NCBI GenBank assembly: GCA_017466065.1
Contig: JAFTUV010000031.1
Coordinates: forward strand, 1-64,000
DNA from: Bacteroidaceae bacterium
GTDB taxonomy: Bacteria; Bacteroidota; Bacteroidia; Bacteroidales; Bacteroidaceae
Length of the DNA stretch: 64,000 bases
Reading direction: 5' to 3'
Shown piece after piece: positions 1-64,000 of the stretch; position 1 is the first letter of the stretch; the number at the start of each line of letters is the position of its first letter. The notes below the pieces were generated by a model, which was not told where the DNA came from, searched no databases, and worked only from the letters and a program-made list of their open reading frames with translations. Both the position numbers and the translations under genes were made by a program.

Positions 1-141
1 AGGAAGCGGCGGCAGCACACCACCGAAAGGCTCACAGGAGTGGGCAGAACAAAATTCGGGAGAGAACGCAGGAGGAAGCGGCGGCAGCACACCACCGAAA
101 GGCTCACAGGAGTGGGCAGAACAAAATTCGGGAGAGAACGC
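1..141 (+). repeat. In-frame tandem repeat, 72-bp period
   Basis: Two nearly identical copies with a 72-bp period begin at 1 and 73; identity runs through position 141 and then breaks. The period is a multiple of three, so each copy encodes the same 24-residue Gly/Ser/Pro-rich segment containing STPPKGSQEWAEQNSGENA. The first copy starts exactly at the window edge, so the array probably continues to the left. It lies inside the open frame of the next entry and looks like a flexible linker that can change copy number. Confidence 0.9.
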
Positions 142-1180
142 CCCGGTTTCATCTTCTCCTACCGCTCCAACACAGCCCGGAGCAAAGAGTAAGCCGTCAT
201 CAGGAGCAGGTGCGCCTGCCTCGGGTGGCGGTGGTGGCGGTTATGAGGAACTGTTCAAGAAACTCAACCCATACACCCCACCTACGGCAGAGGAACTTGA
301 AAAGGAAAGGAAGAGAGAGAAGCGAGCGCAGATATTCGCAGCCATTGGTGACGGTATAACTGCCCTCTCAAACCTTTTCTTCACTACACAGTATGCACCG
401 AATATGTATGACGGTAAGAATACTATTTCAACCGCTAACAAGGTGCGCTATGACAAATTGGTGAAAGACCGAGAGGAAAAGAACACGGCGTATTACAACG
501 CTCTTATGCGTGCAAGACAGGCTGATGATGAAGCCGCACACCGAGAACGTAGTTGGCAACGACAGCTCGGACTCGACCAAGAGGCACGAGACAGGTACAA
601 CGAAAGCATTGCACATCGCAACGAGCGTGAGCAGATTGCCGATGACCGCTACAACAGCGAGCAGGAATACAGGAGAGGTCGTGATGAAGAAGCAGATAGA
701 CGTTGGCAGGCAACCTTTGACGAGAACAAACGCCGTTCTGACCGCTCACACAACTTCCAAGTTCAACAGCATAATGACAATGTTTCCGTTCGCCGTGAGC
801 AGGCAAGAGCAACGGCAGCACGTGGTGTTCGTGGCAAACAACTCGGATTTGCTGATGGTAACGGCAATCAAGTTAGCATCTACGAAAACGTGTGGAAAGG
901 TTCAATGCAACAGGTCTATAATGCGATGTTGGAAGACCTCGCACCAACAGATGAAGCACAGCGCAAACGTTGGGAACGTGAAATGAGACGTCTCGACACT
1001 CCGCAGAAGAAAGAGGACTATGTTAAGCAGAATTGGCACAAATCGCCAAAAGCCTCTCATATTATGCTCATTCTCTCTGGTATCGACCCTGCCACTATGA
1101 CAAGCGAACTCAATGATGAGGATTATAGCCAATATGAGCAGGAGGGCGAAGAAGATTACAGTCAGTATGAAGTTAAATAA
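2..1180 (+). CDS. Putative virion protein, C-terminal part (5' end outside window)
   Basis: The frame is open from the first bases of the window to the stop at 1180; an ATG at 404 is internal, because the codons before it read as sensible protein. In order: two 24-residue Gly/Ser repeats, a Pro/Ser/Gly linker ending in six glycines, a basic segment (EELEKERKREKRAQIF), a short hydrophobic stretch (IGDGITALSNLFF), then a long, very charged Arg/Glu/Asp-rich helical region likely to form coiled coil, and an acidic tail with the repeated motif DYSQYE. It is followed after 9 bases by the giant polyvalent gene and shares its late rightward direction, so an internal or ejected virion protein is likely (inference). 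I do not recognise a named family. Confidence 0.7.
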   Translation, partial: GSGGSTPPKGSQEWAEQNSGENAGGSGGSTPPKGSQEWAEQNSGENAPVSSSPTAPTQPGAKSKPSSGAGAPASGGGGGGYEELFKKLNPYTPPTAEELEKERKREKRAQIFAAIGDGITALSNLFFTTQYAPNMYDGKNTISTANKVRYDKLVKDREEKNTAYYNALMRARQADDEAAHRERSWQRQLGLDQEARDRYNESIAHRNEREQIADDRYNSEQEYRRGRDEEADRRWQATFDENKRRSDRSHNFQVQQHNDNVSVRREQARATAARGVRGKQLGFADGNGNQVSIYENVWKGSMQQVYNAMLEDLAPTDEAQRKRWEREMRRLDTPQKKEDYVKQNWHKSPKASHIMLILSGIDPATMTSELNDEDYSQYEQEGEEDYSQYEVK

Positions 1181-1189
1181 CAATTTATT

Positions 1190-4100
1190 ATGCCAAAGTA
1201 TATAGTAAACGGTAAAACTTACAATATTCCCGATGATAAGGTGGCAGGGTTTGAAAGTAGATACCCCAACGCAACTGTGGAATATCACAATGAAGGTAAA
1301 ACGTATCAAATACCTTTGAGCAAACGAAATGGTTTTTTGAAGCAGTTTCCAAACGCTTCATACAACGCACCTGTGGAGCAACCCGAACAGGATGCCACAC
1401 CTACGGTTGAGACTGAAACTCCCGAGGTTGAAACACCTGCTGTTTCCACAGGCGAAACACCGCTCACAGAACAGGATAGAATACGTTTCAGCGCAGGTAT
1501 TGAGCAGATGAAACGCCGTACACGTCAGTCTATGGACGATTTCAACGAACGTATGGCAACAATGCGTGAGTACCACGAGAACGCACCATTAGGCGGCGGA
1601 CAGACTGCCGAGGGACGTATGATGTTCAACCCTCAAAGCGGCAAGGTAGAGAAAACCTACATCACCCCACTTGGCAACAGGTACACAAGCAAGGGGCTTG
1701 CCGATATGGAAAGTTTCAGATACCGACAGGCGGCTGATATGTCCGTAAATGGGCAGTTGCGCCGTGCAAGGTTGAAACTCGCAGAATTAAAGTCCGAGAA
1801 AGAAGCTGCACGCAGTCGTGCAAGTAAAAAAGCACAGGAATATAATAAGACCAAACTCACTGGACTTGGACAACTGCTTGTTGGAGGTGATATTTACAGA
1901 GCACAGGTACAGACTGACCCGGAAACTAATGCCTATGACCTTGCCATTCACGAGACAGAGGAACTTATTTCAAGACTTGAAAGACAGCAAGAGCGTGAAA
2001 ATGGCAATGAGTCCGGCTTTTGGCGAGGGTTAGGAAGCATAAGTATCTCTGATTTCGATTTTGGTTTTGGAGAACTAAATCGAAATTTCATACGAGGCTA
2101 CGCTGATAAGCATAGCGACAATGCTACCGATGGTGAGCGTAAAGCCTTCAATGAGATGATGGGCGCACAATATCTTCGTGAAGAAGCAGAGCAGGCATAC
2201 CCCGATAATTGGTGGTATGAAATGGGTGTACAGACTAAAAATATGGCTCCTTTTGCGCTTGATTTTTTAGTATTTAGGGGCACAACCTCTTTACCTTCAG
2301 TATTCACAAAAGGTGGAACGAGAGTAGCAACAAAGGTTATCGGCAAGGAGGTTGTTGAAGAAATGGCAGAACAGGGCTTTAAGACCTATGTACGAAACAA
2401 CGGTGTCAGAGGTTTCGGACAGTATGCAGGTAATTGGACCATTAAGGCATTGGGTACAATGGGCGATGACTTGCTCATTCGTGCGCCGCTTATGACCAAC
2501 ACTGTGCAGGTTGGCAAAACAACCTCCGACATCATTGACCGCAAATTGGGTAATGTTGTCGTAAACGAGGACGGAACATACGATTTCAGCAATGATGAGA
2601 CTTGGGGCAGTGCCATTTGGCAAGGCGAAGCCAATGCTATCATTGAGAACTATTCGGAAATGTTCGGCGCACATCTTGACCCTGTTGTTACATTCGGCAA
2701 TATGAGCAAACTTGCCAATGTGGTAGGTGCTAAACGTCTCGGAGCTGTGCTTTCAAAGGCTGATGCAGGTGCTTTGAGTGGCATTATGGGACAGACACAC
2801 CAACTGTTCAACAAAATGGGTGTGAGCGACTATTTTGGCGAGGTTACAGAGGAATACTACGGTCAGATGTGGCGCACAATGCTCAATCTTGACGATGCCT
2901 ATCAGCAAAACCCAGACGGAACACGCACCAATCTACTTGCCACAGGACAATTCCACGGCGATGTTTGGGGCGGTATGGCTCTTTCTATGGGATTGATGGG
3001 TGCAGGTAAGCACACTCTTTCGGCAGCACACTATACCTCAATGAAGCACAGTGTAAACAAGGCTGATGCACACGCAACAGAATTGCTTGGCAAAGAGATA
3101 TGGGAGCCGTTGAGAACATCGCTTGACCTTACCACCAATGAGGATATGGGCGCAATGGCAGAGGCTATTGTGAACGATAAGGACTTCACAGACGAAGAGA
3201 GAGCGGCTGTACTCACCTATATGGAGCGTTCTATGATGATGAGAGGTTACAACCTCGGAACACTCGCACAAAGAAGAGGTGCTGCACAGGATGAGGACGT
3301 ACAGGCTCTTGATGAAAGTTACATTGACGGTTACAGCATTGAGAGTTCGCAGGAAATGAACGATGCCAAGAATATGTATGACTATCAACGTCAGAGGGCA
3401 TTGGCAATCATTGAAGAAGATTTCCTTGCCGACATCGAGAACGACCCTGCAGCACATTTGGACTACATTCGTAACTCCGAAGATTGGAGCGATGAGGAAC
3501 GAGGCATTTTGCTTGACTACCTCAACTCAAAGCAGGTGTATGACGGTATGATACAGCGTGTGCGTGATGATATTGACGGACGTATCGACCAGAGCAACGC
3601 AATGGTAAATGCCCGTACCAACCGCACGACAGGTATGATACAGGGCGCAACGATGAAGCAGGACGACCGCCGTGTGTATGTTATCAACGGAAACCTTGTG
3701 CAGTATGCAGACGGTAGCGGTATTGACATCGAGGCTTCGGACAACAGTATCATTGTTCGTGATGCAGAGACAGGCGCACTTGAACAGGTGTCGCCCGATG
3801 CTATATTGAACATTGATGAGGCGTTAGACCCCATAACTGAAATGCAGACTGCCGCAGATGCTATCCGTCAGCAGTACGCACAGGAGGCAGCCAACAGGAT
3901 TGATGGTGTTGTTACATTCAATCCGGGCGACACATACACCATTACAGGCGATGATGCACAGATACAGGTGAAGATTGTAGCCAATGATGAGGGTATTGTG
4001 GATAATGGGGACGGCACTGTAAATGTGTCGGACGGTACAAACGTGTTCCCCTTGGCCAAGGAGACCATACAGCAACAGGCAGAGGCGGCACAGTTGGCAC

Positions 4101-7100
4101 GTGTGGCGCAGTTCGAGCAACAGAGAGCTGCCGAGAATGCAGCCTATCAGCAGGCTATTGAGGAAGAGAGCAGACCGCAGTATGCCCTCAACGACCTTGT
4201 TTCCCTCCGTGATGAGAACGGCAATGCTGTTCGTGGCAACATTACTACCGATGCAGATGCAGACGGAAGATATGAGGTTTACACCGAAGCACCTATCAAT
4301 GGCAAACGTGTAAACCTGTTCACTCGTGATGAACTCGACAGTATGCTGATGGAGCATAACGGAGTGGTAATCGAGCAACCTGCCGAGAATGAGGGTAACA
4401 ATGGTGGCGAAAATATTCCCGAAAATGGCAACATTGCCCCTCAAAATATTCCTGCAATGCAGAGAATACCAAAGGATATGCAGGGCAATCCCCTTTATGA
4501 ACAGACCGACAGCGATACCGCTTGGGACGCTATCGTTGAGCAGACAGAGGGCGATGAGGCTATGGCACAAACCGTAGCCGATGGAATGGTTGCCGACAAA
4601 GAGGCAGCTTTGAAGAAATTGGAGAAAGCCAAATCGAAAGGCGGTGCTACCGTTGCCGAGAAGATTGCTGCCGAGAAAGAACGCAAGGCGGCGATTGATG
4701 CGGCACAGCAGGAACTGAACATTTGGAAGAAGATTGCCGGTACTGCCAACCGCAGAAGAATGGATGCAGAAGCAGAACGCAGACGTGTTGCCGATGAAGC
4801 CGCAGCACTCCGCAAGGCAGAGGAAGAGCGATTGCGTGCTGAACGTGAGGAAGCAGAACGCATAGAGCGTGAAGCCCTCAACGGTGTTCCCGATATGGTG
4901 GACGATACTCCACAGGACGCACGAGCAAGAGGTTACAGACGTGTCAGTGGGCATAAGATTGACCGCCAAGAGCCTTTGCAGGCAGTACAGGGTAAAGAGG
5001 TTGCAGTACGTTTCAGCGATGATGCCATTGCCAATGGTCGTGTAGCAGTCATTGATGCAGCCCAATTACAGCCGAGCCACATTCAAGGTGCGCGCAATCC
5101 TCTACACTTCATTGATGAGGCACAACCAAAGGAGCGTAACGATGAAGCGAGTGTAATGTCGGCACGCAAGATTGCCGGGAACATTCGCCCCGAGGAGATT
5201 ACTTCTTCCGTTACCGCCTATACAGGTGCGCCTACCGTGAACGCACGAGGAGAAGCCATACAGGGCAACAACCGTAGTGATGCGCTCCGTCTTATGTGGG
5301 AGAGCCACCAAGACCAGGCAGCGCAGTACAAGCAGTATCTGATTGACCACGCAGAGGAATTTGGCTTGAATGCCGATGATGTTGCTGCTATGGAACGTCC
5401 TGTACTTGTGAATATGCTTGACGTGGACGATGCAGAGGCTATCACTCTTGGTCAGTTCGTGGCACAGGATACCGAGAGCGGAGGAACAGAGCGTATCAAG
5501 CCGAAGAATGCTTTGCAGAAAATGGGCAACGATATGCGTTCATTCGCCAACCTGTTGTTGAAGTCCAACGATGAGGACACATCATTTGCAGGGCTTGTGG
5601 ACAACAACGGTGTTGAGGTGTTGAAGTGGATGAGCCAAAGAGGTTACATCACTCCTACACAGTACAAGAGTGCTTTTGATAGCAAGGGCAACCTTACTGC
5701 CGAGGCAAAGAACGATTTGCGAGGTATTATGTATCAGAGCATCTTCAAGGGCGGCAGCACCCGACTTGAAGAAATGTTCAACGCTATGCCTGCAAAGGCT
5801 CAAAAGGCTATCCTTGCAACGGCATTCCGTGATTATGACAGCCCTAATGCAGACCGTATGATTGAGGAGATACAGAACTCAATCCGTGCGTTCTATGCCC
5901 TATCGCAAAGCGAGGACTTTGTAAACGCCAAGACGTTCAAGGATGCACGTTTGGCAGTAGAGGGTTGGAAAATTCAGTACCAAATTGATGATGTAACAGG
6001 CGAAAGTTACCTACCTGCCGAGAATTTCAGTAACTTTGCACTGCTTTTGGCAACGATGTATAAAGGCGACAACCAAAGCGTCATTCAAGGTACTTTCAAC
6101 AAACTTTACGACCTTATTCAAGGTACACAAGAACCAAACCTGTTTGAGCAGCCGGACAACACGCCTCGCACGCTTGCACAGGCTATTTACGAAACATTAA
6201 ACATTACCTACGATGGACAACAGCGAAGCAATGTATTGGTTGGCGATAGTTCAGCAAGCCAACGAGGGCAGCAAGGAAGCACAGGAGATGCTGCAACAGG
6301 AGAACGAGTTGAGAACGGAGAGCGGACAGCCGACAGTGCAGGAAGCATTGAAGCAGAAAGCACAACAGGCAACGAAGCCGTATATCAACCCCAACCCGAA
6401 CGAAAAGGACTTGAACAAACTCCTGATGGAGGACGGGAAACAGACGGCACAGGAGTGGCTGATGACGCAACCCAAGAAGTATTGGGAGCGAGCAACCGAG
6501 GCGATATACGAGTGCTTGAAGAGGGGTTGGACACTTCATACAGGGAATATTCAGAGTACAGCGAGAGAACTCGACGCACAACGGAATCCGAAAGGCTGGT
6601 AAGCCTTGCCAAACAGCACGGCTTATTCATTCCTGCCGAAGTTACCAAGACTTTGACAGGTAAGTATCCAAAGCGCACAGGCGAGAGTGTTGTTTACATC
6701 GACACAGCAGCAGGCAAGGTAACAAAGGTCAAAGACCCATACGCCAAGTCTGCAATGAAAAGCGGTGTTCAGCCCGAAGATGCCGCCTTTGAACACCTTG
6801 TGCATAATCTCCTGTTCCCCGAAACCGCCTACACATTGGAGGGTATCAGCGAGGAAATGGGCGATGTTCGCATTGTACTGTCGCAGGACTTCATTCAAAA
6901 CTACGAACAACCTACAAAGGAACAGATTGCGGAAGCACTTGCCGCACGTGGATTGTTCCCGGAAGATAACTACTCTTTCGGTAATGAACTTGTGTCTGTA
7001 ACCGATGTAGAGGGCGATAACGTGTTGTTGGGTGAAGATGGTACGGTGTACTTCATTGACCCTATTATCCGTTTCAAAAAGCCGTTGAGAGAGATTTTAG

Positions 7101-10100
7101 CGGCTCTTGGTGGTGCTGAACAGAAAGCACCTACCATTGGTGAGCAGATACAGGCAGCAGAGGCAGAGGTAAACACCAACCCTACCGAAGCACAGAAAGA
7201 GGCAGGCAACTACAAGAAAGGACACGTTCAGATTGGCACATTCAACGTAACCATTGAACAGCCGAAAGGCTCTGTACGCAGTGGTGTAGATGCTGACGGC
7301 AAGAAATGGGAGACCGAAATGCAGAACACCTACGGCTACATTCGTGGCACAGAGGGTGTGGACGGCGACCATATAGACGTGTTCCTGTCTGATGATATTG
7401 ACGGTTGGGACGGACACAAAGTGTTCGTAGTGGACCAACGTAATGCAGACGGCAGCTTTGATGAACATAAGGTTATGCTTGGCTTCAATGACATCAACGA
7501 TGCCGAGGCAGCCTATATGAGCAACTATGAAGAGGGTTGGCAGGGACTTGGATCCATTACAGGCGTTTCCATTGAGGAGTTCGAGAAGTGGATAGCCTCA
7601 TCACATCGCAAGACCAAAGCATTTGCGGAGTACAAGAGTGTCAAGACCACCGAGGGACAGAGCGCATCGGCAGAAAGACGTAACCTTGCCGATTTCAAGG
7701 AGGGCGATGTTGTCCGTGATTACTACGACAAGAAGTTGTACCGCATCAAGAAGCATTCAAAGAACGGTGTTTCTACCATTGCTATGCTCGATGAGGAAGG
7801 CAATGAGGTAGGAACAACCCAAATGAACGCCCACAACAATAGCCGTTACAGCATTGCCGAAGCACCTGTAAAGGCAGAGACTCCGACTATATCACAGGAG
7901 AGTGAGCAAGTCAGCGACCAAGATAATGCACCGTACACTATCGCTCCGGCACAGTACACAACCAAGAAAGGCAAGGTGCTTGATATGCATCTCGTGAAGT
8001 TTGCAGGCACTCTGACAAAAGAACAGCAGAGAGCAGCCAAAGAACTTGCCAAAGCCGAAAAGGGTTGGTATGACCGTGAGCAGGGCGGATTTATGATGCG
8101 TAGCGAAGAAAGCGCAAAGCAGTTGGCGGACACCATTCTGAACAATGACGATGCCGTGAGCGATGCACAGCCTGTATCTATGATTGACATTCAAGCGTTG
8201 AACAATGGCGATGTTTTGTTTACAGAGCCTCAACAGCCAAAGGAGCAACCCAAAGACGAAGAGTATCATCCTATTTGGCAATACTCTATCCACATTGATG
8301 CAGACGGCTACACTACTATTAGTCGTGATGATGTAAGCAGTGGTTATCCGATTGGTGATGCTCGTTTCAGATATAGCACAGATAGTCCAGAAGAAATGCT
8401 CGACATTCTCCGCAACCCATTGAACGGAATGCAGGAAGCATTAGAAGCTGTCGGTGTTACTCTTGAAAACAAGATTAAGACACGTGAACTTGACCGAAAG
8501 ATTAAGGAAGAGCGCAGACGTGAGTATGAGGCTTTGAGAGCCAACGGCTACAATGGCTATAAAATTGGCGATGAAGTAATCTATAAGGGCAAGAAAGCAA
8601 AGATACACGACCTTGAAGAATATGGCGAACATCGTCCTGTACTTGATACAGGGCTTGCACCTGTTATGTATGAGGTTGCAGAATGGAGCGATATTCAAAG
8701 CGATACATCGTCTAAAACTATATTCTCATCAGCATTCAAAGACCTTGTTAGCGAAGATGGTAAATACAACATCCGTATAACAAAGGTCGATGGAGCAAAG
8801 CGTATAGTTACGGCAGACCTTAATACTGCCAATGTCGGTGGTGAGGGATTAGTTTTGTCTTTTGAAGAAATGACAGACATCCTTAATAGCGGCAATTGGC
8901 AGGAGAAGATTGCACCCGAGCCTAAAAACGAGGGGCAGTTCGGGCTTGTCAGCGATGAACGTATGGCTGAACTTAAAGACAGATTGCGCAAGAAATTGGG
9001 CGGACAGATGAACATTGGTATCGACCCCGAAATACTTGCTATCGGTTTGGAAATTGCTGTCGGACATCTTGATAGAGGTGTAAAGACCTTTACAGACTTT
9101 GCAAAGGTTATGATTTCCGATTTGGGCGATGTTATACGTCCATACCTCAAAGCGTTCTACAATGGAGCGAGAGAACTTCCCGAAGTTGTTGAGAATGGCT
9201 TGGCTTCTGATATGACCTCATACGATGAAGTGCAGAGTTTCGATGTTGCCAACTTTGACAAACAAGGCATTGATGCTTTTGCTACTGCTGAAACTGTAAC
9301 AAGAGAAGCAGAGGTCGCACAGGAAGTTGAGGTCGCACAGGAACGCATCAAGAAAACACGTTCCGCAAAGAAAGAAACCAAGAAAAAATCCGTAACTTCG
9401 CAGGAACAAACAGGAGGTTTGTTCGACGACTTATTTGCTGAAACCAACAAGGCTGATGCAGAACTGCATCGCCAATTTGCAATGACGGTAAAGGCTGATA
9501 TGCTTGCGGCTCTTGACAATGGAACAAAACCATACAGAAGCATTTTAGACCTACGCAAGCGTGCAAGCGAGTTGGGAATGGAGGTTGATAGTGACGGAAG
9601 AACCGACATTTTGTTGCAGGAACTTGTTGAGGACGGATTGGTTAGAGCCGCACGTGAGGTTATTGGTCGCAAAGGTAGAAACAGTCGTGCATCATACGAT
9701 TTGATATGCAAACTCTATGAAATGCAGCCTACCATTGCCGCACGAAGCAGTAACCGTATCAAGATGCAGCAGTACTCCACTCCTCTTCCAATGGCTTGGA
9801 TAGCCAACCACTTCGCAATGGCAAACAAAGCAGGTGGCAAGGTTTTGGAGCCAACGGCAGGTAACGGGATGTTGGTATTCACAGTTCCTGTTGAGCAAGT
9901 TCACGCCAATGAACTTGACGAGACACGATTGGATAATCTGCGAGAGCAAGGATTTGCAGAGGTAACACAGCAGGATGCAACAGAACCTTTCGAGGGTGGT
10001 ATGCAGTATGATGTTGTTATTGCCAATCCACCTTTTGGAAAACGTGAGGCTGTGGAGTATGACGGAAAGATGATACCCGGACTTGACCCACAGATTACGT

Positions 10101-13100
10101 TGAACGCTCTTGCAAGTATGAAAGATGATGGCAGAGCAGCCATAATCATTGGTGGAAATATGGAGTATGCAAGCAATGGTGCAATCAAAAGTATGAAACC
10201 ATTCTTTACTTACTTGTATGACCACTACAATGTGAAAGGTGTTATTGATATGAGCGGCGGACTGTACGCAAAGCAAGGTACTACGTTCCCTACTCGTATG
10301 ATACTTATAGATGGTCGCAGAAGCGATGAGGAGCGAGCGCAGACAGCCGTATATCCTCCTGTGGAGAGTAAGGCTATTCGCAAGGCTGAAAGTTTTGACG
10401 ACCTGTATGAGATAATTAACGAAGTATTAAACTCTAAGGAAAAGACAAATGGAACAGAAATATTACGTAGCCGAGAAAGGCAGTTGGCATCTGTCAATAA
10501 CGAAACATCCGGGAACACTGACGGAGCAGGACATCGTGAACAACCTCGAAAGAATGATGATGTTGGAAGCAGAAGAAAACCAACAAAAGAGCATTCGGAC
10601 GGAAGCGAACAGGTTTTACCAAGAGAACGTAGAACGAATAATGCAGATGGTGAAACCCGGGCAGAAACTCCAAGAGATAACGCAGGAGGAAGCAGAAGTG
10701 TATCTGACACTGACATTCAGCGAGTGGGAACAGAGCGAGTTTCCACAAACGGAGTGGGATTAAAGCAGACTCCAACCGAACACAAGAAACGTACTCTTAC
10801 AGATGAAAAGAGTGCGTATCGTCCTCATAACAGTGCATTTTCACTTAACAGCGTTGCCCCTGCTGCAATGGTCGAGGCAATGGACAATGTGCTAACTCAA
10901 ATTGAAGCACAGCACGGTAGCATTGACGAATTTATCAGAACTGAACTCGGATATGACACCGTTGAGGAAGCACACCAGGCACTTGCCGCAGAACAGATGG
11001 ATAGTGTTGCTATGGCTATCTATCAGATGAAGCAAGGACAAGCACTCATTATCGGCGACCAAACAGGTGTTGGTAAGGGTCGCCAAATGGCAGCACTTAT
11101 TCGTTGGGCAGTTCAACAAGGTGAGAAACCTGTATTCATCACACAGAAAGCAGACCTATTCTCCGATATTTACCGAGACTTGGTAGATGTTGGAAGTGGA
11201 GACCTTGTGCCGTTTATTTTCAACTCTGACGGTGCAATGGTTGATAGCAAAGGTAATACAGTACACAAACCTCTATCTTCCACTGAAATGGCAAAAGTAT
11301 TTGCATCGGGAACATTGCCCGATGAATATGACTTCGCAGTGCTCACCTATTCACAGGTAAACACAGGCGATGCTGTCAGTCAGCAGGAAATGGAAGAAGC
11401 AGCCAAAAAGAGCGGCGCACGTACCAAGAAAAGCAAGAACGTAAAGAATGGCAAGGCTACACCAAAGGCTACATTCTTACGTGCCATTGCAGAGGATAAT
11501 TATCTGTTCCTTGATGAAAGCCACACGGCAGCAGGTTCAAGCAATACAGGCGCATATCTCCAAAGCATTCTACGCACCGCAAAAGCAGCCACATTTGCAA
11601 GTGCTACATTCGCAAAGCGTCCCGACACAATGCCTTTGTATGCAATTCGCACAGCGATGAGCCAAGCAAAGGTTGAGCCAGATAAAATGATTAGTATCAT
11701 TGAAAAAGGCGGTGTAACTCTGCAAGAGATTATGAGCCGTGAATTGACTAATGCAGGGCAAATGGTACGCAGGGAGCGAGATATGAGCGATGTTATTACC
11801 GATTGGAAAACAATTACAGACCCCGAAACCGTTAGACGTGCAAGAGAGAACTACGACCGTACCATAGCGGCATTCAATGCCATCATCAAGTTCCAAGAGG
11901 ACTACGTAAAGCCGATGATTGAAGCGTTGGATATGGAACTCGCAGTTATGGCAGAGAGCGCAGGTGTGAAGCGAGGCACAGATAAAATGGGCGTTGAGAA
12001 CGTGCCATTTGCAAGCAAGACCTACAACTACACCAAGCAGCTTATGCTTGCCCTCAAAGTTGATGCTATTGCAGATGAGGTGGAAGCCGAAATCAATGCA
12101 GGTCGCCACCCTGTTATTGCGTTGGAAAGCACAATGGAGAGCAGCATTAAGGACTATGCCGCAGGCGAAATCATTGATGAGCCTACATTCAGTGCAAGCC
12201 TACTGAAAGGACTTGACACCGTTATGCAGTACACCGTAAAAGATGAGGACGGTAACGAACGCCACGAGCGATATTCTCCACAGGCATTAGGTCCAGCAGG
12301 AGAAAAGGCATATTACGAGTTGCAGGACTTCATTCGTGAGAGTACAAGCGACATCTTTATCAGTCCACTTGATGCCATTATCGAGCGTCTGCACGAGAAA
12401 GGATACAAAGTCGGTGAACTGACAGGACGTAATATGTATGTTGAGCGCAACGATGACGGACGTGTCGTTGTCAAGCGTAGAACCGACAAGGACAAAAAGA
12501 GAATGCAGCGAGAGTTCAACAGTGGTGTCCTTGATGTTCTTATCCTCAACAAGTCTGCATCAACAGGTATCAGTCTGCACGCATCAGAGAAATTCAGCGA
12601 CCAACGTCAGCGTTCAATGATTATTGCACAGCCATTGAGCGACATCAACGACTATATGCAGATGATTGGACGTATAGACCGCACAGGACAGGTGCATAGA
12701 GGTTACTACATCAACCTCGGTCTGCCTGTTCCTGCCGAAAACCGTTTCTTGATGATGCTTTCTACCAAGTTGAAGTCTTTGAACGCTAATACCACGACCT
12801 CACAGGATAGTGAAAGCAACGATGTGGAAGCACCTGACTTGCTCAATAAATACGGTAGCCAAGTTGTTGTAGAGTATCTACGAGATAATGTGGAAATCTA
12901 CGAAAAAATGGGTACACCTTTGAAGAAAGGCGGACTTGGAGGCGGTCGTGTGCAAGCAAGCGAACTTGATGAGTACAAGCCACAGGAAGATGATGCACGA
13001 AAAGTTACGGGATACGTAGCCCTTTTGACCACAAAGGAGCAAGAGGAGTTTTACGATGATGTGGTAAGACGTTACAATGAATTGATTAAGTACCTCAACG

Positions 13101-16100
13101 ATACAGGTAGCAACGATTTGAAGATTAACGTAATGCCACTTCGTGCCAAGACGATAGAGAGACGTGTATCATCAGAAGGCATTGACCCGAACGGCAGTAA
13201 TCCTTTTGCACGCAATTCCTTTGTGGAAAAGGTGGAAATGGACGTATTGAGAAAGCCGATGAAAGCCGATGAAATACGCAAGGTTATTGAGCAGATAAAC
13301 CGAGGTGTTGCACCTGCTGAATACTTGGAAAGTGTCATCGAGATAATCCGGAAAGAGGACGAAGCGAGAATTGCCGCAGAGGAAGAACGTTACGAGAAAG
13401 CAAAAGCGAAAGCCGTAGAGGATATTGCCAAGCAGACAGACAAAATCAACGGACAGAAGAAACGTAGCGAAGAGGAAAAGCGTGTTGCCATAGAAAACTT
13501 TATCGCAGAGACTAACGAAAAGGTTGAAGCGAAGCACAATGACAATATTCTACGCCTCAACCAAAGCAGCGACCAGATGATGCACCGCTTGAGAATGTTT
13601 GAAGTTGGCAAGTCTTATCTTGTGCCGGATAACCTTGAGTCGATGATTTTTGACTTTGCCACTCCTGCTATTTTCTGTGGATACAAAACAAAGGACAGCA
13701 AAATTACAGCCTCAACAACACTTGCGGTATTTGCTACCCTTGACGGTCGCAGACGCATTGAAATCAAACTGTCGCAAATTGATGCGTTACGAAGCATTGA
13801 CAAGATGACCAATGACAATTGGGATGCTGCACGTGCCACTACGCTTGATAATTGGGATAGTCAGATACCAAGTGAGACACGAAAGACAGGTTTCATTATG
13901 ACAGGAAATATCTTGCAGGCTATCGCCGATACACAAGATGAATACGGAGGCTATCCGGGACAGCTCATTAGTTATACTGATATTGACGGTAATGTTCACG
14001 ATGGTATCTTAATGCCCGACAAATGGAATGCATCAATGCTCAAAACAAGCGGTGCGCCATTGAGTAGTCGTTTACAACAGATAAAAGACTATACGCCTAT
14101 AACAAGCCACGATGGAAAGGTTGAAATTATGGGTAGCAGTTGGGCAAAGATGTTCTACCTCACTGTTCCTAAGACAAAGAAAGATGGTGCTGTTTACTAT
14201 GAAAACAAGACCTTGCTACGTGCCGCAGGTGGAAACTTCTACCCTTATCGTGGAAAGTTGCGTGCGGATATTCCTGAGGAACGTATAACAGAGGTTGTTA
14301 AGGAACTTACCAAATTGGGCGTAAAAGTTAAGGAGGAAAGGGCTGATGATGACACCTTGTACCGCAGTGATGATACGATGTATCGCATTCGTGAAGAGGC
14401 AGCACCGAAGAATACGGGCATTGGATACAAAGTCTTTGTTTTGAAGAATGGTGAACTCTATCCACCTATGGTAGCCAATCCAAATGGAGAGGCAACCCCT
14501 GTCGGTGTTTGGCTTGATGCAGATGCAGCACCGATAGCAGGACAGAGCAAGACAGGTCGTTCGCAAGTTAAGGCAGGCGGCAAGGGTACACAAGGCGGTA
14601 GCGGTAAACTTGCCTATCGTCCCGGTTGGCATTTGGGCGAAATCCCATACGCATTGCAGTTCAATCGCAATGATGAGAACGGAGAGCGTACATTGTTCCC
14701 TGCAAACTTTGTGTGGGCAGAGGTTGAATATGCTAACGATGTGGACTACCAAGAGGAGGCTATGAGTTACGGCTATAATCAAAACGGGAACTTCCAACAT
14801 AGTTACGCAGGTCTGCCACGTGTCCCCGAGAATGGAGCATACCACTATCGTACCAATCCTAATCCCGAGACTGACCCTTGGATTATCACAGGTGCAATGC
14901 GTGTGAAACGTATTCTCACTCCTACCGAGGTGGACGAAATGGTTAAGGCAGCAGGACGTGAGCCTCAACGCAGACAGGAAGGTGCTATCACAGATGAGCA
15001 AATCATTGCTCTCAATGCAGAAATAGCAAACGACTATCGTGAGGGTGTCGGCTCATATACCGATGATGAGTTGGCTTTGGAGAGCGACCCTGTTTCAAAG
15101 GCACTCGGTAAACCAAGAGGAACGAGAAAGCAGCGCAGGGAGTTTGCACAGCGTGAACGTCAGAGAATGGCAGAACGTGTGGAACGCCTTGCAAAGAAAC
15201 TGCATCTTGATAATGTTGAGGTTGTAACTGATGTAACTACATTGGAGGGCAAGAAACAGCGTGCAAAGGGTTTCTACACAAAGAGTACAGGCAAGATAAC
15301 TATTGTTATCCCTAACCATTCAAGTGCTTTTGACGTTGAACAGACTTTGCTCCACGAGGCAGTTGCCCACTATGGATTACGTCAGTTGTTCGGAGAGCAT
15401 TTTGAAACATTCCTCGACAATGTATTCAACAATGCAGATGAGGCTATCCGTCAGCGTATCGTTGCCCTTGCCGCAAAGAACGGCTGGGATTTCCACAAGG
15501 CTACGGAAGAATATCTTGCTATGCTTGCAGAGAACACCGAATTTGAGAACACCAATGCAAGTTGGTGGAGGCAGATTAAGGATTTCTTCTTGAATATGCT
15601 TCACAAGATAGGTTTTGAGGATTTCAGAGGAGTTACTCTGACTGATAACGAACTTCGCTATATCTTGTGGCGCAGTTATGAAAACCTTGCAGAGCCGGGC
15701 AGATACCGTAGCATATTGGGCGAAGCTGCTGATGTGGCTAAACAATACGAGTTGGGTGTTGGTAACTATTCAGATACCAACCTCAACCCGAATTTCGCCG
15801 CCGAAAGTGATGATGACCTCTATCGTGATGGAGACCCCGAAATACACGAAAGGGAGTTGGCACGAGACCGTTATGAAAGACGTGTCAAGACAGGTATGTT
15901 CCAATCACAGGAGGCATTGCAGGATAGTATGCTCGGACTAAAAGAAGCAATGCAGGCTATCCTTGGCCAAGGAACAAACATCGAAGATGTGGACGGCTTC
16001 GAGAATGCTTATTTGGGCGAAAACCGCCTGTCGAGTGTGAACAAAGCCGAAGCAGATGCTTTCGCACAGACATTGTTCAAACCAATGCTTGATGAGGTTG

Positions 16101-18751
16101 CCAAACTTGCCCGAAATGAGGCAGAGCGTGAGGAACTGACCGATTATATGATGGCTAAACACGGACTTGAACGAAATGCGTATATGCGTAATGAGGCTAT
16201 CAATAACGGTGCTACTGATGCAGACCAAACCGACTATGCAGGTTTAACAGCCTTAACAGGTATGGACGATGTTGCCGATGCCGAAGCGGAAGCACAGCGC
16301 ATTGTTGATGATTACGAACAGGCACACGACACTACCGACCTTTGGGAGAAAGTCAATGCCGTCAGCAAGGCTATTCTTCAAAAGTCATACGATTGCGGGA
16401 TGATGAGCAAAGAGACATTCGATAAAGTTTCGGATATGTACGAGTTCTATATCCCATTACGTGGCTTTGACGAAAAGACAAGTGCAGAGGCATACGCTTA
16501 CCTGTCGCATAAACATAGTGCTTTCAATGCTCCTATCAAGAAAGCAGAGGGACGTAGGTCAAAAGCCGATGACCCATTTGCCAACCTGCAATCTATGGCA
16601 GAGGGTGCGATAATGCAGGGCAATAGAAACAAGTTGGTGAAACAGCGTTTCTTGAACTTTGCCCTCAACCACCCGAGCGACCTTGTGAGCGTTAGCGACA
16701 TCTGGGTAGAATATGATGCAGTAACCGATGAATGGAAACCTGTATTCCCGGACAACATCGAGAGTACAGACACCCCCGAAGAGGTTGAGCAGAAGATGCA
16801 GGACTTTGAGACAAAGATGGAGTCATTGGCACAGCAGCACCCCGACCAATACAAGAGAGGTAAAGATGCTATCGGCATTCCTTACCGCATTGTAGAGAGC
16901 CGAGATATGAGACAGCACCAAGTTGTTGTGAAGCGTGGCGGTAGAGATTATGTAATCACTATCAACGGCAACCCTCGTGCGGCGCAGGCATTGAACGGAC
17001 AGACCAACCCCGACAATGATATGTCGGGTGCTATCGGTGCTATTCTTCGTGCAGGAGAAAAGATAAACCGTCAGTTGAGTGCGTTCTATACCACACGTAA
17101 CCCGGACTTCATCGTATCGAACTTTATGCGTGATATGCTCTACACCAATAGTATGGCGTGGATAAAGGAAAGCCCGAACTACGCTCTGCGTTTCCACAGG
17201 AACTACCTAATGGTAAACCCTGTTACAATGAAACGCTTATTGGCGAAATATCGCAAGGGAACGCTTGATATGAGCAACAGGACCGAAGCAATGTTCCATC
17301 AGTTTATGATGAACGGAGGCGAAACAGGCTATGCTAATATCCGAGACATCGAGCAGCATAAGAACGACATCCGCAAGGAACTGAAACGAGCAAACGGCAA
17401 ACTGAAACTTGCACGTGCTTGGAGCCTGCTTGCAGAGAAGTTCGATGAACTGAACAGAGCTGTTGAGAACTGCGCCCGATTTGCCGCCTTTGTAACCTCT
17501 CGTGAAATGGGCAGAAGCATTGACAGAGCCATTTACGATGCAAAGGAGATAAGTGTAAACTTCAACAAGAAAGGTAGCGGAGCGAAGTTCTATGACAGCG
17601 TAGGACAGACAAAGGCAGGAAACGCAAGTGCATTGGTATCGGGACTTGGTCGTAGCGGTTACGTCTTTTGGAATGCCGCCATTCAAGGTACTACCAACTT
17701 CGGGCGACAGATGAAGCGACACCCGGCAAAAGCCTTTACAGGTGTTGCGGCAATGTTCCTGCTTGGTGCTATCGTGGCATATTTGGGTGGCGATGATGAT
17801 GAGGACGACAAGAACGCATACTACAACCTGCCCGAGTATGTGAGACGTAGTAACATTTTGTTCCGTGCAGGCGACAGTTGGATATCCATTCCTCTGCCTA
17901 TCGAGTACAGAGCGTTCTACGGAATGGGTGAACTTATGACCTCTGTATTCAGTGGCAAGGAACACCTTACAGGTGGCGAGATTGCCGAGGCGGTTTTGGG
18001 ACAGGCTACACAGATATTGCCTATTGACTTCTTGGAGGGTGGCGGCGGATTGAACGCTTTTGTTCCGAGTGCTGCCAAACCATTATGGGAAGCCTACGTT
18101 GCAGAAAAGAGTTGGACGGGTATGCCACTCTATAAGGACACTCCTTTCAATAAGGATATGCCGGAATGGACGAAAGCATACAGCAGCGCCAATAAACACA
18201 TCGTGAACTTGGCGGCAACTCTGAACGAGGCAACAGGTGGCGACCCATACACAAAGGGAGCAATCGACATCAACCCTGCCAAAGTTGAGTATATGCTAAA
18301 CGGTTATTTCGGTGGAGTGTTCGGTACTATCGACAAACTGACAAAGACTGCTGAAACGATTGTCGGCGACAGAGAGTATGACCCTCGTAGCATACTGTTG
18401 GTAAACCGACTTGTAAAGGCAGGCGATGAACGTACCGAGTACCGTGCCGTGAATAATGAGTATTTCCGTTTGAAAGAGGAACACGACCGATTGAAAACCC
18501 GATTGAGACACTATGAGGAAGATACCGACAACGGCATCTTTGACTATGCCGAGAAGATAGATTTTCTCTATAACTCGCCCGAATACGAGCGTTACGAAAT
18601 CTTTGAGGACTACCGCAGAGACATTGACGACCTCTACGATGAACTGCAAGAGGCAGTCGATGATGAAGAGCGCAAGGACATCGAAGCCGAGTTGAACGAA
18701 CTCAAAAAGGAGATGATACAGGAAATGAACACAACTCGCAAACGTAAATAG
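1190..18751 (+). CDS. Giant polyvalent protein (5,853 aa): ParB/DdrB-like, kinase, pyrophosphatase, N6-MTase, helicase, metallopeptidase, LPD38-like
   Basis: Domains by residue, seen from motifs: 4-55, two short repeats (YIVNGKTYNIP, NEGKTYQIP); 60-1240, helical and charged; about 1244-1680, ParB/DdrB-like with GNNRSDALR; about 1794-1975, polyvalent kinase-like with catalytic-loop-like DVEGDNVLL and FIDP; about 2006-2150, pyrophosphatase-like with YGYIRGTEGVDGDHIDVFL; about 2847-3044, adenine methyltransferase with EPTAGNG and NPPF (2946-2949); about 3250-3900, strawberry-notch-type SF2 helicase with GDQTGVGKGR (3289-3298), DESH (3442-3445) and QMIGRIDRTGQ (about 3824-3834); about 4640-4800, metallopeptidase with HEAVAH (4722-4727) and downstream EEYLAMLAE; about 5140-5853, LPD38-like C-terminus with RNPDFIVSNFMRDM and a membrane segment near 5515-5534. 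Such polyvalent proteins in phages and conjugative elements are thought to enter with the DNA and protect it; ejection with the genome is inferred from the late position before the portal. Two low-complexity linkers overlap +1-frame ORFs at 6213 and 10449. Confidence 0.9.
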   Translation: MPKYIVNGKTYNIPDDKVAGFESRYPNATVEYHNEGKTYQIPLSKRNGFLKQFPNASYNAPVEQPEQDATPTVETETPEVETPAVSTGETPLTEQDRIRFSAGIEQMKRRTRQSMDDFNERMATMREYHENAPLGGGQTAEGRMMFNPQSGKVEKTYITPLGNRYTSKGLADMESFRYRQAADMSVNGQLRRARLKLAELKSEKEAARSRASKKAQEYNKTKLTGLGQLLVGGDIYRAQVQTDPETNAYDLAIHETEELISRLERQQERENGNESGFWRGLGSISISDFDFGFGELNRNFIRGYADKHSDNATDGERKAFNEMMGAQYLREEAEQAYPDNWWYEMGVQTKNMAPFALDFLVFRGTTSLPSVFTKGGTRVATKVIGKEVVEEMAEQGFKTYVRNNGVRGFGQYAGNWTIKALGTMGDDLLIRAPLMTNTVQVGKTTSDIIDRKLGNVVVNEDGTYDFSNDETWGSAIWQGEANAIIENYSEMFGAHLDPVVTFGNMSKLANVVGAKRLGAVLSKADAGALSGIMGQTHQLFNKMGVSDYFGEVTEEYYGQMWRTMLNLDDAYQQNPDGTRTNLLATGQFHGDVWGGMALSMGLMGAGKHTLSAAHYTSMKHSVNKADAHATELLGKEIWEPLRTSLDLTTNEDMGAMAEAIVNDKDFTDEERAAVLTYMERSMMMRGYNLGTLAQRRGAAQDEDVQALDESYIDGYSIESSQEMNDAKNMYDYQRQRALAIIEEDFLADIENDPAAHLDYIRNSEDWSDEERGILLDYLNSKQVYDGMIQRVRDDIDGRIDQSNAMVNARTNRTTGMIQGATMKQDDRRVYVINGNLVQYADGSGIDIEASDNSIIVRDAETGALEQVSPDAILNIDEALDPITEMQTAADAIRQQYAQEAANRIDGVVTFNPGDTYTITGDDAQIQVKIVANDEGIVDNGDGTVNVSDGTNVFPLAKETIQQQAEAAQLARVAQFEQQRAAENAAYQQAIEEESRPQYALNDLVSLRDENGNAVRGNITTDADADGRYEVYTEAPINGKRVNLFTRDELDSMLMEHNGVVIEQPAENEGNNGGENIPENGNIAPQNIPAMQRIPKDMQGNPLYEQTDSDTAWDAIVEQTEGDEAMAQTVADGMVADKEAALKKLEKAKSKGGATVAEKIAAEKERKAAIDAAQQELNIWKKIAGTANRRRMDAEAERRRVADEAAALRKAEEERLRAEREEAERIEREALNGVPDMVDDTPQDARARGYRRVSGHKIDRQEPLQAVQGKEVAVRFSDDAIANGRVAVIDAAQLQPSHIQGARNPLHFIDEAQPKERNDEASVMSARKIAGNIRPEEITSSVTAYTGAPTVNARGEAIQGNNRSDALRLMWESHQDQAAQYKQYLIDHAEEFGLNADDVAAMERPVLVNMLDVDDAEAITLGQFVAQDTESGGTERIKPKNALQKMGNDMRSFANLLLKSNDEDTSFAGLVDNNGVEVLKWMSQRGYITPTQYKSAFDSKGNLTAEAKNDLRGIMYQSIFKGGSTRLEEMFNAMPAKAQKAILATAFRDYDSPNADRMIEEIQNSIRAFYALSQSEDFVNAKTFKDARLAVEGWKIQYQIDDVTGESYLPAENFSNFALLLATMYKGDNQSVIQGTFNKLYDLIQGTQEPNLFEQPDNTPRTLAQAIYETLNITYDGQQRSNVLVGDSSASQRGQQGSTGDAATGERVENGERTADSAGSIEAESTTGNEAVYQPQPERKGLEQTPDGGRETDGTGVADDATQEVLGASNRGDIRVLEEGLDTSYREYSEYSERTRRTTESERLVSLAKQHGLFIPAEVTKTLTGKYPKRTGESVVYIDTAAGKVTKVKDPYAKSAMKSGVQPEDAAFEHLVHNLLFPETAYTLEGISEEMGDVRIVLSQDFIQNYEQPTKEQIAEALAARGLFPEDNYSFGNELVSVTDVEGDNVLLGEDGTVYFIDPIIRFKKPLREILAALGGAEQKAPTIGEQIQAAEAEVNTNPTEAQKEAGNYKKGHVQIGTFNVTIEQPKGSVRSGVDADGKKWETEMQNTYGYIRGTEGVDGDHIDVFLSDDIDGWDGHKVFVVDQRNADGSFDEHKVMLGFNDINDAEAAYMSNYEEGWQGLGSITGVSIEEFEKWIASSHRKTKAFAEYKSVKTTEGQSASAERRNLADFKEGDVVRDYYDKKLYRIKKHSKNGVSTIAMLDEEGNEVGTTQMNAHNNSRYSIAEAPVKAETPTISQESEQVSDQDNAPYTIAPAQYTTKKGKVLDMHLVKFAGTLTKEQQRAAKELAKAEKGWYDREQGGFMMRSEESAKQLADTILNNDDAVSDAQPVSMIDIQALNNGDVLFTEPQQPKEQPKDEEYHPIWQYSIHIDADGYTTISRDDVSSGYPIGDARFRYSTDSPEEMLDILRNPLNGMQEALEAVGVTLENKIKTRELDRKIKEERRREYEALRANGYNGYKIGDEVIYKGKKAKIHDLEEYGEHRPVLDTGLAPVMYEVAEWSDIQSDTSSKTIFSSAFKDLVSEDGKYNIRITKVDGAKRIVTADLNTANVGGEGLVLSFEEMTDILNSGNWQEKIAPEPKNEGQFGLVSDERMAELKDRLRKKLGGQMNIGIDPEILAIGLEIAVGHLDRGVKTFTDFAKVMISDLGDVIRPYLKAFYNGARELPEVVENGLASDMTSYDEVQSFDVANFDKQGIDAFATAETVTREAEVAQEVEVAQERIKKTRSAKKETKKKSVTSQEQTGGLFDDLFAETNKADAELHRQFAMTVKADMLAALDNGTKPYRSILDLRKRASELGMEVDSDGRTDILLQELVEDGLVRAAREVIGRKGRNSRASYDLICKLYEMQPTIAARSSNRIKMQQYSTPLPMAWIANHFAMANKAGGKVLEPTAGNGMLVFTVPVEQVHANELDETRLDNLREQGFAEVTQQDATEPFEGGMQYDVVIANPPFGKREAVEYDGKMIPGLDPQITLNALASMKDDGRAAIIIGGNMEYASNGAIKSMKPFFTYLYDHYNVKGVIDMSGGLYAKQGTTFPTRMILIDGRRSDEERAQTAVYPPVESKAIRKAESFDDLYEIINEVLNSKEKTNGTEILRSRERQLASVNNETSGNTDGAGHREQPRKNDDVGSRRKPTKEHSDGSEQVLPRERRTNNADGETRAETPRDNAGGSRSVSDTDIQRVGTERVSTNGVGLKQTPTEHKKRTLTDEKSAYRPHNSAFSLNSVAPAAMVEAMDNVLTQIEAQHGSIDEFIRTELGYDTVEEAHQALAAEQMDSVAMAIYQMKQGQALIIGDQTGVGKGRQMAALIRWAVQQGEKPVFITQKADLFSDIYRDLVDVGSGDLVPFIFNSDGAMVDSKGNTVHKPLSSTEMAKVFASGTLPDEYDFAVLTYSQVNTGDAVSQQEMEEAAKKSGARTKKSKNVKNGKATPKATFLRAIAEDNYLFLDESHTAAGSSNTGAYLQSILRTAKAATFASATFAKRPDTMPLYAIRTAMSQAKVEPDKMISIIEKGGVTLQEIMSRELTNAGQMVRRERDMSDVITDWKTITDPETVRRARENYDRTIAAFNAIIKFQEDYVKPMIEALDMELAVMAESAGVKRGTDKMGVENVPFASKTYNYTKQLMLALKVDAIADEVEAEINAGRHPVIALESTMESSIKDYAAGEIIDEPTFSASLLKGLDTVMQYTVKDEDGNERHERYSPQALGPAGEKAYYELQDFIRESTSDIFISPLDAIIERLHEKGYKVGELTGRNMYVERNDDGRVVVKRRTDKDKKRMQREFNSGVLDVLILNKSASTGISLHASEKFSDQRQRSMIIAQPLSDINDYMQMIGRIDRTGQVHRGYYINLGLPVPAENRFLMMLSTKLKSLNANTTTSQDSESNDVEAPDLLNKYGSQVVVEYLRDNVEIYEKMGTPLKKGGLGGGRVQASELDEYKPQEDDARKVTGYVALLTTKEQEEFYDDVVRRYNELIKYLNDTGSNDLKINVMPLRAKTIERRVSSEGIDPNGSNPFARNSFVEKVEMDVLRKPMKADEIRKVIEQINRGVAPAEYLESVIEIIRKEDEARIAAEEERYEKAKAKAVEDIAKQTDKINGQKKRSEEEKRVAIENFIAETNEKVEAKHNDNILRLNQSSDQMMHRLRMFEVGKSYLVPDNLESMIFDFATPAIFCGYKTKDSKITASTTLAVFATLDGRRRIEIKLSQIDALRSIDKMTNDNWDAARATTLDNWDSQIPSETRKTGFIMTGNILQAIADTQDEYGGYPGQLISYTDIDGNVHDGILMPDKWNASMLKTSGAPLSSRLQQIKDYTPITSHDGKVEIMGSSWAKMFYLTVPKTKKDGAVYYENKTLLRAAGGNFYPYRGKLRADIPEERITEVVKELTKLGVKVKEERADDDTLYRSDDTMYRIREEAAPKNTGIGYKVFVLKNGELYPPMVANPNGEATPVGVWLDADAAPIAGQSKTGRSQVKAGGKGTQGGSGKLAYRPGWHLGEIPYALQFNRNDENGERTLFPANFVWAEVEYANDVDYQEEAMSYGYNQNGNFQHSYAGLPRVPENGAYHYRTNPNPETDPWIITGAMRVKRILTPTEVDEMVKAAGREPQRRQEGAITDEQIIALNAEIANDYREGVGSYTDDELALESDPVSKALGKPRGTRKQRREFAQRERQRMAERVERLAKKLHLDNVEVVTDVTTLEGKKQRAKGFYTKSTGKITIVIPNHSSAFDVEQTLLHEAVAHYGLRQLFGEHFETFLDNVFNNADEAIRQRIVALAAKNGWDFHKATEEYLAMLAENTEFENTNASWWRQIKDFFLNMLHKIGFEDFRGVTLTDNELRYILWRSYENLAEPGRYRSILGEAADVAKQYELGVGNYSDTNLNPNFAAESDDDLYRDGDPEIHERELARDRYERRVKTGMFQSQEALQDSMLGLKEAMQAILGQGTNIEDVDGFENAYLGENRLSSVNKAEADAFAQTLFKPMLDEVAKLARNEAEREELTDYMMAKHGLERNAYMRNEAINNGATDADQTDYAGLTALTGMDDVADAEAEAQRIVDDYEQAHDTTDLWEKVNAVSKAILQKSYDCGMMSKETFDKVSDMYEFYIPLRGFDEKTSAEAYAYLSHKHSAFNAPIKKAEGRRSKADDPFANLQSMAEGAIMQGNRNKLVKQRFLNFALNHPSDLVSVSDIWVEYDAVTDEWKPVFPDNIESTDTPEEVEQKMQDFETKMESLAQQHPDQYKRGKDAIGIPYRIVESRDMRQHQVVVKRGGRDYVITINGNPRAAQALNGQTNPDNDMSGAIGAILRAGEKINRQLSAFYTTRNPDFIVSNFMRDMLYTNSMAWIKESPNYALRFHRNYLMVNPVTMKRLLAKYRKGTLDMSNRTEAMFHQFMMNGGETGYANIRDIEQHKNDIRKELKRANGKLKLARAWSLLAEKFDELNRAVENCARFAAFVTSREMGRSIDRAIYDAKEISVNFNKKGSGAKFYDSVGQTKAGNASALVSGLGRSGYVFWNAAIQGTTNFGRQMKRHPAKAFTGVAAMFLLGAIVAYLGGDDDEDDKNAYYNLPEYVRRSNILFRAGDSWISIPLPIEYRAFYGMGELMTSVFSGKEHLTGGEIAEAVLGQATQILPIDFLEGGGGLNAFVPSAAKPLWEAYVAEKSWTGMPLYKDTPFNKDMPEWTKAYSSANKHIVNLAATLNEATGGDPYTKGAIDINPAKVEYMLNGYFGGVFGTIDKLTKTAETIVGDREYDPRSILLVNRLVKAGDERTEYRAVNNEYFRLKEEHDRLKTRLRHYEEDTDNGIFDYAEKIDFLYNSPEYERYEIFEDYRRDIDDLYDELQEAVDDEERKDIEAELNELKKEMIQEMNTTRKRK
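6213..6602 (+). CDS. Nested ORF, 129 aa, +1 frame inside the giant gene
   Basis: This ORF lies wholly inside the giant gene in the +1 frame. Its translation has a normal protein-like mix: MDNSEAMYWLAIVQQANEGS at the start, a Gln/Glu-rich helical middle, PYINPNPNEKDLNKLL, and an aromatic region with WERATEAIYECLKRGWTLH. Over the same bases the giant frame is a Gly/Ser/Thr/Glu-rich linker with almost no hydrophobic residues, which is the usual sign that the alternate frame is the constrained one. It fits exactly between the end of the ParB/DdrB-like module and the kinase-like module. The bases before the ATG are AT-rich (attaaacattacc), as is usual at Bacteroidetes starts. No family recognised; expression is unproven. 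Confidence 0.5.
   Translation: MDNSEAMYWLAIVQQANEGSKEAQEMLQQENELRTESGQPTVQEALKQKAQQATKPYINPNPNEKDLNKLLMEDGKQTAQEWLMTQPKKYWERATEAIYECLKRGWTLHTGNIQSTARELDAQRNPKGW
10449..10763 (+). CDS. Nested ORF, 104 aa, +1 frame inside the giant gene
   Basis: Second ORF in the +1 frame of the giant gene, located exactly between the methyltransferase module, whose sequence ends near 10440, and the helicase module, which starts near 10790. It begins MEQKYYVAEKGSWHLSITKH, continues with helical NNLERMMMLEAEENQQKS, and ends in an aromatic, acidic tail (FSEWEQSEFPQTEWD). The giant frame here is a polar linker rich in Arg, Asn, Gly, Glu and Thr. An AT-rich stretch with ATTAAAC precedes the start. The composition argues for a real, once independent gene, for instance a small partner of the methyltransferase or helicase (inference). 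No family recognised. Confidence 0.5.
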   Translation: MEQKYYVAEKGSWHLSITKHPGTLTEQDIVNNLERMMMLEAEENQQKSIRTEANRFYQENVERIMQMVKPGQKLQEITQEEAEVYLTLTFSEWEQSEFPQTEWD

Positions 18752-18756
18752 TTATA

Positions 18757-18787
18757 CTTGAAAAGAATGCTTGGGGTAGTACCTTTG
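18757..18787 (+). promoter_or_regulatory. Bacteroidetes-type promoter for the portal gene
   Basis: CTTG at 18757-18760, a 19-base spacer, then TACCTTTG at 18780-18787. This matches the Bacteroidetes primary-sigma consensus (TTTG, about 19-21 bases, TAnnTTTG) apart from the first base of the upstream box. Transcription would start near 18794, about 30 bases before the portal ATG. The downstream box lies in the loop of the hairpin listed next. Confidence 0.6.
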
Positions 18788-18806
18788 TGGCTATCCTAAG
18801 CATTCT
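18764..18806 (+). terminator. Hairpin after the giant gene
   Basis: A 16-bp stem pairs 18764-18779 with 18791-18806 (nine perfect pairs AGAATGCTT/AAGCATTCT, then seven including two wobble pairs), leaving an 11-base loop TACCTTTGTGG. No strong T tract follows (TATAATATT), so termination would be partial. It separates the giant gene from the portal. Confidence 0.55.
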
Positions 18807-18822
18807 ATAATATTCAACGATT

Positions 18823-20796
18823 ATGCATACAGAAAAAGGAAATAAAAGGTTATTGTCTATGAGCCGTATCGCTCCAAAGCGTGATACGGAAGAGATAGAC
18901 ACCGTAGCGATGTCTTCCCGGCAGTTCGGCGACCGCAGGGCGTTCGATGTGCTGATGGAAGCGCAGCACTATTGGAACCAGATGGAGGATTTCCGAAAGG
19001 ACAGAGAACGCAACAAGCGTTACACCTATGGTTTCCAATGGGACGATAAAATTTGTGTGGACGGCAAGACTATGACCGAGGAAGAGTACATCAAGAGTCA
19101 GGGCAATGTGCCGTTGAAAAACAATCTTATTCGCAGATTAGTCAAAAGTGTGCTTGGTGTGTACCGCAGTCAGAGTAAAGAGCCGACCTGTACCGCACGA
19201 GACCGAGACGAACAGAAGTTGGGCGAAACAATGAGTACCATTCTGCAATGCAATATGCAACTCAACAGAATGACGGAGGTGTACGCCCGAACAATGGAAG
19301 AGTTTCTAATCAGCGGTTTTATAGTACACCGCAAGTCATACGGTTGGCGTAATGGTAAGGAGGACTGTTGGACGGACTATGTTCAGCCAAACAATTTCTT
19401 TATCGACAACAATATGCGTGATTTCAGAGGTTGGGACGTTTCGGTGCTTGGCGAGATACACGACATTTCATTTGGGCAGTTGTGTGAGCAGTTCGCCACA
19501 TCACCCGAGGAATACCGCAAACTCCGTGAAATCTACAAGTGGGCTGCTAAAAAGGAATACATTGCCTCGTATGCAGAGCGTTTCGGATATAGCCGTTTGC
19601 AGAATTACGACTTCCTGTTCACGAGCGAGCCGGGACGATGCAGGGTTATCGAGGTGTGGCGCAAGGAACAGAAACCACGTTGGCGATGCCACGACTACCA
19701 AAATGGCGACATCTTCAAGATTGACGTTGAGGACTACCAAAGGTGTGTTGTAGCCGAGAACGAGGAGCGTATAAGAATGGCAAAGGCTGTCGGTATGCCC
19801 GAGGAGGAAGTGCCATTGATTAAAGCCACTTGGTTTGTCGATGATTATTGGTATTTCTACTATCTGTCCCCATTCGGAGACATCTTGAAAGAGGGCGAAA
19901 CACCATACGAACACGAGAGCCACCCATACGTATTCAAGGCATATCCATTCATTGACGGTGAGATACATTCGTTTGTGGCTGACGTTATCGACCAACAACG
20001 ATACACCAACCGACTGATTACATTGTACGATTGGATAATGCGTGCAAGTGCGAAAGGTGTGCTGATGATGCCCGAGGATTGTTTGCCGGATGGTGTCAGC
20101 ATTGACGATATTGCCGAGAGTTGGACCGAGTTTAACGGTGTCATTGTCTATAAGCCGAGCAAGAGCGGCAAAGTGCCGGAACAGGTTGCCAACAATTCGA
20201 CAAACATCGGTATTGCCGAGCTGCTGAATATGCAGTTGAAGTTCTTTGAGGACATATCGGGTGTTACAGGTGCATTACAAGGCAAGCCCGGATTTTCGGG
20301 CGAGAGTGCTGCGCATTACCAACAGCAGACACAGAATGCCACCACTACATTGCTTGACCTGTTGGAGTGCTTCAGCGGCTTTGTTGTGGACGGAGCGTAC
20401 AAGGATGTCAAGAATATGCAGCAGTTCTATGACAGCAAGAGAGTATTCAACATTGCAGGCAAGAGCGGCGCACAAATCGAGTACGACCCGAAGAAGATAC
20501 GAGACGTGGAGTTCGATTTGAGCATTACCGAAAGCACAACGACACCTGCATACAGACATCTTGCCAACGATATACTGTTGCAGTTGTGGCAATCGCAGGC
20601 AATCAGCGTAGAGCAGTTGCTTGAACACGGGGACTTCCCATTTGCTGATGAATTGTTGCAGAGCATCAAATCGCAGAAAGAGCAGTTAGAGCAGGGCAAA
20701 GTTCCTGACGGTCTTTCTCCCGAACTGATGGCGAAAGCACAGCAGGGAGCAAATATGCAAGCCGTAGGAAGATTGCACAGCGCAATGGCAGCATAA
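18823..20796 (+). CDS. Portal protein (P22-like)
   Basis: 657 residues, the size expected for P22-type portals. The portal forms the dodecameric ring at one capsid vertex through which DNA is packaged and released. It has the family layout: an N-terminal alpha/beta region with RERNKRYTYGFQWDD, an aromatic central region (EEVPLIKATWFVDDYWYFYYL, split here from a longer run), DVIDQQRYTNRLITLYDWIM, an invariant-looking GKPGFSGESAAHYQQQ stretch, and a Gln/Glu-rich helical C-terminus of barrel type. The call rests on pattern recognition and on neighbouring terminase, scaffold and capsid genes. It has its own promoter and ends at a strong bidirectional terminator facing the leftward packaging operon. 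Another start is possible at Met13 (MSRIAPK). Confidence 0.8.
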   Translation: MHTEKGNKRLLSMSRIAPKRDTEEIDTVAMSSRQFGDRRAFDVLMEAQHYWNQMEDFRKDRERNKRYTYGFQWDDKICVDGKTMTEEEYIKSQGNVPLKNNLIRRLVKSVLGVYRSQSKEPTCTARDRDEQKLGETMSTILQCNMQLNRMTEVYARTMEEFLISGFIVHRKSYGWRNGKEDCWTDYVQPNNFFIDNNMRDFRGWDVSVLGEIHDISFGQLCEQFATSPEEYRKLREIYKWAAKKEYIASYAERFGYSRLQNYDFLFTSEPGRCRVIEVWRKEQKPRWRCHDYQNGDIFKIDVEDYQRCVVAENEERIRMAKAVGMPEEEVPLIKATWFVDDYWYFYYLSPFGDILKEGETPYEHESHPYVFKAYPFIDGEIHSFVADVIDQQRYTNRLITLYDWIMRASAKGVLMMPEDCLPDGVSIDDIAESWTEFNGVIVYKPSKSGKVPEQVANNSTNIGIAELLNMQLKFFEDISGVTGALQGKPGFSGESAAHYQQQTQNATTTLLDLLECFSGFVVDGAYKDVKNMQQFYDSKRVFNIAGKSGAQIEYDPKKIRDVEFDLSITESTTTPAYRHLANDILLQLWQSQAISVEQLLEHGDFPFADELLQSIKSQKEQLEQGKVPDGLSPELMAKAQQGANMQAVGRLHSAMAA

Positions 20797-20799
20797 AAC

Positions 20800-20835
20800 A
20801 GAGGGCGTATAGATTGGTTTTTCTATACGCCCTCT
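20800..20835. terminator. Bidirectional terminator between portal and packaging operon
   Basis: A perfect 13-bp stem (AGAGGGCGTATAG at 20800-20812 and its complement at 20823-20835) with a 10-base loop. It sits between convergent genes: the portal stops at 20796 and a leftward gene stops at 20840. T-rich bases lie on the right side and A-rich bases on the left, so it can work in both directions. Confidence 0.85.
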
Positions 20836-20839
20836 TTGT

Positions 20840-21046
20840 TTACTTCTTTGTAGAGTGAGAAATGTCTTCAAGATATTCTACGACATCATCTAATGTTACA
20901 ACTTTGTCTTCGTGGCAGACAGGCTCAATATTCTTTGCTATTGCCCAAATGCCATTTTTCTTGCCGATTGTTCCCTTTGCATTGTCTGTGGCATTGGGGT
21001 TGTTGGTTAGCGTTGCTATACCGTCAATGTTTCCGTACCTGCCCAT
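20840..21046 (-). CDS. Small hypothetical protein (68 aa)
   Basis: Last gene of the leftward packaging operon. A polar protein starting MGRYGNIDGIATLTNNPNAT with an acidic helical C-terminus (TLDDVVEYLEDISHS). It overlaps the upstream gene by 23 bases, which supports translation as part of the operon. No family recognised and no membrane segment or metal motif seen. Confidence 0.55.
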   Translation of the reverse strand: MGRYGNIDGIATLTNNPNATDNAKGTIGKKNGIWAIAKNIEPVCHEDKVVTLDDVVEYLEDISHSTKK

Positions 21047-21377
21047 TCTTCTTTGATTTAGCGATTGCTTCCAACCAAGAGAAGTATTGCTTCTTCTTCA
21101 ATGCTACTGCCTCGGCAGACAATTCGCCTGCTCCGTTGCGATATGGCGTGCAGTAGAAACACTCCACTTCAAGGTCTCTCACGAATGTGTTGTAATTGAT
21201 GTAGTGCTTCTGCTTGAGTTTACGGAAATTGTTCCTATCCATAATGACAAGTTGTCCGCTTGTACCACTTGTTGGCATTACATAGTAACGCTGTCCGTTC
21301 TCACTGTGTGCCTTGTCTGCTTTTCTCACTGCCTCACGCAAACGAAGAGAGGCTTTGAATTTCTTGAAAATGTTCAT
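21024..21377 (-). CDS. Hypothetical protein (117 aa) of the packaging operon
   Basis: A basic, Lys/Arg-rich protein beginning MNIFKKFKASLRLREAVRKA, followed by RYYVMPTSGTSGQLVIMDR and a Tyr/Cys-containing middle (VECFYCTPYRNGAG). It follows the large terminase after 24 bases. Similar small proteins accompany terminase genes in Bacteroidetes phages in my recollection, but I assign no function. Confidence 0.6.
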   Translation of the reverse strand: MNIFKKFKASLRLREAVRKADKAHSENGQRYYVMPTSGTSGQLVIMDRNNFRKLKQKHYINYNTFVRDLEVECFYCTPYRNGAGELSAEAVALKKKQYFSWLEAIAKSKKNGQVRKH

Positions 21378-21401
21378 TGTACTGTTGTTATTTAGTTAAA
21401 C

Positions 21402-23501
21402 TTATATTGTTGCGGCAGATACCGCCTTTCTCTTCTTGGTTATAAACCTGCCCACACGAGGAACAAATCTCGGCAATTCCATTTCAAAGAAACAGATGTG
21501 CAGACCTATTGCACGTGTCATCAGCAAGTCATCGTGTTTTCCTGTAATTGCTCCGAATGCTCCGTTCGGTTTCTTCTCATAGCACAAGTATTCGTCCAGG
21601 CATCGTGCATCACGTTCGGTATAGAGGTTCTCACGAATTACCTTTACGAGTGTGGATATAATCATTGGTTTTGTTGCAATGTTGGTGTGGAAGCCATAAT
21701 TCTTTGGCAAGCCCTCACGTATTGCCTCCTCTGACTGCTTGCGTGCATAGAGGTTGGGATAAATATCCTTAATCTGATTGAGGATAAACTGCGATTGGTC
21801 GCCGTCCACCTCACGCTCCTTGTCGTGTGTTTCGAGCGTGTTGCTCTCTATCACAAGCAGGGAGTTGTCATAGAACGCTGCTATCTGTGCCGCTTTCCAC
21901 GCCAACAAGTCAATGTCTATGTGTCCGTACCATTGTGCCACAACCGTAGGTTTTCCACCCTCTGCCATAAACAGACGGTCGAGAACGAGGATAACAGAGA
22001 AGTCCGCTTTGTTGGAACGTCCTCCGACATCGACTATCGTAACATATCTGTCTGTTACAATCTCTTTATCGTCAATCTCGGGCATTTCCCAAATGTGCAG
22101 CAAGCCCTGTTTATCTTCGGTGAAGCGTAGGTTTTTCAAAGCGTTCTTGCCCTCATCTTCATCGGCATACACCTCACCAATGTAGCGAGGTGGGCGACAC
22201 GATGGGCGCAGCTTCTCAACCTTGTATTTGTCGAACACTCTTGCTCCCGAATGTACGAAAGCCTCAACATCATCTGACGGGAACTCTGCCGCCATCAGTC
22301 CGTGGTCGGTGTACTTTGCACGCTCCTGTATGTACCAATTTATTGCTTCGAGGGTTGCGCCCTGTTCCCATAACCACCACAGATATTTTCCGCTCTCCTC
22401 ACGAACTGACGGTACATTGTCGTTCTCACGGTTGGCATAGAGCATCTGTGCGAATATCTCCACATCATCGAGAGGCAAAGAATACTGCTCAATATCAAAC
22501 CACGAAACGAACATCGCTTCAAACTGTGATTTCCCGCTCTTGGCATCGTCATACTCCTTTTGGAAGAAGTTGCCTGTACCATTGGCGGTACTCTCATATA
22601 CAATCATCGTGTAAGGACGGAGCAATACACCCGAGCAAGCAGAGCGCACAATATCTTCGGGCTTCTTTCCCTCTGTTGCTTTCCACAGTCCGACCTCGGA
22701 AAGATGCACGAGGTTATAATCACCACCACGACAAGAGTCCGGGCGTTCTGCTGTACCAATCTTGATTTTGCAGTTACGCTGTGGTACACGATGAATACTG
22801 CCCGACTTACCCACGCCGACCAATTTAGGCTCATTCTCATTGTATGCCTCGCCTAACTTGTGCAGCATTTCCACAGGATAGTTCTTAATCATACGGTCGA
22901 ACATATCCTTGATTTCGTCAGAGCCTGCACCTTGATGTGCAATGATAAGCGAGTTCAAACCGACCTTGTGAACGAGTTGCAACCACGCCATATACAACTG
23001 CGATGTGGTTGAGCCGCCCCATTGTCGAGCCTTCAAGAGAACAATACGAATAGGCTTGTTTGCCTTGCGGCGTTTTTCCAAGCGTGCAATAAACCTACGT
23101 TGAGGACGTGTGAGGCGAAATAATACATCTTCGCCACCACCTTTGTTCTTGATATATACAAATGTTGCCGCCCAAAAGGGAAAGTCGTGTTTGTTTCTGA
23201 TGCGTACAAACTGACTGATAACTTTTAGTCGGTCGCTTTCGTAGTCTTCCTCTTCGTTTGCTCCGAGTTCCTGCAAGAACGCTTTAATGGAGCCGCATTC
23301 CGCAAGTTGCCGTACAAGCGGCACTTTCATCATTTCGACAGGAAGGTATTGTGTGCGTATGGGGAAGTCATCAATAACCACCTTAACACGCTCACCGACC
23401 GAGCCGAAGCCGCTAATGGGGTCGAAACGTGCATATATCTCCGCATTACGGCGGTTGTTCTCTTCGATTATATTGCGTATTGCGATGTTCATATCAGCCA
23501 A
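21402..23501 (-). CDS. terL: Terminase large subunit
   Basis: 699 residues. The large terminase is the packaging motor: an N-terminal ATPase drives DNA through the portal and a C-terminal RNase H-like nuclease cuts the concatemer. The sequence shows a variant Walker A, KARQWGGSTTS (157-167), an acidic strand resembling Walker B (TMIVYESTANGTGN), and a nuclease-like start TIVDVGGRSNKADFSVILVL with further acids downstream (LLVIESNTLE). The C-terminus is basic (FITKKRKAVSA), as often seen in portal-contacting tails. It overlaps the rhomboid gene upstream by 8 bases and is transcribed toward the portal gene, an unusual convergent arrangement for these two partners. Confidence 0.9.
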   Translation of the reverse strand: MADMNIAIRNIIEENNRRNAEIYARFDPISGFGSVGERVKVVIDDFPIRTQYLPVEMMKVPLVRQLAECGSIKAFLQELGANEEEDYESDRLKVISQFVRIRNKHDFPFWAATFVYIKNKGGGEDVLFRLTRPQRRFIARLEKRRKANKPIRIVLLKARQWGGSTTSQLYMAWLQLVHKVGLNSLIIAHQGAGSDEIKDMFDRMIKNYPVEMLHKLGEAYNENEPKLVGVGKSGSIHRVPQRNCKIKIGTAERPDSCRGGDYNLVHLSEVGLWKATEGKKPEDIVRSACSGVLLRPYTMIVYESTANGTGNFFQKEYDDAKSGKSQFEAMFVSWFDIEQYSLPLDDVEIFAQMLYANRENDNVPSVREESGKYLWWLWEQGATLEAINWYIQERAKYTDHGLMAAEFPSDDVEAFVHSGARVFDKYKVEKLRPSCRPPRYIGEVYADEDEGKNALKNLRFTEDKQGLLHIWEMPEIDDKEIVTDRYVTIVDVGGRSNKADFSVILVLDRLFMAEGGKPTVVAQWYGHIDIDLLAWKAAQIAAFYDNSLLVIESNTLETHDKEREVDGDQSQFILNQIKDIYPNLYARKQSEEAIREGLPKNYGFHTNIATKPMIISTLVKVIRENLYTERDARCLDEYLCYEKKPNGAFGAITGKHDDLLMTRAIGLHICFFEMELPRFVPRVGRFITKKRKAVSAATI

Positions 23502-23985
23502 TCTTTACAGGTTTGTTCAACAATGCCACCGCCCCACCTGCCAAATAGCAGTACAGGTGTACCAACGCATTGGTATTCGGGAAAAAGAAGCCTGCCACAA
23601 GGTATGCAAGCATCCATAACTGATAATATGCTTTACGCTGTACCTCGAACGAGATAGAGCCGAAGAGTGCGAACACAACACCCGACAAACCAACGGTAGG
23701 AATGTCGGACAGACAAAATGATGGAATGGTTACAGCGATAATGTATGAAAGGAAAAACCGCCATAGCGATATGTCGTAGATGAATATGACAGAGAGCAGA
23801 CACCACGCATTCAACGTGGCGTGCAATACATTAGCGTGATAAAAAGGATAGAGCATACGACAGCCGAGTCCGCACCCTGTATAGATGCCGACCGCAGACC
23901 AATCCGCCATATCCTGCAAAGAGAGACAGAACACGAGGATTGATATTAAAAGCGACGTAGCCTTTGCTGCTTTCTTCTTATCCAT
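23494..23985 (-). CDS. Rhomboid-family intramembrane serine protease
   Basis: 163 residues with about six hydrophobic segments. The rhomboid catalytic set is visible in order: a His/Asn pair spaced as HxxxN (H55, N59, within FYHANVLHATLNAWCLL), GLSG at 99-102 with the nucleophile S101, and H143 in the last helix followed by small residues (HLYCYLAGG). The Ser-His dyad and the helix-2 HxxxN are the GlpG active site and oxyanion region. Rhomboids cut membrane proteins inside the bilayer near helix-breaking small residues. The gene is embedded in the packaging operon, overlapping both neighbours, so it is a phage gene, not host cargo. The nearby capsid protein has a hydrophobic N-terminus ending in GASGG, a possible substrate (inference). 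Confidence 0.75.
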   Translation of the reverse strand: MDKKKAAKATSLLISILVFCLSLQDMADWSAVGIYTGCGLGCRMLYPFYHANVLHATLNAWCLLSVIFIYDISLWRFFLSYIIAVTIPSFCLSDIPTVGLSGVVFALFGSISFEVQRKAYYQLWMLAYLVAGFFFPNTNALVHLYCYLAGGAVALLNKPVKIG

Positions 23986-24380
23986 TCTTTCCTCGCTTTA
24001 CAAACCATAATTTTGGCACTGTCGGGTGTGAGATAGAATTTCGGTGCAGGCTGAATGACAACCATTGCACAGAGTTCAGAAGTAGTCTTATCGGGATATT
24101 TCTCACGCATTATGGCTACACGGCGGTAGATTTCTTCGTACATCTCACGTTTGGAAGCACACATCTTATCCAAACGTGCCTCTCCCCTCATCATCGCAGA
24201 AATGACAAGAGCAGCCCGAATGTCGCTAACCCAAAAACGGCGTGATGGCATATTGACAATGTTGTTGTACACATCGGGCATACGGATATAGTCGCACGAT
24301 GCAAGATATTCATCGTACGCCCTCATCAAGTCGTCTGAACGCTCTTGTGAGTACTCCATCAATGCACCCTTATGCTTCAT
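23946..24380 (-). CDS. Possible small terminase subunit
   Basis: 144 residues, first gene of the leftward packaging operon. Mostly helical and rich in Arg/Lys, with FWVSDIRAALVISAMMRGEA and a basic C-terminus (KARKEWIRRKQQRLRRF). Small terminases bind the packaging site and usually lie just upstream of the large subunit; here only the rhomboid gene intervenes. The assignment is by position, size and basic character only. A second possible start is Met8. Its 3' end overlaps the rhomboid gene by 40 bases. Confidence 0.4.
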   Translation of the reverse strand: MKHKGALMEYSQERSDDLMRAYDEYLASCDYIRMPDVYNNIVNMPSRRFWVSDIRAALVISAMMRGEARLDKMCASKREMYEEIYRRVAIMREKYPDKTTSELCAMVVIQPAPKFYLTPDSAKIMVCKARKEWIRRKQQRLRRF

Positions 24381-24412
24381 CTTTCTAACTCATTGCCGAC
24401 TTATTTATGTTC

Positions 24413-24444
24413 CAAAGTTACACATTGGAGCGTAAAAAGATAAA
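24413..24444 (-). promoter_or_regulatory. Leftward promoter of the packaging operon
   Basis: On the minus strand, TAACTTTG (plus positions 24413-24420) matches the TAnnTTTG box, with TTTA 20 bases upstream as a near match to TTTG. Transcription would begin about 25 bases before the ATG at 24380. Confidence 0.5.
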
Positions 24445-24467
24445 CATAACAAGCGTTTATTTCGGAC

Positions 24468-24475
24468 TATTTTTG
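24468..24475 (+). promoter_or_regulatory. Possible rightward promoter box before the scaffold gene
   Basis: TATTTTTG fits TAnnTTTG and lies about 40 bases before the scaffold ATG at 24514 in an AT-rich divergent region. No convincing TTTG is present at the expected upstream spacing, so this is a weak call. Confidence 0.35.
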
Positions 24476-24513
24476 CTTCACAGTTTCGTACAACATCTAA
24501 ATATTTACAGTAT

Positions 24514-25302
24514 ATGTCTAAGAATACGGAAGTTAAAAGCAATCGAGACCGATACACGGAACGATTGAAAGCGAAGTATCCCGACAAGGAATTTGCCGAT
24601 GATGAGGCGTTATTCGGTCAAATCAATGACGATTACGACAGTTACGACAATGAATTATCGGGTTATCGTGAGCGAGAAAAAGCCCTTTCAGACCTATTCG
24701 CAAGCAATCCACGAAGTGCAGCTTTCCTTACCGATTGGCGAAAGGGTGAAGACCCTATCATCGGAATGGTGCGCAAATTCGGTGATGATTTCAAGGCAGC
24801 ACTTGAAGACCCCGAGAAGCAGGAGGCACTTGCCGCCGCCAATAAGGAGTTTGCAGAGCGTATTGCCAAAGAGGAGCAGTATGAGGGCGAGTACCAAACC
24901 AACATCAATGAGACCCTAACCACACTCGAAGCAATGCAACAGGAAGAGGGATTGTCTGATGAGGACATCGACAATGCTATGGACTTCCTTATGGGTATTG
25001 TTCGTGACGGCATTATGGGCAAGTTCACTCGTGAGAGCGTGATTATGGCACTCAAAGCCATTAAGCACGACAGCGATGTAGAGCAGGCAGACCGTGAGGG
25101 CGAAGTTCGAGGACGCAACACCAAGATTGAAGAGAAGTTGCGCAAGGGTAGCAAGAGTGACGGCACAGCCAACCTCGGCAGCAAGAACGGAGGTGGCAAG
25201 GGTACAGCACGAGAAATGCCCGATTTAGGAGCCATTGACCAGAACTACGGCACTCAAAACATTTGGGAACGTGGTGGAGAGAAACGCAGACCAAACAAGT
25301 AA
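24514..25302 (+). CDS. Putative capsid scaffolding protein
   Basis: 262 residues, very acidic and helical, directly before the major capsid gene, the standard place for a scaffold. It starts MSKNTEVKSNRDRYTERLK, has a DDEALFGQINDDYDSYDNEL segment, a long Glu/Ala/Lys coiled-coil-like middle, and a Gly/Lys/Arg-rich C-terminus (GSKNGGGKGTAREMPD), the kind of basic tail scaffolds use to contact coat subunits. Identification is from composition and synteny. It is followed after 39 bases by the capsid gene. Confidence 0.65.
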   Translation: MSKNTEVKSNRDRYTERLKAKYPDKEFADDEALFGQINDDYDSYDNELSGYREREKALSDLFASNPRSAAFLTDWRKGEDPIIGMVRKFGDDFKAALEDPEKQEALAAANKEFAERIAKEEQYEGEYQTNINETLTTLEAMQQEEGLSDEDIDNAMDFLMGIVRDGIMGKFTRESVIMALKAIKHDSDVEQADREGEVRGRNTKIEEKLRKGSKSDGTANLGSKNGGGKGTAREMPDLGAIDQNYGTQNIWERGGEKRRPNK

Positions 25303-25341
25303 CAGTCAATTTATTTATTCACTTTTCAAAATTTTACAGCA

Positions 25342-26778
25342 ATGAAGAAAGCAACAAGTTTTCTGTGTCGCATTTTGCTAATAGCATTAGCATTTGTGAC
25401 GGGCGCATCGGGCGGTGTCTTTATGGCTAACGCCTCCGAACTCCCCGATGCAGGTAAGACAGTAGCCGGTGCTGATGGCACAGGCGGAACGGACGGTATC
25501 GCAACGGAGACCGTAGGTAGAACTGAGGGCGACCCAAATTTTTATTTGAGCGATGTGGACAAACGCATCGTGAAGATACGCCCGATGGCAACCCCTATCG
25601 ACCAAATCAGCCGTTATGCGAAGTCGAGCAGCACGAACTCGTTCGAGGTCAAGTATTACAGCGTAGGCACACGAGAAATCAAGTGCAGCACAAGCGCAAA
25701 GGTTACTGATATGACCGCAGGCGCAAGTGTATCGCTCCCTGTGGACGACCTCAATATGTTCACTTTGGACGATACTATCCGCGTAGTAGGTGTGCCTGCC
25801 AAGACTAAACCCGATGGAACGGCGTACACTTCCGAAGACAGCCTCATCCCCGACCTTGTATTGTGTGTATGCGGTAAGGACAGCACTACCAATCTACCTA
25901 CCGTCTATGCAGTAAACGGTACGATGGACAGCTCTACCAAGCAGCCTATCCTTGTACCCGAAATTCCACAGGGAACTACCCTTGTGCGTATGGGTAAGGC
26001 TTGCGGTGAGTTAGACGTACAGACAGGACGTTTCAACAACATTCCTATGCCGGAGACACAGTACTGCCAAAACTTTATGATACAGGTTGAGCAGTCCACC
26101 TTTGACAAGATTGCGGCCAAGGAAGTGAATTGGAATTTCTCTGACATTGAGGAGGACGGCGTATATGATATGCGTCTTGCTATGGAGAATACCTATCTGT
26201 TTGGTGTTAAGAACGTCATCAAGCACATTGCAAAGGACGGTATGAACACTTGGTTTACAGGCGGTATTTGGTGGATGGCAGGTAAGGACATTGAGGTCGG
26301 CGAGTGGGACAGCGACAAGAAGTGTGCTGTTATCACAGATGAAAACCTCGTGGATATTACCAAAGACCTCTTTGTCGGTACAGGTATCGGTAACAAGCGT
26401 AAAATCCTTTTCTGCGGTAGTGATATGCTCTCTGCTTTCTCAAAGATTAAGAGTGAGAAGTTCCGTCTGAAAGACACCGTAGAGGTTTGGAACTTGAAGT
26501 TCAAGTCTTGGGATACCGATTTCGGCGAGGTACTCACCATTCATCACGAGTTGTTCGATGTGAACGGTATGAGCGACTGCGGTTTTGCAATGGACCCCGA
26601 ATACTTGTCAAAGAAAACTCATATCTCTTGGGCAAGAAACGTACTCGACTTGCAGAAGGCAGGTATTCGCCGTACAGATGCCGTAGTTATTCAGGAGGTA
26701 AGTTGCTTGTACTTGCGCTATGCAAAGGCACACGCACGTATGAAACTTGCCAAAGCACCTACTGCTGCGGCAGCATAA
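25342..26778 (+). CDS. Major capsid protein with an N-terminal signal peptide
   Basis: 478 residues between scaffold and connector genes, the size and place of an HK97-fold major capsid protein. The start is well supported by an AT-rich leader (TTTTCAAAATTTTACAGCA). The first 31 residues look like a Sec signal: basic MKK, a Cys/Arg turn, hydrophobic ILLIALAFV, helix breakers GASGG, and an ANA motif at 29-31 fitting signal peptidase I. After it comes a Gly-rich linker, then the capsid-like body (RIVKIRPMATPIDQISRYA onward, with many beta segments) and a helical end (SCLYLRYAKAHARMKLAKA). An internal Met28 could produce a form without the signal, but no AT-rich leader precedes it. A signal on a capsid protein is unusual. 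Confidence 0.75.
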   Translation: MKKATSFLCRILLIALAFVTGASGGVFMANASELPDAGKTVAGADGTGGTDGIATETVGRTEGDPNFYLSDVDKRIVKIRPMATPIDQISRYAKSSSTNSFEVKYYSVGTREIKCSTSAKVTDMTAGASVSLPVDDLNMFTLDDTIRVVGVPAKTKPDGTAYTSEDSLIPDLVLCVCGKDSTTNLPTVYAVNGTMDSSTKQPILVPEIPQGTTLVRMGKACGELDVQTGRFNNIPMPETQYCQNFMIQVEQSTFDKIAAKEVNWNFSDIEEDGVYDMRLAMENTYLFGVKNVIKHIAKDGMNTWFTGGIWWMAGKDIEVGEWDSDKKCAVITDENLVDITKDLFVGTGIGNKRKILFCGSDMLSAFSKIKSEKFRLKDTVEVWNLKFKSWDTDFGEVLTIHHELFDVNGMSDCGFAMDPEYLSKKTHISWARNVLDLQKAGIRRTDAVVIQEVSCLYLRYAKAHARMKLAKAPTAAAA

Positions 26779-26808
26779 TCAAGAGTTATCAACTAATTCA
26801 GCAACCGA

Positions 26809-26836
26809 GGGATGGGCGTAGTCCCGTCCCTTTTTT
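26809..26836 (+). terminator. Rho-independent terminator after the capsid gene
   Basis: GGGATGGG (26809-26816) pairs with CCCGTCCC (26823-26830) with one wobble, six-base loop, followed by six T residues. It probably lowers read-through from the capsid gene into the connector genes. Confidence 0.85.
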
Positions 26837-26851
26837 AATTTTCTAAAGTAT

Positions 26852-27409
26852 ATGATTAAGACCTACAAAGCGAACACCAACGTCAGCATCAACGTGGTGC
26901 TTCCAAGCAAGAAGAACTTGCACATTTCGTTCATACCCCTGTCAAACGGCAGCAGCACATTCACGACCGACAACGAGGAGATTATGAACGCCATTGAGTG
27001 CCATTACAATTTTGGCAAGTTGTTCCGCCTCCACAGCGTACAGGGCGAAAGCAAGAAAAATGCTGCAAAGGTAGTGGAAACGCCTGCAAAGAAAGAGGAG
27101 AAAGCAGAGGATAAGCCTGCCGACAATCCTACTCCGGCAGGAGACACAACTGTTACCGACAATGGCGACAATGAGAACGCAGATGCAAACGAGAACGGAG
27201 AGAACAACGAGCAGAACGGCGAAGCCCCAACCGAGGGTACAGAGACCGAGACTGATGCCACATTGAAGCAAGTAACAGTCAGCGACCTTGCCGCCGCCAA
27301 AGATTACCTCGCAGACAAATTCGGCATCAGCCGTACCACTTTACGTAGTAAGAAAGCCATTGTCGAGCAGGCAGCCGCTAACGGTATCGAGTTCGTTGGA
27401 TTGTCATAA
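26852..27409 (+). CDS. Capsid-associated protein with HeH/LEM-like C-terminus (185 aa)
   Basis: Three parts are visible: an N-terminal beta-rich region (MIKTYKANTNVSINVVLPSK), a long Lys/Glu then Asn/Glu/Asp/Thr disordered linker, and a compact C-terminal helical module (TVSDLAAAKDYLADKFGISR with further residues RTTLRSKKAIVEQAAANG) of HeH/LEM type, a fold found in head-tail connector-region proteins of other phages. Position between capsid and connector suggests a minor head or decoration protein. The linker composition is unlike its neighbours. Confidence 0.6.
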   Translation: MIKTYKANTNVSINVVLPSKKNLHISFIPLSNGSSTFTTDNEEIMNAIECHYNFGKLFRLHSVQGESKKNAAKVVETPAKKEEKAEDKPADNPTPAGDTTVTDNGDNENADANENGENNEQNGEAPTEGTETETDATLKQVTVSDLAAAKDYLADKFGISRTTLRSKKAIVEQAAANGIEFVGLS

Positions 27410-27422
27410 AGAGTAATGAGGT

Positions 27423-28061
27423 ATGACAGTCTATCCACTTGATAAGATTGCGGAAGATGTTCGCATAGCACTTGACCAAAATATGTCGAGTGATGCGCTG
27501 ACAGAAATCGGCGATGTGGACACCCTTGCCCTCAATGACATCATCAAGTCGAAGATTGTTGAGGCTGTCAAGCGCATACACAGCGAAGCACCCCCTCACT
27601 TACTTGACGGAGGTCATAATTTCGGCGATGCCGTGTATTGGATGGAACACGAAAGCGGTTGGGTACTCTTGCCGGAGGACTTTATGCGCTTTGTGGTGTT
27701 CGAGATGGACGATTGGGCAAGACCTGTTTTCACCTGTTCCAACACGGACGACCCCGAATATGAGAAGCAACATTCACGCTTCAAAGGCATACGAGGCACG
27801 GCGCAACGCCCTGTCTGTTTCGTTTCGATACGTCCAGAGGGACGTGTGTTGGAGTTCTACTCCTGCAAGAGCGAGGAGGCAATGGTTAGCCGTGCCGTAT
27901 ATCTTCCCTATCCGAAAGTGGACGAATACGGTGCTATCGAGATTTGTCAGCGATGTTACGATGCAGTGGTTTACACCACAGCAGCATTAGTGTTAATCAC
28001 GTTCGGCGACACGGAGCGAAGCAACGTGTTGAACGAATTGGCTAAATCATCCTTAATATGA
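27423..28061 (+). CDS. Putative head-tail connector protein (212 aa)
   Basis: Starts MTVYPLDKIAEDVRIALDQN, with a helical N-terminus, a mixed middle containing WVLLPEDFMRFVVFEMDDW, and an alpha-helical end. Size and place (after capsid, before the tail fibre) fit a gp4-type adaptor of P22-like phages, but the sequence alone does not prove this. The stop overlaps the start of the tail-fibre gene as ATGA, implying coupled translation. Confidence 0.55.
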   Translation: MTVYPLDKIAEDVRIALDQNMSSDALTEIGDVDTLALNDIIKSKIVEAVKRIHSEAPPHLLDGGHNFGDAVYWMEHESGWVLLPEDFMRFVVFEMDDWARPVFTCSNTDDPEYEKQHSRFKGIRGTAQRPVCFVSIRPEGRVLEFYSCKSEEAMVSRAVYLPYPKVDEYGAIEICQRCYDAVVYTTAALVLITFGDTERSNVLNELAKSSLI

Positions 28062-31000
28062 GTTCAATAAAGACAACACAGATTGACGGTGATGTTTCCG
28101 TTGGTCGCAACGTGGCTGTTGGTGGCAGAGTAACCGTTCAAGGCAGTTCCCAATTCAAAGGGAGTGTAAAGATTGAGGGGTGGCTTGATGCCAAGAACAT
28201 CAAAGGTGCGAACAAAGGTATCTTCACGTCAGTAGAGAAATTGAAAGAAGCCTACCCATTGCCTCACGATGGTTGGTGGGCTATTGTCGGAAAGACTCTC
28301 CCCGGACCCATTTATGTGGGTGATGGTGGCGAATGGGTTGCCACAGGCGAAGAGGGAGGAAACCCGACCATTGACAGTGAGCAGTACAACGAAGCCAAGA
28401 CAAAGGCAAATGCAGTCGGCGCAGAACTCACCGAGTTCAAAAATACGTTAGGAGAAGCAAACGGTATCGCTCCGCTTGGCGAGGATGCAAAAATCCCTGC
28501 CACCTATTTACCCGGCTTTGTTGATGATGTAATTGAGTTTGCAGAAGCAGTAGAGAATATTGTCGTTCAACAAAGCGAACTTGGCAGTGTTTCCGAACAA
28601 ACAAAAGTTGTTTTTCATAAGAATAATAACGTGTTTGTAATTGCTCGTATCGTTGAAGTCGAAACGGAAAACGGCGAGTTGGATACGGAAATTTACTATT
28701 ATCCTGCGTGGGAAGATAGTGAAACTTGGGGAGTTCAATCCTATAACGGCGTTACACCCGAGGCAGGTAAAGTTTATGTTGATAAGTCGAGAAATATCAC
28801 TTATCGTTGGAGCGGCAGCACCCTTGTTGCCATAGGCTCTGACCTTGCGTTAGGTTATACCGCAAGTACGGCTTTCCCCGGCAGCGATGGTAAGAAGTTG
28901 CAGGACGAAATGAAAACCGCACAAGGGGACATCAGTAACCTCGGTAAAAGTCTAACAGGCGCAACAAAACACATCATCGCCCGAAGCGTAGTAAATGTAA
29001 ATCAACTGCTTGGATTGGCAGGCAGAGAAATCACATTTGCCGTAGCCCTTGACCGCATTGCCAACTTGGACGGAGCAGACAACACCATTATGATACCGGG
29101 CGTTGTATTGACGTTCCTTACTGAAAACGGTTGGCAGTCGAAGCAATTTACTAACCCCATATCTTGGTCAGACGAAAGCAATTGGACTGACTTCGGAGCA
29201 AACGGCGAGAGTATTGGCAACACTATCAATGTGAATGCCCTTTGTGATAACATCGAGTATTCATTGAGTACCGCCATTCAAGCCGTACAGAACTTGGAGA
29301 AAGAAAGCGGACTTTCCTACTTCAAGAGTGGTGTTGTACTGACATTCAAGACAGCAGACACCGACCTCAACGGCGCACCTGTATGGCTTGCCTATCAGTT
29401 CACTCGTGAGGTTGCCGACATCAACCCTGCCGATGAAAAGCCGTGGGTTGCTTTCGGTGGTGGCGGTAGCGGAAAAGTTGAGACCGCAGACGTTCCCGAG
29501 AAAGGCGGCAAACAAGCCCTTTCGACAGGCGGCGCATACGAAATGCAGGAGAAAGCCATCGGCGGTTTCGATGAGGAAAGCGATGAGGAGTACATCTATT
29601 ACAAGGCTGTAAACCTCAATGGACAGCAGCTTCCCGATGTTCAAATCAAGATACCGAAGAATACAGGTGGTGGTGGGTCGAGCGAGGACAGCACCCTGTC
29701 TATCTATTTCGAGGAAGCCGCTCCTACCGTAGCCTACGGCTCCGATATTCTCGTGAATGTTGCCTTGCGTAGCGTAAGTTACCCGGACGGCAACGAGGTG
29801 TTGGGCGTTATCCGTAGCCTTGCTATCATTGACGCAAGCACAGGACTGACATTGTTCAGCGAGAGTATGAACGAAGTCGGCTCGGCAAGTGCAACTGACT
29901 TCAAGTTCCAACTTGACTTTACCGAGTATTTCAGCAGTGCCGCATCAAAGAGTTTCTTTGTGCAGGCTTCTGATGCAGACGGCAACACCAAGAAGAAAGC
30001 CATTACCATTGTGGCGGTTGATGTTACCGTTGAGCAGCCTATGGCACTCAACTACACAAGCAGTACAGCATTGACCGTGGGCGGTGGAGCAAAGAGCATC
30101 GGACAGTTCTATAAGTTCCCGAACAACTCTTCATCTATCCTTGCCGTAGTGGAAATGCTCTACAATGGCGAGTGGAAGAAGTTGGGCGAAGCAACCGTAA
30201 GCGACAGTTACACCAAGAGTATTTCTGTCAATCCGAGCAATGTGTTCGGCGGTGGCGAAAGACTTTTGCACGGTGCATATCCTGTACGCATCTATGGCAT
30301 AGAAACCAAGTCGGGAGTAAGAGGTAACACCATTTACTCAGCCATTATGTGTGTCGATGCCGACAACACGACACCGATTGTTGCTATCCGCTTCAACGAT
30401 ACCAACAACGGCTCATTGCGCCTGTACGACAACCTCACTGTGGAAGTTGCGGCATATACTTCGGGCAAGACCGAAACGCATATTGACGTGTACTACGGCG
30501 AGGAACTTGTAACCTCCGTTGAGGCTATGATTGCCGAGACTATCAAGGTAAATAAGCAGATACAGGGTTACAGCACAGACGGCACACAGCAAATCATCGT
30601 ACACGCCGAGAGCGGCACGGTATCAACCAATGACATCAAAGTAACCGTACAGGGCAGTGCTATCGGTGCTATCATCAAGGACGGTGCTTTGTTCGGTTTC
30701 GACTTTGCAAGCCGTAGCAACAGCGAGAGCGACCACACCATTAAGAACAATGGCGTGGAAATGGTTGTAAAAGGCTCTAACTATTCAAGCAACGGTTTCG
30801 TGGATTACCTCGGTGAGCGTTGTTTGCGCATCGCAGAGAATGTAACGGCAGAGATTATCGGCTATAACCCATACGGCAATTCAGCCACAGAGCGTACGAC
30901 AGGTAATGCCATTCAGTTTGCCTTTGCTACCAAGAACATCAAGGATGCAAATGCGAAACTCATCGAGTGCTACGACCCAGATAGCGGAGCAGGTTTCTAT

Positions 31001-34000
31001 GTATGCGGCAATAAGGCTGCTATCTACTGCAAGACAGGACAGCCGACATTGGTAGAGCGTTCGTTCAAGTGTGCCGAGAAACACACAATGGCGGTAGTCG
31101 TTGAGCCGTCCACCATCTATGTAACACGTGGTGGCAGCAACTACTCCTGCATCAAACTGTACTTGGACGGTGAAGAGGTCGGCTGTATCGGTTACATCAG
31201 CAACAGCGGTGCTATCCTCAACAGCAAGACAATCACATTCAATGGCACAGAGGGCGATTTGTACCTATACTATTTCCTTGCCTACGATAGCCATTATGAG
31301 TGGGCGCAGGCATTTCAGAACTACCTGTGTAAACTTACCGACACTACCGCTATGATTGCGGAGTATGAGGCAGAAGATGTGCTTGACACGCAAAACCGAC
31401 CGACACTCGAAAAACTCAAAGAGAAAGGTATCCCGTACTATGTTGTGGTACAGGAACAACAGACCTTTGACACCTTTGACGGCGATATTGATACAAGCAA
31501 GAAGTTCAGTTGTACGCTGTACTACTACCACCCGACAATGCCTTGGCGCAGCTTCAAGGCTGTAAATGTTCAGTGGCGCAGACAGGGTACAACCTCGGCA
31601 AAACGTCCTATCAAGAATGACCGCTTCTACTTGCGTAAGAATGACGGTTGGGAGGTAACGCCTATCTACCCGGACTACACCAACGAGGACGCATTGATTT
31701 CATACGAGTTGATGAAACTCGGCTATGTTCGTGTGGGCGAGAACTCAATCCCTGTAAGTATCATCACTGTAAAGGTGGACTACTCGGACAGCTCGGGTGC
31801 TAACGACTGCGGTGTTTGCGACTTGATGAACGCCACTTATCGTGCGCTCGGCAGCAACTATCTGACCCCTGCACAGCGAGCCTTTGACGGTACTTGGACG
31901 AAAGGCGATGTCAAACTGACAGGCTTGCAGATGAACCACTCGACTGCCAACCACCCGATTGCGGCATTCCGTTCGACAATGGAGAGCCTCACCGATGCTT
32001 GGTTTCACGCAAAGGGCAATTGGAAAGAGGATAAGAACGAACAGGTTGCACTCGGCTTCCTCGATACTCCGGGCTACAACTTGGGCTGTGTAAACTACGG
32101 TGATTTCATTGAGTATTTCGGTAAGGAGGGCGAAAGCCTTGACGAAATTGAAATGCGCTTCAAGAATGACAACACCACCGACAAGAGCCAACTCTACCTG
32201 TTGTCGCTCTACTGTGGCGAGAACTATCGCTTTATGGCATACGAGAGTGGAGCGTGGACGGCACAGAAAGGCGAAATGAAGCAGGTAAACGGCAAGTGGC
32301 AGATTACAGGTAAGGTACTTAACCCTGTGAGCGGTTACGAGTTGTTGAGTTATGACGGCTTGAATTGGTGGCAAGGCGTTGGCAGCATTGCCGATATGAT
32401 GGAGCCTACCACCGCCGAAGCATCTTGGGTTACCAAATTGAAACTCGGACAGCCTACATACCCGATGTGGACGCGATATTTCGAGTGTATGATTGACGAT
32501 GACCAACTGCAAGAGGACTTGGCAATGGGTCGCAAAGTTCCATACGACCTGTATCAGATGTTGGTGTTCTGTAATAGTTGCGACTATTCAAAGGCTGAAC
32601 TTGCCGACACTTGGCAGAACATTTGGAAAACGCAGATGTGGAAATTTGCCAATCCGTACTCTCTTGTAGCATACTACCTCTTTACTGACTACCTTGCCGC
32701 CGTTGACCAACAGGCGAAGAATATGCAGCCTATGTGGTTCTTGGAGGACGGTTGTAGCGTAAAAGACGGAGTGTATAGCGGTGCGAACGGTATGAACGCA
32801 CGCCGTATGTACTGTAACAAGGTGTACGACTGCGATACTTGTAACGGAAAGGACAATGACGGTGGACAGACCATTGACCCCGAAGTTGACCCCGGGGACT
32901 TGACAAGCAGCGCATACGCAGGACGTGGCTCTGTGCTTTGGAACAACATCAGAGGACAGCAGACAATGGACGTTGACCAAAACGGCAACACCATTACCCT
33001 GTTGGCAATCGCCGACACTATGCGTTCATTGCCGGACACACTCGGCATTGGTGCAGGACCATTCTCGCCAAAGGGTGCTTTGCACTACTTTGTTGATGAG
33101 CGTCTGAAGAAGTGGCCAAAGGTTGTTTCAAGTTTTGACGGAGAGCGTAAGTACATCAAGTACACAGGTTATAGCGACATCTATTTCTATGCTCTGCAAG
33201 GTCTTGGCTTGACATCGCTTCCTGCGTTCATCGAACAGCGTTGGCGTATCAGAGACGGTTATTACCGTTGCGGAGACTTCAAGGCTGAAAGCGGTTATAT
33301 CGGCGGTCGTATCGGTGCAAAGGACGGAGCAGTTATCCGTTTCAAAGCAGCCAAGACAGGTTATTTCGGTATCGGTAACGATAGCGGTAACATTACCGAG
33401 GGTATCTACTTGCAGGCAGGCGAAGAGGGTGTGTTCAGCAACTTCCAACACGGTGAGAACATTATGCTCTACATATACCAGGCAGACCGTATGAGTATGC
33501 TTGATTTGAGCGAAGTGAGCATCGACCCACAGTTCGGTAACACCTTATCGAAAATGGCTCTCTTACAGGAGCTGTATTTGGGTAGCGAGACACACGCCGA
33601 TTGGACTATGTCGCCCGGTAACACAGGCTATATGACCAATCTTGATTTGGGCGATATGCCATTCTTGCGTGTGCTTGATGTGCGCAATACAGAGGTGCAG
33701 ACGATGAACGCATCGAAGTGTCCTCGCTTGGTATCGGTATATGCGGAAAACACATCGCTTTCTACCATTACCCTTGCCGAAACATCGCCTATCAAGGAAC
33801 TGACACTTCCCGACACAATGACTGAGATTGTACTGAACAATCTGCCAAACTTGACATACCCCGGTGGATTGACCATTGCAGGTATCAACAAGGTGGTGAA
33901 AGTCTTTGTGAACAACTGCGCTCACATCAATACAATGACCCTGTTGGAGCAGATTACACAGGCAAGCGCATTGAAAACCGTGCGTATTCCCAATGTAAAC

Positions 34001-35842
34001 GTGTCGGCAAGCGTTGATATGCTCCGAAGCATTAAGGATAGCGGTTGTATCGGTCTTGATGCAAACGGCAATGCCTACGATGAGAGCGGACAGTGTAGCG
34101 GTATCACAGGACGTTGGATATTGACCGAACTTATTGAGGATAGCGAGGTAGCAGCTTTGCAGGACTACTTTAAGGAGTTGAGCATCTATAACGCCCAATT
34201 CTCGCAGGTTATCTTCAACGATGAGGAAGAAGATACCTACAACATCACCAATATGGATAACAAGACAGGTTATCTGTTTGGCAACACCTATGAGAAGAGC
34301 GGACATTTCGCACGTATCGAGGCGGCAAGCCACGCCTACCGAGCCATCTATGATGCAAGTGCAGGTGCAATGAAATGCCGTCAGTTGAGCGATGCCGACT
34401 ACAACTATTTTGCAGACGGAACAGAACTCGATTTGAGCGATACATCGGGCGAGGGCTTTGATATTATGAAGCGTTTGCAGCCTTATTGGTACAAGGGCGT
34501 GAACGACTACAAAAATCAGCAGAAACACTTCTTCGCCTCATCGCAGGAGAGCGAGCCAATGAGTACCGCCAACAAGGTAACCCGAAAGAAATTGAGCGAA
34601 ATTCTGTTGCAGGAACTCTCCTCCGTGTTCGTTTCGGGAAACAGCGTAGGCAGTCCGTTGGTAATTACCGAGAATGCCAACCACAACACCTATTCGATAG
34701 ACGTTGAGGGTATGAAGCAGGTACGCTTCCCCGGTGTCAATTCGAGTGCAGTAGGTGGTGCTTTCGTGGATGAAAACGACAATGTGGTATCGTTGTTCAA
34801 TATGTACGTTACGCATTCTCTGTTTGACTTCACACCGGGCGAATACATCTTCTGTGATGTTCCGCAGGGTGCTAAACGCTTTGTGTTCTCTTCGCAGACA
34901 GGATTGGACGATGTTGAGACCATTGCCGTAGATAGCAATGCCATTGAAGCCATTGAGCCTGATTGGGTGCATACTCCCGACCGCCTCATCGGTGTATATG
35001 GTGCATCGGTGGACGGACTGATGCGTCTCCGCTCTATCAGCGGTGTCAAGTCGAAAGTTGGTACAAACACAGCACAGACAAGTAGCGAATGGACGTATGA
35101 CGACAACGGAAAGGTTACCAATGTAACCGCTCCGAACGTAAAGAACTTCACGTGCAAGGATTTCCAAAACCTCGCTATGTTCCGTAGAAATGGCTACCAA
35201 GTTATTGACTACGAAATGAGCAAGGATATTGCCAACCTTGTAATGGCATTGGTGGGAACACGTGATATTCAAGCATACGCAGGCTATGGTTGCAGTGCAG
35301 GTTATACGACAGGTGCGAACTCTCTGAACACCTATGGCAATCAGACACGCAAGTATTCGGGTAGCAATATCGGTAACTTGATATTCGGTATTCAGAACTT
35401 CGTAGGCTGTAACTATGAGTGGACTGACAATGTAGCGGTGAACGTGGTATCGTTCAAATCGTTCTTGAAGAACAAAGGCGTTGCCATTACTGCCGATGTG
35501 GTTGATAGAGTTTGGCATATCTACGACCCTGTAACCGATACAGAACGTACCGTACAGGCTTGTGCTGCCACCACAACGCACTACACTATTGGTCGTGTTC
35601 GCTTCGGTCGCTACTGTGATTACATCGCATCGAGAATGACTACGGACAATTCAGCCTATAATCAGTGGTACACCGACAGTTACTACTATTCGGGTGAGAA
35701 AGCCCGTGTGGTTGGTCGTGGCGGTTGCAATGCGAATGCGTACTACGGTCTCGTCTATTCGGGCGCGTATGGCGCATCTTCGCACTCGTACACGAGCTAC
35801 GGCTCTCGGCTCGCCTTCATCGGAAAAATCGAAATTGAGTAA
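28058..35842 (+). CDS. Giant tail-fibre / receptor-binding protein, DGR target 1
   Basis: 2,594 residues. The N-terminus is beta-rich with repeating V/G turns (DGDVSVGRNVAVGGRVTVQG), typical of a fibre's virion-attachment end. Later parts include Ser-rich Ig-like beta segments, a likely concanavalin/LamG-like sandwich near 876-1080, a large central region (about 1100-1800), leucine-rich-repeat-like strands near 1814-1944 (MALLQELYLG, MPFLRVLDVRNTEV), and a C-terminal C-type-lectin-like module. The end carries the DGR variable region, residues 2550-2585, between RVVGRGG and GSRLAF. The DGR will swap residues at 12 positions (currently C,N,N,Y,Y,G,Y,G,H,Y,S,Y), changing receptor binding at the fibre tip. 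Extracellular on the virion; domain calls in the middle are inference. Confidence 0.85.
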   Translation: MSSIKTTQIDGDVSVGRNVAVGGRVTVQGSSQFKGSVKIEGWLDAKNIKGANKGIFTSVEKLKEAYPLPHDGWWAIVGKTLPGPIYVGDGGEWVATGEEGGNPTIDSEQYNEAKTKANAVGAELTEFKNTLGEANGIAPLGEDAKIPATYLPGFVDDVIEFAEAVENIVVQQSELGSVSEQTKVVFHKNNNVFVIARIVEVETENGELDTEIYYYPAWEDSETWGVQSYNGVTPEAGKVYVDKSRNITYRWSGSTLVAIGSDLALGYTASTAFPGSDGKKLQDEMKTAQGDISNLGKSLTGATKHIIARSVVNVNQLLGLAGREITFAVALDRIANLDGADNTIMIPGVVLTFLTENGWQSKQFTNPISWSDESNWTDFGANGESIGNTINVNALCDNIEYSLSTAIQAVQNLEKESGLSYFKSGVVLTFKTADTDLNGAPVWLAYQFTREVADINPADEKPWVAFGGGGSGKVETADVPEKGGKQALSTGGAYEMQEKAIGGFDEESDEEYIYYKAVNLNGQQLPDVQIKIPKNTGGGGSSEDSTLSIYFEEAAPTVAYGSDILVNVALRSVSYPDGNEVLGVIRSLAIIDASTGLTLFSESMNEVGSASATDFKFQLDFTEYFSSAASKSFFVQASDADGNTKKKAITIVAVDVTVEQPMALNYTSSTALTVGGGAKSIGQFYKFPNNSSSILAVVEMLYNGEWKKLGEATVSDSYTKSISVNPSNVFGGGERLLHGAYPVRIYGIETKSGVRGNTIYSAIMCVDADNTTPIVAIRFNDTNNGSLRLYDNLTVEVAAYTSGKTETHIDVYYGEELVTSVEAMIAETIKVNKQIQGYSTDGTQQIIVHAESGTVSTNDIKVTVQGSAIGAIIKDGALFGFDFASRSNSESDHTIKNNGVEMVVKGSNYSSNGFVDYLGERCLRIAENVTAEIIGYNPYGNSATERTTGNAIQFAFATKNIKDANAKLIECYDPDSGAGFYVCGNKAAIYCKTGQPTLVERSFKCAEKHTMAVVVEPSTIYVTRGGSNYSCIKLYLDGEEVGCIGYISNSGAILNSKTITFNGTEGDLYLYYFLAYDSHYEWAQAFQNYLCKLTDTTAMIAEYEAEDVLDTQNRPTLEKLKEKGIPYYVVVQEQQTFDTFDGDIDTSKKFSCTLYYYHPTMPWRSFKAVNVQWRRQGTTSAKRPIKNDRFYLRKNDGWEVTPIYPDYTNEDALISYELMKLGYVRVGENSIPVSIITVKVDYSDSSGANDCGVCDLMNATYRALGSNYLTPAQRAFDGTWTKGDVKLTGLQMNHSTANHPIAAFRSTMESLTDAWFHAKGNWKEDKNEQVALGFLDTPGYNLGCVNYGDFIEYFGKEGESLDEIEMRFKNDNTTDKSQLYLLSLYCGENYRFMAYESGAWTAQKGEMKQVNGKWQITGKVLNPVSGYELLSYDGLNWWQGVGSIADMMEPTTAEASWVTKLKLGQPTYPMWTRYFECMIDDDQLQEDLAMGRKVPYDLYQMLVFCNSCDYSKAELADTWQNIWKTQMWKFANPYSLVAYYLFTDYLAAVDQQAKNMQPMWFLEDGCSVKDGVYSGANGMNARRMYCNKVYDCDTCNGKDNDGGQTIDPEVDPGDLTSSAYAGRGSVLWNNIRGQQTMDVDQNGNTITLLAIADTMRSLPDTLGIGAGPFSPKGALHYFVDERLKKWPKVVSSFDGERKYIKYTGYSDIYFYALQGLGLTSLPAFIEQRWRIRDGYYRCGDFKAESGYIGGRIGAKDGAVIRFKAAKTGYFGIGNDSGNITEGIYLQAGEEGVFSNFQHGENIMLYIYQADRMSMLDLSEVSIDPQFGNTLSKMALLQELYLGSETHADWTMSPGNTGYMTNLDLGDMPFLRVLDVRNTEVQTMNASKCPRLVSVYAENTSLSTITLAETSPIKELTLPDTMTEIVLNNLPNLTYPGGLTIAGINKVVKVFVNNCAHINTMTLLEQITQASALKTVRIPNVNVSASVDMLRSIKDSGCIGLDANGNAYDESGQCSGITGRWILTELIEDSEVAALQDYFKELSIYNAQFSQVIFNDEEEDTYNITNMDNKTGYLFGNTYEKSGHFARIEAASHAYRAIYDASAGAMKCRQLSDADYNYFADGTELDLSDTSGEGFDIMKRLQPYWYKGVNDYKNQQKHFFASSQESEPMSTANKVTRKKLSEILLQELSSVFVSGNSVGSPLVITENANHNTYSIDVEGMKQVRFPGVNSSAVGGAFVDENDNVVSLFNMYVTHSLFDFTPGEYIFCDVPQGAKRFVFSSQTGLDDVETIAVDSNAIEAIEPDWVHTPDRLIGVYGASVDGLMRLRSISGVKSKVGTNTAQTSSEWTYDDNGKVTNVTAPNVKNFTCKDFQNLAMFRRNGYQVIDYEMSKDIANLVMALVGTRDIQAYAGYGCSAGYTTGANSLNTYGNQTRKYSGSNIGNLIFGIQNFVGCNYEWTDNVAVNVVSFKSFLKNKGVAITADVVDRVWHIYDPVTDTERTVQACAATTTHYTIGRVRFGRYCDYIASRMTTDNSAYNQWYTDSYYYSGEKARVVGRGGCNANAYYGLVYSGAYGASSHSYTSYGSRLAFIGKIEIE
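35704..35812 (+). other. DGR variable region 1 (VR1)
   Basis: Aligns without gaps to the template at 36000-36108 (offset 296). There are 13 differences in 109 bases and every one is at a template adenine, within AAC/AAT codons. The run ends with the GC-rich GGCTCTCGGCTC (35801-35812), the expected initiation-of-mutagenic-homing element. Just after it VR1 reads GCCTTC where the template reads ACAATC. Confidence 0.95.
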
Positions 35843-35999
35843 AGCGATGGAAGCGAAAAGAACGAAACACGTCAGAGTGAGAGACCCTGTAAGGTGTCTG
35901 CTCACTCTCCCTGTTACCGCCCGGCAAAGGGCGGCGAGAAAAGAAATGAAAGTTTAACGGCAGTCGCAGGACTGCAAAAAAGGTAGAGTGTCTCCATAG
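35843..35999 (+). other. Structured intergenic segment between VR1 and template
   Basis: No credible gene. Three hairpins are visible: AGAGTGAG/CTCACTCT (35874-35881 with 35901-35908) extended inside by AGAC/GTCT; CCGCCC/GGGCGG (35917-35922 with 35929-35934, loop GGCAAA); and GCAGTC/GACTGC (35960-35965 with 35970-35975, loop GCAG). DGRs often need a hairpin just downstream of VR for target recognition, and upstream structure shapes the template RNA; either role is plausible here. None is followed by a T tract. Confidence 0.6.
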
Positions 36000-36108
36000 C
36001 CGTGTGGTTGGTCGTGGCGGTAACAATGCGAATGCGAACAACGGTCTCGTCTATTCGAACGCGAATAACGCATCTTCGAACTCGAACACGAACAACGGCT
36101 CTCGGCTC
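36000..36108 (+). ncRNA. DGR template region (TR)
   Basis: A 109-base non-coding copy of the two variable regions. In the VR reading frame it has twelve AAC/AAT codons (24 adenines) plus three other adenines. AAY codons are the classic DGR template design: randomising both A positions gives NNY, which covers 15 amino acids with no stop. It is transcribed as RNA and copied with adenine mutagenesis by the reverse transcriptase that starts at 36279. It ends in the same GGCTCTCGGCTC as the VRs, then diverges (ACAATC). Confidence 0.95.
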
Positions 36109-36278
36109 ACAATCAAAGCAAATAAACGTGGGTGTTGTTCGCCACGCTTATATATAATCGTTCCAACTGCACGGCTACGTGTAGCCACCGCAGGGAGCGA
36201 GAGACACGAGCCTCGGCAACCCTCTCCGAAAGGAAGAAAGCCGGAACATAACTGAGTGCCTTGAAGGCATAGAACAAT
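36109..36278 (+). ncRNA. DGR RNA spacer downstream of the template
   Basis: Non-coding stretch between template and reverse transcriptase. It holds inverted repeats (CGTGG/CCACG near 36128-36147, GGCTAC/GTAGCC near 36174-36187, TGCCT/AGGCA near 36257-36269). In the Bordetella DGR the segment after TR folds and primes cDNA synthesis; this segment is in the same place and of similar type. The exact RNA ends cannot be seen. Confidence 0.5.
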
Positions 36279-37631
36279 ATGGAAAAGACAATATTCCCTC
36301 TGAACAATCTGATGAGCGAGATTGCCACGAGGGAGAATGTAGAGGAAGCCTTTGACTACGTTGTCAGCCACCTCGAATGCAAGGAGCAGCGAGAGAAATA
36401 CTACCCTCAACGAGAGAAGATGTGTAGCAAGCTGCTGAAAGACTTGGCAGACGGAACATTCCGTATTACCGAGTTCAATGAAATGGAGGTCAAGGATGGT
36501 CCGAAAATAAGACGAGTGCAAGCCCCACGAGTGTATGGACGTGTCGGTTGCCACGCCATTATGGTGATTGTTGAGAAATACACTTACCCTACGCTCATCA
36601 AGAACACGGCGGCGAGTATTCCCGGACGTGGTATGCATTGGCTACATCACATTGTAGAGACCGATGTAAAGAGTGTGCCGGAACTGACGGTACACTACTA
36701 TCAGTGCGACATACACCATTACTATGACAGCATCGAGCAATGGAGAATGAAAGCATTGATAAGGGAATACATCAGCGACCCTGTATTGCTTCCAATGCTT
36801 GACAACTTTATTGAATTGCTCCCCGAGGGCATTTCAAAGGGACTACGTTCCTCCCAATGTTTCGCCAACCTGTTCCTATCGAGGTTAGACCACCTTATGA
36901 CATCGGAGGTTGCATCATACGAGTTGGAGCAGAAAGACGGCTCTTTTGAGGTGCGCTACCTGTATTACCGCTATTGCGATGACATTGTGATGTTGGCAAG
37001 CAGTAAAAAGGAGTTGTGGCGGTTGAGGAACATTCTTGTTGCCCACGTTGAGGCTATCGGGCTGAAAGTAAAACCCAACGAGGCAGTAAGACCGCTTGAA
37101 GAATGCGGACTTGATTACCTCGGCTATGTGGACTATCGCACCCATTCGCTGATACGAAAGCGAACGAAACAGAAAGCAGCCCGACACTTGGCCAAGGTGA
37201 AATCGAGAAAGCACAGGCAATCCATTGTCGGCTCATTCAAGGGAATGGCGTGCCACGCAGATTGCAAACATTTGTATTATAAACTAACAGGAAAGAAAAT
37301 GAAAAAGTTTGGAGAATTGGGTGTAACCTACACCCCGAAAGACGGAAAGAAAAGATTTCCGGGTAACACTGTAAGACTTGCAGCCATTCAGAACATACCC
37401 ATTGAGGTACACGACTATCAGACGGATATGAAAACACCTCACGGAGAGGGTCGTTATCTCGTTTCGTTCAAAGACAAACAGACCGAGCAATGGGGCAAAT
37501 TCTTTACCGCCTCGGAGGAAATGAAGAATATCCTTGACCAGATAAGCGACATTGAGGACGGTTTCCCATTTGAGACCAAAATCACGAGTGAGCGATTTGA
37601 CGGCAACAAGGTAAAGTACAGTTTCACATAA
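36279..37631 (+). CDS. DGR reverse transcriptase
   Basis: 450 residues. Motif A is seen as YQCDIHHYYDSI with D144; motif 4 reads GLRSSQ (188-193), the GxxxSQ form diagnostic of DGR enzymes instead of the QGxxxSP of group II introns; the catalytic YxDD box is YCDD (232-235) within YYRYCDDIVMLASS. A basic thumb-like region follows (TKQKAARHLAKVKSRKHRQ). It copies the template RNA into adenine-mutagenised cDNA that replaces the variable regions. Somewhat longer than minimal DGR enzymes; the last about 130 residues have no motif I recognise. No Avd-like four-helix accessory gene is seen next to it. Confidence 0.95.
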   Translation: MEKTIFPLNNLMSEIATRENVEEAFDYVVSHLECKEQREKYYPQREKMCSKLLKDLADGTFRITEFNEMEVKDGPKIRRVQAPRVYGRVGCHAIMVIVEKYTYPTLIKNTAASIPGRGMHWLHHIVETDVKSVPELTVHYYQCDIHHYYDSIEQWRMKALIREYISDPVLLPMLDNFIELLPEGISKGLRSSQCFANLFLSRLDHLMTSEVASYELEQKDGSFEVRYLYYRYCDDIVMLASSKKELWRLRNILVAHVEAIGLKVKPNEAVRPLEECGLDYLGYVDYRTHSLIRKRTKQKAARHLAKVKSRKHRQSIVGSFKGMACHADCKHLYYKLTGKKMKKFGELGVTYTPKDGKKRFPGNTVRLAAIQNIPIEVHDYQTDMKTPHGEGRYLVSFKDKQTEQWGKFFTASEEMKNILDQISDIEDGFPFETKITSERFDGNKVKYSFT

Positions 37632-37669
37632 GCGTAACAAGATAAACAACTGAAAAAAGGCGGAGCAAG

Positions 37670-37677
37670 TATTTTTG
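37670..37677 (+). promoter_or_regulatory. Possible promoter box before 37701
   Basis: TATTTTTG fits the TAnnTTTG box and lies 24 bases before the ATG at 37701, in the gap after the reverse transcriptase. The upstream TTTG element is not convincing, so confidence is low. Confidence 0.35.
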
Positions 37678-37700
37678 TAGAAACTAATTAGTGCATCGCA

Positions 37701-38177
37701 ATGGAAAAAAGATACGGAGCCACCGAGAGGCACGACCGCCTAATGAAAATCGGTCGCAACAAATGGGAACTGATATACGGTTACGGTACTGACGGTGTAT
37801 CGGGTTGGACTTATAGGGAGCGTTTCACACGTAAGCCTACGATGGAGGAGATAAAGGAGATTATCATCGCCCAAATCAACCGCAACGTAGAGGAAAAGAT
37901 ATTGTGCGGTTTGGTGTGGAAAGATATGCCTATATGGTTGTCCACAGAAAACCAATTCAACTACAAGGCTGCATACGACTGTGCGAGAGATACAGCCGGA
38001 CAGTCATTGCCTGTGAAGTTCAAGTTCGGCACAGACGAAGAGCCTGTATATTACACGTTCACCACCTTTGAGGAGTTGCAGGAGTTCTATATGACCTCGT
38101 TGCAGTTTGTTCAGCAGGTGCTTGATGAGGGTTGGGCAGAAAAGGACGGTCTTGATTTGAGTGTATTCACTTTATAA
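37701..38177 (+). CDS. Conserved phage protein, possibly tail-fibre associated (158 aa)
   Basis: Starts MEKRYGATERHDRLMKIGRN and ends with a helical, aromatic C-terminus (TFEELQEFYMTSLQFVQQVL). The arrangement WLSTENQFNYKAAYDCARD followed by VKFKFGTDEEPVYYTF resembles small proteins found beside tail-fibre genes in Bacteroides phages, as I recall them (DUF4376-like). A chaperone or structural role is a guess. It is not an Avd protein: it is not an all-helical bundle. Confidence 0.55.
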   Translation: MEKRYGATERHDRLMKIGRNKWELIYGYGTDGVSGWTYRERFTRKPTMEEIKEIIIAQINRNVEEKILCGLVWKDMPIWLSTENQFNYKAAYDCARDTAGQSLPVKFKFGTDEEPVYYTFTTFEELQEFYMTSLQFVQQVLDEGWAEKDGLDLSVFTL

Positions 38178-38187
38178 CACCAACAAT

Positions 38188-38430
38188 ATGAAGAAACTTA
38201 TCGAATGGATTAAGCAAAGCAACAGGTGGAAACACCTTGCAGGCGGCTACCTTATAGGACTTTGTGCCGACACGAACTATTGCGCCGCCTATGCCTCTGT
38301 GATTGCAGGTGCTTGTCTTGAATACAAGGACAAGGCGACAGGCGGCAAATTGGATTGGATTGACTTCGGGCTGACCGTAGGCGGTGCAGTTCTTGGGCGT
38401 GTAACTCGACTAATCATTGGCGTGCTATGA
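38188..38430 (+). CDS. Small membrane protein, candidate holin (80 aa)
   Basis: A GTG 27 bases upstream also opens the frame, but the ATG at 38188 is preferred because the previous gene stops at 38177. MKKLIEWIKQSNRWKHLAGG is followed by two Gly/Ala-rich hydrophobic segments (LIGLCADTNYCAAYASVIAG and LTVGGAVLGRVTRLIIG). It is the first gene of a four-gene lysis cassette, so a pore-forming holin or holin partner is likely. The stop overlaps the next start (ATGA). Confidence 0.55.
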   Translation: MKKLIEWIKQSNRWKHLAGGYLIGLCADTNYCAAYASVIAGACLEYKDKATGGKLDWIDFGLTVGGAVLGRVTRLIIGVL

Positions 38431-39029
38431 ATGAGGTACAGGGTGTAACGGAGATTGCGGAGGGTATCAGCAACTTCGGGATTATGATTGTGATTTGCGC
38501 AGCTTTCATTGTCCTTTCGCTGTTGATGTGGGTAGCCATTTTCAAATGGTTCAAGAGCATCATTGACAACACGATGAAGAACAATGCCAAAGTGATGAAC
38601 GAGTTGCTGAAAAAGACTGACGCACAGAATGAGTTACTGAATGACATTGCGGACGGTATGCGACCTGCCACGCTGTTGCAGATTAAGAACATATCGAACA
38701 CGTGTTTTGACTTGGCTGTGGAGCGTGTGTGCCGCATCATCAAAAAGGTGCGTGAGGAAAACAACATCATTAACAAGGAAGCAACCAAAGCGAAGATACG
38801 GACATTGCTCTGCAACTTGCACGAGGACAGGAACAGCCGCTTTGACAACCACCGATACAGAGGCAAGACCTTGACACAGTACACTGCCCCCGAATGGATT
38901 GATTGGGTTGCAGAGGTTGTAGAGAGTGAGGTGTATGCGGAAACACAGAACAATGCAAGAGCCTTTACCAACGTGGAGGCTGTCTATTCAAAGATACGAC
39001 TTGATTTCTATCACCGATTAACCGAATAG
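38427..39029 (+). CDS. Single-span membrane protein, candidate holin or antiholin (200 aa)
   Basis: One strong N-terminal membrane helix (GIMIVICAAFIVLSLLMWVA), then a coiled-coil-like region (NNAKVMNELLKKTDAQNELL) and a charged soluble C-terminus containing LHEDRNSRFDNHRYRG. It is translationally coupled to the gene before it and ends 3 bases before the amidase start, placing it in the lysis cassette. Holins with one membrane span and long soluble tails exist, but the role is inferred from context only. Confidence 0.5.
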   Translation: MNEVQGVTEIAEGISNFGIMIVICAAFIVLSLLMWVAIFKWFKSIIDNTMKNNAKVMNELLKKTDAQNELLNDIADGMRPATLLQIKNISNTCFDLAVERVCRIIKKVREENNIINKEATKAKIRTLLCNLHEDRNSRFDNHRYRGKTLTQYTAPEWIDWVAEVVESEVYAETQNNARAFTNVEAVYSKIRLDFYHRLTE

Positions 39030-39032
39030 GAT

Positions 39033-39632
39033 ATGAAGATACTTATTGACAACGGACACGGCAAGAATACACCAGGCAAGAGAAGCCCGGACGGAAAGTT
39101 TAGGGAGTACCTCTATGCACGTGAGATTGCCGAAGCCATTGAGGGCGAATTGAAGTTCTTGGGTTTAGATGCAGAGCGTATCGTAACCGAGACGGAAGAT
39201 ATTTCCCTTGAAGAGCGTGCAAGGCGTGTGAACGAGATTTGCGGACGTTTGGGCGCAGAGAACGTTGTGCTTGTTTCCATTCACTGCAACGCATCGAAAA
39301 ACAGCGAATGGGGCAAGGCTCGTGGTTGGAGTGCCTACACAAGCAAAGGCAAGACCAAGAGCGATGAACTTGCCACTATGCTGTACGTGGAAGCCGCAAA
39401 GAATTTTGCCGGGCAGACACTACGCAAAGAGTTTTCGGACGGCGACCCCGATTGGGAAGAGGGTTTCTATGTGCTGCGCAAGACGAAGTGCCCTGCTGTG
39501 CTGACTGAAAATTTCTTTATGGACAATGAGCAAGACCTTGCCTACCTAACATCGGAGGAGGGGCGTGAGGCTATCATCAGAACGCACGTTGCCGCATTGA
39601 CAAATTGGGACTATAAGTATGGAAAAGGTTAA
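39033..39632 (+). CDS. N-acetylmuramoyl-L-alanine amidase (endolysin)
   Basis: 199 residues of the Amidase_3 zinc family, which cuts the bond between muramic acid and the peptide stem. Expected metal and catalytic residues are present: H9 in DNGHG, E25 in FREYLYAREIA, H84 in VSIHCNA and E159 in LTENFFMDN. There is no signal peptide, so it needs the upstream membrane proteins for release, as in a holin-endolysin system. The C-terminus overlaps the next gene by 14 bases. Confidence 0.9.
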   Translation: MKILIDNGHGKNTPGKRSPDGKFREYLYAREIAEAIEGELKFLGLDAERIVTETEDISLEERARRVNEICGRLGAENVVLVSIHCNASKNSEWGKARGWSAYTSKGKTKSDELATMLYVEAAKNFAGQTLRKEFSDGDPDWEEGFYVLRKTKCPAVLTENFFMDNEQDLAYLTSEEGREAIIRTHVAALTNWDYKYGKG

Positions 39633-40224
39633 GAACATAGCACTGTTGCTGTTCTTGGCGGTGTTTGTCGCTTCGCTATGCCTCAATGTGCATCATTGCA
39701 CGATGAGAGAGCAAGAGCCATACAGAGACACCATAAGGACTACATTTGTGGACACTATTCCATATTACAAGCCTGTTCCGAAAGAGGAAAAGCCATTGGG
39801 GAACATTACTGCGAAATTGCCTGTAAGCGTTCCCAAATTGCCCGAAAACGTGCAAAAATTTCCCGAAAGCGGCAAAAACTTGCAGGATAGTGTACAGAAT
39901 TTCGGTAAAAGCGTTCCCGATGACCATTTCGAGGATATGGGCGAAAAGGTTACTCCCGATAGTGCCGATGTAGTTGTTCCCATAACGCAGACCGTATATG
40001 AGGACAGCACCTATACGGCGTACGTCAGCGGTTACCGTGCGAGCCTCGACAGCTTGATATTCCGAATGCCACGAGAGGTAACTACCATAACGAACACCCA
40101 TTACCAAAAGCCGAAGCGGTGGAGCATCGGCATACAGGTGGGATATGGAATGACATTGAAAGGCACACCGCAGTTTGCCCCATACGTGGGTATAGGTGTG
40201 TCGTATAACCTATTTAGTTTTTGA
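39619..40224 (+). CDS. Spanin-like protein: N-terminal membrane anchor, C-terminal beta-strand end (201 aa)
   Basis: An N-terminal membrane helix (NIALLLFLAVFVASLCLNV), then a periplasmic stretch with short Lys-Leu-Pro/Phe-Pro repeats (KLPVSVPKLPENVQKFPES), and a beta-rich C-terminus (WSIGIQVGYGMTLKG, FAPYVGIGVSYNLFSF). The last strand alternates hydrophobic residues and ends in Phe, like the beta-signal of outer-membrane proteins. Position after the endolysin, with 14 bases of overlap, is where spanins lie. It resembles DUF6808-type proteins in my memory. The outer-membrane contact is inference. Confidence 0.55.
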   Translation: MEKVKNIALLLFLAVFVASLCLNVHHCTMREQEPYRDTIRTTFVDTIPYYKPVPKEEKPLGNITAKLPVSVPKLPENVQKFPESGKNLQDSVQNFGKSVPDDHFEDMGEKVTPDSADVVVPITQTVYEDSTYTAYVSGYRASLDSLIFRMPREVTTITNTHYQKPKRWSIGIQVGYGMTLKGTPQFAPYVGIGVSYNLFSF

Positions 40225-40226
40225 GT

Positions 40227-40673
40227 ATGGAGATAACATTGAAAGTGAACAAAGAGACTGTGTATGATGAAGTGGCGAAGACCACCGAATACACAGGTGC
40301 AAAGATGGACGATGAACACGCATACGAAGTAATATCGACCACCGATGAGGACAAAGCGATGCTTGAACGCTTTTGGAACGAGTGTAAGAATATGATTTGC
40401 AATTCGCTGAAAAAGGTGCTTGTTTCGGAGGTGGAGGCAGAGGGCGAGTATTCATTGACATTGGGACTATCCACCGCCTTTGATGAGAGCCTAACAGAGA
40501 GTATGCAGCGTAGTCTGTTTTCGTTCTTTGTGATGAACATTACCGCCAAATGGTACACCTTTGCCAACAAGAGCGAGGCGACCGGGTATGCTACGGAGGC
40601 TGCAACATACATTGAGGACATAATGCGTAAGGCATTCTTCAAGAAGAAGCCGACACGCCCGACATACGACTAA
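40227..40673 (+). CDS. Structural-type paralog 1 of 3 (148 aa)
   Basis: Start placed at the ATG 2 bases after the previous stop; an upstream TTG is less likely. First of three consecutive genes with the same layout: an N-terminal beta strand of alternating residues (MEITLKVNKETVYDEVAKTT), a helical region (DKAMLERFWNECKNMICNS), a strand with the pattern LxLGLSTAFD, a helix ending ITAKWYTFANKSEA, and a basic C-terminus ending RPTYD. Such proteins commonly belong to the neck or tail of phages lacking a tail tube; function not known here. Confidence 0.6.
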   Translation: MEITLKVNKETVYDEVAKTTEYTGAKMDDEHAYEVISTTDEDKAMLERFWNECKNMICNSLKKVLVSEVEAEGEYSLTLGLSTAFDESLTESMQRSLFSFFVMNITAKWYTFANKSEATGYATEAATYIEDIMRKAFFKKKPTRPTYD

Positions 40674-40701
40674 TTTATTTACTCACTTAATTTTTATAGA
40701 T

Positions 40702-41214
40702 ATGGCAGAGAACAAAAAGACAATCACAGTTACCCAAAGGGTTAAGGAACTTATCTTTGACATTCAGAACAAAGCATACTTGACCGGACAGGCACGTGAG
40801 GCTGAGGGTAAAAAGAGTTATGAGGCTGCATCTAATATGCAGGCGAGCGATGATGTGGAGAACTCCTATCAGATACGCCGTTCGTTGGCAAATGCTTTCT
40901 CGGCACTGAAAAGCCTGCTCGGAGAGTATCTGTCAGAGGATAAGACTACAAGCGACAATCTCATCAACACGGAGATTGACAATGACGGCACGCTGACTAT
41001 GGCGTTCGACTTGCCAAGCAACTACAACAACGCATCGGCAGACAGTCTTGGCAACGGCATTCACGCCTACTTGGTAGATATGGCTCTGGGCGATTGGTTT
41101 GCTATCACCAACAAAGAGGATGCAGACACCTACATTTCGCACTCGGCTGTGAGTTTGGAGAATGTGAAGCGTGCATTGTATAAACGCAGTCGCCCCGAAC
41201 GCCCGACATACTAA
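40702..41214 (+). CDS. Structural-type paralog 2 of 3 (170 aa)
   Basis: Same order of elements as the genes on either side: ITVTQRVKELIFDIQNKAYL, DVENSYQIRRSLANAFSALK, LTMAFDLPSNYNNASADSLG, DMALGDWFAITNKEDADTYI, and a basic end RSRPERPTY. The stop codon and the next start share the A at 41214 (TAATG). The matching ITNKEDAD/ITAKW...ANKSEA and RPTY tails indicate duplication followed by divergence. Confidence 0.6.
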   Translation: MAENKKTITVTQRVKELIFDIQNKAYLTGQAREAEGKKSYEAASNMQASDDVENSYQIRRSLANAFSALKSLLGEYLSEDKTTSDNLINTEIDNDGTLTMAFDLPSNYNNASADSLGNGIHAYLVDMALGDWFAITNKEDADTYISHSAVSLENVKRALYKRSRPERPTY

Positions 41215-41744
41215 TGTATCCTTGTTGTAACAGTCAGCAGCAGACAAAGCCTGTAACGCTGACATTCAAACGCTCGGAACTGTTATATGATGCAGCGAAC
41301 TACTCGTTTGTTGAGGGCGACATAATGAAAGCAGACGATGAACACGCACGGCATCAGGTGTTCGACATAGCGGAGAAAGGCAACATAGACCGTGTTACAA
41401 GGGTGCTTAACCTTGCTCACGCTGAATGTGTGGAAATGCTGTTCCCCTACACCAAAGAGGAGATAGCAGACGGACAGGAGGCACTAAACGATGTATTGAC
41501 AGCTCCCGAGGAATACCACATCGTACTGAACTTGCCCGTAGGCTTTTCGCTCACTACCGTAAGATTGCTGCAAAATCTGATACACGAATACCTTGTTTGC
41601 AGGGTGCTTGCCGATTGGATGAGCATTACCAATCCAAACAGTGAAGCCAATTGGGAGAGGAAATTCGAGAGCCTGCGAAGCAAGATAAGAACATCGCTTG
41701 TGTCGAGAACAGGCAAGGTAAGGCGCAAATGTAAGCCGTTTTAA
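41214..41744 (+). CDS. Structural-type paralog 3 of 3 (176 aa)
   Basis: Start overlaps the previous stop by one base. Contains the same core (VTLTFKRSELLYDAANYSFV, YHIVLNLPVGFSLTTVRLLQ, LADWMSITNPNSEANWERKF) but the tail is RRKCKPF instead of RPTY, and the N-terminus carries two adjacent Cys residues. The most divergent member of the trio. Last gene of the rightward late block, ending at a bidirectional terminator. Confidence 0.6.
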   Translation: MYPCCNSQQQTKPVTLTFKRSELLYDAANYSFVEGDIMKADDEHARHQVFDIAEKGNIDRVTRVLNLAHAECVEMLFPYTKEEIADGQEALNDVLTAPEEYHIVLNLPVGFSLTTVRLLQNLIHEYLVCRVLADWMSITNPNSEANWERKFESLRSKIRTSLVSRTGKVRRKCKPF

Positions 41745-41750
41745 GAAACA

Positions 41751-41781
41751 AGAGCCGAGGTGCATCACGCATCCCGGCTCT
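41751..41781. terminator. Bidirectional terminator between late and early blocks
   Basis: AGAGCCG (41751-41757) pairs with CGGCTCT (41775-41781); inside, GGTGC pairs with GCATC including a wobble. It lies between converging genes (stops at 41744 and 41821). Confidence 0.8.
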
Positions 41782-41820
41782 CTTCATTATTAACCTTAAA
41801 TCTAACTATGAGAAACAAAA

Positions 41821-44520
41821 TCATCGTACTTGGTTTGTCATACGTGGCTCATATACTACTGTGCAACCGTATATGCTTTCGCCCCTATCGAACTTGCATA
41901 CAAGGGCAAGACGGAACGCCTTGTACGGTGTACCTCTGAAACCTCGCATAATCTTATCTACGCTGCTCCATACGGTATGCCAATGTATGAGGTCGTTGGA
42001 GCCATACAGCACCTGCTGAACGTGTGTAGAACGGAACATACCACGCTGAATAATGGTGTTGATTGTCTTGAACATATTGGGGTCGTCAATCTTGAACGGT
42101 CGTGTGATGATGAGTGCTGTGATGTTCTCTGCCACAGGCTTTGAGAAATCCACGAGTTTTGCACCGTCAGCCATTGCAAGGGCTTCGGGATAGGAATTGA
42201 CGTTATCCACTATGTCGGAACGCATCATACCCCACGTTTGAGACTTCAATGAATAGACGTAGGCATATCGGACCGCAGGGTTATAAACGATGAGGTGCTG
42301 ATTGGTGTAGTCGTACACCATTCGGCAGCCTTGCAGAAACTCATTGAACGGCAGCAGGGTTATATCGGCAAGGGTTACCTGTTCGCTTTCATCGGCTTTC
42401 CCATTGAAGATGTTGATTAGTTTGTCGCACTTCGGCAGGTCTGCAATGCTGAACAGTTCCTCCGTGTTGAGGCGGTCGGATATACATTGTACGGTTGAGC
42501 CGCTGATGTGCATAATGCCCCTGTCGGTGGCAAACAGCACGGCACTATCTATCTGTGTGATGCTATCGGGATTGATAACGACATCACGTGTGATAGGTTG
42601 CTTTGCGGAGTACGTTCCTGTGGCTGATACCTCCAACGCCCACACTCCCTCCGAGGTGAACGCATAGAGTGGGAACTGTCCGAACTGACCCTCGGACAAT
42701 GCTTTTGCGGCAGCACAAATGCCGAGAATGTTTCCTGTTCCTACGGTGTTGATGCCGAGTACCGGGAAATAGAACGGGTTGTTTACCTCGGAGGTGTAGA
42801 TTTTGTTGGTAACTTCAATCGTTCTTTCTGCATCACTCGACACCGATGGGATATTCGTTGCTTCTGTGCTGACATCTTCCCAACCACCGAAATAGAACGC
42901 ACCATTCAAGAAATCGTGTTTCTCCAATGGTATTTCGTAGTAATCACTGAAATAGTTGTTACGTTCAATGATAGCCTTATACGCATTGGCATTCGGGTAA
43001 TAGAAGAACAGCAACGGCATATTATATCCAAATGAGCCGTATTCACCTCTGACGACAATATCTTTACCATCTTGCTTGATGAACACGTAAACTCTTACAT
43101 AGACTTGTATATCCATCATAGTAGGTGTGGCATCAGACCAATTTGCCACATATCCATCGCTATGGTTAAATAGCGAATACGCATTGTGTCCTCCGAACAG
43201 CACCTTTTTCAAATTTGCCACGTTCAGACGGCTGTTGTATGGGAATGAATACTGCGGTATGATTTTATCGTGGCTGTCGTAGTCGTCAGTCATTACCTCA
43301 CGAGTAACGAGCGACTGCAAATAGTCCTCCTCAACCGTAATCAATTTGCGCTCCATTGAGAGCTGTTCAATCTTAATACTTTCAAGGAAGTAGAACTGCG
43401 AACAGTTCTTGATGTCGCTTTTCACATCATCGACACTACGGCGAGGGAGCATCAAACGCCCCGATGGATATGTAAAGGTGCTTGGGTTGTATGTAAAGGC
43501 ATACAACTTGCTGAACTTGTTGAACTGATAACGCAATGGATATGTCGTTGTGCTTGCTGCTTGATTAGTATGTTTGCATACACAGTAACAATCGCTATTA
43601 TCCACGTTCTTAAACCCTGTACACTCGCCGTTTTGGTCGTAGGTGTATATTGGTTTGGATATGAATATATCAACCGAGCGTACAATGTCTTTCCAATTCT
43701 GAATGTTTGTCAAAGAATACTGATTGACTGCGGCGAAATCGACCTTATGCAACATTCCTACAACTTGCAACTTTGCATTTGTGTACGAGCCTTTACCTGT
43801 GATATGAGTCCAAAAAACCTGCGGAGCAAGGTCGGAGGAAGCAATCATCAAAATAGGGGCGGAATGCTTGGTCAATGAGCCGTCGTACAGGCGATAGGCG
43901 TAACGCAATAGGAATGGATAGATGAACTTCCCCTTATTGGTGGAGTTGTCCGCAATGAATTTGTTTACCTTGGCCAACACTTGGCTTGTAACCTTTGTTT
44001 TGTTTGCATCGGTAAACTCATTCCATATACTGCCCTCGCTAATACTATCAAAAGAAATCTCGAACTCATCAGTTCGCACCATTTCGCCCTGCAAGCCGAA
44101 AGACAAGGGACACTCTGGTATCTCTGTACCCAAATACAAATATCCCTCGGAAGTTCCTTTCCATAGGAAATAGTGCATACCGTCAGAAGCAAGAACGATA
44201 AGTGTATTGCCCACTGCCGTTACTTGATAGATAGTCGTTGTAAACGTGCGTAGCGATGCAGGTGTGTTTGTCTCCTCTCCGTCCCACCATTGTAGTGAGC
44301 CGTTTGTTTTGAGAATGATGTAATGCCTAAAATTGGCTGTTTCGTGTATATACTTGACAGCAGCTCCGCTTTCGAGTTGCAGAACTAATGACGGCGGCAG
44401 CACAGGTTTCATTGTGCCGTCCTCCTGTATCAACCCCATTGTGGTAGCCAAGTCGCCATCGGCACATTCATAGTCCGAGGGATTGGCTGAATATCCGTTG
44501 TATTTAATCTCCTTAATCAT
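41821..44520 (-). CDS. P22 gp10-like tail/plug protein (899 aa)
   Basis: A beta-rich protein with many short repeated blade-like stretches (TAVGNTLIVLASDGMHYFLW, QIDSAVLFATDRGIMHISGS, MVYDYTNQHLIVYNPAVRYA), suggesting a beta-propeller. The start (MIKEIKYNGYSANPSDYECA, then GLIQEDGTMKPVLPP) and the line about switching reference values resemble packaged-DNA stabilisation proteins of P22 type, which close the portal and join the tail. It is the only obvious structural gene on the leftward early strand, at that operon's far end. Translationally coupled to the gene before it (4-base overlap). Confidence 0.65.
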   Translation of the reverse strand: MIKEIKYNGYSANPSDYECADGDLATTMGLIQEDGTMKPVLPPSLVLQLESGAAVKYIHETANFRHYIILKTNGSLQWWDGEETNTPASLRTFTTTIYQVTAVGNTLIVLASDGMHYFLWKGTSEGYLYLGTEIPECPLSFGLQGEMVRTDEFEISFDSISEGSIWNEFTDANKTKVTSQVLAKVNKFIADNSTNKGKFIYPFLLRYAYRLYDGSLTKHSAPILMIASSDLAPQVFWTHITGKGSYTNAKLQVVGMLHKVDFAAVNQYSLTNIQNWKDIVRSVDIFISKPIYTYDQNGECTGFKNVDNSDCYCVCKHTNQAASTTTYPLRYQFNKFSKLYAFTYNPSTFTYPSGRLMLPRRSVDDVKSDIKNCSQFYFLESIKIEQLSMERKLITVEEDYLQSLVTREVMTDDYDSHDKIIPQYSFPYNSRLNVANLKKVLFGGHNAYSLFNHSDGYVANWSDATPTMMDIQVYVRVYVFIKQDGKDIVVRGEYGSFGYNMPLLFFYYPNANAYKAIIERNNYFSDYYEIPLEKHDFLNGAFYFGGWEDVSTEATNIPSVSSDAERTIEVTNKIYTSEVNNPFYFPVLGINTVGTGNILGICAAAKALSEGQFGQFPLYAFTSEGVWALEVSATGTYSAKQPITRDVVINPDSITQIDSAVLFATDRGIMHISGSTVQCISDRLNTEELFSIADLPKCDKLINIFNGKADESEQVTLADITLLPFNEFLQGCRMVYDYTNQHLIVYNPAVRYAYVYSLKSQTWGMMRSDIVDNVNSYPEALAMADGAKLVDFSKPVAENITALIITRPFKIDDPNMFKTINTIIQRGMFRSTHVQQVLYGSNDLIHWHTVWSSVDKIMRGFRGTPYKAFRLALVCKFDRGESIYGCTVVYEPRMTNQVR

Positions 44521-44885
44521 AATATATACTTAATGATGATTGGTAATGCTGTTCCGTAGTGCTGTAACTCGACAGGAGTGCCGCAGCACAAACGCACCTT
44601 GTCGCCACCTCCGCACCTTGACATAATGTAACGGCAAAGAGTGATTGATGAGGCTACACAATGGTGTCCGTTCTTGTTGGAGCGGAACACCATACCCTCG
44701 TGCTTGCCGACAACAGGCGCACGATGCTTGACGTACAAATAGGTTTCACCTGTTCCCTCCATTATATCAACAACATCGCCGTGTGCCAAGCCAAGCGACT
44801 TTGACACACGAGCGGATATGTTGATACGTCCCCCACGATGAAAGGTAATATCAGCCTTGCGTGTATTTCCTAATATGCTTTGCAT
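44517..44885 (-). CDS. Small protein with AbrB-like swapped-hairpin motif (122 aa)
   Basis: The ORF opens further upstream, but the ATG at 44885 (MQSILGNTRKADITFHRGGR) is preferred because the upstream part runs inside the preceding gene. Residues about 10-45 (ITFHRGGRINISARVSKSLG, then LAHGDVVDI) match the SpoVT/AbrB pattern: a strand, GR-I-I, a helix, LGL-GD. The rest is beta-rich with several Cys. AbrB-type modules bind DNA or form toxin-antitoxin partners; the place next to a tail gene could equally mean a structural use of the same fold. Confidence 0.5.
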   Translation of the reverse strand: MQSILGNTRKADITFHRGGRINISARVSKSLGLAHGDVVDIMEGTGETYLYVKHRAPVVGKHEGMVFRSNKNGHHCVASSITLCRYIMSRCGGGDKVRLCCGTPVELQHYGTALPIIIKYIL

Positions 44886-45270
44886 CGGGTCGGTCGAATT
44901 GATAATATAACTTACCTTGTGCCGTTCGGCAGACAGAGACTGACAATTTGACACGTTGTGTGGCATTCAGTCCGTAGTTATAGAGGATATGACCGACAGA
45001 CGGACAGAGCGTTTCAAATCCGATGCATTGATATTTGTCGTTGTACTGAATATCGCACATCTGCGTTGGTTGCTCTATACCGGGATTGGTCATAAATCCA
45101 TAACTCTGTTCTACCTTGAACACGAATACACGAGCCTCATCGCCCTCGTGGGCGTTGTCCTTGATGTGGTTGAACAACGCCTTTGAGAGTGTAACAGAGT
45201 TATCGGCAGGGTCGGCAATGACGTAGTACCGAAGCGACTGCCACCATTTTTTTACTTTCTTGAATATCAT
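44851..45270 (-). CDS. Hypothetical protein (139 aa)
   Basis: Begins MIFKKVKKWWQSLRYYVIAD, a basic amphipathic N-terminus, and contains ADNSVTLSKALFNHIKDNAH and RVKLSVSVCRTAQGKLYYQF. It overlaps the following gene by 35 bases. Mixed alpha/beta with no motif I can name. Confidence 0.6.
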   Translation of the reverse strand: MIFKKVKKWWQSLRYYVIADPADNSVTLSKALFNHIKDNAHEGDEARVFVFKVEQSYGFMTNPGIEQPTQMCDIQYNDKYQCIGFETLCPSVGHILYNYGLNATQRVKLSVSVCRTAQGKLYYQFDRPDAKHIRKYTQG

Positions 45271-45306
45271 AGCCCAAAGATAAATGATGAACGGAATACA
45301 GGCAGT

Positions 45307-45543
45307 TTAACTTTTTACTGCCATTTCTACACTTACCTTACGGGAGCGGAACGACACCGTTTCAACGAAGCGGAACGACAGTGTTGTTTCAATTTCCCTG
45401 CGGTGGTTTTCGGCAGCTTCACGAGTGGCGAAGATGTACGAGCAAATTTCCTGTTTGGCTACGCCTTTGGTGGCGATGATGTTGGCGTAATACTTACGTC
45501 CGAGAAGAAATGCAATGATTTCTGTCAATACTGTTGAGTGCAT
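45307..45543 (-). CDS. Hypothetical protein (78 aa)
   Basis: MHSTVLTEIIAFLLGRKYYA, then a strand-helix-strand arrangement (NIIATKGVAKQEICSYIFAT, RREIETTLSFRFVETVSFRS). An AT-rich leader precedes the ATG. No family recognised. Confidence 0.55.
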   Translation of the reverse strand: MHSTVLTEIIAFLLGRKYYANIIATKGVAKQEICSYIFATREAAENHRREIETTLSFRFVETVSFRSRKVSVEMAVKS

Positions 45544-45554
45544 AATAATGTTAT

Positions 45555-45749
45555 TTAATCGTTAAACAAATTGGTCTGTTTCGGTTGTTGAGGTGTTCCG
45601 ATGATGTTATTCACACGCTCAATCTCTTTGTCAATCTCGGTTTCGAGAGCCTTGCTGTTACGCAGGGCGGTTTGGTTGCGAGTTTTGAAATACTCCTTTT
45701 GAGCCTTACGCATAAGGGCAACCTTTTGGAAGAATGTTTTTGCGTCCAT
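45555..45749 (-). CDS. Small helical protein (64 aa)
   Basis: Start set at the ATG at 45749, just beyond the methyltransferase stop (45751); a longer version would run inside that gene. It is nearly all helix with many Lys/Glu (KAQKEYFKTRNQTALRNSKA) and ends GTPQQPKQTNLFND. The C-terminal QTNLF could be a short peptide motif for binding a sliding clamp or similar partner (inference). Confidence 0.5.
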   Translation of the reverse strand: MDAKTFFQKVALMRKAQKEYFKTRNQTALRNSKALETEIDKEIERVNNIIGTPQQPKQTNLFND

Positions 45750-45750
45750 A

Positions 45751-47367
45751 TCAAGCAGCGTTCTTAAAGTGTTCTTTGAGTTTGGCACATAGAGCCTCAC
45801 ACCAACGGCGAGCGATGGTAACCTCTACGGCATTGCCGATATACTTCTTTTGCTCCGCCTGTGTTCCTACCAATACATAGTCCTCGGGGAAGCCCATTAT
45901 CTTTTTGAGTTCGGGAATTTTGAGCATACGCATCTTTATATCCACAATGCCGTATAGTGCCATAAATTCTTTGATTTTAACCGTCATCGGACTGTCAGTA
46001 GGATAAACCTCTATCGCAGCCTCTCCGCTCTCCGTAGCGACCAAATAAGGCGGCATCTTATCCATTCGTGCGATAAGTGTGAAGCAAGGTTTATCGACCG
46101 AGCCACCCGCAGAACTGTATTGTGGGTTCATCAAGAAACGCTTGACCGTAACCAAAGAACATTTATCCTTTGTTGTCAGTGTTGGGGCAGGGTGTTCGCA
46201 AGAACGCTCTGTTCCATTGCCGTACTGCACATCTATGAAATTACAACTTGCAATGCCTATCTGTCCAACTGTGCATATTGTGGGCGATGGGTCTTCTATG
46301 GAATGACCTGTGTTGTTGAAACGGTAGTTCACGATAAACTTTTCGGCTGATATGATTGCGTGGTGGTCTTTACAAGTTATCGCTCCGGCAGGTGCTTCGA
46401 CCGAAACATTCTTGCTCATCGGGTCGCCACTGAACTGCTTGGATAGGAACGAGACTCTTGCCAAGCCGAGGCGGTTTTGTGTGGCAACTGTGGGGCAAGG
46501 CTCATCAATAGACGGTGGTATATGTTTTCCTGTTCGCTTATTGACTGAATTATACTTGACAATAAACGCATCTTTGCCACCTGCAACGAACTTTATCAGC
46601 CCTGCATAGATACGTTCCAATGTAGCCTCAACGAGTGGCTTTTTGCGCCCGAAGATGCTATCGCCCTCATCATCGAAGTCCAGGCACTCACGCACAGGTC
46701 GCCATTTTTCCAATGTCCCGAACAATGAAGATGTACCCTCCTTGCTGTGTGTGGCTTCGGGGAATGTGATTGGTAAACCTTTCTTGCCGAAGATACCAAA
46801 GAAGCGTTTGCGTGAGGTGTAAGCACCGTAATCGGCAGCATTGAGTATGCGATATTCAAAGTTATAGCCATACTTCTTTACATTGCGTACCCAACGTGTG
46901 TAACTCTTGCCCTTATCCATTGAAACAGGCTTGCCGTTCTCATCCACATCGCCCCACGACATAAACTCCTCTACGTTTTCTATCTGTATGTAGTCGGGGT
47001 TGATAGCCTCAATGTAACGGAACAGGTGTTCGGCAAGTGTTCGGCTGTCTGCATCACGTGGCATACCGCCTTTTGCCTTGCTGAAATTGGTACACTCCAA
47101 CGATGCCCACAGCACTACCAACGCATCGGGGTACTGACGGCGGCAGCTTTGCAGATGCGTGAGCAATGGCGAGAGTTCCAATGTTCGTATATCCTCGGTG
47201 AAGTGCATTGCCTCTGGGTGATTGGCAGCGTGTGAGGCAATGGCGTTCTTGTCGTGATTGACACAGGCGATAACGGTTGCGCACTGCTTATCATCGAGAC
47301 GAGCGGAGTTTACGCCGGAGGAAGTTCCCCCGGCTCCACAAAATAGGTCTATGTATAGTAGTTTCAT
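45751..47367 (-). CDS. DNA (cytosine-5) methyltransferase
   Basis: 538 residues of the Dcm/DNMT class, which moves a methyl group from SAM to cytosine C5. Motif I is DLFCGAGG (7-14); the catalytic-loop equivalent is LECTNFS with C92 in place of the usual PCQ form; motif VI ENV is at 130-132; motif VIII-like YTSRKRFFGI is present. The long middle (about 230-420) probably holds the target-recognition domain, with repeated SxxxEPAPTxTT/DEPCPTVATQ-like lines. Genome self-methylation would protect against host restriction. Start codon overlaps the stop of the next upstream gene. Confidence 0.9.
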   Translation of the reverse strand: MKLLYIDLFCGAGGTSSGVNSARLDDKQCATVIACVNHDKNAIASHAANHPEAMHFTEDIRTLELSPLLTHLQSCRRQYPDALVVLWASLECTNFSKAKGGMPRDADSRTLAEHLFRYIEAINPDYIQIENVEEFMSWGDVDENGKPVSMDKGKSYTRWVRNVKKYGYNFEYRILNAADYGAYTSRKRFFGIFGKKGLPITFPEATHSKEGTSSLFGTLEKWRPVRECLDFDDEGDSIFGRKKPLVEATLERIYAGLIKFVAGGKDAFIVKYNSVNKRTGKHIPPSIDEPCPTVATQNRLGLARVSFLSKQFSGDPMSKNVSVEAPAGAITCKDHHAIISAEKFIVNYRFNNTGHSIEDPSPTICTVGQIGIASCNFIDVQYGNGTERSCEHPAPTLTTKDKCSLVTVKRFLMNPQYSSAGGSVDKPCFTLIARMDKMPPYLVATESGEAAIEVYPTDSPMTVKIKEFMALYGIVDIKMRMLKIPELKKIMGFPEDYVLVGTQAEQKKYIGNAVEVTIARRWCEALCAKLKEHFKNAA

Positions 47368-47525
47368 AACTCGGGATATGTTGCTAATTGATAATCTTCT
47401 TTTTCCTTATCTGTTAGGCTATTGTAGCAATCTTCGCATAATACAGGGTATCCGTGTTCTTCCTCGAAATATACTCCGCATAATTGGCAACAAAAGTCGT
47501 CTATCATATCTTGTGCGATGCTCAT
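47364..47525 (-). CDS. Small zinc-ribbon-like protein (53 aa)
   Basis: Read from the sequence: start ATG at 47525, stop at 47364, overlapping the methyltransferase ATG (ATGA). It has DDFCCQLCGVYF and LCEDCYN, a CxxC pair followed about 14 residues later by another CxxC, the layout of a small zinc ribbon. The operon overlap on both sides supports expression. Confidence 0.6.
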   Translation of the reverse strand: MSIAQDMIDDFCCQLCGVYFEEEHGYPVLCEDCYNSLTDKEKEDYQLATYPEL

Positions 47526-47526
47526 A

Positions 47527-47994
47527 TCAGTATCTTAAATCAGTGAAATGGATTATACCTCCTTTGAAAACTTTGTCCTCCTTTGGGTCTTTACCGAAAA
47601 ACCACTCTTTGAAATCCTGCACGGAAAGTCCGTCATTCTTTGCCAATGTGTAACAATCTGCATCGAGCCATTCACGACCGTCAATCTTGGCTGTTATTGT
47701 GTCGTTGTCGGCGTGGTAGTAGAGTTCCACAGGCTGAACGCCGATAGGATTGTGTCGCTGTGCTATCTCCACCTGTGGCGAGTTGTAGGGCTTGCCCGAC
47801 CATTGACGTATGGAAAGGTAGAATTTACCTCGTTCCATTTTCTCGGCATTGACTTTCCACAGGTCGTAGTTCCTGCGGATTGTGTGTTTCTTCTCTCCCG
47901 AAGCGAGTTTGTTTGCAAAGCCTGTCGGCTCACCTCGGCGGCTGTGTGTTACCGGGAACACACGTGATAGGGTTATGATGATTTTCTTTTGCAT
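47527..47994 (-). CDS. ASCH/PUA-like protein (155 aa)
   Basis: Contains NKLASGEKKHTIRRNYDLWK, matching the GxKxxTIR line of ASCH-type domains, and several short beta segments (KFYLSIRQWSGKPYN). ASCH domains are PUA-like and bind nucleic acid or modified nucleotides. It lies between a radical-SAM enzyme and a DNA methyltransferase, which fits a role in nucleic-acid modification. The identification rests on one motif. Confidence 0.45.
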   Translation of the reverse strand: MQKKIIITLSRVFPVTHSRRGEPTGFANKLASGEKKHTIRRNYDLWKVNAEKMERGKFYLSIRQWSGKPYNSPQVEIAQRHNPIGVQPVELYYHADNDTITAKIDGREWLDADCYTLAKNDGLSVQDFKEWFFGKDPKEDKVFKGGIIHFTDLRY

Positions 47995-47996
47995 TG

Positions 47997-49013
47997 TTAC
48001 TCTACGTCAATAGTTTCAATTCTATGTGTGGTTTTAACCTTACTGCCCGAAAGTATTGCATTGCCGCAAGTGATTAAGCCGTTATCCTCATCATAACTTG
48101 GCACGAAAACAATTACATCGAAGCCTGCTTTTATAAGTGCCTCCTCTTTGTCTTTGTACGGAGTAAAATAATCATACCCACCACTTGTCTTTAGGTTATT
48201 ATCCTCACAAGCATCAGTCTTGTGTAAAGGTGTTATCTTTACCATAAACTTGTGTGGACTGAACAAACTTGCTAATTTCTCTGCATCAATTATGGTGTCA
48301 TCGGCAAGAGCAAAATTAAGGGCATACTTTCTTCCTACGGGGTCGGGCAACAATTTGCCTATCTCGCTAATCTCTGAAAGCGACAATGAATTGCCCGAAA
48401 ACAGATACTCTCGCTGTGCATCATCAGTGCTGTTTATGGAGAATTGAAGTCCTGCACAACCCCTATAATCATAATTCTTAATTTCTACCCACTCTTGCAG
48501 GAATGGTATGAGGTTTTTATTCGCTTTCGGCAACATCGTAGAAACAACAGGATGAACAAGTGAACGACCAACATACGGTCTCACCGCCCTTCTTATATCT
48601 CTTGCACATTGCAATACTTCATTATTCCAACTTGGTTCGCCCATTCTTGCAAAATGTACATTCAGACGCTTTGTTGAAGTTATTTCGGGATGCATACTCA
48701 ATGCAGTTGTTATCTGCCCTATAAGGTCGTTGTATGTGGCATTTCTACCCTTGCCAACTTTTGGCACATCACAGAACTTACAATTCATTGAGCAACCATA
48801 TTGCGTTGATACCGTAACAACCCATTTCTCGGTTAATGGCATTACTTCACCATTTGGCACTCCATTGAGTTCTCTTGTTATGCCAAGAAAATCGGCTTTG
48901 ATATTCGCATCTTTGCCGTAATCTCCAACAGTCAAGAACTCTATTAAACCTTTATCTCCTTGCGCAACATAGATTTCACCTGTTGGCACTATAACTTTCT
49001 TAATGATATTCAT
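47997..49013 (-). CDS. RlmN/Cfr-like radical SAM methyltransferase (338 aa)
   Basis: CSMNCKFC gives the radical-SAM CxxxCxxC cluster at C74, C78 and C81, preceded by STQYG as in RlmN and Cfr. MGEP (124-127) is the family's SAM-binding line, and QFSINSTDDAQRE matches the region that reads SLHA...DELR in RlmN. A C-terminal Cys (C316 in LITCGNA) is where these enzymes have their methyl-transfer Cys. RlmN and Cfr methylate adenosines of rRNA or tRNA. The phage copy lies in the early operon between small genes and a DNA methyltransferase; its substrate is not known. Confidence 0.75.
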   Translation of the reverse strand: MNIIKKVIVPTGEIYVAQGDKGLIEFLTVGDYGKDANIKADFLGITRELNGVPNGEVMPLTEKWVVTVSTQYGCSMNCKFCDVPKVGKGRNATYNDLIGQITTALSMHPEITSTKRLNVHFARMGEPSWNNEVLQCARDIRRAVRPYVGRSLVHPVVSTMLPKANKNLIPFLQEWVEIKNYDYRGCAGLQFSINSTDDAQREYLFSGNSLSLSEISEIGKLLPDPVGRKYALNFALADDTIIDAEKLASLFSPHKFMVKITPLHKTDACEDNNLKTSGGYDYFTPYKDKEEALIKAGFDVIVFVPSYDEDNGLITCGNAILSGSKVKTTHRIETIDVE

Positions 49014-49243
49014 AATCTTTCTCTCCTTGTTTTAAGTTTTCCTGTTTCGTGGTCGTATATAGCCATTATTTTGGCAGTACCACGATTTGGGTTATTTCTT
49101 ATTTCTTCTATCAGAGTTCCTTTGGCATAGTTGATGGCAGCACTCTCGTCAAACTCTTGCCCCAACACATCATCTTCTCTGAAATCATCTTCGGTAACCC
49201 ACATTGTTTTAGTTACCACTATGGATACTTTATAACTTTTCAT
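49010..49243 (-). CDS. Hypothetical protein (77 aa)
   Basis: MKSYKVSIVVTKTMWVTEDD, then an acidic segment (FREDDVLGQEFDESAAINYA) and a basic end. Overlaps the radical-SAM start by 4 bases and the previous gene by 14, as expected in this operon. No family recognised. Confidence 0.6.
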   Translation of the reverse strand: MKSYKVSIVVTKTMWVTEDDFREDDVLGQEFDESAAINYAKGTLIEEIRNNPNRGTAKIMAIYDHETGKLKTRRERL

Positions 49244-49538
49244 TTTCGGGATGTTCGTAAACTATTTTATCTACTTTGTTTCTATAAATCCAAGACCAAT
49301 TTACGTGTAACCACAAGAGGTTAAATCGGCGAGAGAACTTGCAAAAGTCAAATGGTTTGTACCACCTATGCCAAAGCAGGGTCAAACTTATACCAAACCG
49401 CTTTTTATAGGTTGATACGACCACTGTTCCCTTACGACAATAGTACTTACACTTTTCAAAACTCCAATTCTCGAAACTAATGCCATCTAAATCTTGCGTT
49501 CTTACTTGGTACTCTCCGGGCATTCTGTCCTTTTTCAT
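49230..49538 (-). CDS. Hypothetical protein (102 aa)
   Basis: The frame opens as far up as 49706, but that part lies inside the methyltransferase gene; the start at 49538 (MKKDRMPGEYQVRTQDLDGI) makes a 4-base overlap with the upstream stop. Rich in Trp, Lys and Arg (LWHRWYKPFDFCKFSRRFNL) and ending in an acidic tail. Possibly a nucleic-acid-binding protein; not recognised. Confidence 0.5.
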   Translation of the reverse strand: MKKDRMPGEYQVRTQDLDGISFENWSFEKCKYYCRKGTVVVSTYKKRFGISLTLLWHRWYKPFDFCKFSRRFNLLWLHVNWSWIYRNKVDKIVYEHPENEKL

Positions 49539-50281
49539 TCTGCACCTCCTTTCATAAAGCAAATCCAATGGGTGTTGGCACGTTTGCCGGAGATATGCCC
49601 GAAGATTGGTTTTGCAGGTGTGAGTTTGAGAATTTCCGTTACTTTGATGTCGGTCTCGTTCCATTTGAAGATGAGGAAGCCGCCCGGCTTCAGCACTCGG
49701 AAACATTCTGCAAATCCCTTGGCCAACAAATCACGCCAATCGGAGTATAATGCACCATACTTGATGTGCTGCCACCCCGTAGGTTTGGTTTTCTCGGACA
49801 GGCAACCGTACATATCAGCCATTTTTGATTTCTTTCCACGAGAGTGTACCAAATGAGGAGGGTCGAACACGACCATAGCAAAGCTGTTGTCCGGGTAAGG
49901 CATATTGGTAAAGTCTGCCTGCACATCGGGTTTGACCTCAAAGTGTCGCCCATCGCAGAGGGTTGTTTCCACGTCTCTGATGTCTTGGAACAATACACGA
50001 GGGTCGTGTTTGTCGAAATAGAACATCTTGCCGCCGCAACAAGCATCGAGAATTGGTTTGTCGCCAAACATCAAATGCGCAGGTGCTTCTGCCCACTGAC
50101 GTACTGAATGACCGTGCGGAATATCCACCCATTCGCCAAATTCATTTTTCCAAGCCAATTGAGTGTAGAAGTGGCAGCACCCATCATCGACAAGAACATA
50201 GACGATTTTGTCGTATGGTGCATCGAATATAGATTTCCACTCTATGCGTGGGAACTGTCGGATTTTATCAAGCATACGCAT
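49535..50281 (-). CDS. Class I SAM-dependent methyltransferase (DPPH type)
   Basis: 248 residues. A glycine-containing SAM motif (PILDACCGGKMF) is followed by an acid-rich strand and VVFDPPHLV, the DPPY-like catalytic motif of amino-methyltransferases, then the CFRVLKPGGFLIFKWNET line typical of class I folds. DPPH/DPPY enzymes methylate adenine N6 or cytosine N4 of DNA, or RNA bases. It lies in the modification cluster with the C5 methyltransferase and the radical-SAM enzyme. Confidence 0.75.
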   Translation of the reverse strand: MRMLDKIRQFPRIEWKSIFDAPYDKIVYVLVDDGCCHFYTQLAWKNEFGEWVDIPHGHSVRQWAEAPAHLMFGDKPILDACCGGKMFYFDKHDPRVLFQDIRDVETTLCDGRHFEVKPDVQADFTNMPYPDNSFAMVVFDPPHLVHSRGKKSKMADMYGCLSEKTKPTGWQHIKYGALYSDWRDLLAKGFAECFRVLKPGGFLIFKWNETDIKVTEILKLTPAKPIFGHISGKRANTHWICFMKGGAE

Positions 50282-50284
50282 AAC

Positions 50285-50839
50285 TTAAAACTCTCGAAGC
50301 ATTTGTACTAACATTCTCCCATTCGGACAGAAACGAGTAAGCATTCCAAACATAAGACCTGCACTCATACCGCTATGACCTTGATTTTCAAATTCGGTTT
50401 TACACCTCGTCAATCTATCTTCTAAGGGCAAATCTTCATTTCGCATTATTCTTATCAAATCAAGCGTTGATTTTAACTCCATTCCACGATACAAATCGTT
50501 TAGCCTAATAGGTACAATTTTATCCCAATATTCGAGTTCGCTTTCCAATACAAGACCACGAGCAAGCTTCCTATATTCCTCTGTCTTTAACGGAATAGAC
50601 TTTTTATGTTCTTCTAACTCCTTTTCGTAGTTATCTTTCCATATTTTATGACGGGCTTCCATCTCGTTTTTAGTAACTCCCGTAATCCTTATGTAAGCAT
50701 CATCAAGAGTATCTATCGAATAGATAAATTTACCGTTGAACTCACAGTAACACTCCTCATTATATTCCTTTGCAAGTTGTTTCAATTTTGAAAGACAACT
50801 ATCAATAGAGCAACCAATCAAATTTTCTACTAATCTCAT
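50285..50839 (-). CDS. Hypothetical protein (184 aa)
   Basis: Helical, Lys/Glu-rich protein beginning MRLVENLIGCSIDSCLSKLK, with NKDNYEKELEEHKK-like coiled coil and a C-terminal hydrophobic region (GMSAGLMFGMLTRFCPNGRM). It is the first gene after the terminator that follows the second DGR target. No family recognised. Confidence 0.55.
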   Translation of the reverse strand: MRLVENLIGCSIDSCLSKLKQLAKEYNEECYCEFNGKFIYSIDTLDDAYIRITGVTKNEMEARHKIWKDNYEKELEEHKKSIPLKTEEYRKLARGLVLESELEYWDKIVPIRLNDLYRGMELKSTLDLIRIMRNEDLPLEDRLTRCKTEFENQGHSGMSAGLMFGMLTRFCPNGRMLVQMLREF

Positions 50840-50861
50840 TGCATTACAGTTTGTTTGTTAG

Positions 50862-50900
50862 AAAAATGGCAGTGCGGAGGCAGCAGCCCCCACACTGCCC
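50862..50900 (-). terminator. Rho-independent terminator after DGR target 2
   Basis: On the minus strand a 14-bp stem with two wobble pairs (50887-50900 with 50869-50882, loop TGCT) is followed by ATTTTTC. It starts 6 bases after the stop of the variable gene and should largely separate it from the modification genes to its left. Confidence 0.85.
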
Positions 50901-50905
50901 CGGCA

Positions 50906-51493
50906 TTATCCCTTTGTTTCCTCCGACTTTGGTTTGAAACAGAAGTCGGCATAAATCTCGGCGAACTGCCTACCTGCGTAGGCTGCGAGTTTTTCGCTTT
51001 TGAAGGCGAGCCGAGAGCCGCAGATCGTGCCCGAGACCGAAGATGCGTAAACCGCGCCCGAATAGACGAGACCGCCGTACGCACCCGCACCGTTACCGCC
51101 ACGACCAACCACACGGCTTTTATCCTCGGCAGATAGTTTGTCGTACTGCTCTTTGGTGATTAGGTCGTACCAAAAATACCAACGGCGTTCGCCCTTTGTG
51201 AATTGAGGCTCCCAACCCTCATTGAGTGCTGCGGTGATGATGCGGAGTTGGAGATATGCAATCAAATCGTCGCTGTCGGTTGTTACATTGTGCCAATCAT
51301 CGTACAGCATTTTAGCCGTGTTGTCGCCGTTGGCTGCTCTAACTTCCAACTCGTTCAAAGCGTCCTCAAACGTCTTGATACGCTCGGTTACGTCCTGTGG
51401 CTTTTCATCTACGAGGGTAAGCACACCATCTACCCATTTTGCAACTTTCCCTACCGGGATTTCGATTTCTACTTTCTTTGTCTTGTTTTCCAT
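50906..51493 (-). CDS. DGR target 2: small variable protein (195 aa)
   Basis: The start at 51493 (MENKTKKVEIEIPVGKVAKW) is chosen over a start 57 bases upstream that is less well led. The first 125 residues are a mixed region (TERIKTFEDALNELEVRAAN, an alpha-helical segment and YFWYDLITKEQYDKL). Residues 127-162 are the variable module, RVVGRGG to GSRLAF, closely like the tail-fibre tip; the 12 variable positions now read N,G,G,Y,G,G,V,Y,V,G,I,C. A 33-residue tail follows. It is in the early leftward block and not near tail genes, has no signal peptide, and lacks the long stalk of a fibre, so its binding target may be intracellular (inference). Confidence 0.85.
   Translation of the reverse strand: MENKTKKVEIEIPVGKVAKWVDGVLTLVDEKPQDVTERIKTFEDALNELEVRAANGDNTAKMLYDDWHNVTTDSDDLIAYLQLRIITAALNEGWEPQFTKGERRWYFWYDLITKEQYDKLSAEDKSRVVGRGGNGAGAYGGLVYSGAVYASSVSGTICGSRLAFKSEKLAAYAGRQFAEIYADFCFKPKSEETKG
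51008..51116 (-). other. DGR variable region 2 (VR2), remote
   Basis: Reverse complement aligns with the template 36000-36108 over 109 bases without gaps. There are 19 differences and all are at template adenines. It ends in GGCTCTCGGCTC (51008-51019 on the plus strand as its complement) and then reads GCCTTC, the same flank as VR1 and unlike the template's ACAATC. It lies about 15 kb from the template on the opposite strand. Confidence 0.95.
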
Positions 51494-51552
51494 ACTGTTG
51501 TTGTTTTTAATTGGTTTGATAAAACTTTTGATAATGATTAAATGTCTCATTG

Positions 51553-51720
51553 CTATTTGTTTTTTGGTTCAAAGTCTGGGCACTCTTTCAACTTCTCCTT
51601 GTATGCAGGTGGTATCCACCACAAAGGCATATCGGGAGGGTCGGGTAAGTATCGTTTACACTTATTACGAATGGGGCAGGTAACGCCCGAACAATATGCA
51701 TAGTCTGTGTTCATACTCAT
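51553..51720 (-). CDS. Small Cys-containing protein (55 aa)
   Basis: Start at 51720 (MSMNTDYAYCSGVTCPIRNK) chosen because the longer ORF would overlap the loader gene. Four Cys: YCSGVTCPIRNKC near the start and ECPDF near the end, suggestive of a metal site. Ends one base before the stop of the loader gene region. No family recognised. Confidence 0.5.
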   Translation of the reverse strand: MSMNTDYAYCSGVTCPIRNKCKRYLPDPPDMPLWWIPPAYKEKLKECPDFEPKNK

Positions 51721-51721
51721 T

Positions 51722-52453
51722 TCATTTGTTTGTTGGTTTTCTGAATGATTGCTCCGCACCGAAATTGATGATGTGCATCATTTCACGGAAGCGGTCGGCA
51801 ATGCGTTCATCGTAATAGGTTGCTATCTCTGCAGCTGAAAGATTGGAAGATACCAACGTGCAGAACTGCTCTTCGTAGCGGAAAGAGATAATATCCATTG
51901 CCGCAGTTACAAAGTCGCCGTAGTGTATGCTTTCCTTTGGCTCTTGCCCGAGGTCATCAATGGCAAGTATCTCAATGGTGCGTAGCCTCTTGAACTTGTA
52001 CACATCGCTTTCGTTCTCACGTGTGGGGTTGTTGTATGCTTTGGCAAGCAATACGAGTTCCTTTGCCGTGATGAATATGTAGCCACGTACCGGGTATTCG
52101 TCCTGTCGGCTACTCCAACCCTCATCGGAGCGTAGCAATCCTGTGAGGTTTTGCAAAGCACGGAGAATGGTTGTCTTGCCGTTGCCTGCTCCACCACAGA
52201 GGAACAGCCCGAATGTGGAGTCCTGCGATGTGAGCCACTTGGAAATGTCCCACAGGTGTTGCTTGTACTCCTGTGTATCTTGGAACTCACGATAACGGCT
52301 TGCGACCTCGGCTTTACACGCTGTATAGAGCATTGCATATACCTGTTTAGGTGTATATGGCAGTCTAAAACGTGTCGCCGTACGTTTTCGGCTCATCAGG
52401 TGAGAGAATATTTCCTCTACGTTGATTTCGTCCTTTGGATTTAGAGTTATCAT
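51722..52453 (-). CDS. DnaC-like replicative helicase loader ATPase
   Basis: 243 residues, AAA+ ATPase. Walker A is GGAGNGKT (87-94), Walker B is ILAIDDLG (about 158-165), and an arginine-rich C-terminus (YYDERIADRFREMMHIINFG) contains a likely Arg finger. DnaC/DnaI-type loaders place the replicative helicase on DNA. Directly downstream of the DUF4373 initiator, as in many Bacteroides and Firmicute phages. Overlaps that gene by 89 bases; a start at Met20 would shorten the overlap to 32. Confidence 0.8.
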   Translation of the reverse strand: MITLNPKDEINVEEIFSHLMSRKRTATRFRLPYTPKQVYAMLYTACKAEVASRYREFQDTQEYKQHLWDISKWLTSQDSTFGLFLCGGAGNGKTTILRALQNLTGLLRSDEGWSSRQDEYPVRGYIFITAKELVLLAKAYNNPTRENESDVYKFKRLRTIEILAIDDLGQEPKESIHYGDFVTAAMDIISFRYEEQFCTLVSSNLSAAEIATYYDERIADRFREMMHIINFGAEQSFRKPTNK

Positions 52454-53153
52454 CTTTCGCTGTTTTGTTTCTATTCACTATGCGTAACCACGAATTGAAG
52501 TGCTGTTTGGCATCTGCCAATGATTGGTGTCCTCGCTCTTTGCCGTCTGCCACACATTGCACCCGAAAATCATCGAGGCTGTTCCGTAGCAGCTCTATTT
52601 TCATTGAGTGGAGCACCTGTAATTGGTCGAGCCAACATTCATCTGCTTTCAGTTTCTCAATCTCTTGGTCGAGCGTTAGCGAATATGGTTCGTAACGTGG
52701 TGGTGCGTCTTGTTTCTCAGTCTCCTTCTTTCGTTGGTTTGCCCTGTTCCGAGGTCTTGGTGCTTGCTGTTGTGTCAGCAGGCTGTAATCTGTGATGTTA
52801 CACACCCGGCGGCATTGAATACAAATACGACTGTAACGCTCTTGAATACCTTTGCTTGTAAGCACTCCCTCCGCATCGAACAGTTCCTTTGAAAACAACC
52901 CGAGAGACAGGCAGGTCTTGATAACCTCTGATACATACGCCTCGTCAAATCCCGTCAGTTCCGAGCAAATGAAAGGCAACTCTTCGTCCCACTCTATGTA
53001 ATACCCATTCTTGTAGATGCTACAGAGCAGCAGAGCATATATCGAAATGGCTTTCCCACCTTGATACTTGATTAGTTTTCTTATCTTGAGGTCGCTGAAT
53101 ATGTCTATATCCATTGGGAAATATTCCAACCCCTTTTTTGAAGTTCGTGCCAT
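52365..53153 (-). CDS. DUF4373 replication initiator-like protein (262 aa)
   Basis: The N-terminus (KKGLEYFPMDIDIFSDLKIR, KYQGGKAISIYALLLCSIYK, GYYIEWDEELPFICSELTGF) is the winged-helix DUF4373/Lin1244-type module. A Cys-containing linker and a Lys/Glu-rich C-terminal helical part follow (EKLKADECWLDQLQVLHSMK). In phages this protein precedes the helicase loader and is thought to start replication, so the pair is probably the replication module. The origin is not visible. Confidence 0.8.
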   Translation of the reverse strand: MARTSKKGLEYFPMDIDIFSDLKIRKLIKYQGGKAISIYALLLCSIYKNGYYIEWDEELPFICSELTGFDEAYVSEVIKTCLSLGLFSKELFDAEGVLTSKGIQERYSRICIQCRRVCNITDYSLLTQQQAPRPRNRANQRKKETEKQDAPPRYEPYSLTLDQEIEKLKADECWLDQLQVLHSMKIELLRNSLDDFRVQCVADGKERGHQSLADAKQHFNSWLRIVNRNKTAKDDNSKSKGRNQRRGNILSPDEPKTYGDTF

Positions 53154-53159
53154 AGAGAG

Positions 53160-53621
53160 TTAGTATTCGTTGTTCAAATAATCGTCCACCTCACGTTGGA
53201 AATCGTCAAAGGAACGACACACCACATATTTGTACTCTCCGTCAGCACAGACGATGTTCTGCCATTGCTTTTGGCTGTCTCGCTGTCTGCCTTTGAGAGT
53301 TTTCATTTCAATGAGCAAAGCACCGTAGTCCCGGTTGCTTTTCAAGAGGATGAGGTCTGCCACCCCTGCCACAACTCCCTCGGCTTTCAGTTTTGCCGCC
53401 GTAGTAGCATCACGCCTGCCACCATTGGGAACGGCGAACAGTCTGCCGTGAAGCCTGGGATATTGGAGGGAGAACCACCGCACACACGCACATTGTATGC
53501 GGTGTTCCTCATCCTTGTGTACCTTTCGAGTTTTGACAGCGTTCTTTTTAGCCATCAACTCATCGAAAGTCATTCTATTCGCTGACATTGCTTCAGCGAT
53601 TGTTACTTTACTTTTCGTCAT
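53160..53621 (-). CDS. VRR-NUC family nuclease
   Basis: Start at 53621 (MTKSKVTIAEAMSANRMTFD) removes an overlap with the next gene. The VRR-NUC fold is seen as EEHRIQCACVRWFSLQYPRL, AVPNGGRRD, GVADLILL and ALLIEMKTLKGRQRDSQKQW, giving the PD-(D/E)xK-type site with E/D/E-x-K. These nucleases process branched DNA structures. Context: recombination-replication block. Confidence 0.85.
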   Translation of the reverse strand: MTKSKVTIAEAMSANRMTFDELMAKKNAVKTRKVHKDEEHRIQCACVRWFSLQYPRLHGRLFAVPNGGRRDATTAAKLKAEGVVAGVADLILLKSNRDYGALLIEMKTLKGRQRDSQKQWQNIVCADGEYKYVVCRSFDDFQREVDDYLNNEY

Positions 53622-54054
53622 ACTTTGCAGGGTAATAATCCAATATCTGTGTCTCGACAATGGAAACTATTTCGTAATCTGCCATTGTTCCTTTCATACC
53701 CTCAATGAAGCGGTCGTATGCGTTCTTGAAGTCCGAAGCCTGTACGAGAATGAAACTGTTGGTCTTTTTCTCGGCTCCGCTCTTTTCGTCAAGGGTGATG
53801 AAAGAAACCTTTACTTTGTAGTAGCGGTCTGCCGACACATCTTCGGAGAGCATCAGTTCTGAAATACGAGGCTTGACGATTTGGGGAATGCTAAATTCGC
53901 CACTGATGTAGGGTTTCAGTTCCTCGATAGTTCTTGCCTCTGCCTCTGTGAACGAGAGCGCATCAAAAAGATACTGTTCGCTTACTGTCTTGTTGAGTCC
54001 GTTTTCCATTGTCTTTTCGTAGCGGACCGTTGAAAGGAAATAGTTTACCATCAT
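53608..54054 (-). CDS. DUF4494 family protein (148 aa)
   Basis: The start MMVNYFLSTVRYEKTMENGL and the pattern NKTVSEQYLFDALSFTEAEA are recognisable as DUF4494, common in Bacteroides phages and conjugative elements. No known function. Overlaps the HU gene stop/start by 4 bases. Confidence 0.75.
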   Translation of the reverse strand: MMVNYFLSTVRYEKTMENGLNKTVSEQYLFDALSFTEAEARTIEELKPYISGEFSIPQIVKPRISELMLSEDVSADRYYKVKVSFITLDEKSGAEKKTNSFILVQASDFKNAYDRFIEGMKGTMADYEIVSIVETQILDYYPAKYDEK

Positions 54055-54332
54055 TCTTTCAAGTTCATACGGTTTTTCAATTCTTTACTTAACACGAGTT
54101 TGGCAGTGTTCTGTGCCGGAATGCTGACAACAGTACCCTTGCTGATGTTGCGAGCCTTTTTAGGGGCTGTGGTAACTGCCTTGATTGTTGCAAAGCCACG
54201 AATGAACACACTCTCACCCTTTACGAGTGAACTGCTGATAGCCTCTACCACGCTTTCGGTGGCGGCGATTGCCTGCGAACGACTTAAAGTCGTGTTGTTG
54301 ATTACGTAATCAACGATGTCATTTTTCTTCAT
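54051..54332 (-). CDS. HU/IHF-family DNA-binding protein
   Basis: 93 residues. It starts MKKNDIVDYVINNTTLSRSQ and has the family line SLVKGESVFIRGFATIKAVT, followed by the arm-like PKKARNISKGTVVSIPA with the conserved proline near the DNA-intercalation position. HU bends DNA and supports recombination and packaging. Translationally coupled to the DUF4494 gene. Confidence 0.85.
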   Translation of the reverse strand: MKKNDIVDYVINNTTLSRSQAIAATESVVEAISSSLVKGESVFIRGFATIKAVTTAPKKARNISKGTVVSIPAQNTAKLVLSKELKNRMNLKE

Positions 54333-54498
54333 TTTGAACTGAATTAAAGGTGAATAATTTCTTTTCTAACTTCTTTATCATTTGTCGTATAACCCACGCA
54401 CGACAGTTGTTGCGTTGTCCGGGCAGGGTGTCATATACTTTGGCAGCATCATCGAAATACTTGATAATCTTCTGCACGTCTGTTTTGCATATATCCAT
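54319..54498 (-). CDS. Small basic protein (59 aa)
   Basis: Read directly from the sequence. Start ATG at 54498 shares one base with the stop of the helicase gene (TAATG); it ends at 54319, overlapping the HU start. MDICKTDVQKIIKYFDDAAK, then QRNNCRAWVIRQMIKKLEKK: helical and basic, with good codon-level composition. No family recognised. Confidence 0.65.
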   Translation of the reverse strand: MDICKTDVQKIIKYFDDAAKVYDTLPGQRNNCRAWVIRQMIKKLEKKLFTFNSVQNEEK

Positions 54499-55934
54499 TA
54501 TCCCGATGTGTTGAGGAAGAGATTAACCAACTCATCGAAGTACATTTCATCGGTTGGTATATCATCGTCCGAGTTCATTATTTCACTCGCAATAGATTTC
54601 TTGCGATGTATGAGGTTGTAAATGGTGTGGTCGATTGTGCCACGTCCGAGCAGGTAGTAACAGGTTACGTTGTCTTTCTGACCTATGCGGTGCGCTCTGT
54701 CCTCACATTGGCAGCAGTCGGCATACGTCCAAGCCAATTCAATGAATGCCACGTTTGATGAGGCTGTAAGTGTCAGTCCTACTCCGGCAGCTTTGATTGA
54801 GCAGATGATGAGGTTTACATCTGGGTTGTTCTGGAACGCATCGACAGATGCCTGTTTGTTTACCATACTATCACGTCCTGTAACCGTTACCGCACGAGGG
54901 AACACCTTTTGCAGTTCGTCCACAACCTCGTGTAGAGAGCAGAACACAATGAGTTTCTTTCCGCTGTCGAGGAATGTGCGAATGAAGTCCACCGCCTGCG
55001 CTATCTTGCCTTTGGTGGCCAAGGAACGCAACGTCATAAAGCGCACAAGGGCTTCCATACGCATTTTTCGGCGTATCTCCCAATCGGTACACTCGGTGTA
55101 CTCCTGCAAGTATGCGGCAAGGTCGGCGGCAGCAAGGTTGTATTCCTTATCATTGGAAATCTCCACGTACAAGTCCACTCGTGTTTTGTCGGGCAACTGC
55201 GGCAGCACCTTTGCTTTCTCTCGGCGTATCATACAGGTATCGTACAACTGCTTTGAAAGAACAGACAGAGGAACGGCAGGAACGGCGGTCTTGTCTTTGG
55301 GGTCGGTGCAATAGTCCGCCATAAACTTGGCACGTCCTCCAAACTCGCCTATGCGGTCCAATATGGAAAGTTGGGCGATTAAATCCTCGGGACGATTGAC
55401 AACAGGTGTACCCGACAGGAGTATGCGGTATTCCTTGCCAACGGACAAACCTTTGGCGAAGATTGTCTGCTGTGCGGAGGGGTCTTTTACACGGTGGCTC
55501 TCATCTATGATGATTGATTTGAACTGCTGCATCTGCGGACAGAACACTACGTCTTTCAGTCGGAACTGCTTGCCGCCCTTGATGTCCCACACGAAGTATT
55601 TGCGCAGGCTCTCATAATTGACAATGGCGACCTGATGCACGCCCATTGAGAGAAGATAACCCCACGTGGTGCGGACGTTATTGTCAAGCACAAGTGCGCT
55701 CTTATCTGTGAATTTCTCAAACTCACGTTGCCAATTGATTTTGAGCGAGGACGGACAGATAACGAGGCAGGGGTATGCTCTTGCTGTATCGACTATGCCA
55801 ATGCTCTGCAATGTCTTGCCCAATCCCGGCTCATCGCCGATGATAATGCGCTTATGCTCCAATCCAAAGCAGATGCCCTCACGTTGGTATTCGTAAGGCT
55901 CGACACGCAGATTATGTTTCAGTATATTGTTCAT
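54498..55934 (-). CDS. SNF2-family (SMARCAL1-like) DNA helicase
   Basis: 478 residues. Walker A GDEPGLGKT (33-41), DESH (144-147), LLSGTPVVNRPEDL, and the C-terminal helicase lines KAAGVGLTLTASSNVAFIEL and AHRIGQKDNV. This is the annealing-helicase/SMARCAL1-like group found in phages, likely used in replication-fork or recombination work. Overlaps the next gene by one base. Confidence 0.9.
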   Translation of the reverse strand: MNNILKHNLRVEPYEYQREGICFGLEHKRIIIGDEPGLGKTLQSIGIVDTARAYPCLVICPSSLKINWQREFEKFTDKSALVLDNNVRTTWGYLLSMGVHQVAIVNYESLRKYFVWDIKGGKQFRLKDVVFCPQMQQFKSIIIDESHRVKDPSAQQTIFAKGLSVGKEYRILLSGTPVVNRPEDLIAQLSILDRIGEFGGRAKFMADYCTDPKDKTAVPAVPLSVLSKQLYDTCMIRREKAKVLPQLPDKTRVDLYVEISNDKEYNLAAADLAAYLQEYTECTDWEIRRKMRMEALVRFMTLRSLATKGKIAQAVDFIRTFLDSGKKLIVFCSLHEVVDELQKVFPRAVTVTGRDSMVNKQASVDAFQNNPDVNLIICSIKAAGVGLTLTASSNVAFIELAWTYADCCQCEDRAHRIGQKDNVTCYYLLGRGTIDHTIYNLIHRKKSIASEIMNSDDDIPTDEMYFDELVNLFLNTSG

Positions 55935-56371
55935 TACTTAAAGTTCTCTATCTCTGTGATTAAATCTTCTTTATCTATCCCTTTGAGGTACTTGTATAGC
56001 ACAAGGTCGATGCACTGATTGTAGAAGCGTTCAAACTCGTGTTGTTCCATTGCCGAGAATGATATGCTTTGGTATTCTATCTCCTTTTCGCCTCGTTCGT
56101 TGAGGCTTGTTTTGAAGTAGCCCAAGTCTCGCTTGAAGCGGCGCAGCATATCTTCCTCATTGTGGACTTTGAAATATTCTGCAAGGTTGGACGGCAGGTT
56201 GTCAAACGTGAGGCGCACCAATGCAAAGAACTTCTTGTGATGTTCGTAGTTGCGAGGGTTGCTAACCTTGCACTTGACAACAGAGCCGACACGTAGCCGT
56301 TTCTTCAAGTCGTAGTCGCTATCATAGAGCGGCACAAGACCGTGAGCCGTTACCTTGCAGAATATATCCAT
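55934..56371 (-). CDS. DUF1367-like protein (145 aa)
   Basis: MDIFCKVTAHGLVPLYDSDY, VKCKVSNPRNYEHHKKFFAL, and a central helical region match what I recall of DUF1367, found beside recombination genes in phages. C-terminus is helical (YKYLKGIDKEDLITEIENFK). Overlaps the helicase by one base. Function unknown. Confidence 0.65.
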   Translation of the reverse strand: MDIFCKVTAHGLVPLYDSDYDLKKRLRVGSVVKCKVSNPRNYEHHKKFFALVRLTFDNLPSNLAEYFKVHNEEDMLRRFKRDLGYFKTSLNERGEKEIEYQSISFSAMEQHEFERFYNQCIDLVLYKYLKGIDKEDLITEIENFK

Positions 56372-56376
56372 AGGGC

Positions 56377-56598
56377 TTATTTTAAGTCATCTGCTGATGC
56401 TATCGCAATAGCGATTAGCGCAATTCGTACTTCTACTGCGTCTGCTCCAAACTTCTTGAAGTCCATTGATATTGGAGCCTTTGTAAGTTCAGCCCAACGC
56501 TCATCTGTCAATTTTTCCCTCATCAACATCATTGTTCCGACTACTTCGTCTCTGTCAAACTCGACTTCGAGTTTCATTTTCTTGTTTTCTTCTGCCAT
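56377..56598 (-). CDS. Small acidic protein (73 aa)
   Basis: MAEENKKMKLEVEFDRDEVV, then VEVRIALIAIAIASADDLK at the end with a hydrophobic helix-like stretch. Polar N-terminus, so a membrane role is unlikely. No family recognised. Confidence 0.55.
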   Translation of the reverse strand: MAEENKKMKLEVEFDRDEVVGTMMLMREKLTDERWAELTKAPISMDFKKFGADAVEVRIALIAIAIASADDLK

Positions 56599-56608
56599 AA
56601 TTCTTTGA

Positions 56609-57274
56609 TTATAAATTGTTGTTAGTTACAGGTGGGCATAAGCACCAATATTGAAATGCCAATTCTTCGTATTTCTCACGACCACGATTATAGACCTCAT
56701 CGCCACGTGTGATGAATTTCTTGAATATGCAGCAGTTCTTTTTGCTGATGGCGTAGATGAAATCACGGTTGCTCTTTGCGATGTCCATATACCAGGCACG
56801 ACTTCTGTCCCAATCGAAAAAATCAACAGCTTCCTCGAACTGCTGCTGTGTGGCGGCGAATGTTGTTTTGAGGTCGCCACCGAAAGCACCGAGCCACCAA
56901 TCCCATTTGCAACGGGTATCGAGTGTGAACGGAAACTCGCAGTATGTGAACTGCTGTGCCTTATTGACCATAAAGCGTTGCGTTTCGGCACATTCAAGCA
57001 CTTTGGCAAGGAACGCATCTTTGCGTGCTTCCATACGGAGAGCCTTTTGCATTTCCTGTGCGTGTCGGAACTCATCTTCTGTGTATGGCACATCGTCCAC
57101 TGTTAGGCGGTAGTAGTCCACCTTTGACGGCTCTGTGATGATGGCATCGACCAACGAGCCGAAGCGGAAAGCAGCTTCCTTATCGCCGAACTGCATACGT
57201 GGGTGCAAGATGTTTTTCAGTTCGGTGAGGTCAGAGTTACTGACCTCACTTCTGCTGTAATAATTATCGCTCAT
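56609..57274 (-). CDS. PD-(D/E)XK exonuclease (RecE/Exo8-like)
   Basis: Start at 57274 (MSDNYYSRSEVSNSDLTELK). The frame is open upstream for another 100 residues, but that part belongs to the gene listed next. RFGSLVDAIITEP, a central Trp-rich region (CKWDWWLGAFGGDLKTT, with the D-x-K of the nuclease site), and WYMDIAKSNRDFIYAISKKN mark the PDDEXK-like exodeoxyribonuclease family. Such an exonuclease pairs with RecT (58783) to make and anneal single strands. 221 residues. Confidence 0.75.
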   Translation of the reverse strand: MSDNYYSRSEVSNSDLTELKNILHPRMQFGDKEAAFRFGSLVDAIITEPSKVDYYRLTVDDVPYTEDEFRHAQEMQKALRMEARKDAFLAKVLECAETQRFMVNKAQQFTYCEFPFTLDTRCKWDWWLGAFGGDLKTTFAATQQQFEEAVDFFDWDRSRAWYMDIAKSNRDFIYAISKKNCCIFKKFITRGDEVYNRGREKYEELAFQYWCLCPPVTNNNL

Positions 57275-57574
57275 AGTAATCATCGTAATCGGGTTCGTAA
57301 TCTTCTTCGTACTCAACCTCGCCGACACGCAGGTCTCCTTTTCGCCTCGTATGTAATGTTGTCGCTTGGTTTCTGCTTCTTCCTCTGTCTCGGGGAGACA
57401 CAACCACGTTTCTTCTGTACATTCGGTCTCTTCGTTTGTCTCGAAGTTGTAGGCGTGCCAATGGCAACCTTTACCGTTACAGGCTTCGCATTTTACATAG
57501 TGAGGCTCTTTCTCGTTCCACGGCGCACGTGGGTCGTGTTCTGCTCCGGGTGGGTAGTATCCGCTTTCGTACAT
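57264..57574 (-). CDS. Small zinc-binding-type protein with apparent -1 frameshift
   Basis: Starts at 57574 (MYESGYYPPGAEHDPRAPWN) and contains a DnaJ-like VKCEACNGKGCHWHAY line. In the starting frame it runs without a stop into the exonuclease. In the -1 frame, from the A tract at 57339-57342 on, the sequence gives an acidic end (GDLRVGEVEYEEDYEPDYDD, then YYER) and a stop at 57264, 11 bases past the exonuclease start, like other operon overlaps. Either a programmed -1 shift or a one-base error or mutation. Confidence 0.5.
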
Positions 57575-57576
57575 AG

Positions 57577-58770
57577 TTACTTCGCTTTTACGTCCTCGAC
57601 ATATTCCACACTCTCATCGCTGATGTACGTTCCCTCTTTGGCGAGTTTTTCACAGAATGTTATCTGCTTCTTGAACATCTTGGTGAGTTCCTCAACAGAG
57701 AGGTGGCAACCCTCCTTGCTCCACCACATAGAGAGAATAGGCATAATGCCCTCGGGATTGAGCAGGTTGATTTTCTGTGCAACCTTTACCTTTGGTTGGT
57801 AGCCGGAGGACACGACTGCTTGCTGCCCGAACAGGCTTTCCATTTCGGACTGCTGACGTGCCATTTCTGCCTTCTGCTTTTCTTCCTCCTCCTTGCGGCG
57901 GCGTTCTGCCTCCTGTTCCTCGGCTTCCTTGCGCTGACGTGCTTCCATTTCAGCCTTGATACGTGCAGCTTCCTCGGCTGATGCCTGTGCCATACGTTCG
58001 AGGTTGGTTTTCTTGGACGGCAGACGGTCGATGATATACTGCTTTGTGCTGTCAATCTCGAACTCGTATTGCTCCTTGAACTGCTTGGCAAGGCGTTCCT
58101 TTGTCTCAATCTCTGCCTTGCGTATCTCATCTACGGTTATTCCGGCAGGAATGCGAATGAGGGTGTGCAGGTTGTAGAGGAAGTCGGCAGGAAGTTCCGT
58201 TGAATAGTCCTTAACCTGCTTGAATGATGCATCGTAGTTGTCGAGGGTAATGGCATTGTCAATGGCTGACAGAGCATTGCAGTCTCTGTTTACGAGTGTT
58301 TGGAACTGCTGCTTGAAGTCGTCCTCAATATCCTGTCGCATCTTGGTACGTGCTGCCTCTGCCTGTTGGCGTTCGTACTCCTTACGGCGGCGTTCCTCCT
58401 CCTCGGCACGTTTCTTGGCGGCGAACTGATTGCGGAACTGCTGCAACTTGTATGGGATTGTATCGACTTTGGTAGGGTCGATGGCATTCTCCATTACGGT
58501 GAACTCCTTGCGGATAGTGTCGAACAGTTGGGTAACAGGCGCACGGCGTTCGTTCATCTTCTTGACGGTCTTGCGTGCTTTCTCAATGTACTGTGCCGCA
58601 CGTTGGTCGAGTTCGTCCGTCATTCCTCCCTGCACAATGGCATCGAGGATTGCTTGCCCGGCAGCTTCGCAGTTCTCACGAGATAGTTTGTTGTCCTTGT
58701 AGGACTGTGGAGCGGCAGACACGATAGTCTGTATATTCTCCTGCTTGATAATTGCTAATTCCTGTGACAT
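57577..58770 (-). CDS. Coiled-coil protein, recombination-block associated (397 aa)
   Basis: A long central Arg/Glu/Ala/Lys coiled coil (KKRAEEEERRRKEYERQQAE and EAEEQEAERRRKEEEEKQKA), a helical N-terminus (LSRENCEAAGQAILDAIVQG) and an alpha/beta C-terminus ending YVEDVKAK. It sits between the exonuclease and RecT. In phages such a protein often helps the annealing pair, but I cannot name the family. Confidence 0.65.
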   Translation of the reverse strand: MSQELAIIKQENIQTIVSAAPQSYKDNKLSRENCEAAGQAILDAIVQGGMTDELDQRAAQYIEKARKTVKKMNERRAPVTQLFDTIRKEFTVMENAIDPTKVDTIPYKLQQFRNQFAAKKRAEEEERRRKEYERQQAEAARTKMRQDIEDDFKQQFQTLVNRDCNALSAIDNAITLDNYDASFKQVKDYSTELPADFLYNLHTLIRIPAGITVDEIRKAEIETKERLAKQFKEQYEFEIDSTKQYIIDRLPSKKTNLERMAQASAEEAARIKAEMEARQRKEAEEQEAERRRKEEEEKQKAEMARQQSEMESLFGQQAVVSSGYQPKVKVAQKINLLNPEGIMPILSMWWSKEGCHLSVEELTKMFKKQITFCEKLAKEGTYISDESVEYVEDVKAK

Positions 58771-58782
58771 AGTTGTATGGGG

Positions 58783-59724
58783 TTAGAATGTGTCGTCTGC
58801 ATTGTCTGATTGCTTTGCAGGGTCGATTGTTACACCTGCGGACATATCGGGTGCAGGTGCGAAATGCTGTTCCTGCTGCTCTGTTCCAACACCGCCGTAT
58901 GGGTCGATGTCTGTCGGTTGAGGCTGTTCGATGATTTCAGTTTCGAGAGCGGAGCCACGACCGATATTCAGTTTTGGGTAGGTCTTGAATGCGTGTTTCA
59001 CGCACTTTGCCATAAGGAAGCCTGTGTCAATCTGACCGTTCTTGTTGTAGAGTTCGTTAGAGTTGGTTACCCATTGGTTTGTCTTGCGGTCAAAGTAGGA
59101 GTTTTGCTTGTCGCTGTAACCTTTAAGTCGCATCCAATCCTGTTCAGTCATTACAGAATAGTCTATCGTACCATCGGCACGTGTAATCTTCAAGAAACAG
59201 GCAATAATCTTGTTGGACTTGCGAGGGAAAGCGGACATATAGTTCACAATCTTTTGTCCGTTCTGTTCGCCGTATTGGAATGTGTCGCCCTCGTACACGA
59301 TTACAGGATTGTCGGCGTGGCGTATCTGTCCGGCATTCTTGCGCAGCACTAATTCGCCATATCCCGAAATGGTAAGGTTGCAGACTTTCTCCCAAATGTC
59401 GTTGCCTTGTTGGTTTGTGCCTACCTTGACATTGCGAGGAATAAGGTAACAGAGTGCCTGTGCGCCCGGTGCAAGGGTAAGCCCCTTTACAGCAAGGTCA
59501 ATAAAGGCATAGAAGATTGATGTACCAGAGCATTCACGTAGGTTGGCTTTGTCTCTCAACTGTTGGTTGAAGTAGATTGCCTCACGCTCGTACACCTGTT
59601 CGCCTCCCTCTTTCCAAATGGAGTTGAACACGCTGATGAATTGACTACGGACACGCTCATTGCGTATCACATCGGTTGCTTTTGTCTGTTGCAACTCTTG
59701 GGCTAATGATAATGCATTGCTCAT
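58783..59724 (-). CDS. recT: RecT single-strand annealing protein
   Basis: 313 residues. The RecT core is visible: AIYFNQQLRDKANLRECSGT, SIFYAFIDLAVKGLTLAPGA, ALCYLIPRN, and NLTISGYGELVLRKNAGQIR, with IACFLKITRADGTIDYSVMT. The C-terminus is a disordered Pro/Gln/Asp tail. RecT anneals complementary single-stranded DNA; together with the exonuclease (56609) and VRR-NUC and HU genes it forms the phage recombination system. Confidence 0.9.
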   Translation of the reverse strand: MSNALSLAQELQQTKATDVIRNERVRSQFISVFNSIWKEGGEQVYEREAIYFNQQLRDKANLRECSGTSIFYAFIDLAVKGLTLAPGAQALCYLIPRNVKVGTNQQGNDIWEKVCNLTISGYGELVLRKNAGQIRHADNPVIVYEGDTFQYGEQNGQKIVNYMSAFPRKSNKIIACFLKITRADGTIDYSVMTEQDWMRLKGYSDKQNSYFDRKTNQWVTNSNELYNKNGQIDTGFLMAKCVKHAFKTYPKLNIGRGSALETEIIEQPQPTDIDPYGGVGTEQQEQHFAPAPDMSAGVTIDPAKQSDNADDTF

Positions 59725-59765
59725 AATGTAAATAATTAAAGTTATTGAAATACAGTTGTCTGTTG

Positions 59766-59850
59766 TGGGAGTGACAGGATTTGAACCTGCGACCTGCTGC
59801 TGCTTGCCATTTGGGTACGTACCGCCGCTCTTCCGCTGAGCTACACTCCC
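59766..59850 (-). tRNA. tRNA-like element with unresolved anticodon arm
   Basis: On the minus strand GGGAGTG and CACTCCC form a 7-bp acceptor, followed by A; TAGCTCAGCGGAAGAGC makes a D arm, and GCAGGTTCAAATCCTGT makes a T arm with TTCAAAT loop. The middle (about 36 bases) gives no standard 5-bp/7-base anticodon hairpin; its only clear palindrome is GGTACGTACC. 84 bases without the discriminator. It may be a class II-like, degenerate or disrupted tRNA. Confidence 0.6.
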
Positions 59851-59855
59851 TTATG

Positions 59856-60128
59856 TTATATCTTGAAATAGTCCTGTTTCACGTTCTGTAATGCTCTCAA
59901 CTCTGCCGTGCGGTACTCGACTTTGCCGGGACGTTTACAAGGCTCTATCTTGCCCTCTCTGCGCCACCTATCGACATTGCCACGTCCGAACATCGTGTAT
60001 GCTTGTCGTTGGCTGACTGTCTCGGGGTCGTTGCGCACTTCGGAGAGCATACGCACTACCGAAGCTGCAACATCGTGGATGAATGTGTCATAGGTGACTG
60101 TCTTATCTGAAAAATTGAGTGTGAGCAT
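59856..60128 (-). CDS. HTH-type DNA-binding protein (90 aa)
   Basis: Residues about 38-75, SQRQAYTMFGRGNVDRWRRE with GKIEPCKRPGKVEYRTAEL, look like a MerR/excisionase-type winged helix in which the recognition helix reads a target and the following strand carries basic residues. The N-terminus is a beta/alpha segment (LNFSDKTVTYDTFIHDVAAS). Could be a recombination directionality factor or a regulator of the early block. Confidence 0.6.
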   Translation of the reverse strand: MLTLNFSDKTVTYDTFIHDVAASVVRMLSEVRNDPETVSQRQAYTMFGRGNVDRWRREGKIEPCKRPGKVEYRTAELRALQNVKQDYFKI

Positions 60129-60139
60129 AGTGGGAGAGA

Positions 60140-60349
60140 TTATAGTGTGAACTCTTTTCGGAAAGCCTCATCATATTGGATAAACCATACCATCGCCTGT
60201 AAGAAGCTGCGCTTTGAGCCTGCTTTGGTAATGCTATATACATCGTGTTTCTTCTGCTCATCAGTAGCAAGGAAGATGTAACCTGTATGCTTCGCTTCGG
60301 GCTTGAAAGGCTTGATTTGAGATTTGAGTTTCTTGAAATTGATTGCCAT
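60140..60349 (-). CDS. Small basic protein (69 aa)
   Basis: MAINFKKLKSQIKPFKPEAK, then YIFLATDEQKKHDVYSITKA and aromatic helix SFLQAMVWFIQYDEAFRKEF. Lysine-rich N-terminus suggests contact with nucleic acid. No family recognised. Confidence 0.6.
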   Translation of the reverse strand: MAINFKKLKSQIKPFKPEAKHTGYIFLATDEQKKHDVYSITKAGSKRSFLQAMVWFIQYDEAFRKEFTL

Positions 60350-60353
60350 AGGA

Positions 60354-60494
60354 TTACTTTTTATTGGTTTGACTTTGACAGGCAGGTGTCCTGTCGTACT
60401 CTACATTTCGTTTGAGCAAGGTGCAGTAGCGACCATTCAACTGCTCATAGGCTTTTGCACACTTGGCGCAAATGGGATTGGTATGTGATGCCAT
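60354..60494 (-). CDS. Small Cys-rich protein (46 aa)
   Basis: Read directly from the sequence between two annotated genes. MASHTNPICAKCAKAYEQLN, then YCTLLKRN and ACQSQTNKK: cysteines at 9, 12, 24 and 39, the first two as CAKC, consistent with one zinc site. Follows the operon spacing (stop 4 bases before the next gene's end). Confidence 0.5.
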   Translation of the reverse strand: MASHTNPICAKCAKAYEQLNGRYCTLLKRNVEYDRTPACQSQTNKK

Positions 60495-60495
60495 A

Positions 60496-60801
60496 TTAAA
60501 GGAGTTTCTTGATGAAATTTTGTAATCTCGCCTCGACTATGCCTGCATAAGTATAGCGATAGGAACGATGATTGGGGTTTCCGTTTTTGTCAAGGTAGAA
60601 GAATACCCTGCAATTCACGATACGTGGCGGAAACTCGCCTTTTTCGTCCTGTATCTCTATTCGGGCATTATGCTCGTGGCAAGGGCGGCAGGGTATTGTG
60701 GCAGGGTCGCCGTTACCTTGCCATTCCTTGCGGTAGGTAGAAATGCTTACCTTGTATTGGTAAGTTGTGCCGTTTACGGTTATCTTGCTCTCTAACAACA
60801 T
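60496..60801 (-). CDS. Hypothetical protein (101 aa)
   Basis: The start at 60801 (MLLESKITVNGTTYQYKVSI) is preferred because a longer frame would overlap the gene upstream. Beta-rich, containing CRPCHEHNARIEIQDEKGEF and a Tyr/Arg-rich C-terminus. CRPCH could bind metal. No family recognised. Confidence 0.55.
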   Translation of the reverse strand: MLLESKITVNGTTYQYKVSISTYRKEWQGNGDPATIPCRPCHEHNARIEIQDEKGEFPPRIVNCRVFFYLDKNGNPNHRSYRYTYAGIVEARLQNFIKKLL

Positions 60802-60805
60802 ACGC

Positions 60806-61003
60806 TTACTTGTTTTTCTCTTGTTGATACTCACGATAACTCTCACGAACGAGTATCCATATCAGATAGACGAACAGGAGAACAACACAGAAACCGAATA
60901 AACCGATTGTGCCTTTAATGAGGTGAGCAATGCCCCAAGTGATTGTTCCGAGGAACATAAAGACTGACATTGCAAGTTGGCTGAGGCTCATAAACTTATC
61001 CAT
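60806..61003 (-). CDS. Two-span membrane protein (65 aa)
   Basis: Two hydrophobic segments, SVFMFLGTITWGIAHLI and GLFGFCVVLLFVYLIWILV, joined by a short KGT loop, and a charged C-terminus (RESYREYQQEKNK). Small membrane proteins in phage early regions often act in superinfection exclusion; that is only a suggestion. Confidence 0.6.
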   Translation of the reverse strand: MDKFMSLSQLAMSVFMFLGTITWGIAHLIKGTIGLFGFCVVLLFVYLIWILVRESYREYQQEKNK

Positions 61004-61010
61004 AGTGATA

Positions 61011-61229
61011 TTATTTTGATGTTGAAAATTCCTCCACGACTACAAATCTCTCAACCTTTACAGGGAAATCCGGCTCACCGTCAAACTCATTGTTCAGTTT
61101 GGCACACAAATTCATATTCTTGTGTGAACGGTCGAGGTTTACATCACAGAGTAATGAGCCTTTGGCAGTCTGAAAAACCTCACGACCAAACGAGTCAAAA
61201 CCGATACTCTTAATCTCAATCTTATTCAT
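61011..61229 (-). CDS. Hypothetical protein (72 aa)
   Basis: Start at the ATG at 61229; an upstream TTG at 61235 is less likely. MNKIEIKSIGFDSFGREVFQ, then LLCDVNLDRSHKNMNLCAKL and VERFVVVEEFSTSK. Mixed alpha/beta, no family recognised. Confidence 0.55.
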   Translation of the reverse strand: MNKIEIKSIGFDSFGREVFQTAKGSLLCDVNLDRSHKNMNLCAKLNNEFDGEPDFPVKVERFVVVEEFSTSK

Positions 61230-61231
61230 AA

Positions 61232-61384
61232 TCAAAAATCTGCTTTTAATTTGAGTTGTCTTAATACTTCTTTCAGTTCGCTGTCGGTGTATCTCTCGGC
61301 AATGCCACGAGGTACGCAGTTGTGGTTCATCGCTATTGTAATAGCACGTTCCCTTGAAACCTTTGGAGTTCTTCTTCTAATCAT
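61232..61384 (-). CDS. Small basic protein (50 aa)
   Basis: Read from the sequence: start ATG at 61384, stop at 61232. MIRRRTPKVSRERAITIAMN, then GIAERYTDSELKEVLRQLKL. Arg-rich N-terminus and helical C-terminus; a nucleic-acid-binding or regulator role is possible. No family recognised. Confidence 0.5.
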   Translation of the reverse strand: MIRRRTPKVSRERAITIAMNHNCVPRGIAERYTDSELKEVLRQLKLKADF

Positions 61385-61388
61385 AGCG

Positions 61389-61589
61389 TTATGCAATTCG
61401 GGTTACTACTACGACACGTCTTTCACGGTCTGTCTCGGTCTTGTATGTTCTGTTCCACTTGAAACCGAGCATACTCGCCATACTTCTTGCTGTGGTGCAG
61501 AGTGATGCAGGGAACTCCTTGCGCTCTCCGATTTTCATAGGCTCTAATTCGCCTGTAATAGTCTTTTTTTTAGCCATTTTTTCGGTCAT
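61389..61589 (-). CDS. Small basic protein, first gene of the early block (66 aa)
   Basis: Starts at 61589 (MTEKMAKKKTITGELEP) or possibly at the internal Met 12 bases later; a longer frame is ruled out because it would reach into the promoter. Contains KIGERKEFPASLCTTARSMA and KTETDRERRVVVVTRIA. Very basic; its role is unknown. First in the leftward operon, so probably expressed early. Confidence 0.55.
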   Translation of the reverse strand: MTEKMAKKKTITGELEPMKIGERKEFPASLCTTARSMASMLGFKWNRTYKTETDRERRVVVVTRIA

Positions 61590-61593
61590 TTGA

Positions 61594-61609
61594 AGTTTAA
61601 TGTTTAACT
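61594..61609. promoter_or_regulatory. Possible operator, imperfect palindrome
   Basis: AGTTTAATGTTTAACT: 12 of 16 bases agree with its reverse complement. It lies just downstream of the leftward promoter box, near the transcription start, where a repressor bound here would block the early operon. The divergent HTH gene at 61710 is the natural candidate to bind it (inference). Confidence 0.4.
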
Positions 61610-61617
61610 TTATGGTG

Positions 61618-61649
61618 CAAATGTAGTGTTTATTGAACATTCCTGCAAG
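61618..61649 (-). promoter_or_regulatory. Early leftward promoter
   Basis: On the minus strand CTTG (plus 61646-61649), a 20-base spacer and TACATTTG (plus 61618-61625). The same CTTG/TAnnTTTG pattern is found before the portal. It lies about 30 bases before the first gene of the early block and should drive transcription towards lower coordinates. Confidence 0.65.
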
Positions 61650-61709
61650 TTTTATGGACATTGTTTTTCAAGAAAATGAAACTTTTTTGAACGTCAAATA
61701 TGTAACTCT

Positions 61710-62072
61710 ATGGATTTCAGACTGTTAAATAAACTTGTAAGTGAAAGTAAAATGGGCAAGGCTCAAATAGCAGAAATGGCAGAAATTTCGAGAACAACAC
61801 TCGATAACGCCCTCAATGGTGCTGATATTAAGATTTCAACCATTGAAAGCCTTGCAAAAGTGTTAGGAGTAAGCCCGAGTATCTTTTTCGGCGGTGATAG
61901 CACCGTTGATGAAGAGAACTTGAATATGTACGAACGTGAGATTAAACGCCTGCAAACTTTATTGGACAATCAACGAAAGTCCACCAAAGTTGTAGTCGAA
62001 CTTGACGTTACGCAGGACGAGTTTATCAAAATGGGATTAAAGGACAAAGTAATTCAGATATTGAATAAATGA
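61710..62072 (+). CDS. XRE-family HTH regulator (candidate repressor)
   Basis: 120 residues. An N-terminal XRE helix-turn-helix (LVSESKMGKAQIAEMAEISR, TTLDNALNGADIKISTIESL, AKVLGVSPSIFF) and a coiled-coil linker (YEREIKRLQTLLDNQRKSTK). The C-terminus is short and not a LexA-type peptidase, so if it is the repressor it is not of the self-cleaving kind. It is transcribed away from the early operon, the classical arrangement for a lysogeny switch. Stop overlaps the next start (ATGA). Confidence 0.75.
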   Translation: MDFRLLNKLVSESKMGKAQIAEMAEISRTTLDNALNGADIKISTIESLAKVLGVSPSIFFGGDSTVDEENLNMYEREIKRLQTLLDNQRKSTKVVVELDVTQDEFIKMGLKDKVIQILNK

Positions 62073-62347
62073 TTATGACAGTAGCGGAGTTTAAGGGAAA
62101 AGCAGAAAAACTGCTGAATGAATACATAGAAAATAAAGACAATGCCTCACTTGATTGGCAGAGAATAGAAGATATCAAAGATGAGTTTCTGCATTTAGTG
62201 TATTTCTTTAGCCCTAATATACCAATGCTAAAAGAAATGCAAACAGCGGACGTTGAATATCCCGGATTTACAAAATACGGTAAAAGACCGGAAAAATATA
62301 TGAAACGATTTATTCATTACCTTGACGAGTTCTGCAAAGATGAATAG
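62069..62347 (+). CDS. Hypothetical protein, regulator operon (92 aa)
   Basis: MIMTVAEFKGKAEKLLNEYI, then IKDEFLHLVYFFSPNIPMLK and ERKPEKYMKRFIHYLDEFCK-like helices. All-helical and charged. Coupled to the HTH gene by ATGA. Perhaps a partner that modulates the regulator or host; no family recognised. Confidence 0.6.
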   Translation: MIMTVAEFKGKAEKLLNEYIENKDNASLDWQRIEDIKDEFLHLVYFFSPNIPMLKEMQTADVEYPGFTKYGKRPEKYMKRFIHYLDEFCKDE

Positions 62348-62519
62348 ACCTAATACACGCATTACTATATGGCAAGTAATGAAAATATTGTTTTTCACAC
62401 TTGCGTTGATTGTGGCGTTTCTGTTCGCCCTCAACGGACGATATATGATGATTGATGATGATTATTATTTAGATAAGTGGAAAATAGAGGTTAGAAGCGT
62501 AGATGAATTGATAAAATAA
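62340..62519 (+). CDS. Single-span membrane protein (59 aa)
   Basis: The start at 62340 (MNRPNTRITIWQVMKILFFT) is preferred over an earlier in-frame position inside the previous gene. One membrane helix (ILFFTLALIVAFLFALNG) and an acidic C-terminus with DDDYYLDKWKIEVRSVDE. Last phage-side gene before host DNA; might act in superinfection exclusion (inference). Confidence 0.55.
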   Translation: MNRPNTRITIWQVMKILFFTLALIVAFLFALNGRYMMIDDDYYLDKWKIEVRSVDELIK

Positions 62520-62633
62520 CAGTGCTGACAAACTGTTGTACGACATTTTATAACTCGCTGAAAGGCAGACCGAAATTACAGCGGCGCAGGCTGCTGTGGA
62601 AGAATAATATAATTCTGACAGAATATTCTTTAT
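62520..62633. other. Intergenic segment likely holding the right prophage end
   Basis: No ORF of note. It contains an imperfect inverted repeat with CAGCGGC and GCTGCTG (62579-62596) and a palindrome AGAATATTCT (about 62620-62629). The gene content changes from phage to host between here and 62720, so the attachment site probably lies in this segment; the matching left end is not in the window. Confidence 0.4.
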
Positions 62634-62675
62634 AATAATAAAGGAACCTCCCTGTCTGGAGGTTCCTTTATTATT
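62634..62675. terminator. Strong bidirectional terminator at the phage-host junction
   Basis: A perfect 18-bp stem (62634-62651 with 62658-62675) with a CTGTCT loop. The stem core is AAGGAACCTCC and it is flanked by A-rich and T-rich bases on both sides. Confidence 0.9.
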
Positions 62676-62719
62676 ATCTTAACACTCTATTTCATTGCTA
62701 CAAAAAAAAGGATTTGTTT

Positions 62720-63034
62720 ATGAAACGGATAGAAAGCGAAAAAAAGACAGTAGAGCAGATGATTCGACTCTACTGTCGTCTGCATGAAGGAAATGCCACA
62801 CTTTGCCCCGAATGTTCATCTTTGCTGGCTTATGCCCTAAAACGACTGACACAGTGCAAATTTGGCGAAAAAAAATCCACATGCCGCAAATGTCCCATAC
62901 ATTGCTACAAGCCGGAAATGCGTGAACGTATGCAACAAGTGATGCGCTTTTCAGGGCCACGAATGTTGTGGCACCATCCTATCGCTGCCCTACGCCATTT
63001 ATGGCAAGAGTGGACGTGTCAGACATATAAATAA
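62720..63034 (+). CDS. ygbA: YgbA-like (nitrous oxide-stimulated promoter) family protein
   Basis: Start at the ATG at 62720; a TTG 6 bases earlier is less likely. KKTVEQMIRLYCRLHEGNAT, LCPECSSLLAYALKRLTQCK, FGEKKSTCRKCPIHCYKPEM and VMRFSGPRMLWHHP are the characteristic YgbA lines, with several Cys likely to bind a metal cofactor. 104 residues. YgbA-type proteins are host genes of Bacteroidales and enterobacteria, controlled by nitrosative stress, so this marks host DNA. Confidence 0.9.
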   Translation: MKRIESEKKTVEQMIRLYCRLHEGNATLCPECSSLLAYALKRLTQCKFGEKKSTCRKCPIHCYKPEMRERMQQVMRFSGPRMLWHHPIAALRHLWQEWTCQTYK

Positions 63035-63037
63035 AGA

Positions 63038-63096
63038 AATAATAGACGTGTGGCTGTGTCAAAATTATTTTTTGACACAGCCACACGTCTATTATT
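63038..63096. terminator. Strong bidirectional terminator between two host genes
   Basis: A 27-bp perfect stem (63038-63064 with 63070-63096) with a five-base loop TTATT, centred on GACGTGTGGCTGTGTC. It lies between convergent host genes and ends in A-rich and T-rich arms. Confidence 0.9.
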
Positions 63097-63104
63097 CAAG
63101 GTTA

Positions 63105-64000
63105 TTACCGTATAACCACCTTTACACCATTAGCAATATATATACCCGATGGCATATCGATACGTGTTGTACCTTCCTCTACATGCAACGAACGTACCAA
63201 ACGGCCATCTACAGCAAATATCTGTAAAGTTTGCGGTGCAGCAGAGGTTACAACAAGACAATCACCGCCACTTATCGCTGTTTCTATCTTCAACTCTTTT
63301 ATCGCAGTAGCATAATCGAATGAAGTAACAACGTCATCTACACGTACTTCAGCAACACCATTATCTGATACCGCAAGAACATTGCCAACAGTTATGTTGC
63401 GTTGTTCCATTGGAACAATATCGTACGCGTACAACGAAATCTCGAACAATGTATCACCCACAGCAAAAGCACTGTTGGTATCAGAATAAGCTACGATGCG
63501 ATACATATCCTCACTCAATTGATTATACATCAGTTTGTGTCCCGAAAGACAAGAACCGGCAACAACATCATTTATACTCATGCCTACAGGAACCTTTACA
63601 TCGAGTTGCAGAGCCGTATGGCACTCGTCAGCATACTCCTCGAAAATATATGGCAATGTAACAATTCCGTCAAGTTGTATTTCAAAATCCTCGGCAAACA
63701 GCTGCGCGTAAGCTGTAGGAGTATTGTAGTAATACAAAGAGGAGAGAGATTCCGCGGCAAGGAGCTGCGATGCAACAGCTTCGGCATCACGACTGTTTAC
63801 AAGCAAATCCTTTCTTACATCAGCCTTACTACGATTGAATTCTACATGCTGATTACCGGCAATGAAGTTACCGATAAGAGCCACATCTTTTATTGTGATA
63901 ACATTATTCATATTAACATCACCCAACAAAGGATAAAGGAATTCGGTTATATCGAAACTGTCTATATTTGCATCCAAATATTGGCATCGCTGTTTCAACC
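63105..64000 (-). CDS. Secreted host protein with dockerin repeat and C-terminal sorting-like domain (5' end outside window)
   Basis: Frame is open to the window end, so the N-terminus is missing. GDVNMNNVITIKDVALIGNF is a dockerin type I-like calcium loop. The middle is beta-rich, cohesin/Ig-like (FEIQLDGIVTLPYIFEEYAD, LFEISLYAYD). The end, LQIFAVDGRLVRSLHVEEG then IDMPSGIYIANGVKVVIR, has the pattern of C-terminal sorting domains of the type IX system of Bacteroidetes. So the protein is exported to the surface. It is host, not phage, and shows the phage is integrated. Confidence 0.75.
   Translation of the reverse strand, partial: LKQRCQYLDANIDSFDITEFLYPLLGDVNMNNVITIKDVALIGNFIAGNQHVEFNRSKADVRKDLLVNSRDAEAVASQLLAAESLSSLYYYNTPTAYAQLFAEDFEIQLDGIVTLPYIFEEYADECHTALQLDVKVPVGMSINDVVAGSCLSGHKLMYNQLSEDMYRIVAYSDTNSAFAVGDTLFEISLYAYDIVPMEQRNITVGNVLAVSDNGVAEVRVDDVVTSFDYATAIKELKIETAISGGDCLVVTSAAPQTLQIFAVDGRLVRSLHVEEGTTRIDMPSGIYIANGVKVVIR

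What the first reader, a model, noticed from the sequence alone, without database searches (positions are those of the whole stretch)
51008..51116. Second DGR target 15 kb away in a small early-block protein
A second, gap-free copy of the template lies on the opposite strand, with 19 differences, all at template adenines, inside a 195-residue protein without a fibre stalk or signal peptide, among replication and modification genes. A DGR acting in trans on a non-structural, possibly intracellular protein would be unusual. Possible uses are a diversified anti-defence or superinfection-exclusion protein.
Basis: partly seen in the sequence, partly recalled or inferred. Interest (0 to 1): 0.85.

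Follow-up and report, generated by a model that had tools for sequence, protein, structure and literature searches.

The report
Phage mutates a second, early protein
A prophage, probably of gut Bacteroidales bacteria, uses one mutation cassette to keep rewriting both its tail protein and a small protein of its DNA-replication operon; such second targets have been reported before, but this one belongs to a widespread protein family whose binding partner nobody knows.

Summary
One template repeat (TR, 36002-36122 +) feeds two variable repeats: VR1 in the tail protein and VR2 (50999-51116 -) in a 195-residue protein 15 kb away on the other strand. Over 116 nt, VR2 differs from TR at 22 sites, all template adenines. 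VR2 is active: among seven related sequences 20 of 21 pairs differ at 15-24 of 116 VR2 positions against 0-7 of 90 in each flank. Homologues are second DGR targets elsewhere: 16 of 40 RT-bearing records hold a full-length one, and in 16 of 16 its VR matches the record's own TR, 219 of 227 mismatches at adenines; likewise 17 of 25 GTDB genomes, LoVEphage and Versailles. Four related single-target DGR phages lack it. The gene lies in the early replication/recombination operon. Best reading: an early, probably non-virion protein whose variable face binds a changing intracellular partner. That partner is inferred, not shown.

The parts
36002..36122 (+). Template repeat (TR)
   Evidence: source of both VRs; 33 adenines in the 116-nt core
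35706..35826 (+). VR1, 3' end of the tail-protein gene
   Evidence: 18 of 18 mismatches to TR at adenines over 116 nt
50999..51116 (-). VR2, the finding
   Evidence: 22 of 22 mismatches to TR at adenines over 116 nt; hypervariable among relatives
51002..51020 (-). 3' block of VR2 (GC-rich CGGCTCTCGGCTC then GCCTTC), IMH-like; identical in VR1 (35800-35818), last six bases ACAATC in TR
   Evidence: the name IMH (initiation of mutagenic homing) is recalled and its function was not tested
50906..51493 (-). VR2 target gene, 195 aa, phrog_11581, function unknown
28058..35842 (+). VR1 target, 2594-aa protein, phrog_14959; called a tail protein here by inference from its position after the capsid genes and from DGR precedent
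36279..37631 (+). DGR reverse transcriptase, 450 aa
   Evidence: RVT_1 E 4.9e-6 (26.8 bits, under Pfam's 29.6 cut-off), phrog_1423 E 5.8e-86
51722..52453 (-). DnaC-like helicase loader, directly upstream of the VR2 gene
   Evidence: phrog_50 E 2.3e-25
52365..53153 (-). Replication initiation protein / replisome organiser
   Evidence: Lin1244_N, phrog_2562 E 8.4e-39
50285..50839 (-). 184-aa protein directly downstream of the VR2 gene, unknown; sub-threshold Tad3 match
   Evidence: Tad3 E 0.0024, 18.1 bits against a cut-off of 27; no PHROG match
49535..50281 (-). DNA methyltransferase
   Evidence: phrog_954 E 5.9e-72
45751..47367 (-). C5-cytosine DNA methyltransferase
   Evidence: DNA_methylase E 1e-30
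54051..59724 (-). Rest of the early block: HU-like protein, SNF2 helicase, NinB, exonuclease VIII-like, RecT

Best explanation
A phage DGR with two targets. Shown by sequence: the DGR template supplies adenine-mutated copies both to the C-terminus of the tail protein (VR1) and, in trans and on the other strand, to a small protein of the replication/recombination operon (VR2). Inferred: error-prone reverse transcription of TR RNA makes a cDNA that replaces each VR separately. Inferred: the small protein is made early, stays in the cytoplasm, and consists of a conserved, mostly helical N-terminal half plus a VR-coded variable face; that face binds an intracellular partner that differs between hosts or competitors, most likely a host protein that limits phage development (a defence component, or a host factor that the phage must engage). 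Which partner is not known. My odds: VR2 is a real, recently active target 0.98; not a virion part 0.85; partner is intracellular and host- or rival-coded 0.6; anti-defence in particular 0.35.
For: TR-VR2: 22 of 22 mismatches at template adenines, same reading frame as VR1. Over 18 records, window included, 260 of 268 VR2 mismatches and 258 of 262 VR1 mismatches fall on template adenines, with the same substitution spectrum. Non-adenine TR alleles recur in both VRs of the same genome: window TR GTCTATTCG, G006 TR GTTTATGCG, G007 TR GGTGGT. 39 near-identical homologues: 13 columns above 1 bit entropy, 13 of 13 at residues 134-158; mean entropy 1.00 in residues 128-165 against 0.07 elsewhere. 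VR1 and VR2 change independently outside the 3' 30 nt: 44 of 95 shared bases against 41.8 expected, p 0.36, 17 records. Early-operon position in the window, Versailles, LoVEphage and BT-TP2, where it follows an HTH gene, and among 25 loci. Profile homology to the tail C-terminus covers only 42 columns, the VR.
Against: No partner, activity or localisation is shown. 11 of 47 family members also match phrog_5302 'tail protein' and the Versailles member is annotated 'tail protein'; I read both as VR-driven but did not test which residues match. The VR region of the AlphaFold models is below pLDDT 50, so a C-type lectin fold is not shown. Purifying selection on the scaffold is modest in some pairs: 22:2 synonymous:non-synonymous codons for G006-G007, but 7:5, 7:3, 8:4 and 5:4 in four others. 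The RT gene lies in the late module, and when VR2 is mutated is unknown. Including the 3' end, VR1 and VR2 share 78 of 142 substitutions against about 58 expected.
Confidence: 0.6

Rival explanations
1. The 195-residue protein is a minor virion part, for example an adaptor on the tail, that happens to be coded in the early block.
For: Other phage DGR targets known to the cited surveys are mostly tail proteins (PMC8144416, passages). Part of the family matches a 'tail protein' PHROG (11 of 47).
Against: Replication/recombination neighbourhood on the early strand in four annotated lineages and in most of 25 loci's neighbours that could be named. Sequence similarity to the tail protein stops at the VR edges. 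Two of 50 downstream neighbours match a virion-protein PHROG, weakly (best E 8e-4).
Confidence: 0.12
2. Superinfection exclusion: the protein, made by the prophage, binds proteins of incoming rival phages inside the cell, and diversification keeps pace with rivals.
For: Carriers include temperate phages: the window looks like a prophage (host-type genes at 62720 and 63105), its relative G002 has an integrase-like ORF (named from memory of motifs), BT-TP2 has an annotated integrase.
Against: No evidence of expression in lysogens. The gene lies in the lytic early operon rather than beside the repressor in the window, Versailles and LoVEphage; BT-TP2 is nearer to it, one HTH gene away.
Confidence: 0.2
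3. Host-factor adaptation: the protein links the phage replication or recombination machinery to a host protein that varies between host species, so that one template diversifies an outer lock (tail) and an inner lock (early protein).
For: Listed neighbour families among 25 loci: upstream RecT 7 of 50 and a metal-dependent hydrolase 9 of 50; downstream DnaD-like loader 7 of 50, DnaC-like loader 5 of 50. Optional in phages with related DGRs, as expected of a host-range accessory.
Against: Genomic neighbourhood alone; no interaction data. Single-target relatives lack a detectable member, so it is not essential for replication.
Confidence: 0.25
4. VR2 is a functionless by-product: a fossil or spare copy that the DGR happens to overwrite.
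For: The second target is missing from four related DGR phages.
Against: Open reading frame in register, conserved scaffold, 16 of 40 RT-bearing records and 17 of 25 GTDB genomes with a matching pair, and scaffold changes that are more often synonymous.
Confidence: 0.03

Closest known systems
Quimbyvirus second DGR target (Benler et al. 2021, PMC8008677; passages) and LoVEphage MW660583 gene 33613-34197
   Same: One TR, two VRs: one in a tail-module gene, one in a distal, opposite-strand, apparently non-structural gene near methyltransferases. LoVEphage's member is a homologue (tblastn with family members) and its VR2 has 19 of 19 mismatches at TR adenines.
   Different: That LoVEphage equals Quimbyvirus is inferred from shared gene content, host and citation, not from the Quimbyvirus sequence. 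Its member is only about 35% identical to the window protein. The window phage has a P22-like portal and SU10-like capsid protein.
Four inducible prophage species with a second distal VR (Nature 2025, PMC12629997; passages)
   Same: Second VR away from the RT cassette, said to lie near counter-defence genes such as methyltransferases.
   Different: The passages name no protein family for the second target and I did not see the figure or the genomes.
Bacuni phages of Bacteroides uniformis (Hedzet et al. 2021, PMC8143477; passages)
   Same: Two target genes, one distant from the RT.
   Different: Both VRs code for the last 35 residues and both proteins are described as fimbrial-tip-like adhesins; an Avd protein is present. 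Not listed by four tblastn searches with family members; whether Bacuni is in that collection was not checked.
Tentaclin-bearing two-target phages nd4 and nd12 (PMC10743442; passages)
   Same: Two different proteins mutated from one TR.
   Different: Both are described as C-type lectin proteins and the title calls tentaclins receptor-binding proteins.
Major tropism determinant of Bordetella phage BPP-1 (recalled; mentioned in several of the passages above)
   Same: Adenine-directed TR-to-VR transfer.
   Different: Single tail-fibre target.

Membership tests
Diversity-generating retroelement target | VR near-identical to a TR, mismatches at template adenines | tested here: met
   22 of 22
Diversity-generating retroelement target | DGR-type reverse transcriptase beside the TR | tested here: met
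   36279-37631, phrog_1423 E 5.8e-86; Pfam RVT_1 under its cut-off
Diversity-generating retroelement target | VR varies between near-identical genomes while flanks do not | tested here: met
   20 of 21 pairs 15-24 of 116 nt, one pair identical; flanks 0-7 of 90
Diversity-generating retroelement target | IMH-type element at the VR 3' end, altered in TR | tested here: inconclusive
   GC-rich block shared by TR and VRs, then GCCTTC in VRs and ACAATC in TR; function not tested; in G017 and G019 VR2 keeps a TR-like ACATT
Diversity-generating retroelement target | C-type lectin fold around the VR | tested here: inconclusive
Diversity-generating retroelement target | Avd accessory protein | tested here: inconclusive
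   four ORFs after the RT scanned with Pfam, no Avd-like family; other ORFs not scanned for it
phrog_11581 | Profile match over most of the protein | tested here: met
   E 5.8e-43, residues 29-191; 47 of 47 members of A3 match
Quimbyvirus-type distal second target | Homology to that target protein | tested here: inconclusive
   met for LoVEphage; Quimbyvirus itself not compared
Quimbyvirus-type distal second target | Distal, opposite strand, outside the structural module | tested here: met
Anti-defence protein | Inhibits a host defence system | not testable with these tools
   PADLOC (defence-system models) has no match, which says little about counter-defence
Virion protein | Present in the particle | not testable with these tools
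   no proteome data searched or seen

The most novel reading that the evidence does not exclude
A dedicated protein family lets many Bacteroidales phages use one retroelement to diversify an outer lock (tail receptor binding) and an inner lock (an early cytoplasmic protein that meets varying host replication or defence proteins), so that each new host entered can also be matched inside the cell: a phage-coded, antibody-like intracellular binder under programmed hypermutation.
Probability: 0.35. Interest if true: 0.88.

Novelty: new member of a known kind. Interest (0 to 1): 0.62.

Why it matters
If the small protein works inside the cell, programmed hypermutation serves a phage function other than attachment, and does so in a large family: 6672 clusters at E <= 0.001 in one capped search (only the best 120 were seen, so how many are DGR targets is unknown). 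Isolated carriers exist (BT-TP2, LoVEphage-like phages, Versailles), so the question, what does VR2 bind, can be put to the bench. DGR surveys limited to the surroundings of the RT miss such targets, as Roux et al. 2021 say themselves of remote targets (passages).

Tried and rejected

Not in print: that this protein family is the recurrent second target was not met in the paper searches (titles, abstract starts and selected passages only; subscription papers, preprints, figures and supplements not seen).

Full report
OBSERVATION. The window holds one DGR: TR 36002-36122, RT 36279-37631, VR1 at the end of a 2594-residue protein (28058-35842), and an inverted copy of the repeat at 50999-51116. 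Over 116 nt, VR2 differs from TR at 22 positions, 22 of 22 at the 33 template adenines (hypergeometric p = 7e-16); VR1 at 18, 18 of 18 at adenines; 83 of 83 non-adenine positions are the same in all three. The repeat finder listed no further copy at its settings. VR2 is read in the same frame relative to the TR as VR1, so the template's AAC/AAT codons become variable codons in both proteins.

THE TARGET PROTEIN. It has 195 residues (50906-51493 -; 214 from an upstream ATG), no Pfam family, matches phrog_11581 of unknown function over residues 29-191, and no PADLOC model. No family member among 85 has a 19-residue hydropathy average above 1.40. A profile of the family and a profile of the tail C-terminus align over 42 columns only, the VR itself (hhalign probability 98.5): one cassette in two proteins that are otherwise unrelated by sequence. 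AlphaFold gives a confident, mostly helical N-terminal half but pLDDT under 50 for residues 127-160 (mean 69.7), so the fold around the VR is not established.

ACTIVITY. In 39 homologues taken from the top of a search with 6672 hits (120 listed), 13 columns exceed 1 bit of entropy and all 13 lie at residues 134-158; mean entropy is 1.00 in residues 128-165 and 0.07 elsewhere. At DNA level, seven related sequences including the window give 21 pairs: one is identical, the other 20 differ at 15-24 of 116 VR2 positions, while each 90-nt flank differs at 0-7. VR1 changes too: window and G006 differ at 16 of 116, 14 at template adenines, with 1 difference in 90 nt upstream. Where the TRs of window, G006 and G007 differ at non-adenine sites, both VRs of each genome carry the local TR's allele at the sites I compared by eye (GTCTATTCG in the window, GTTTATGCG-type in G006, GGTGGT in G007). 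That is what copying from the TR into both sites predicts.

RECURRENCE. I passed 39 of the 80 RT loci, plus BT-TP2, to a search with a family profile: 16 of 40 records hold a full-length member (BT-TP2's is split across the record's ends). In 16 of 16 the member's VR matches that record's own TR, with 219 of 227 mismatches at adenines; 12 of 16 are adenine-only, the weakest is G038 with 10 of 14. With the window and LoVEphage added, 260 of 268 for VR2 and 258 of 262 for VR1. Of 28 GTDB loci I took 25 genomes: 22 have an RT match, and in 17 a TR beside an RT matches the family gene, 237 of 247 mismatches at adenines, 11 of 17 adenine-only. Eight did not: 3 without RT match, 5 without an A-biased TR match. 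TRs of other DGRs in the same genomes serve as a control: they match the family gene poorly and without adenine bias (for example 8 of 26 mismatches at adenines in G045, 7 of 18 in G056; 15 of 28 in G057). Among named phages, LoVEphage has 19 of 19, BT-TP2 10 of 10, Versailles 15 of 16. These sets are not independent lineages: G044 and G020 carry the same VR2, G017/G019 and G021/G022 are close kin. Two RT groups are involved, since several members are served by RTs only about 32-36% identical to the window's.

OPTIONAL. Four related DGR phages of 62-64 kb (RT 73, 62, 56 and 55% identical) show only a tail VR and no full-length family member; they are 4 of the 5 records of at least 60 kb without a member, 8 such records having one. 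Their completeness is not told, so absence is probable rather than proven. In G008 the portal, terminase and RT are still 68-73% identical to the window's.

CONTEXT. In the window the gene follows a replication initiation protein and a DnaC-like loader; RecT, exonuclease VIII, NinB, HU and a SNF2 helicase are further upstream; methyltransferases and a radical-SAM protein downstream. Versailles: between NinB and replisome organiser/DnaC. LoVEphage: in the block with RecT, exonuclease, HU and methyltransferases. BT-TP2: directly after an HTH gene, unannotated there. For 25 loci I scanned two neighbours on each side. Upstream 50: metal-dependent hydrolase 9, RecT 7; downstream 50: DnaD-like loader 7, DnaC-like loader 5, RecE 3; methyltransferase PHROGs match single proteins (only the 25 commonest families are shown each time). 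So the stable company is the replication/recombination operon. The published inference from adjacency to methyltransferases fits the window but is not general support for an anti-defence role.

MECHANISM. Shown by sequence: two targets, adenine-directed, same frame, both recently changed. VR1 and VR2 change independently: outside the 3' 30 nt, 44 of 95 doubly changed adenines carry the same base, 41.8 expected, p 0.36; with the 3' end, 78 of 142 against about 58, because both VRs there carry a shared block (GCCTTC in most) where TR has ACAATC or ACATTA. I read that block, with the GC-rich stretch before it, as an IMH-like element (term recalled). Inferred: retrohoming in trans, early cytoplasmic protein, variable binding face, intracellular partner. 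The scaffold is under at least mild purifying selection (synonymous:non-synonymous codons 22:2, 8:4, 7:3, 7:5, 5:4) while the VR is 5:13, 2:12, 2:11, 2:11, 1:14.

COMPARISON AND NOVELTY. Benler 2021, Hedzet 2021, the tentaclin paper and the 2025 Nature paper (all seen as passages) establish two-target phage DGRs, and the first and last a distal, probably non-structural second target. I therefore file this as a new member of a known kind. What I did not meet in print is that one protein family recurs as the second target across these phages, with its place in the replication operon. Interest 0.62: the function is open and isolated carriers make it testable, but the phenomenon is precedented.

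Noticed in passing
window 61710-64000: The window's right end carries a Cro/C1-type HTH gene, then host-type genes (YgbA_NO 62720-63034, a dockerin-type protein 63105-63911), so the window looks like a prophage and its host flank. No att site was sought.
   Followed up: partly
window 50285-50839: The 184-aa gene directly downstream of the VR2 gene has a sub-threshold match (E 0.0024, 18.1 bits, cut-off 27) to the Thoeris inhibitor Tad3.
   Followed up: no
L104 (PQ571279, BT-TP2) 1-318 and 44862-45224: The BT-TP2 record does not annotate the VR2 gene, which runs across the record's ends; the ends look redundant, since part of the gene is repeated.
   Followed up: partly
P0219; window protein against L011 and L003: N-terminal modules are swapped between family members: P0219 joins the window's N-terminus to the L011-type VR domain; the middle segment also exchanges between 78% and 93% identical groups.
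   Followed up: no
window 47527-49013 and L164 13758-16697: A pair of genes, a 155-aa protein and a radical-SAM protein, recurs in the otherwise different phage Versailles at 46% and 71% identity.
   Followed up: no
L011, L147, L151-L152, L157, L158, L160, L161: A second VR type (for example AGFAYA..APS...GSRLCLK) varies at other positions; of those tested, most match TRs of RTs more distant from the window's.
   Followed up: partly
L145, L159: Family members lie in MAG contigs labelled Ruminococcus and Clostridia; binning error or wider hosts, not tested.
   Followed up: no
window 1190-18751: A single 5853-codon ORF lies between the window start and the portal gene; it was not annotated.
   Followed up: no
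window 1-141: Two identical 69-nt copies, 72 nt apart, at the window's left edge.
   Followed up: no
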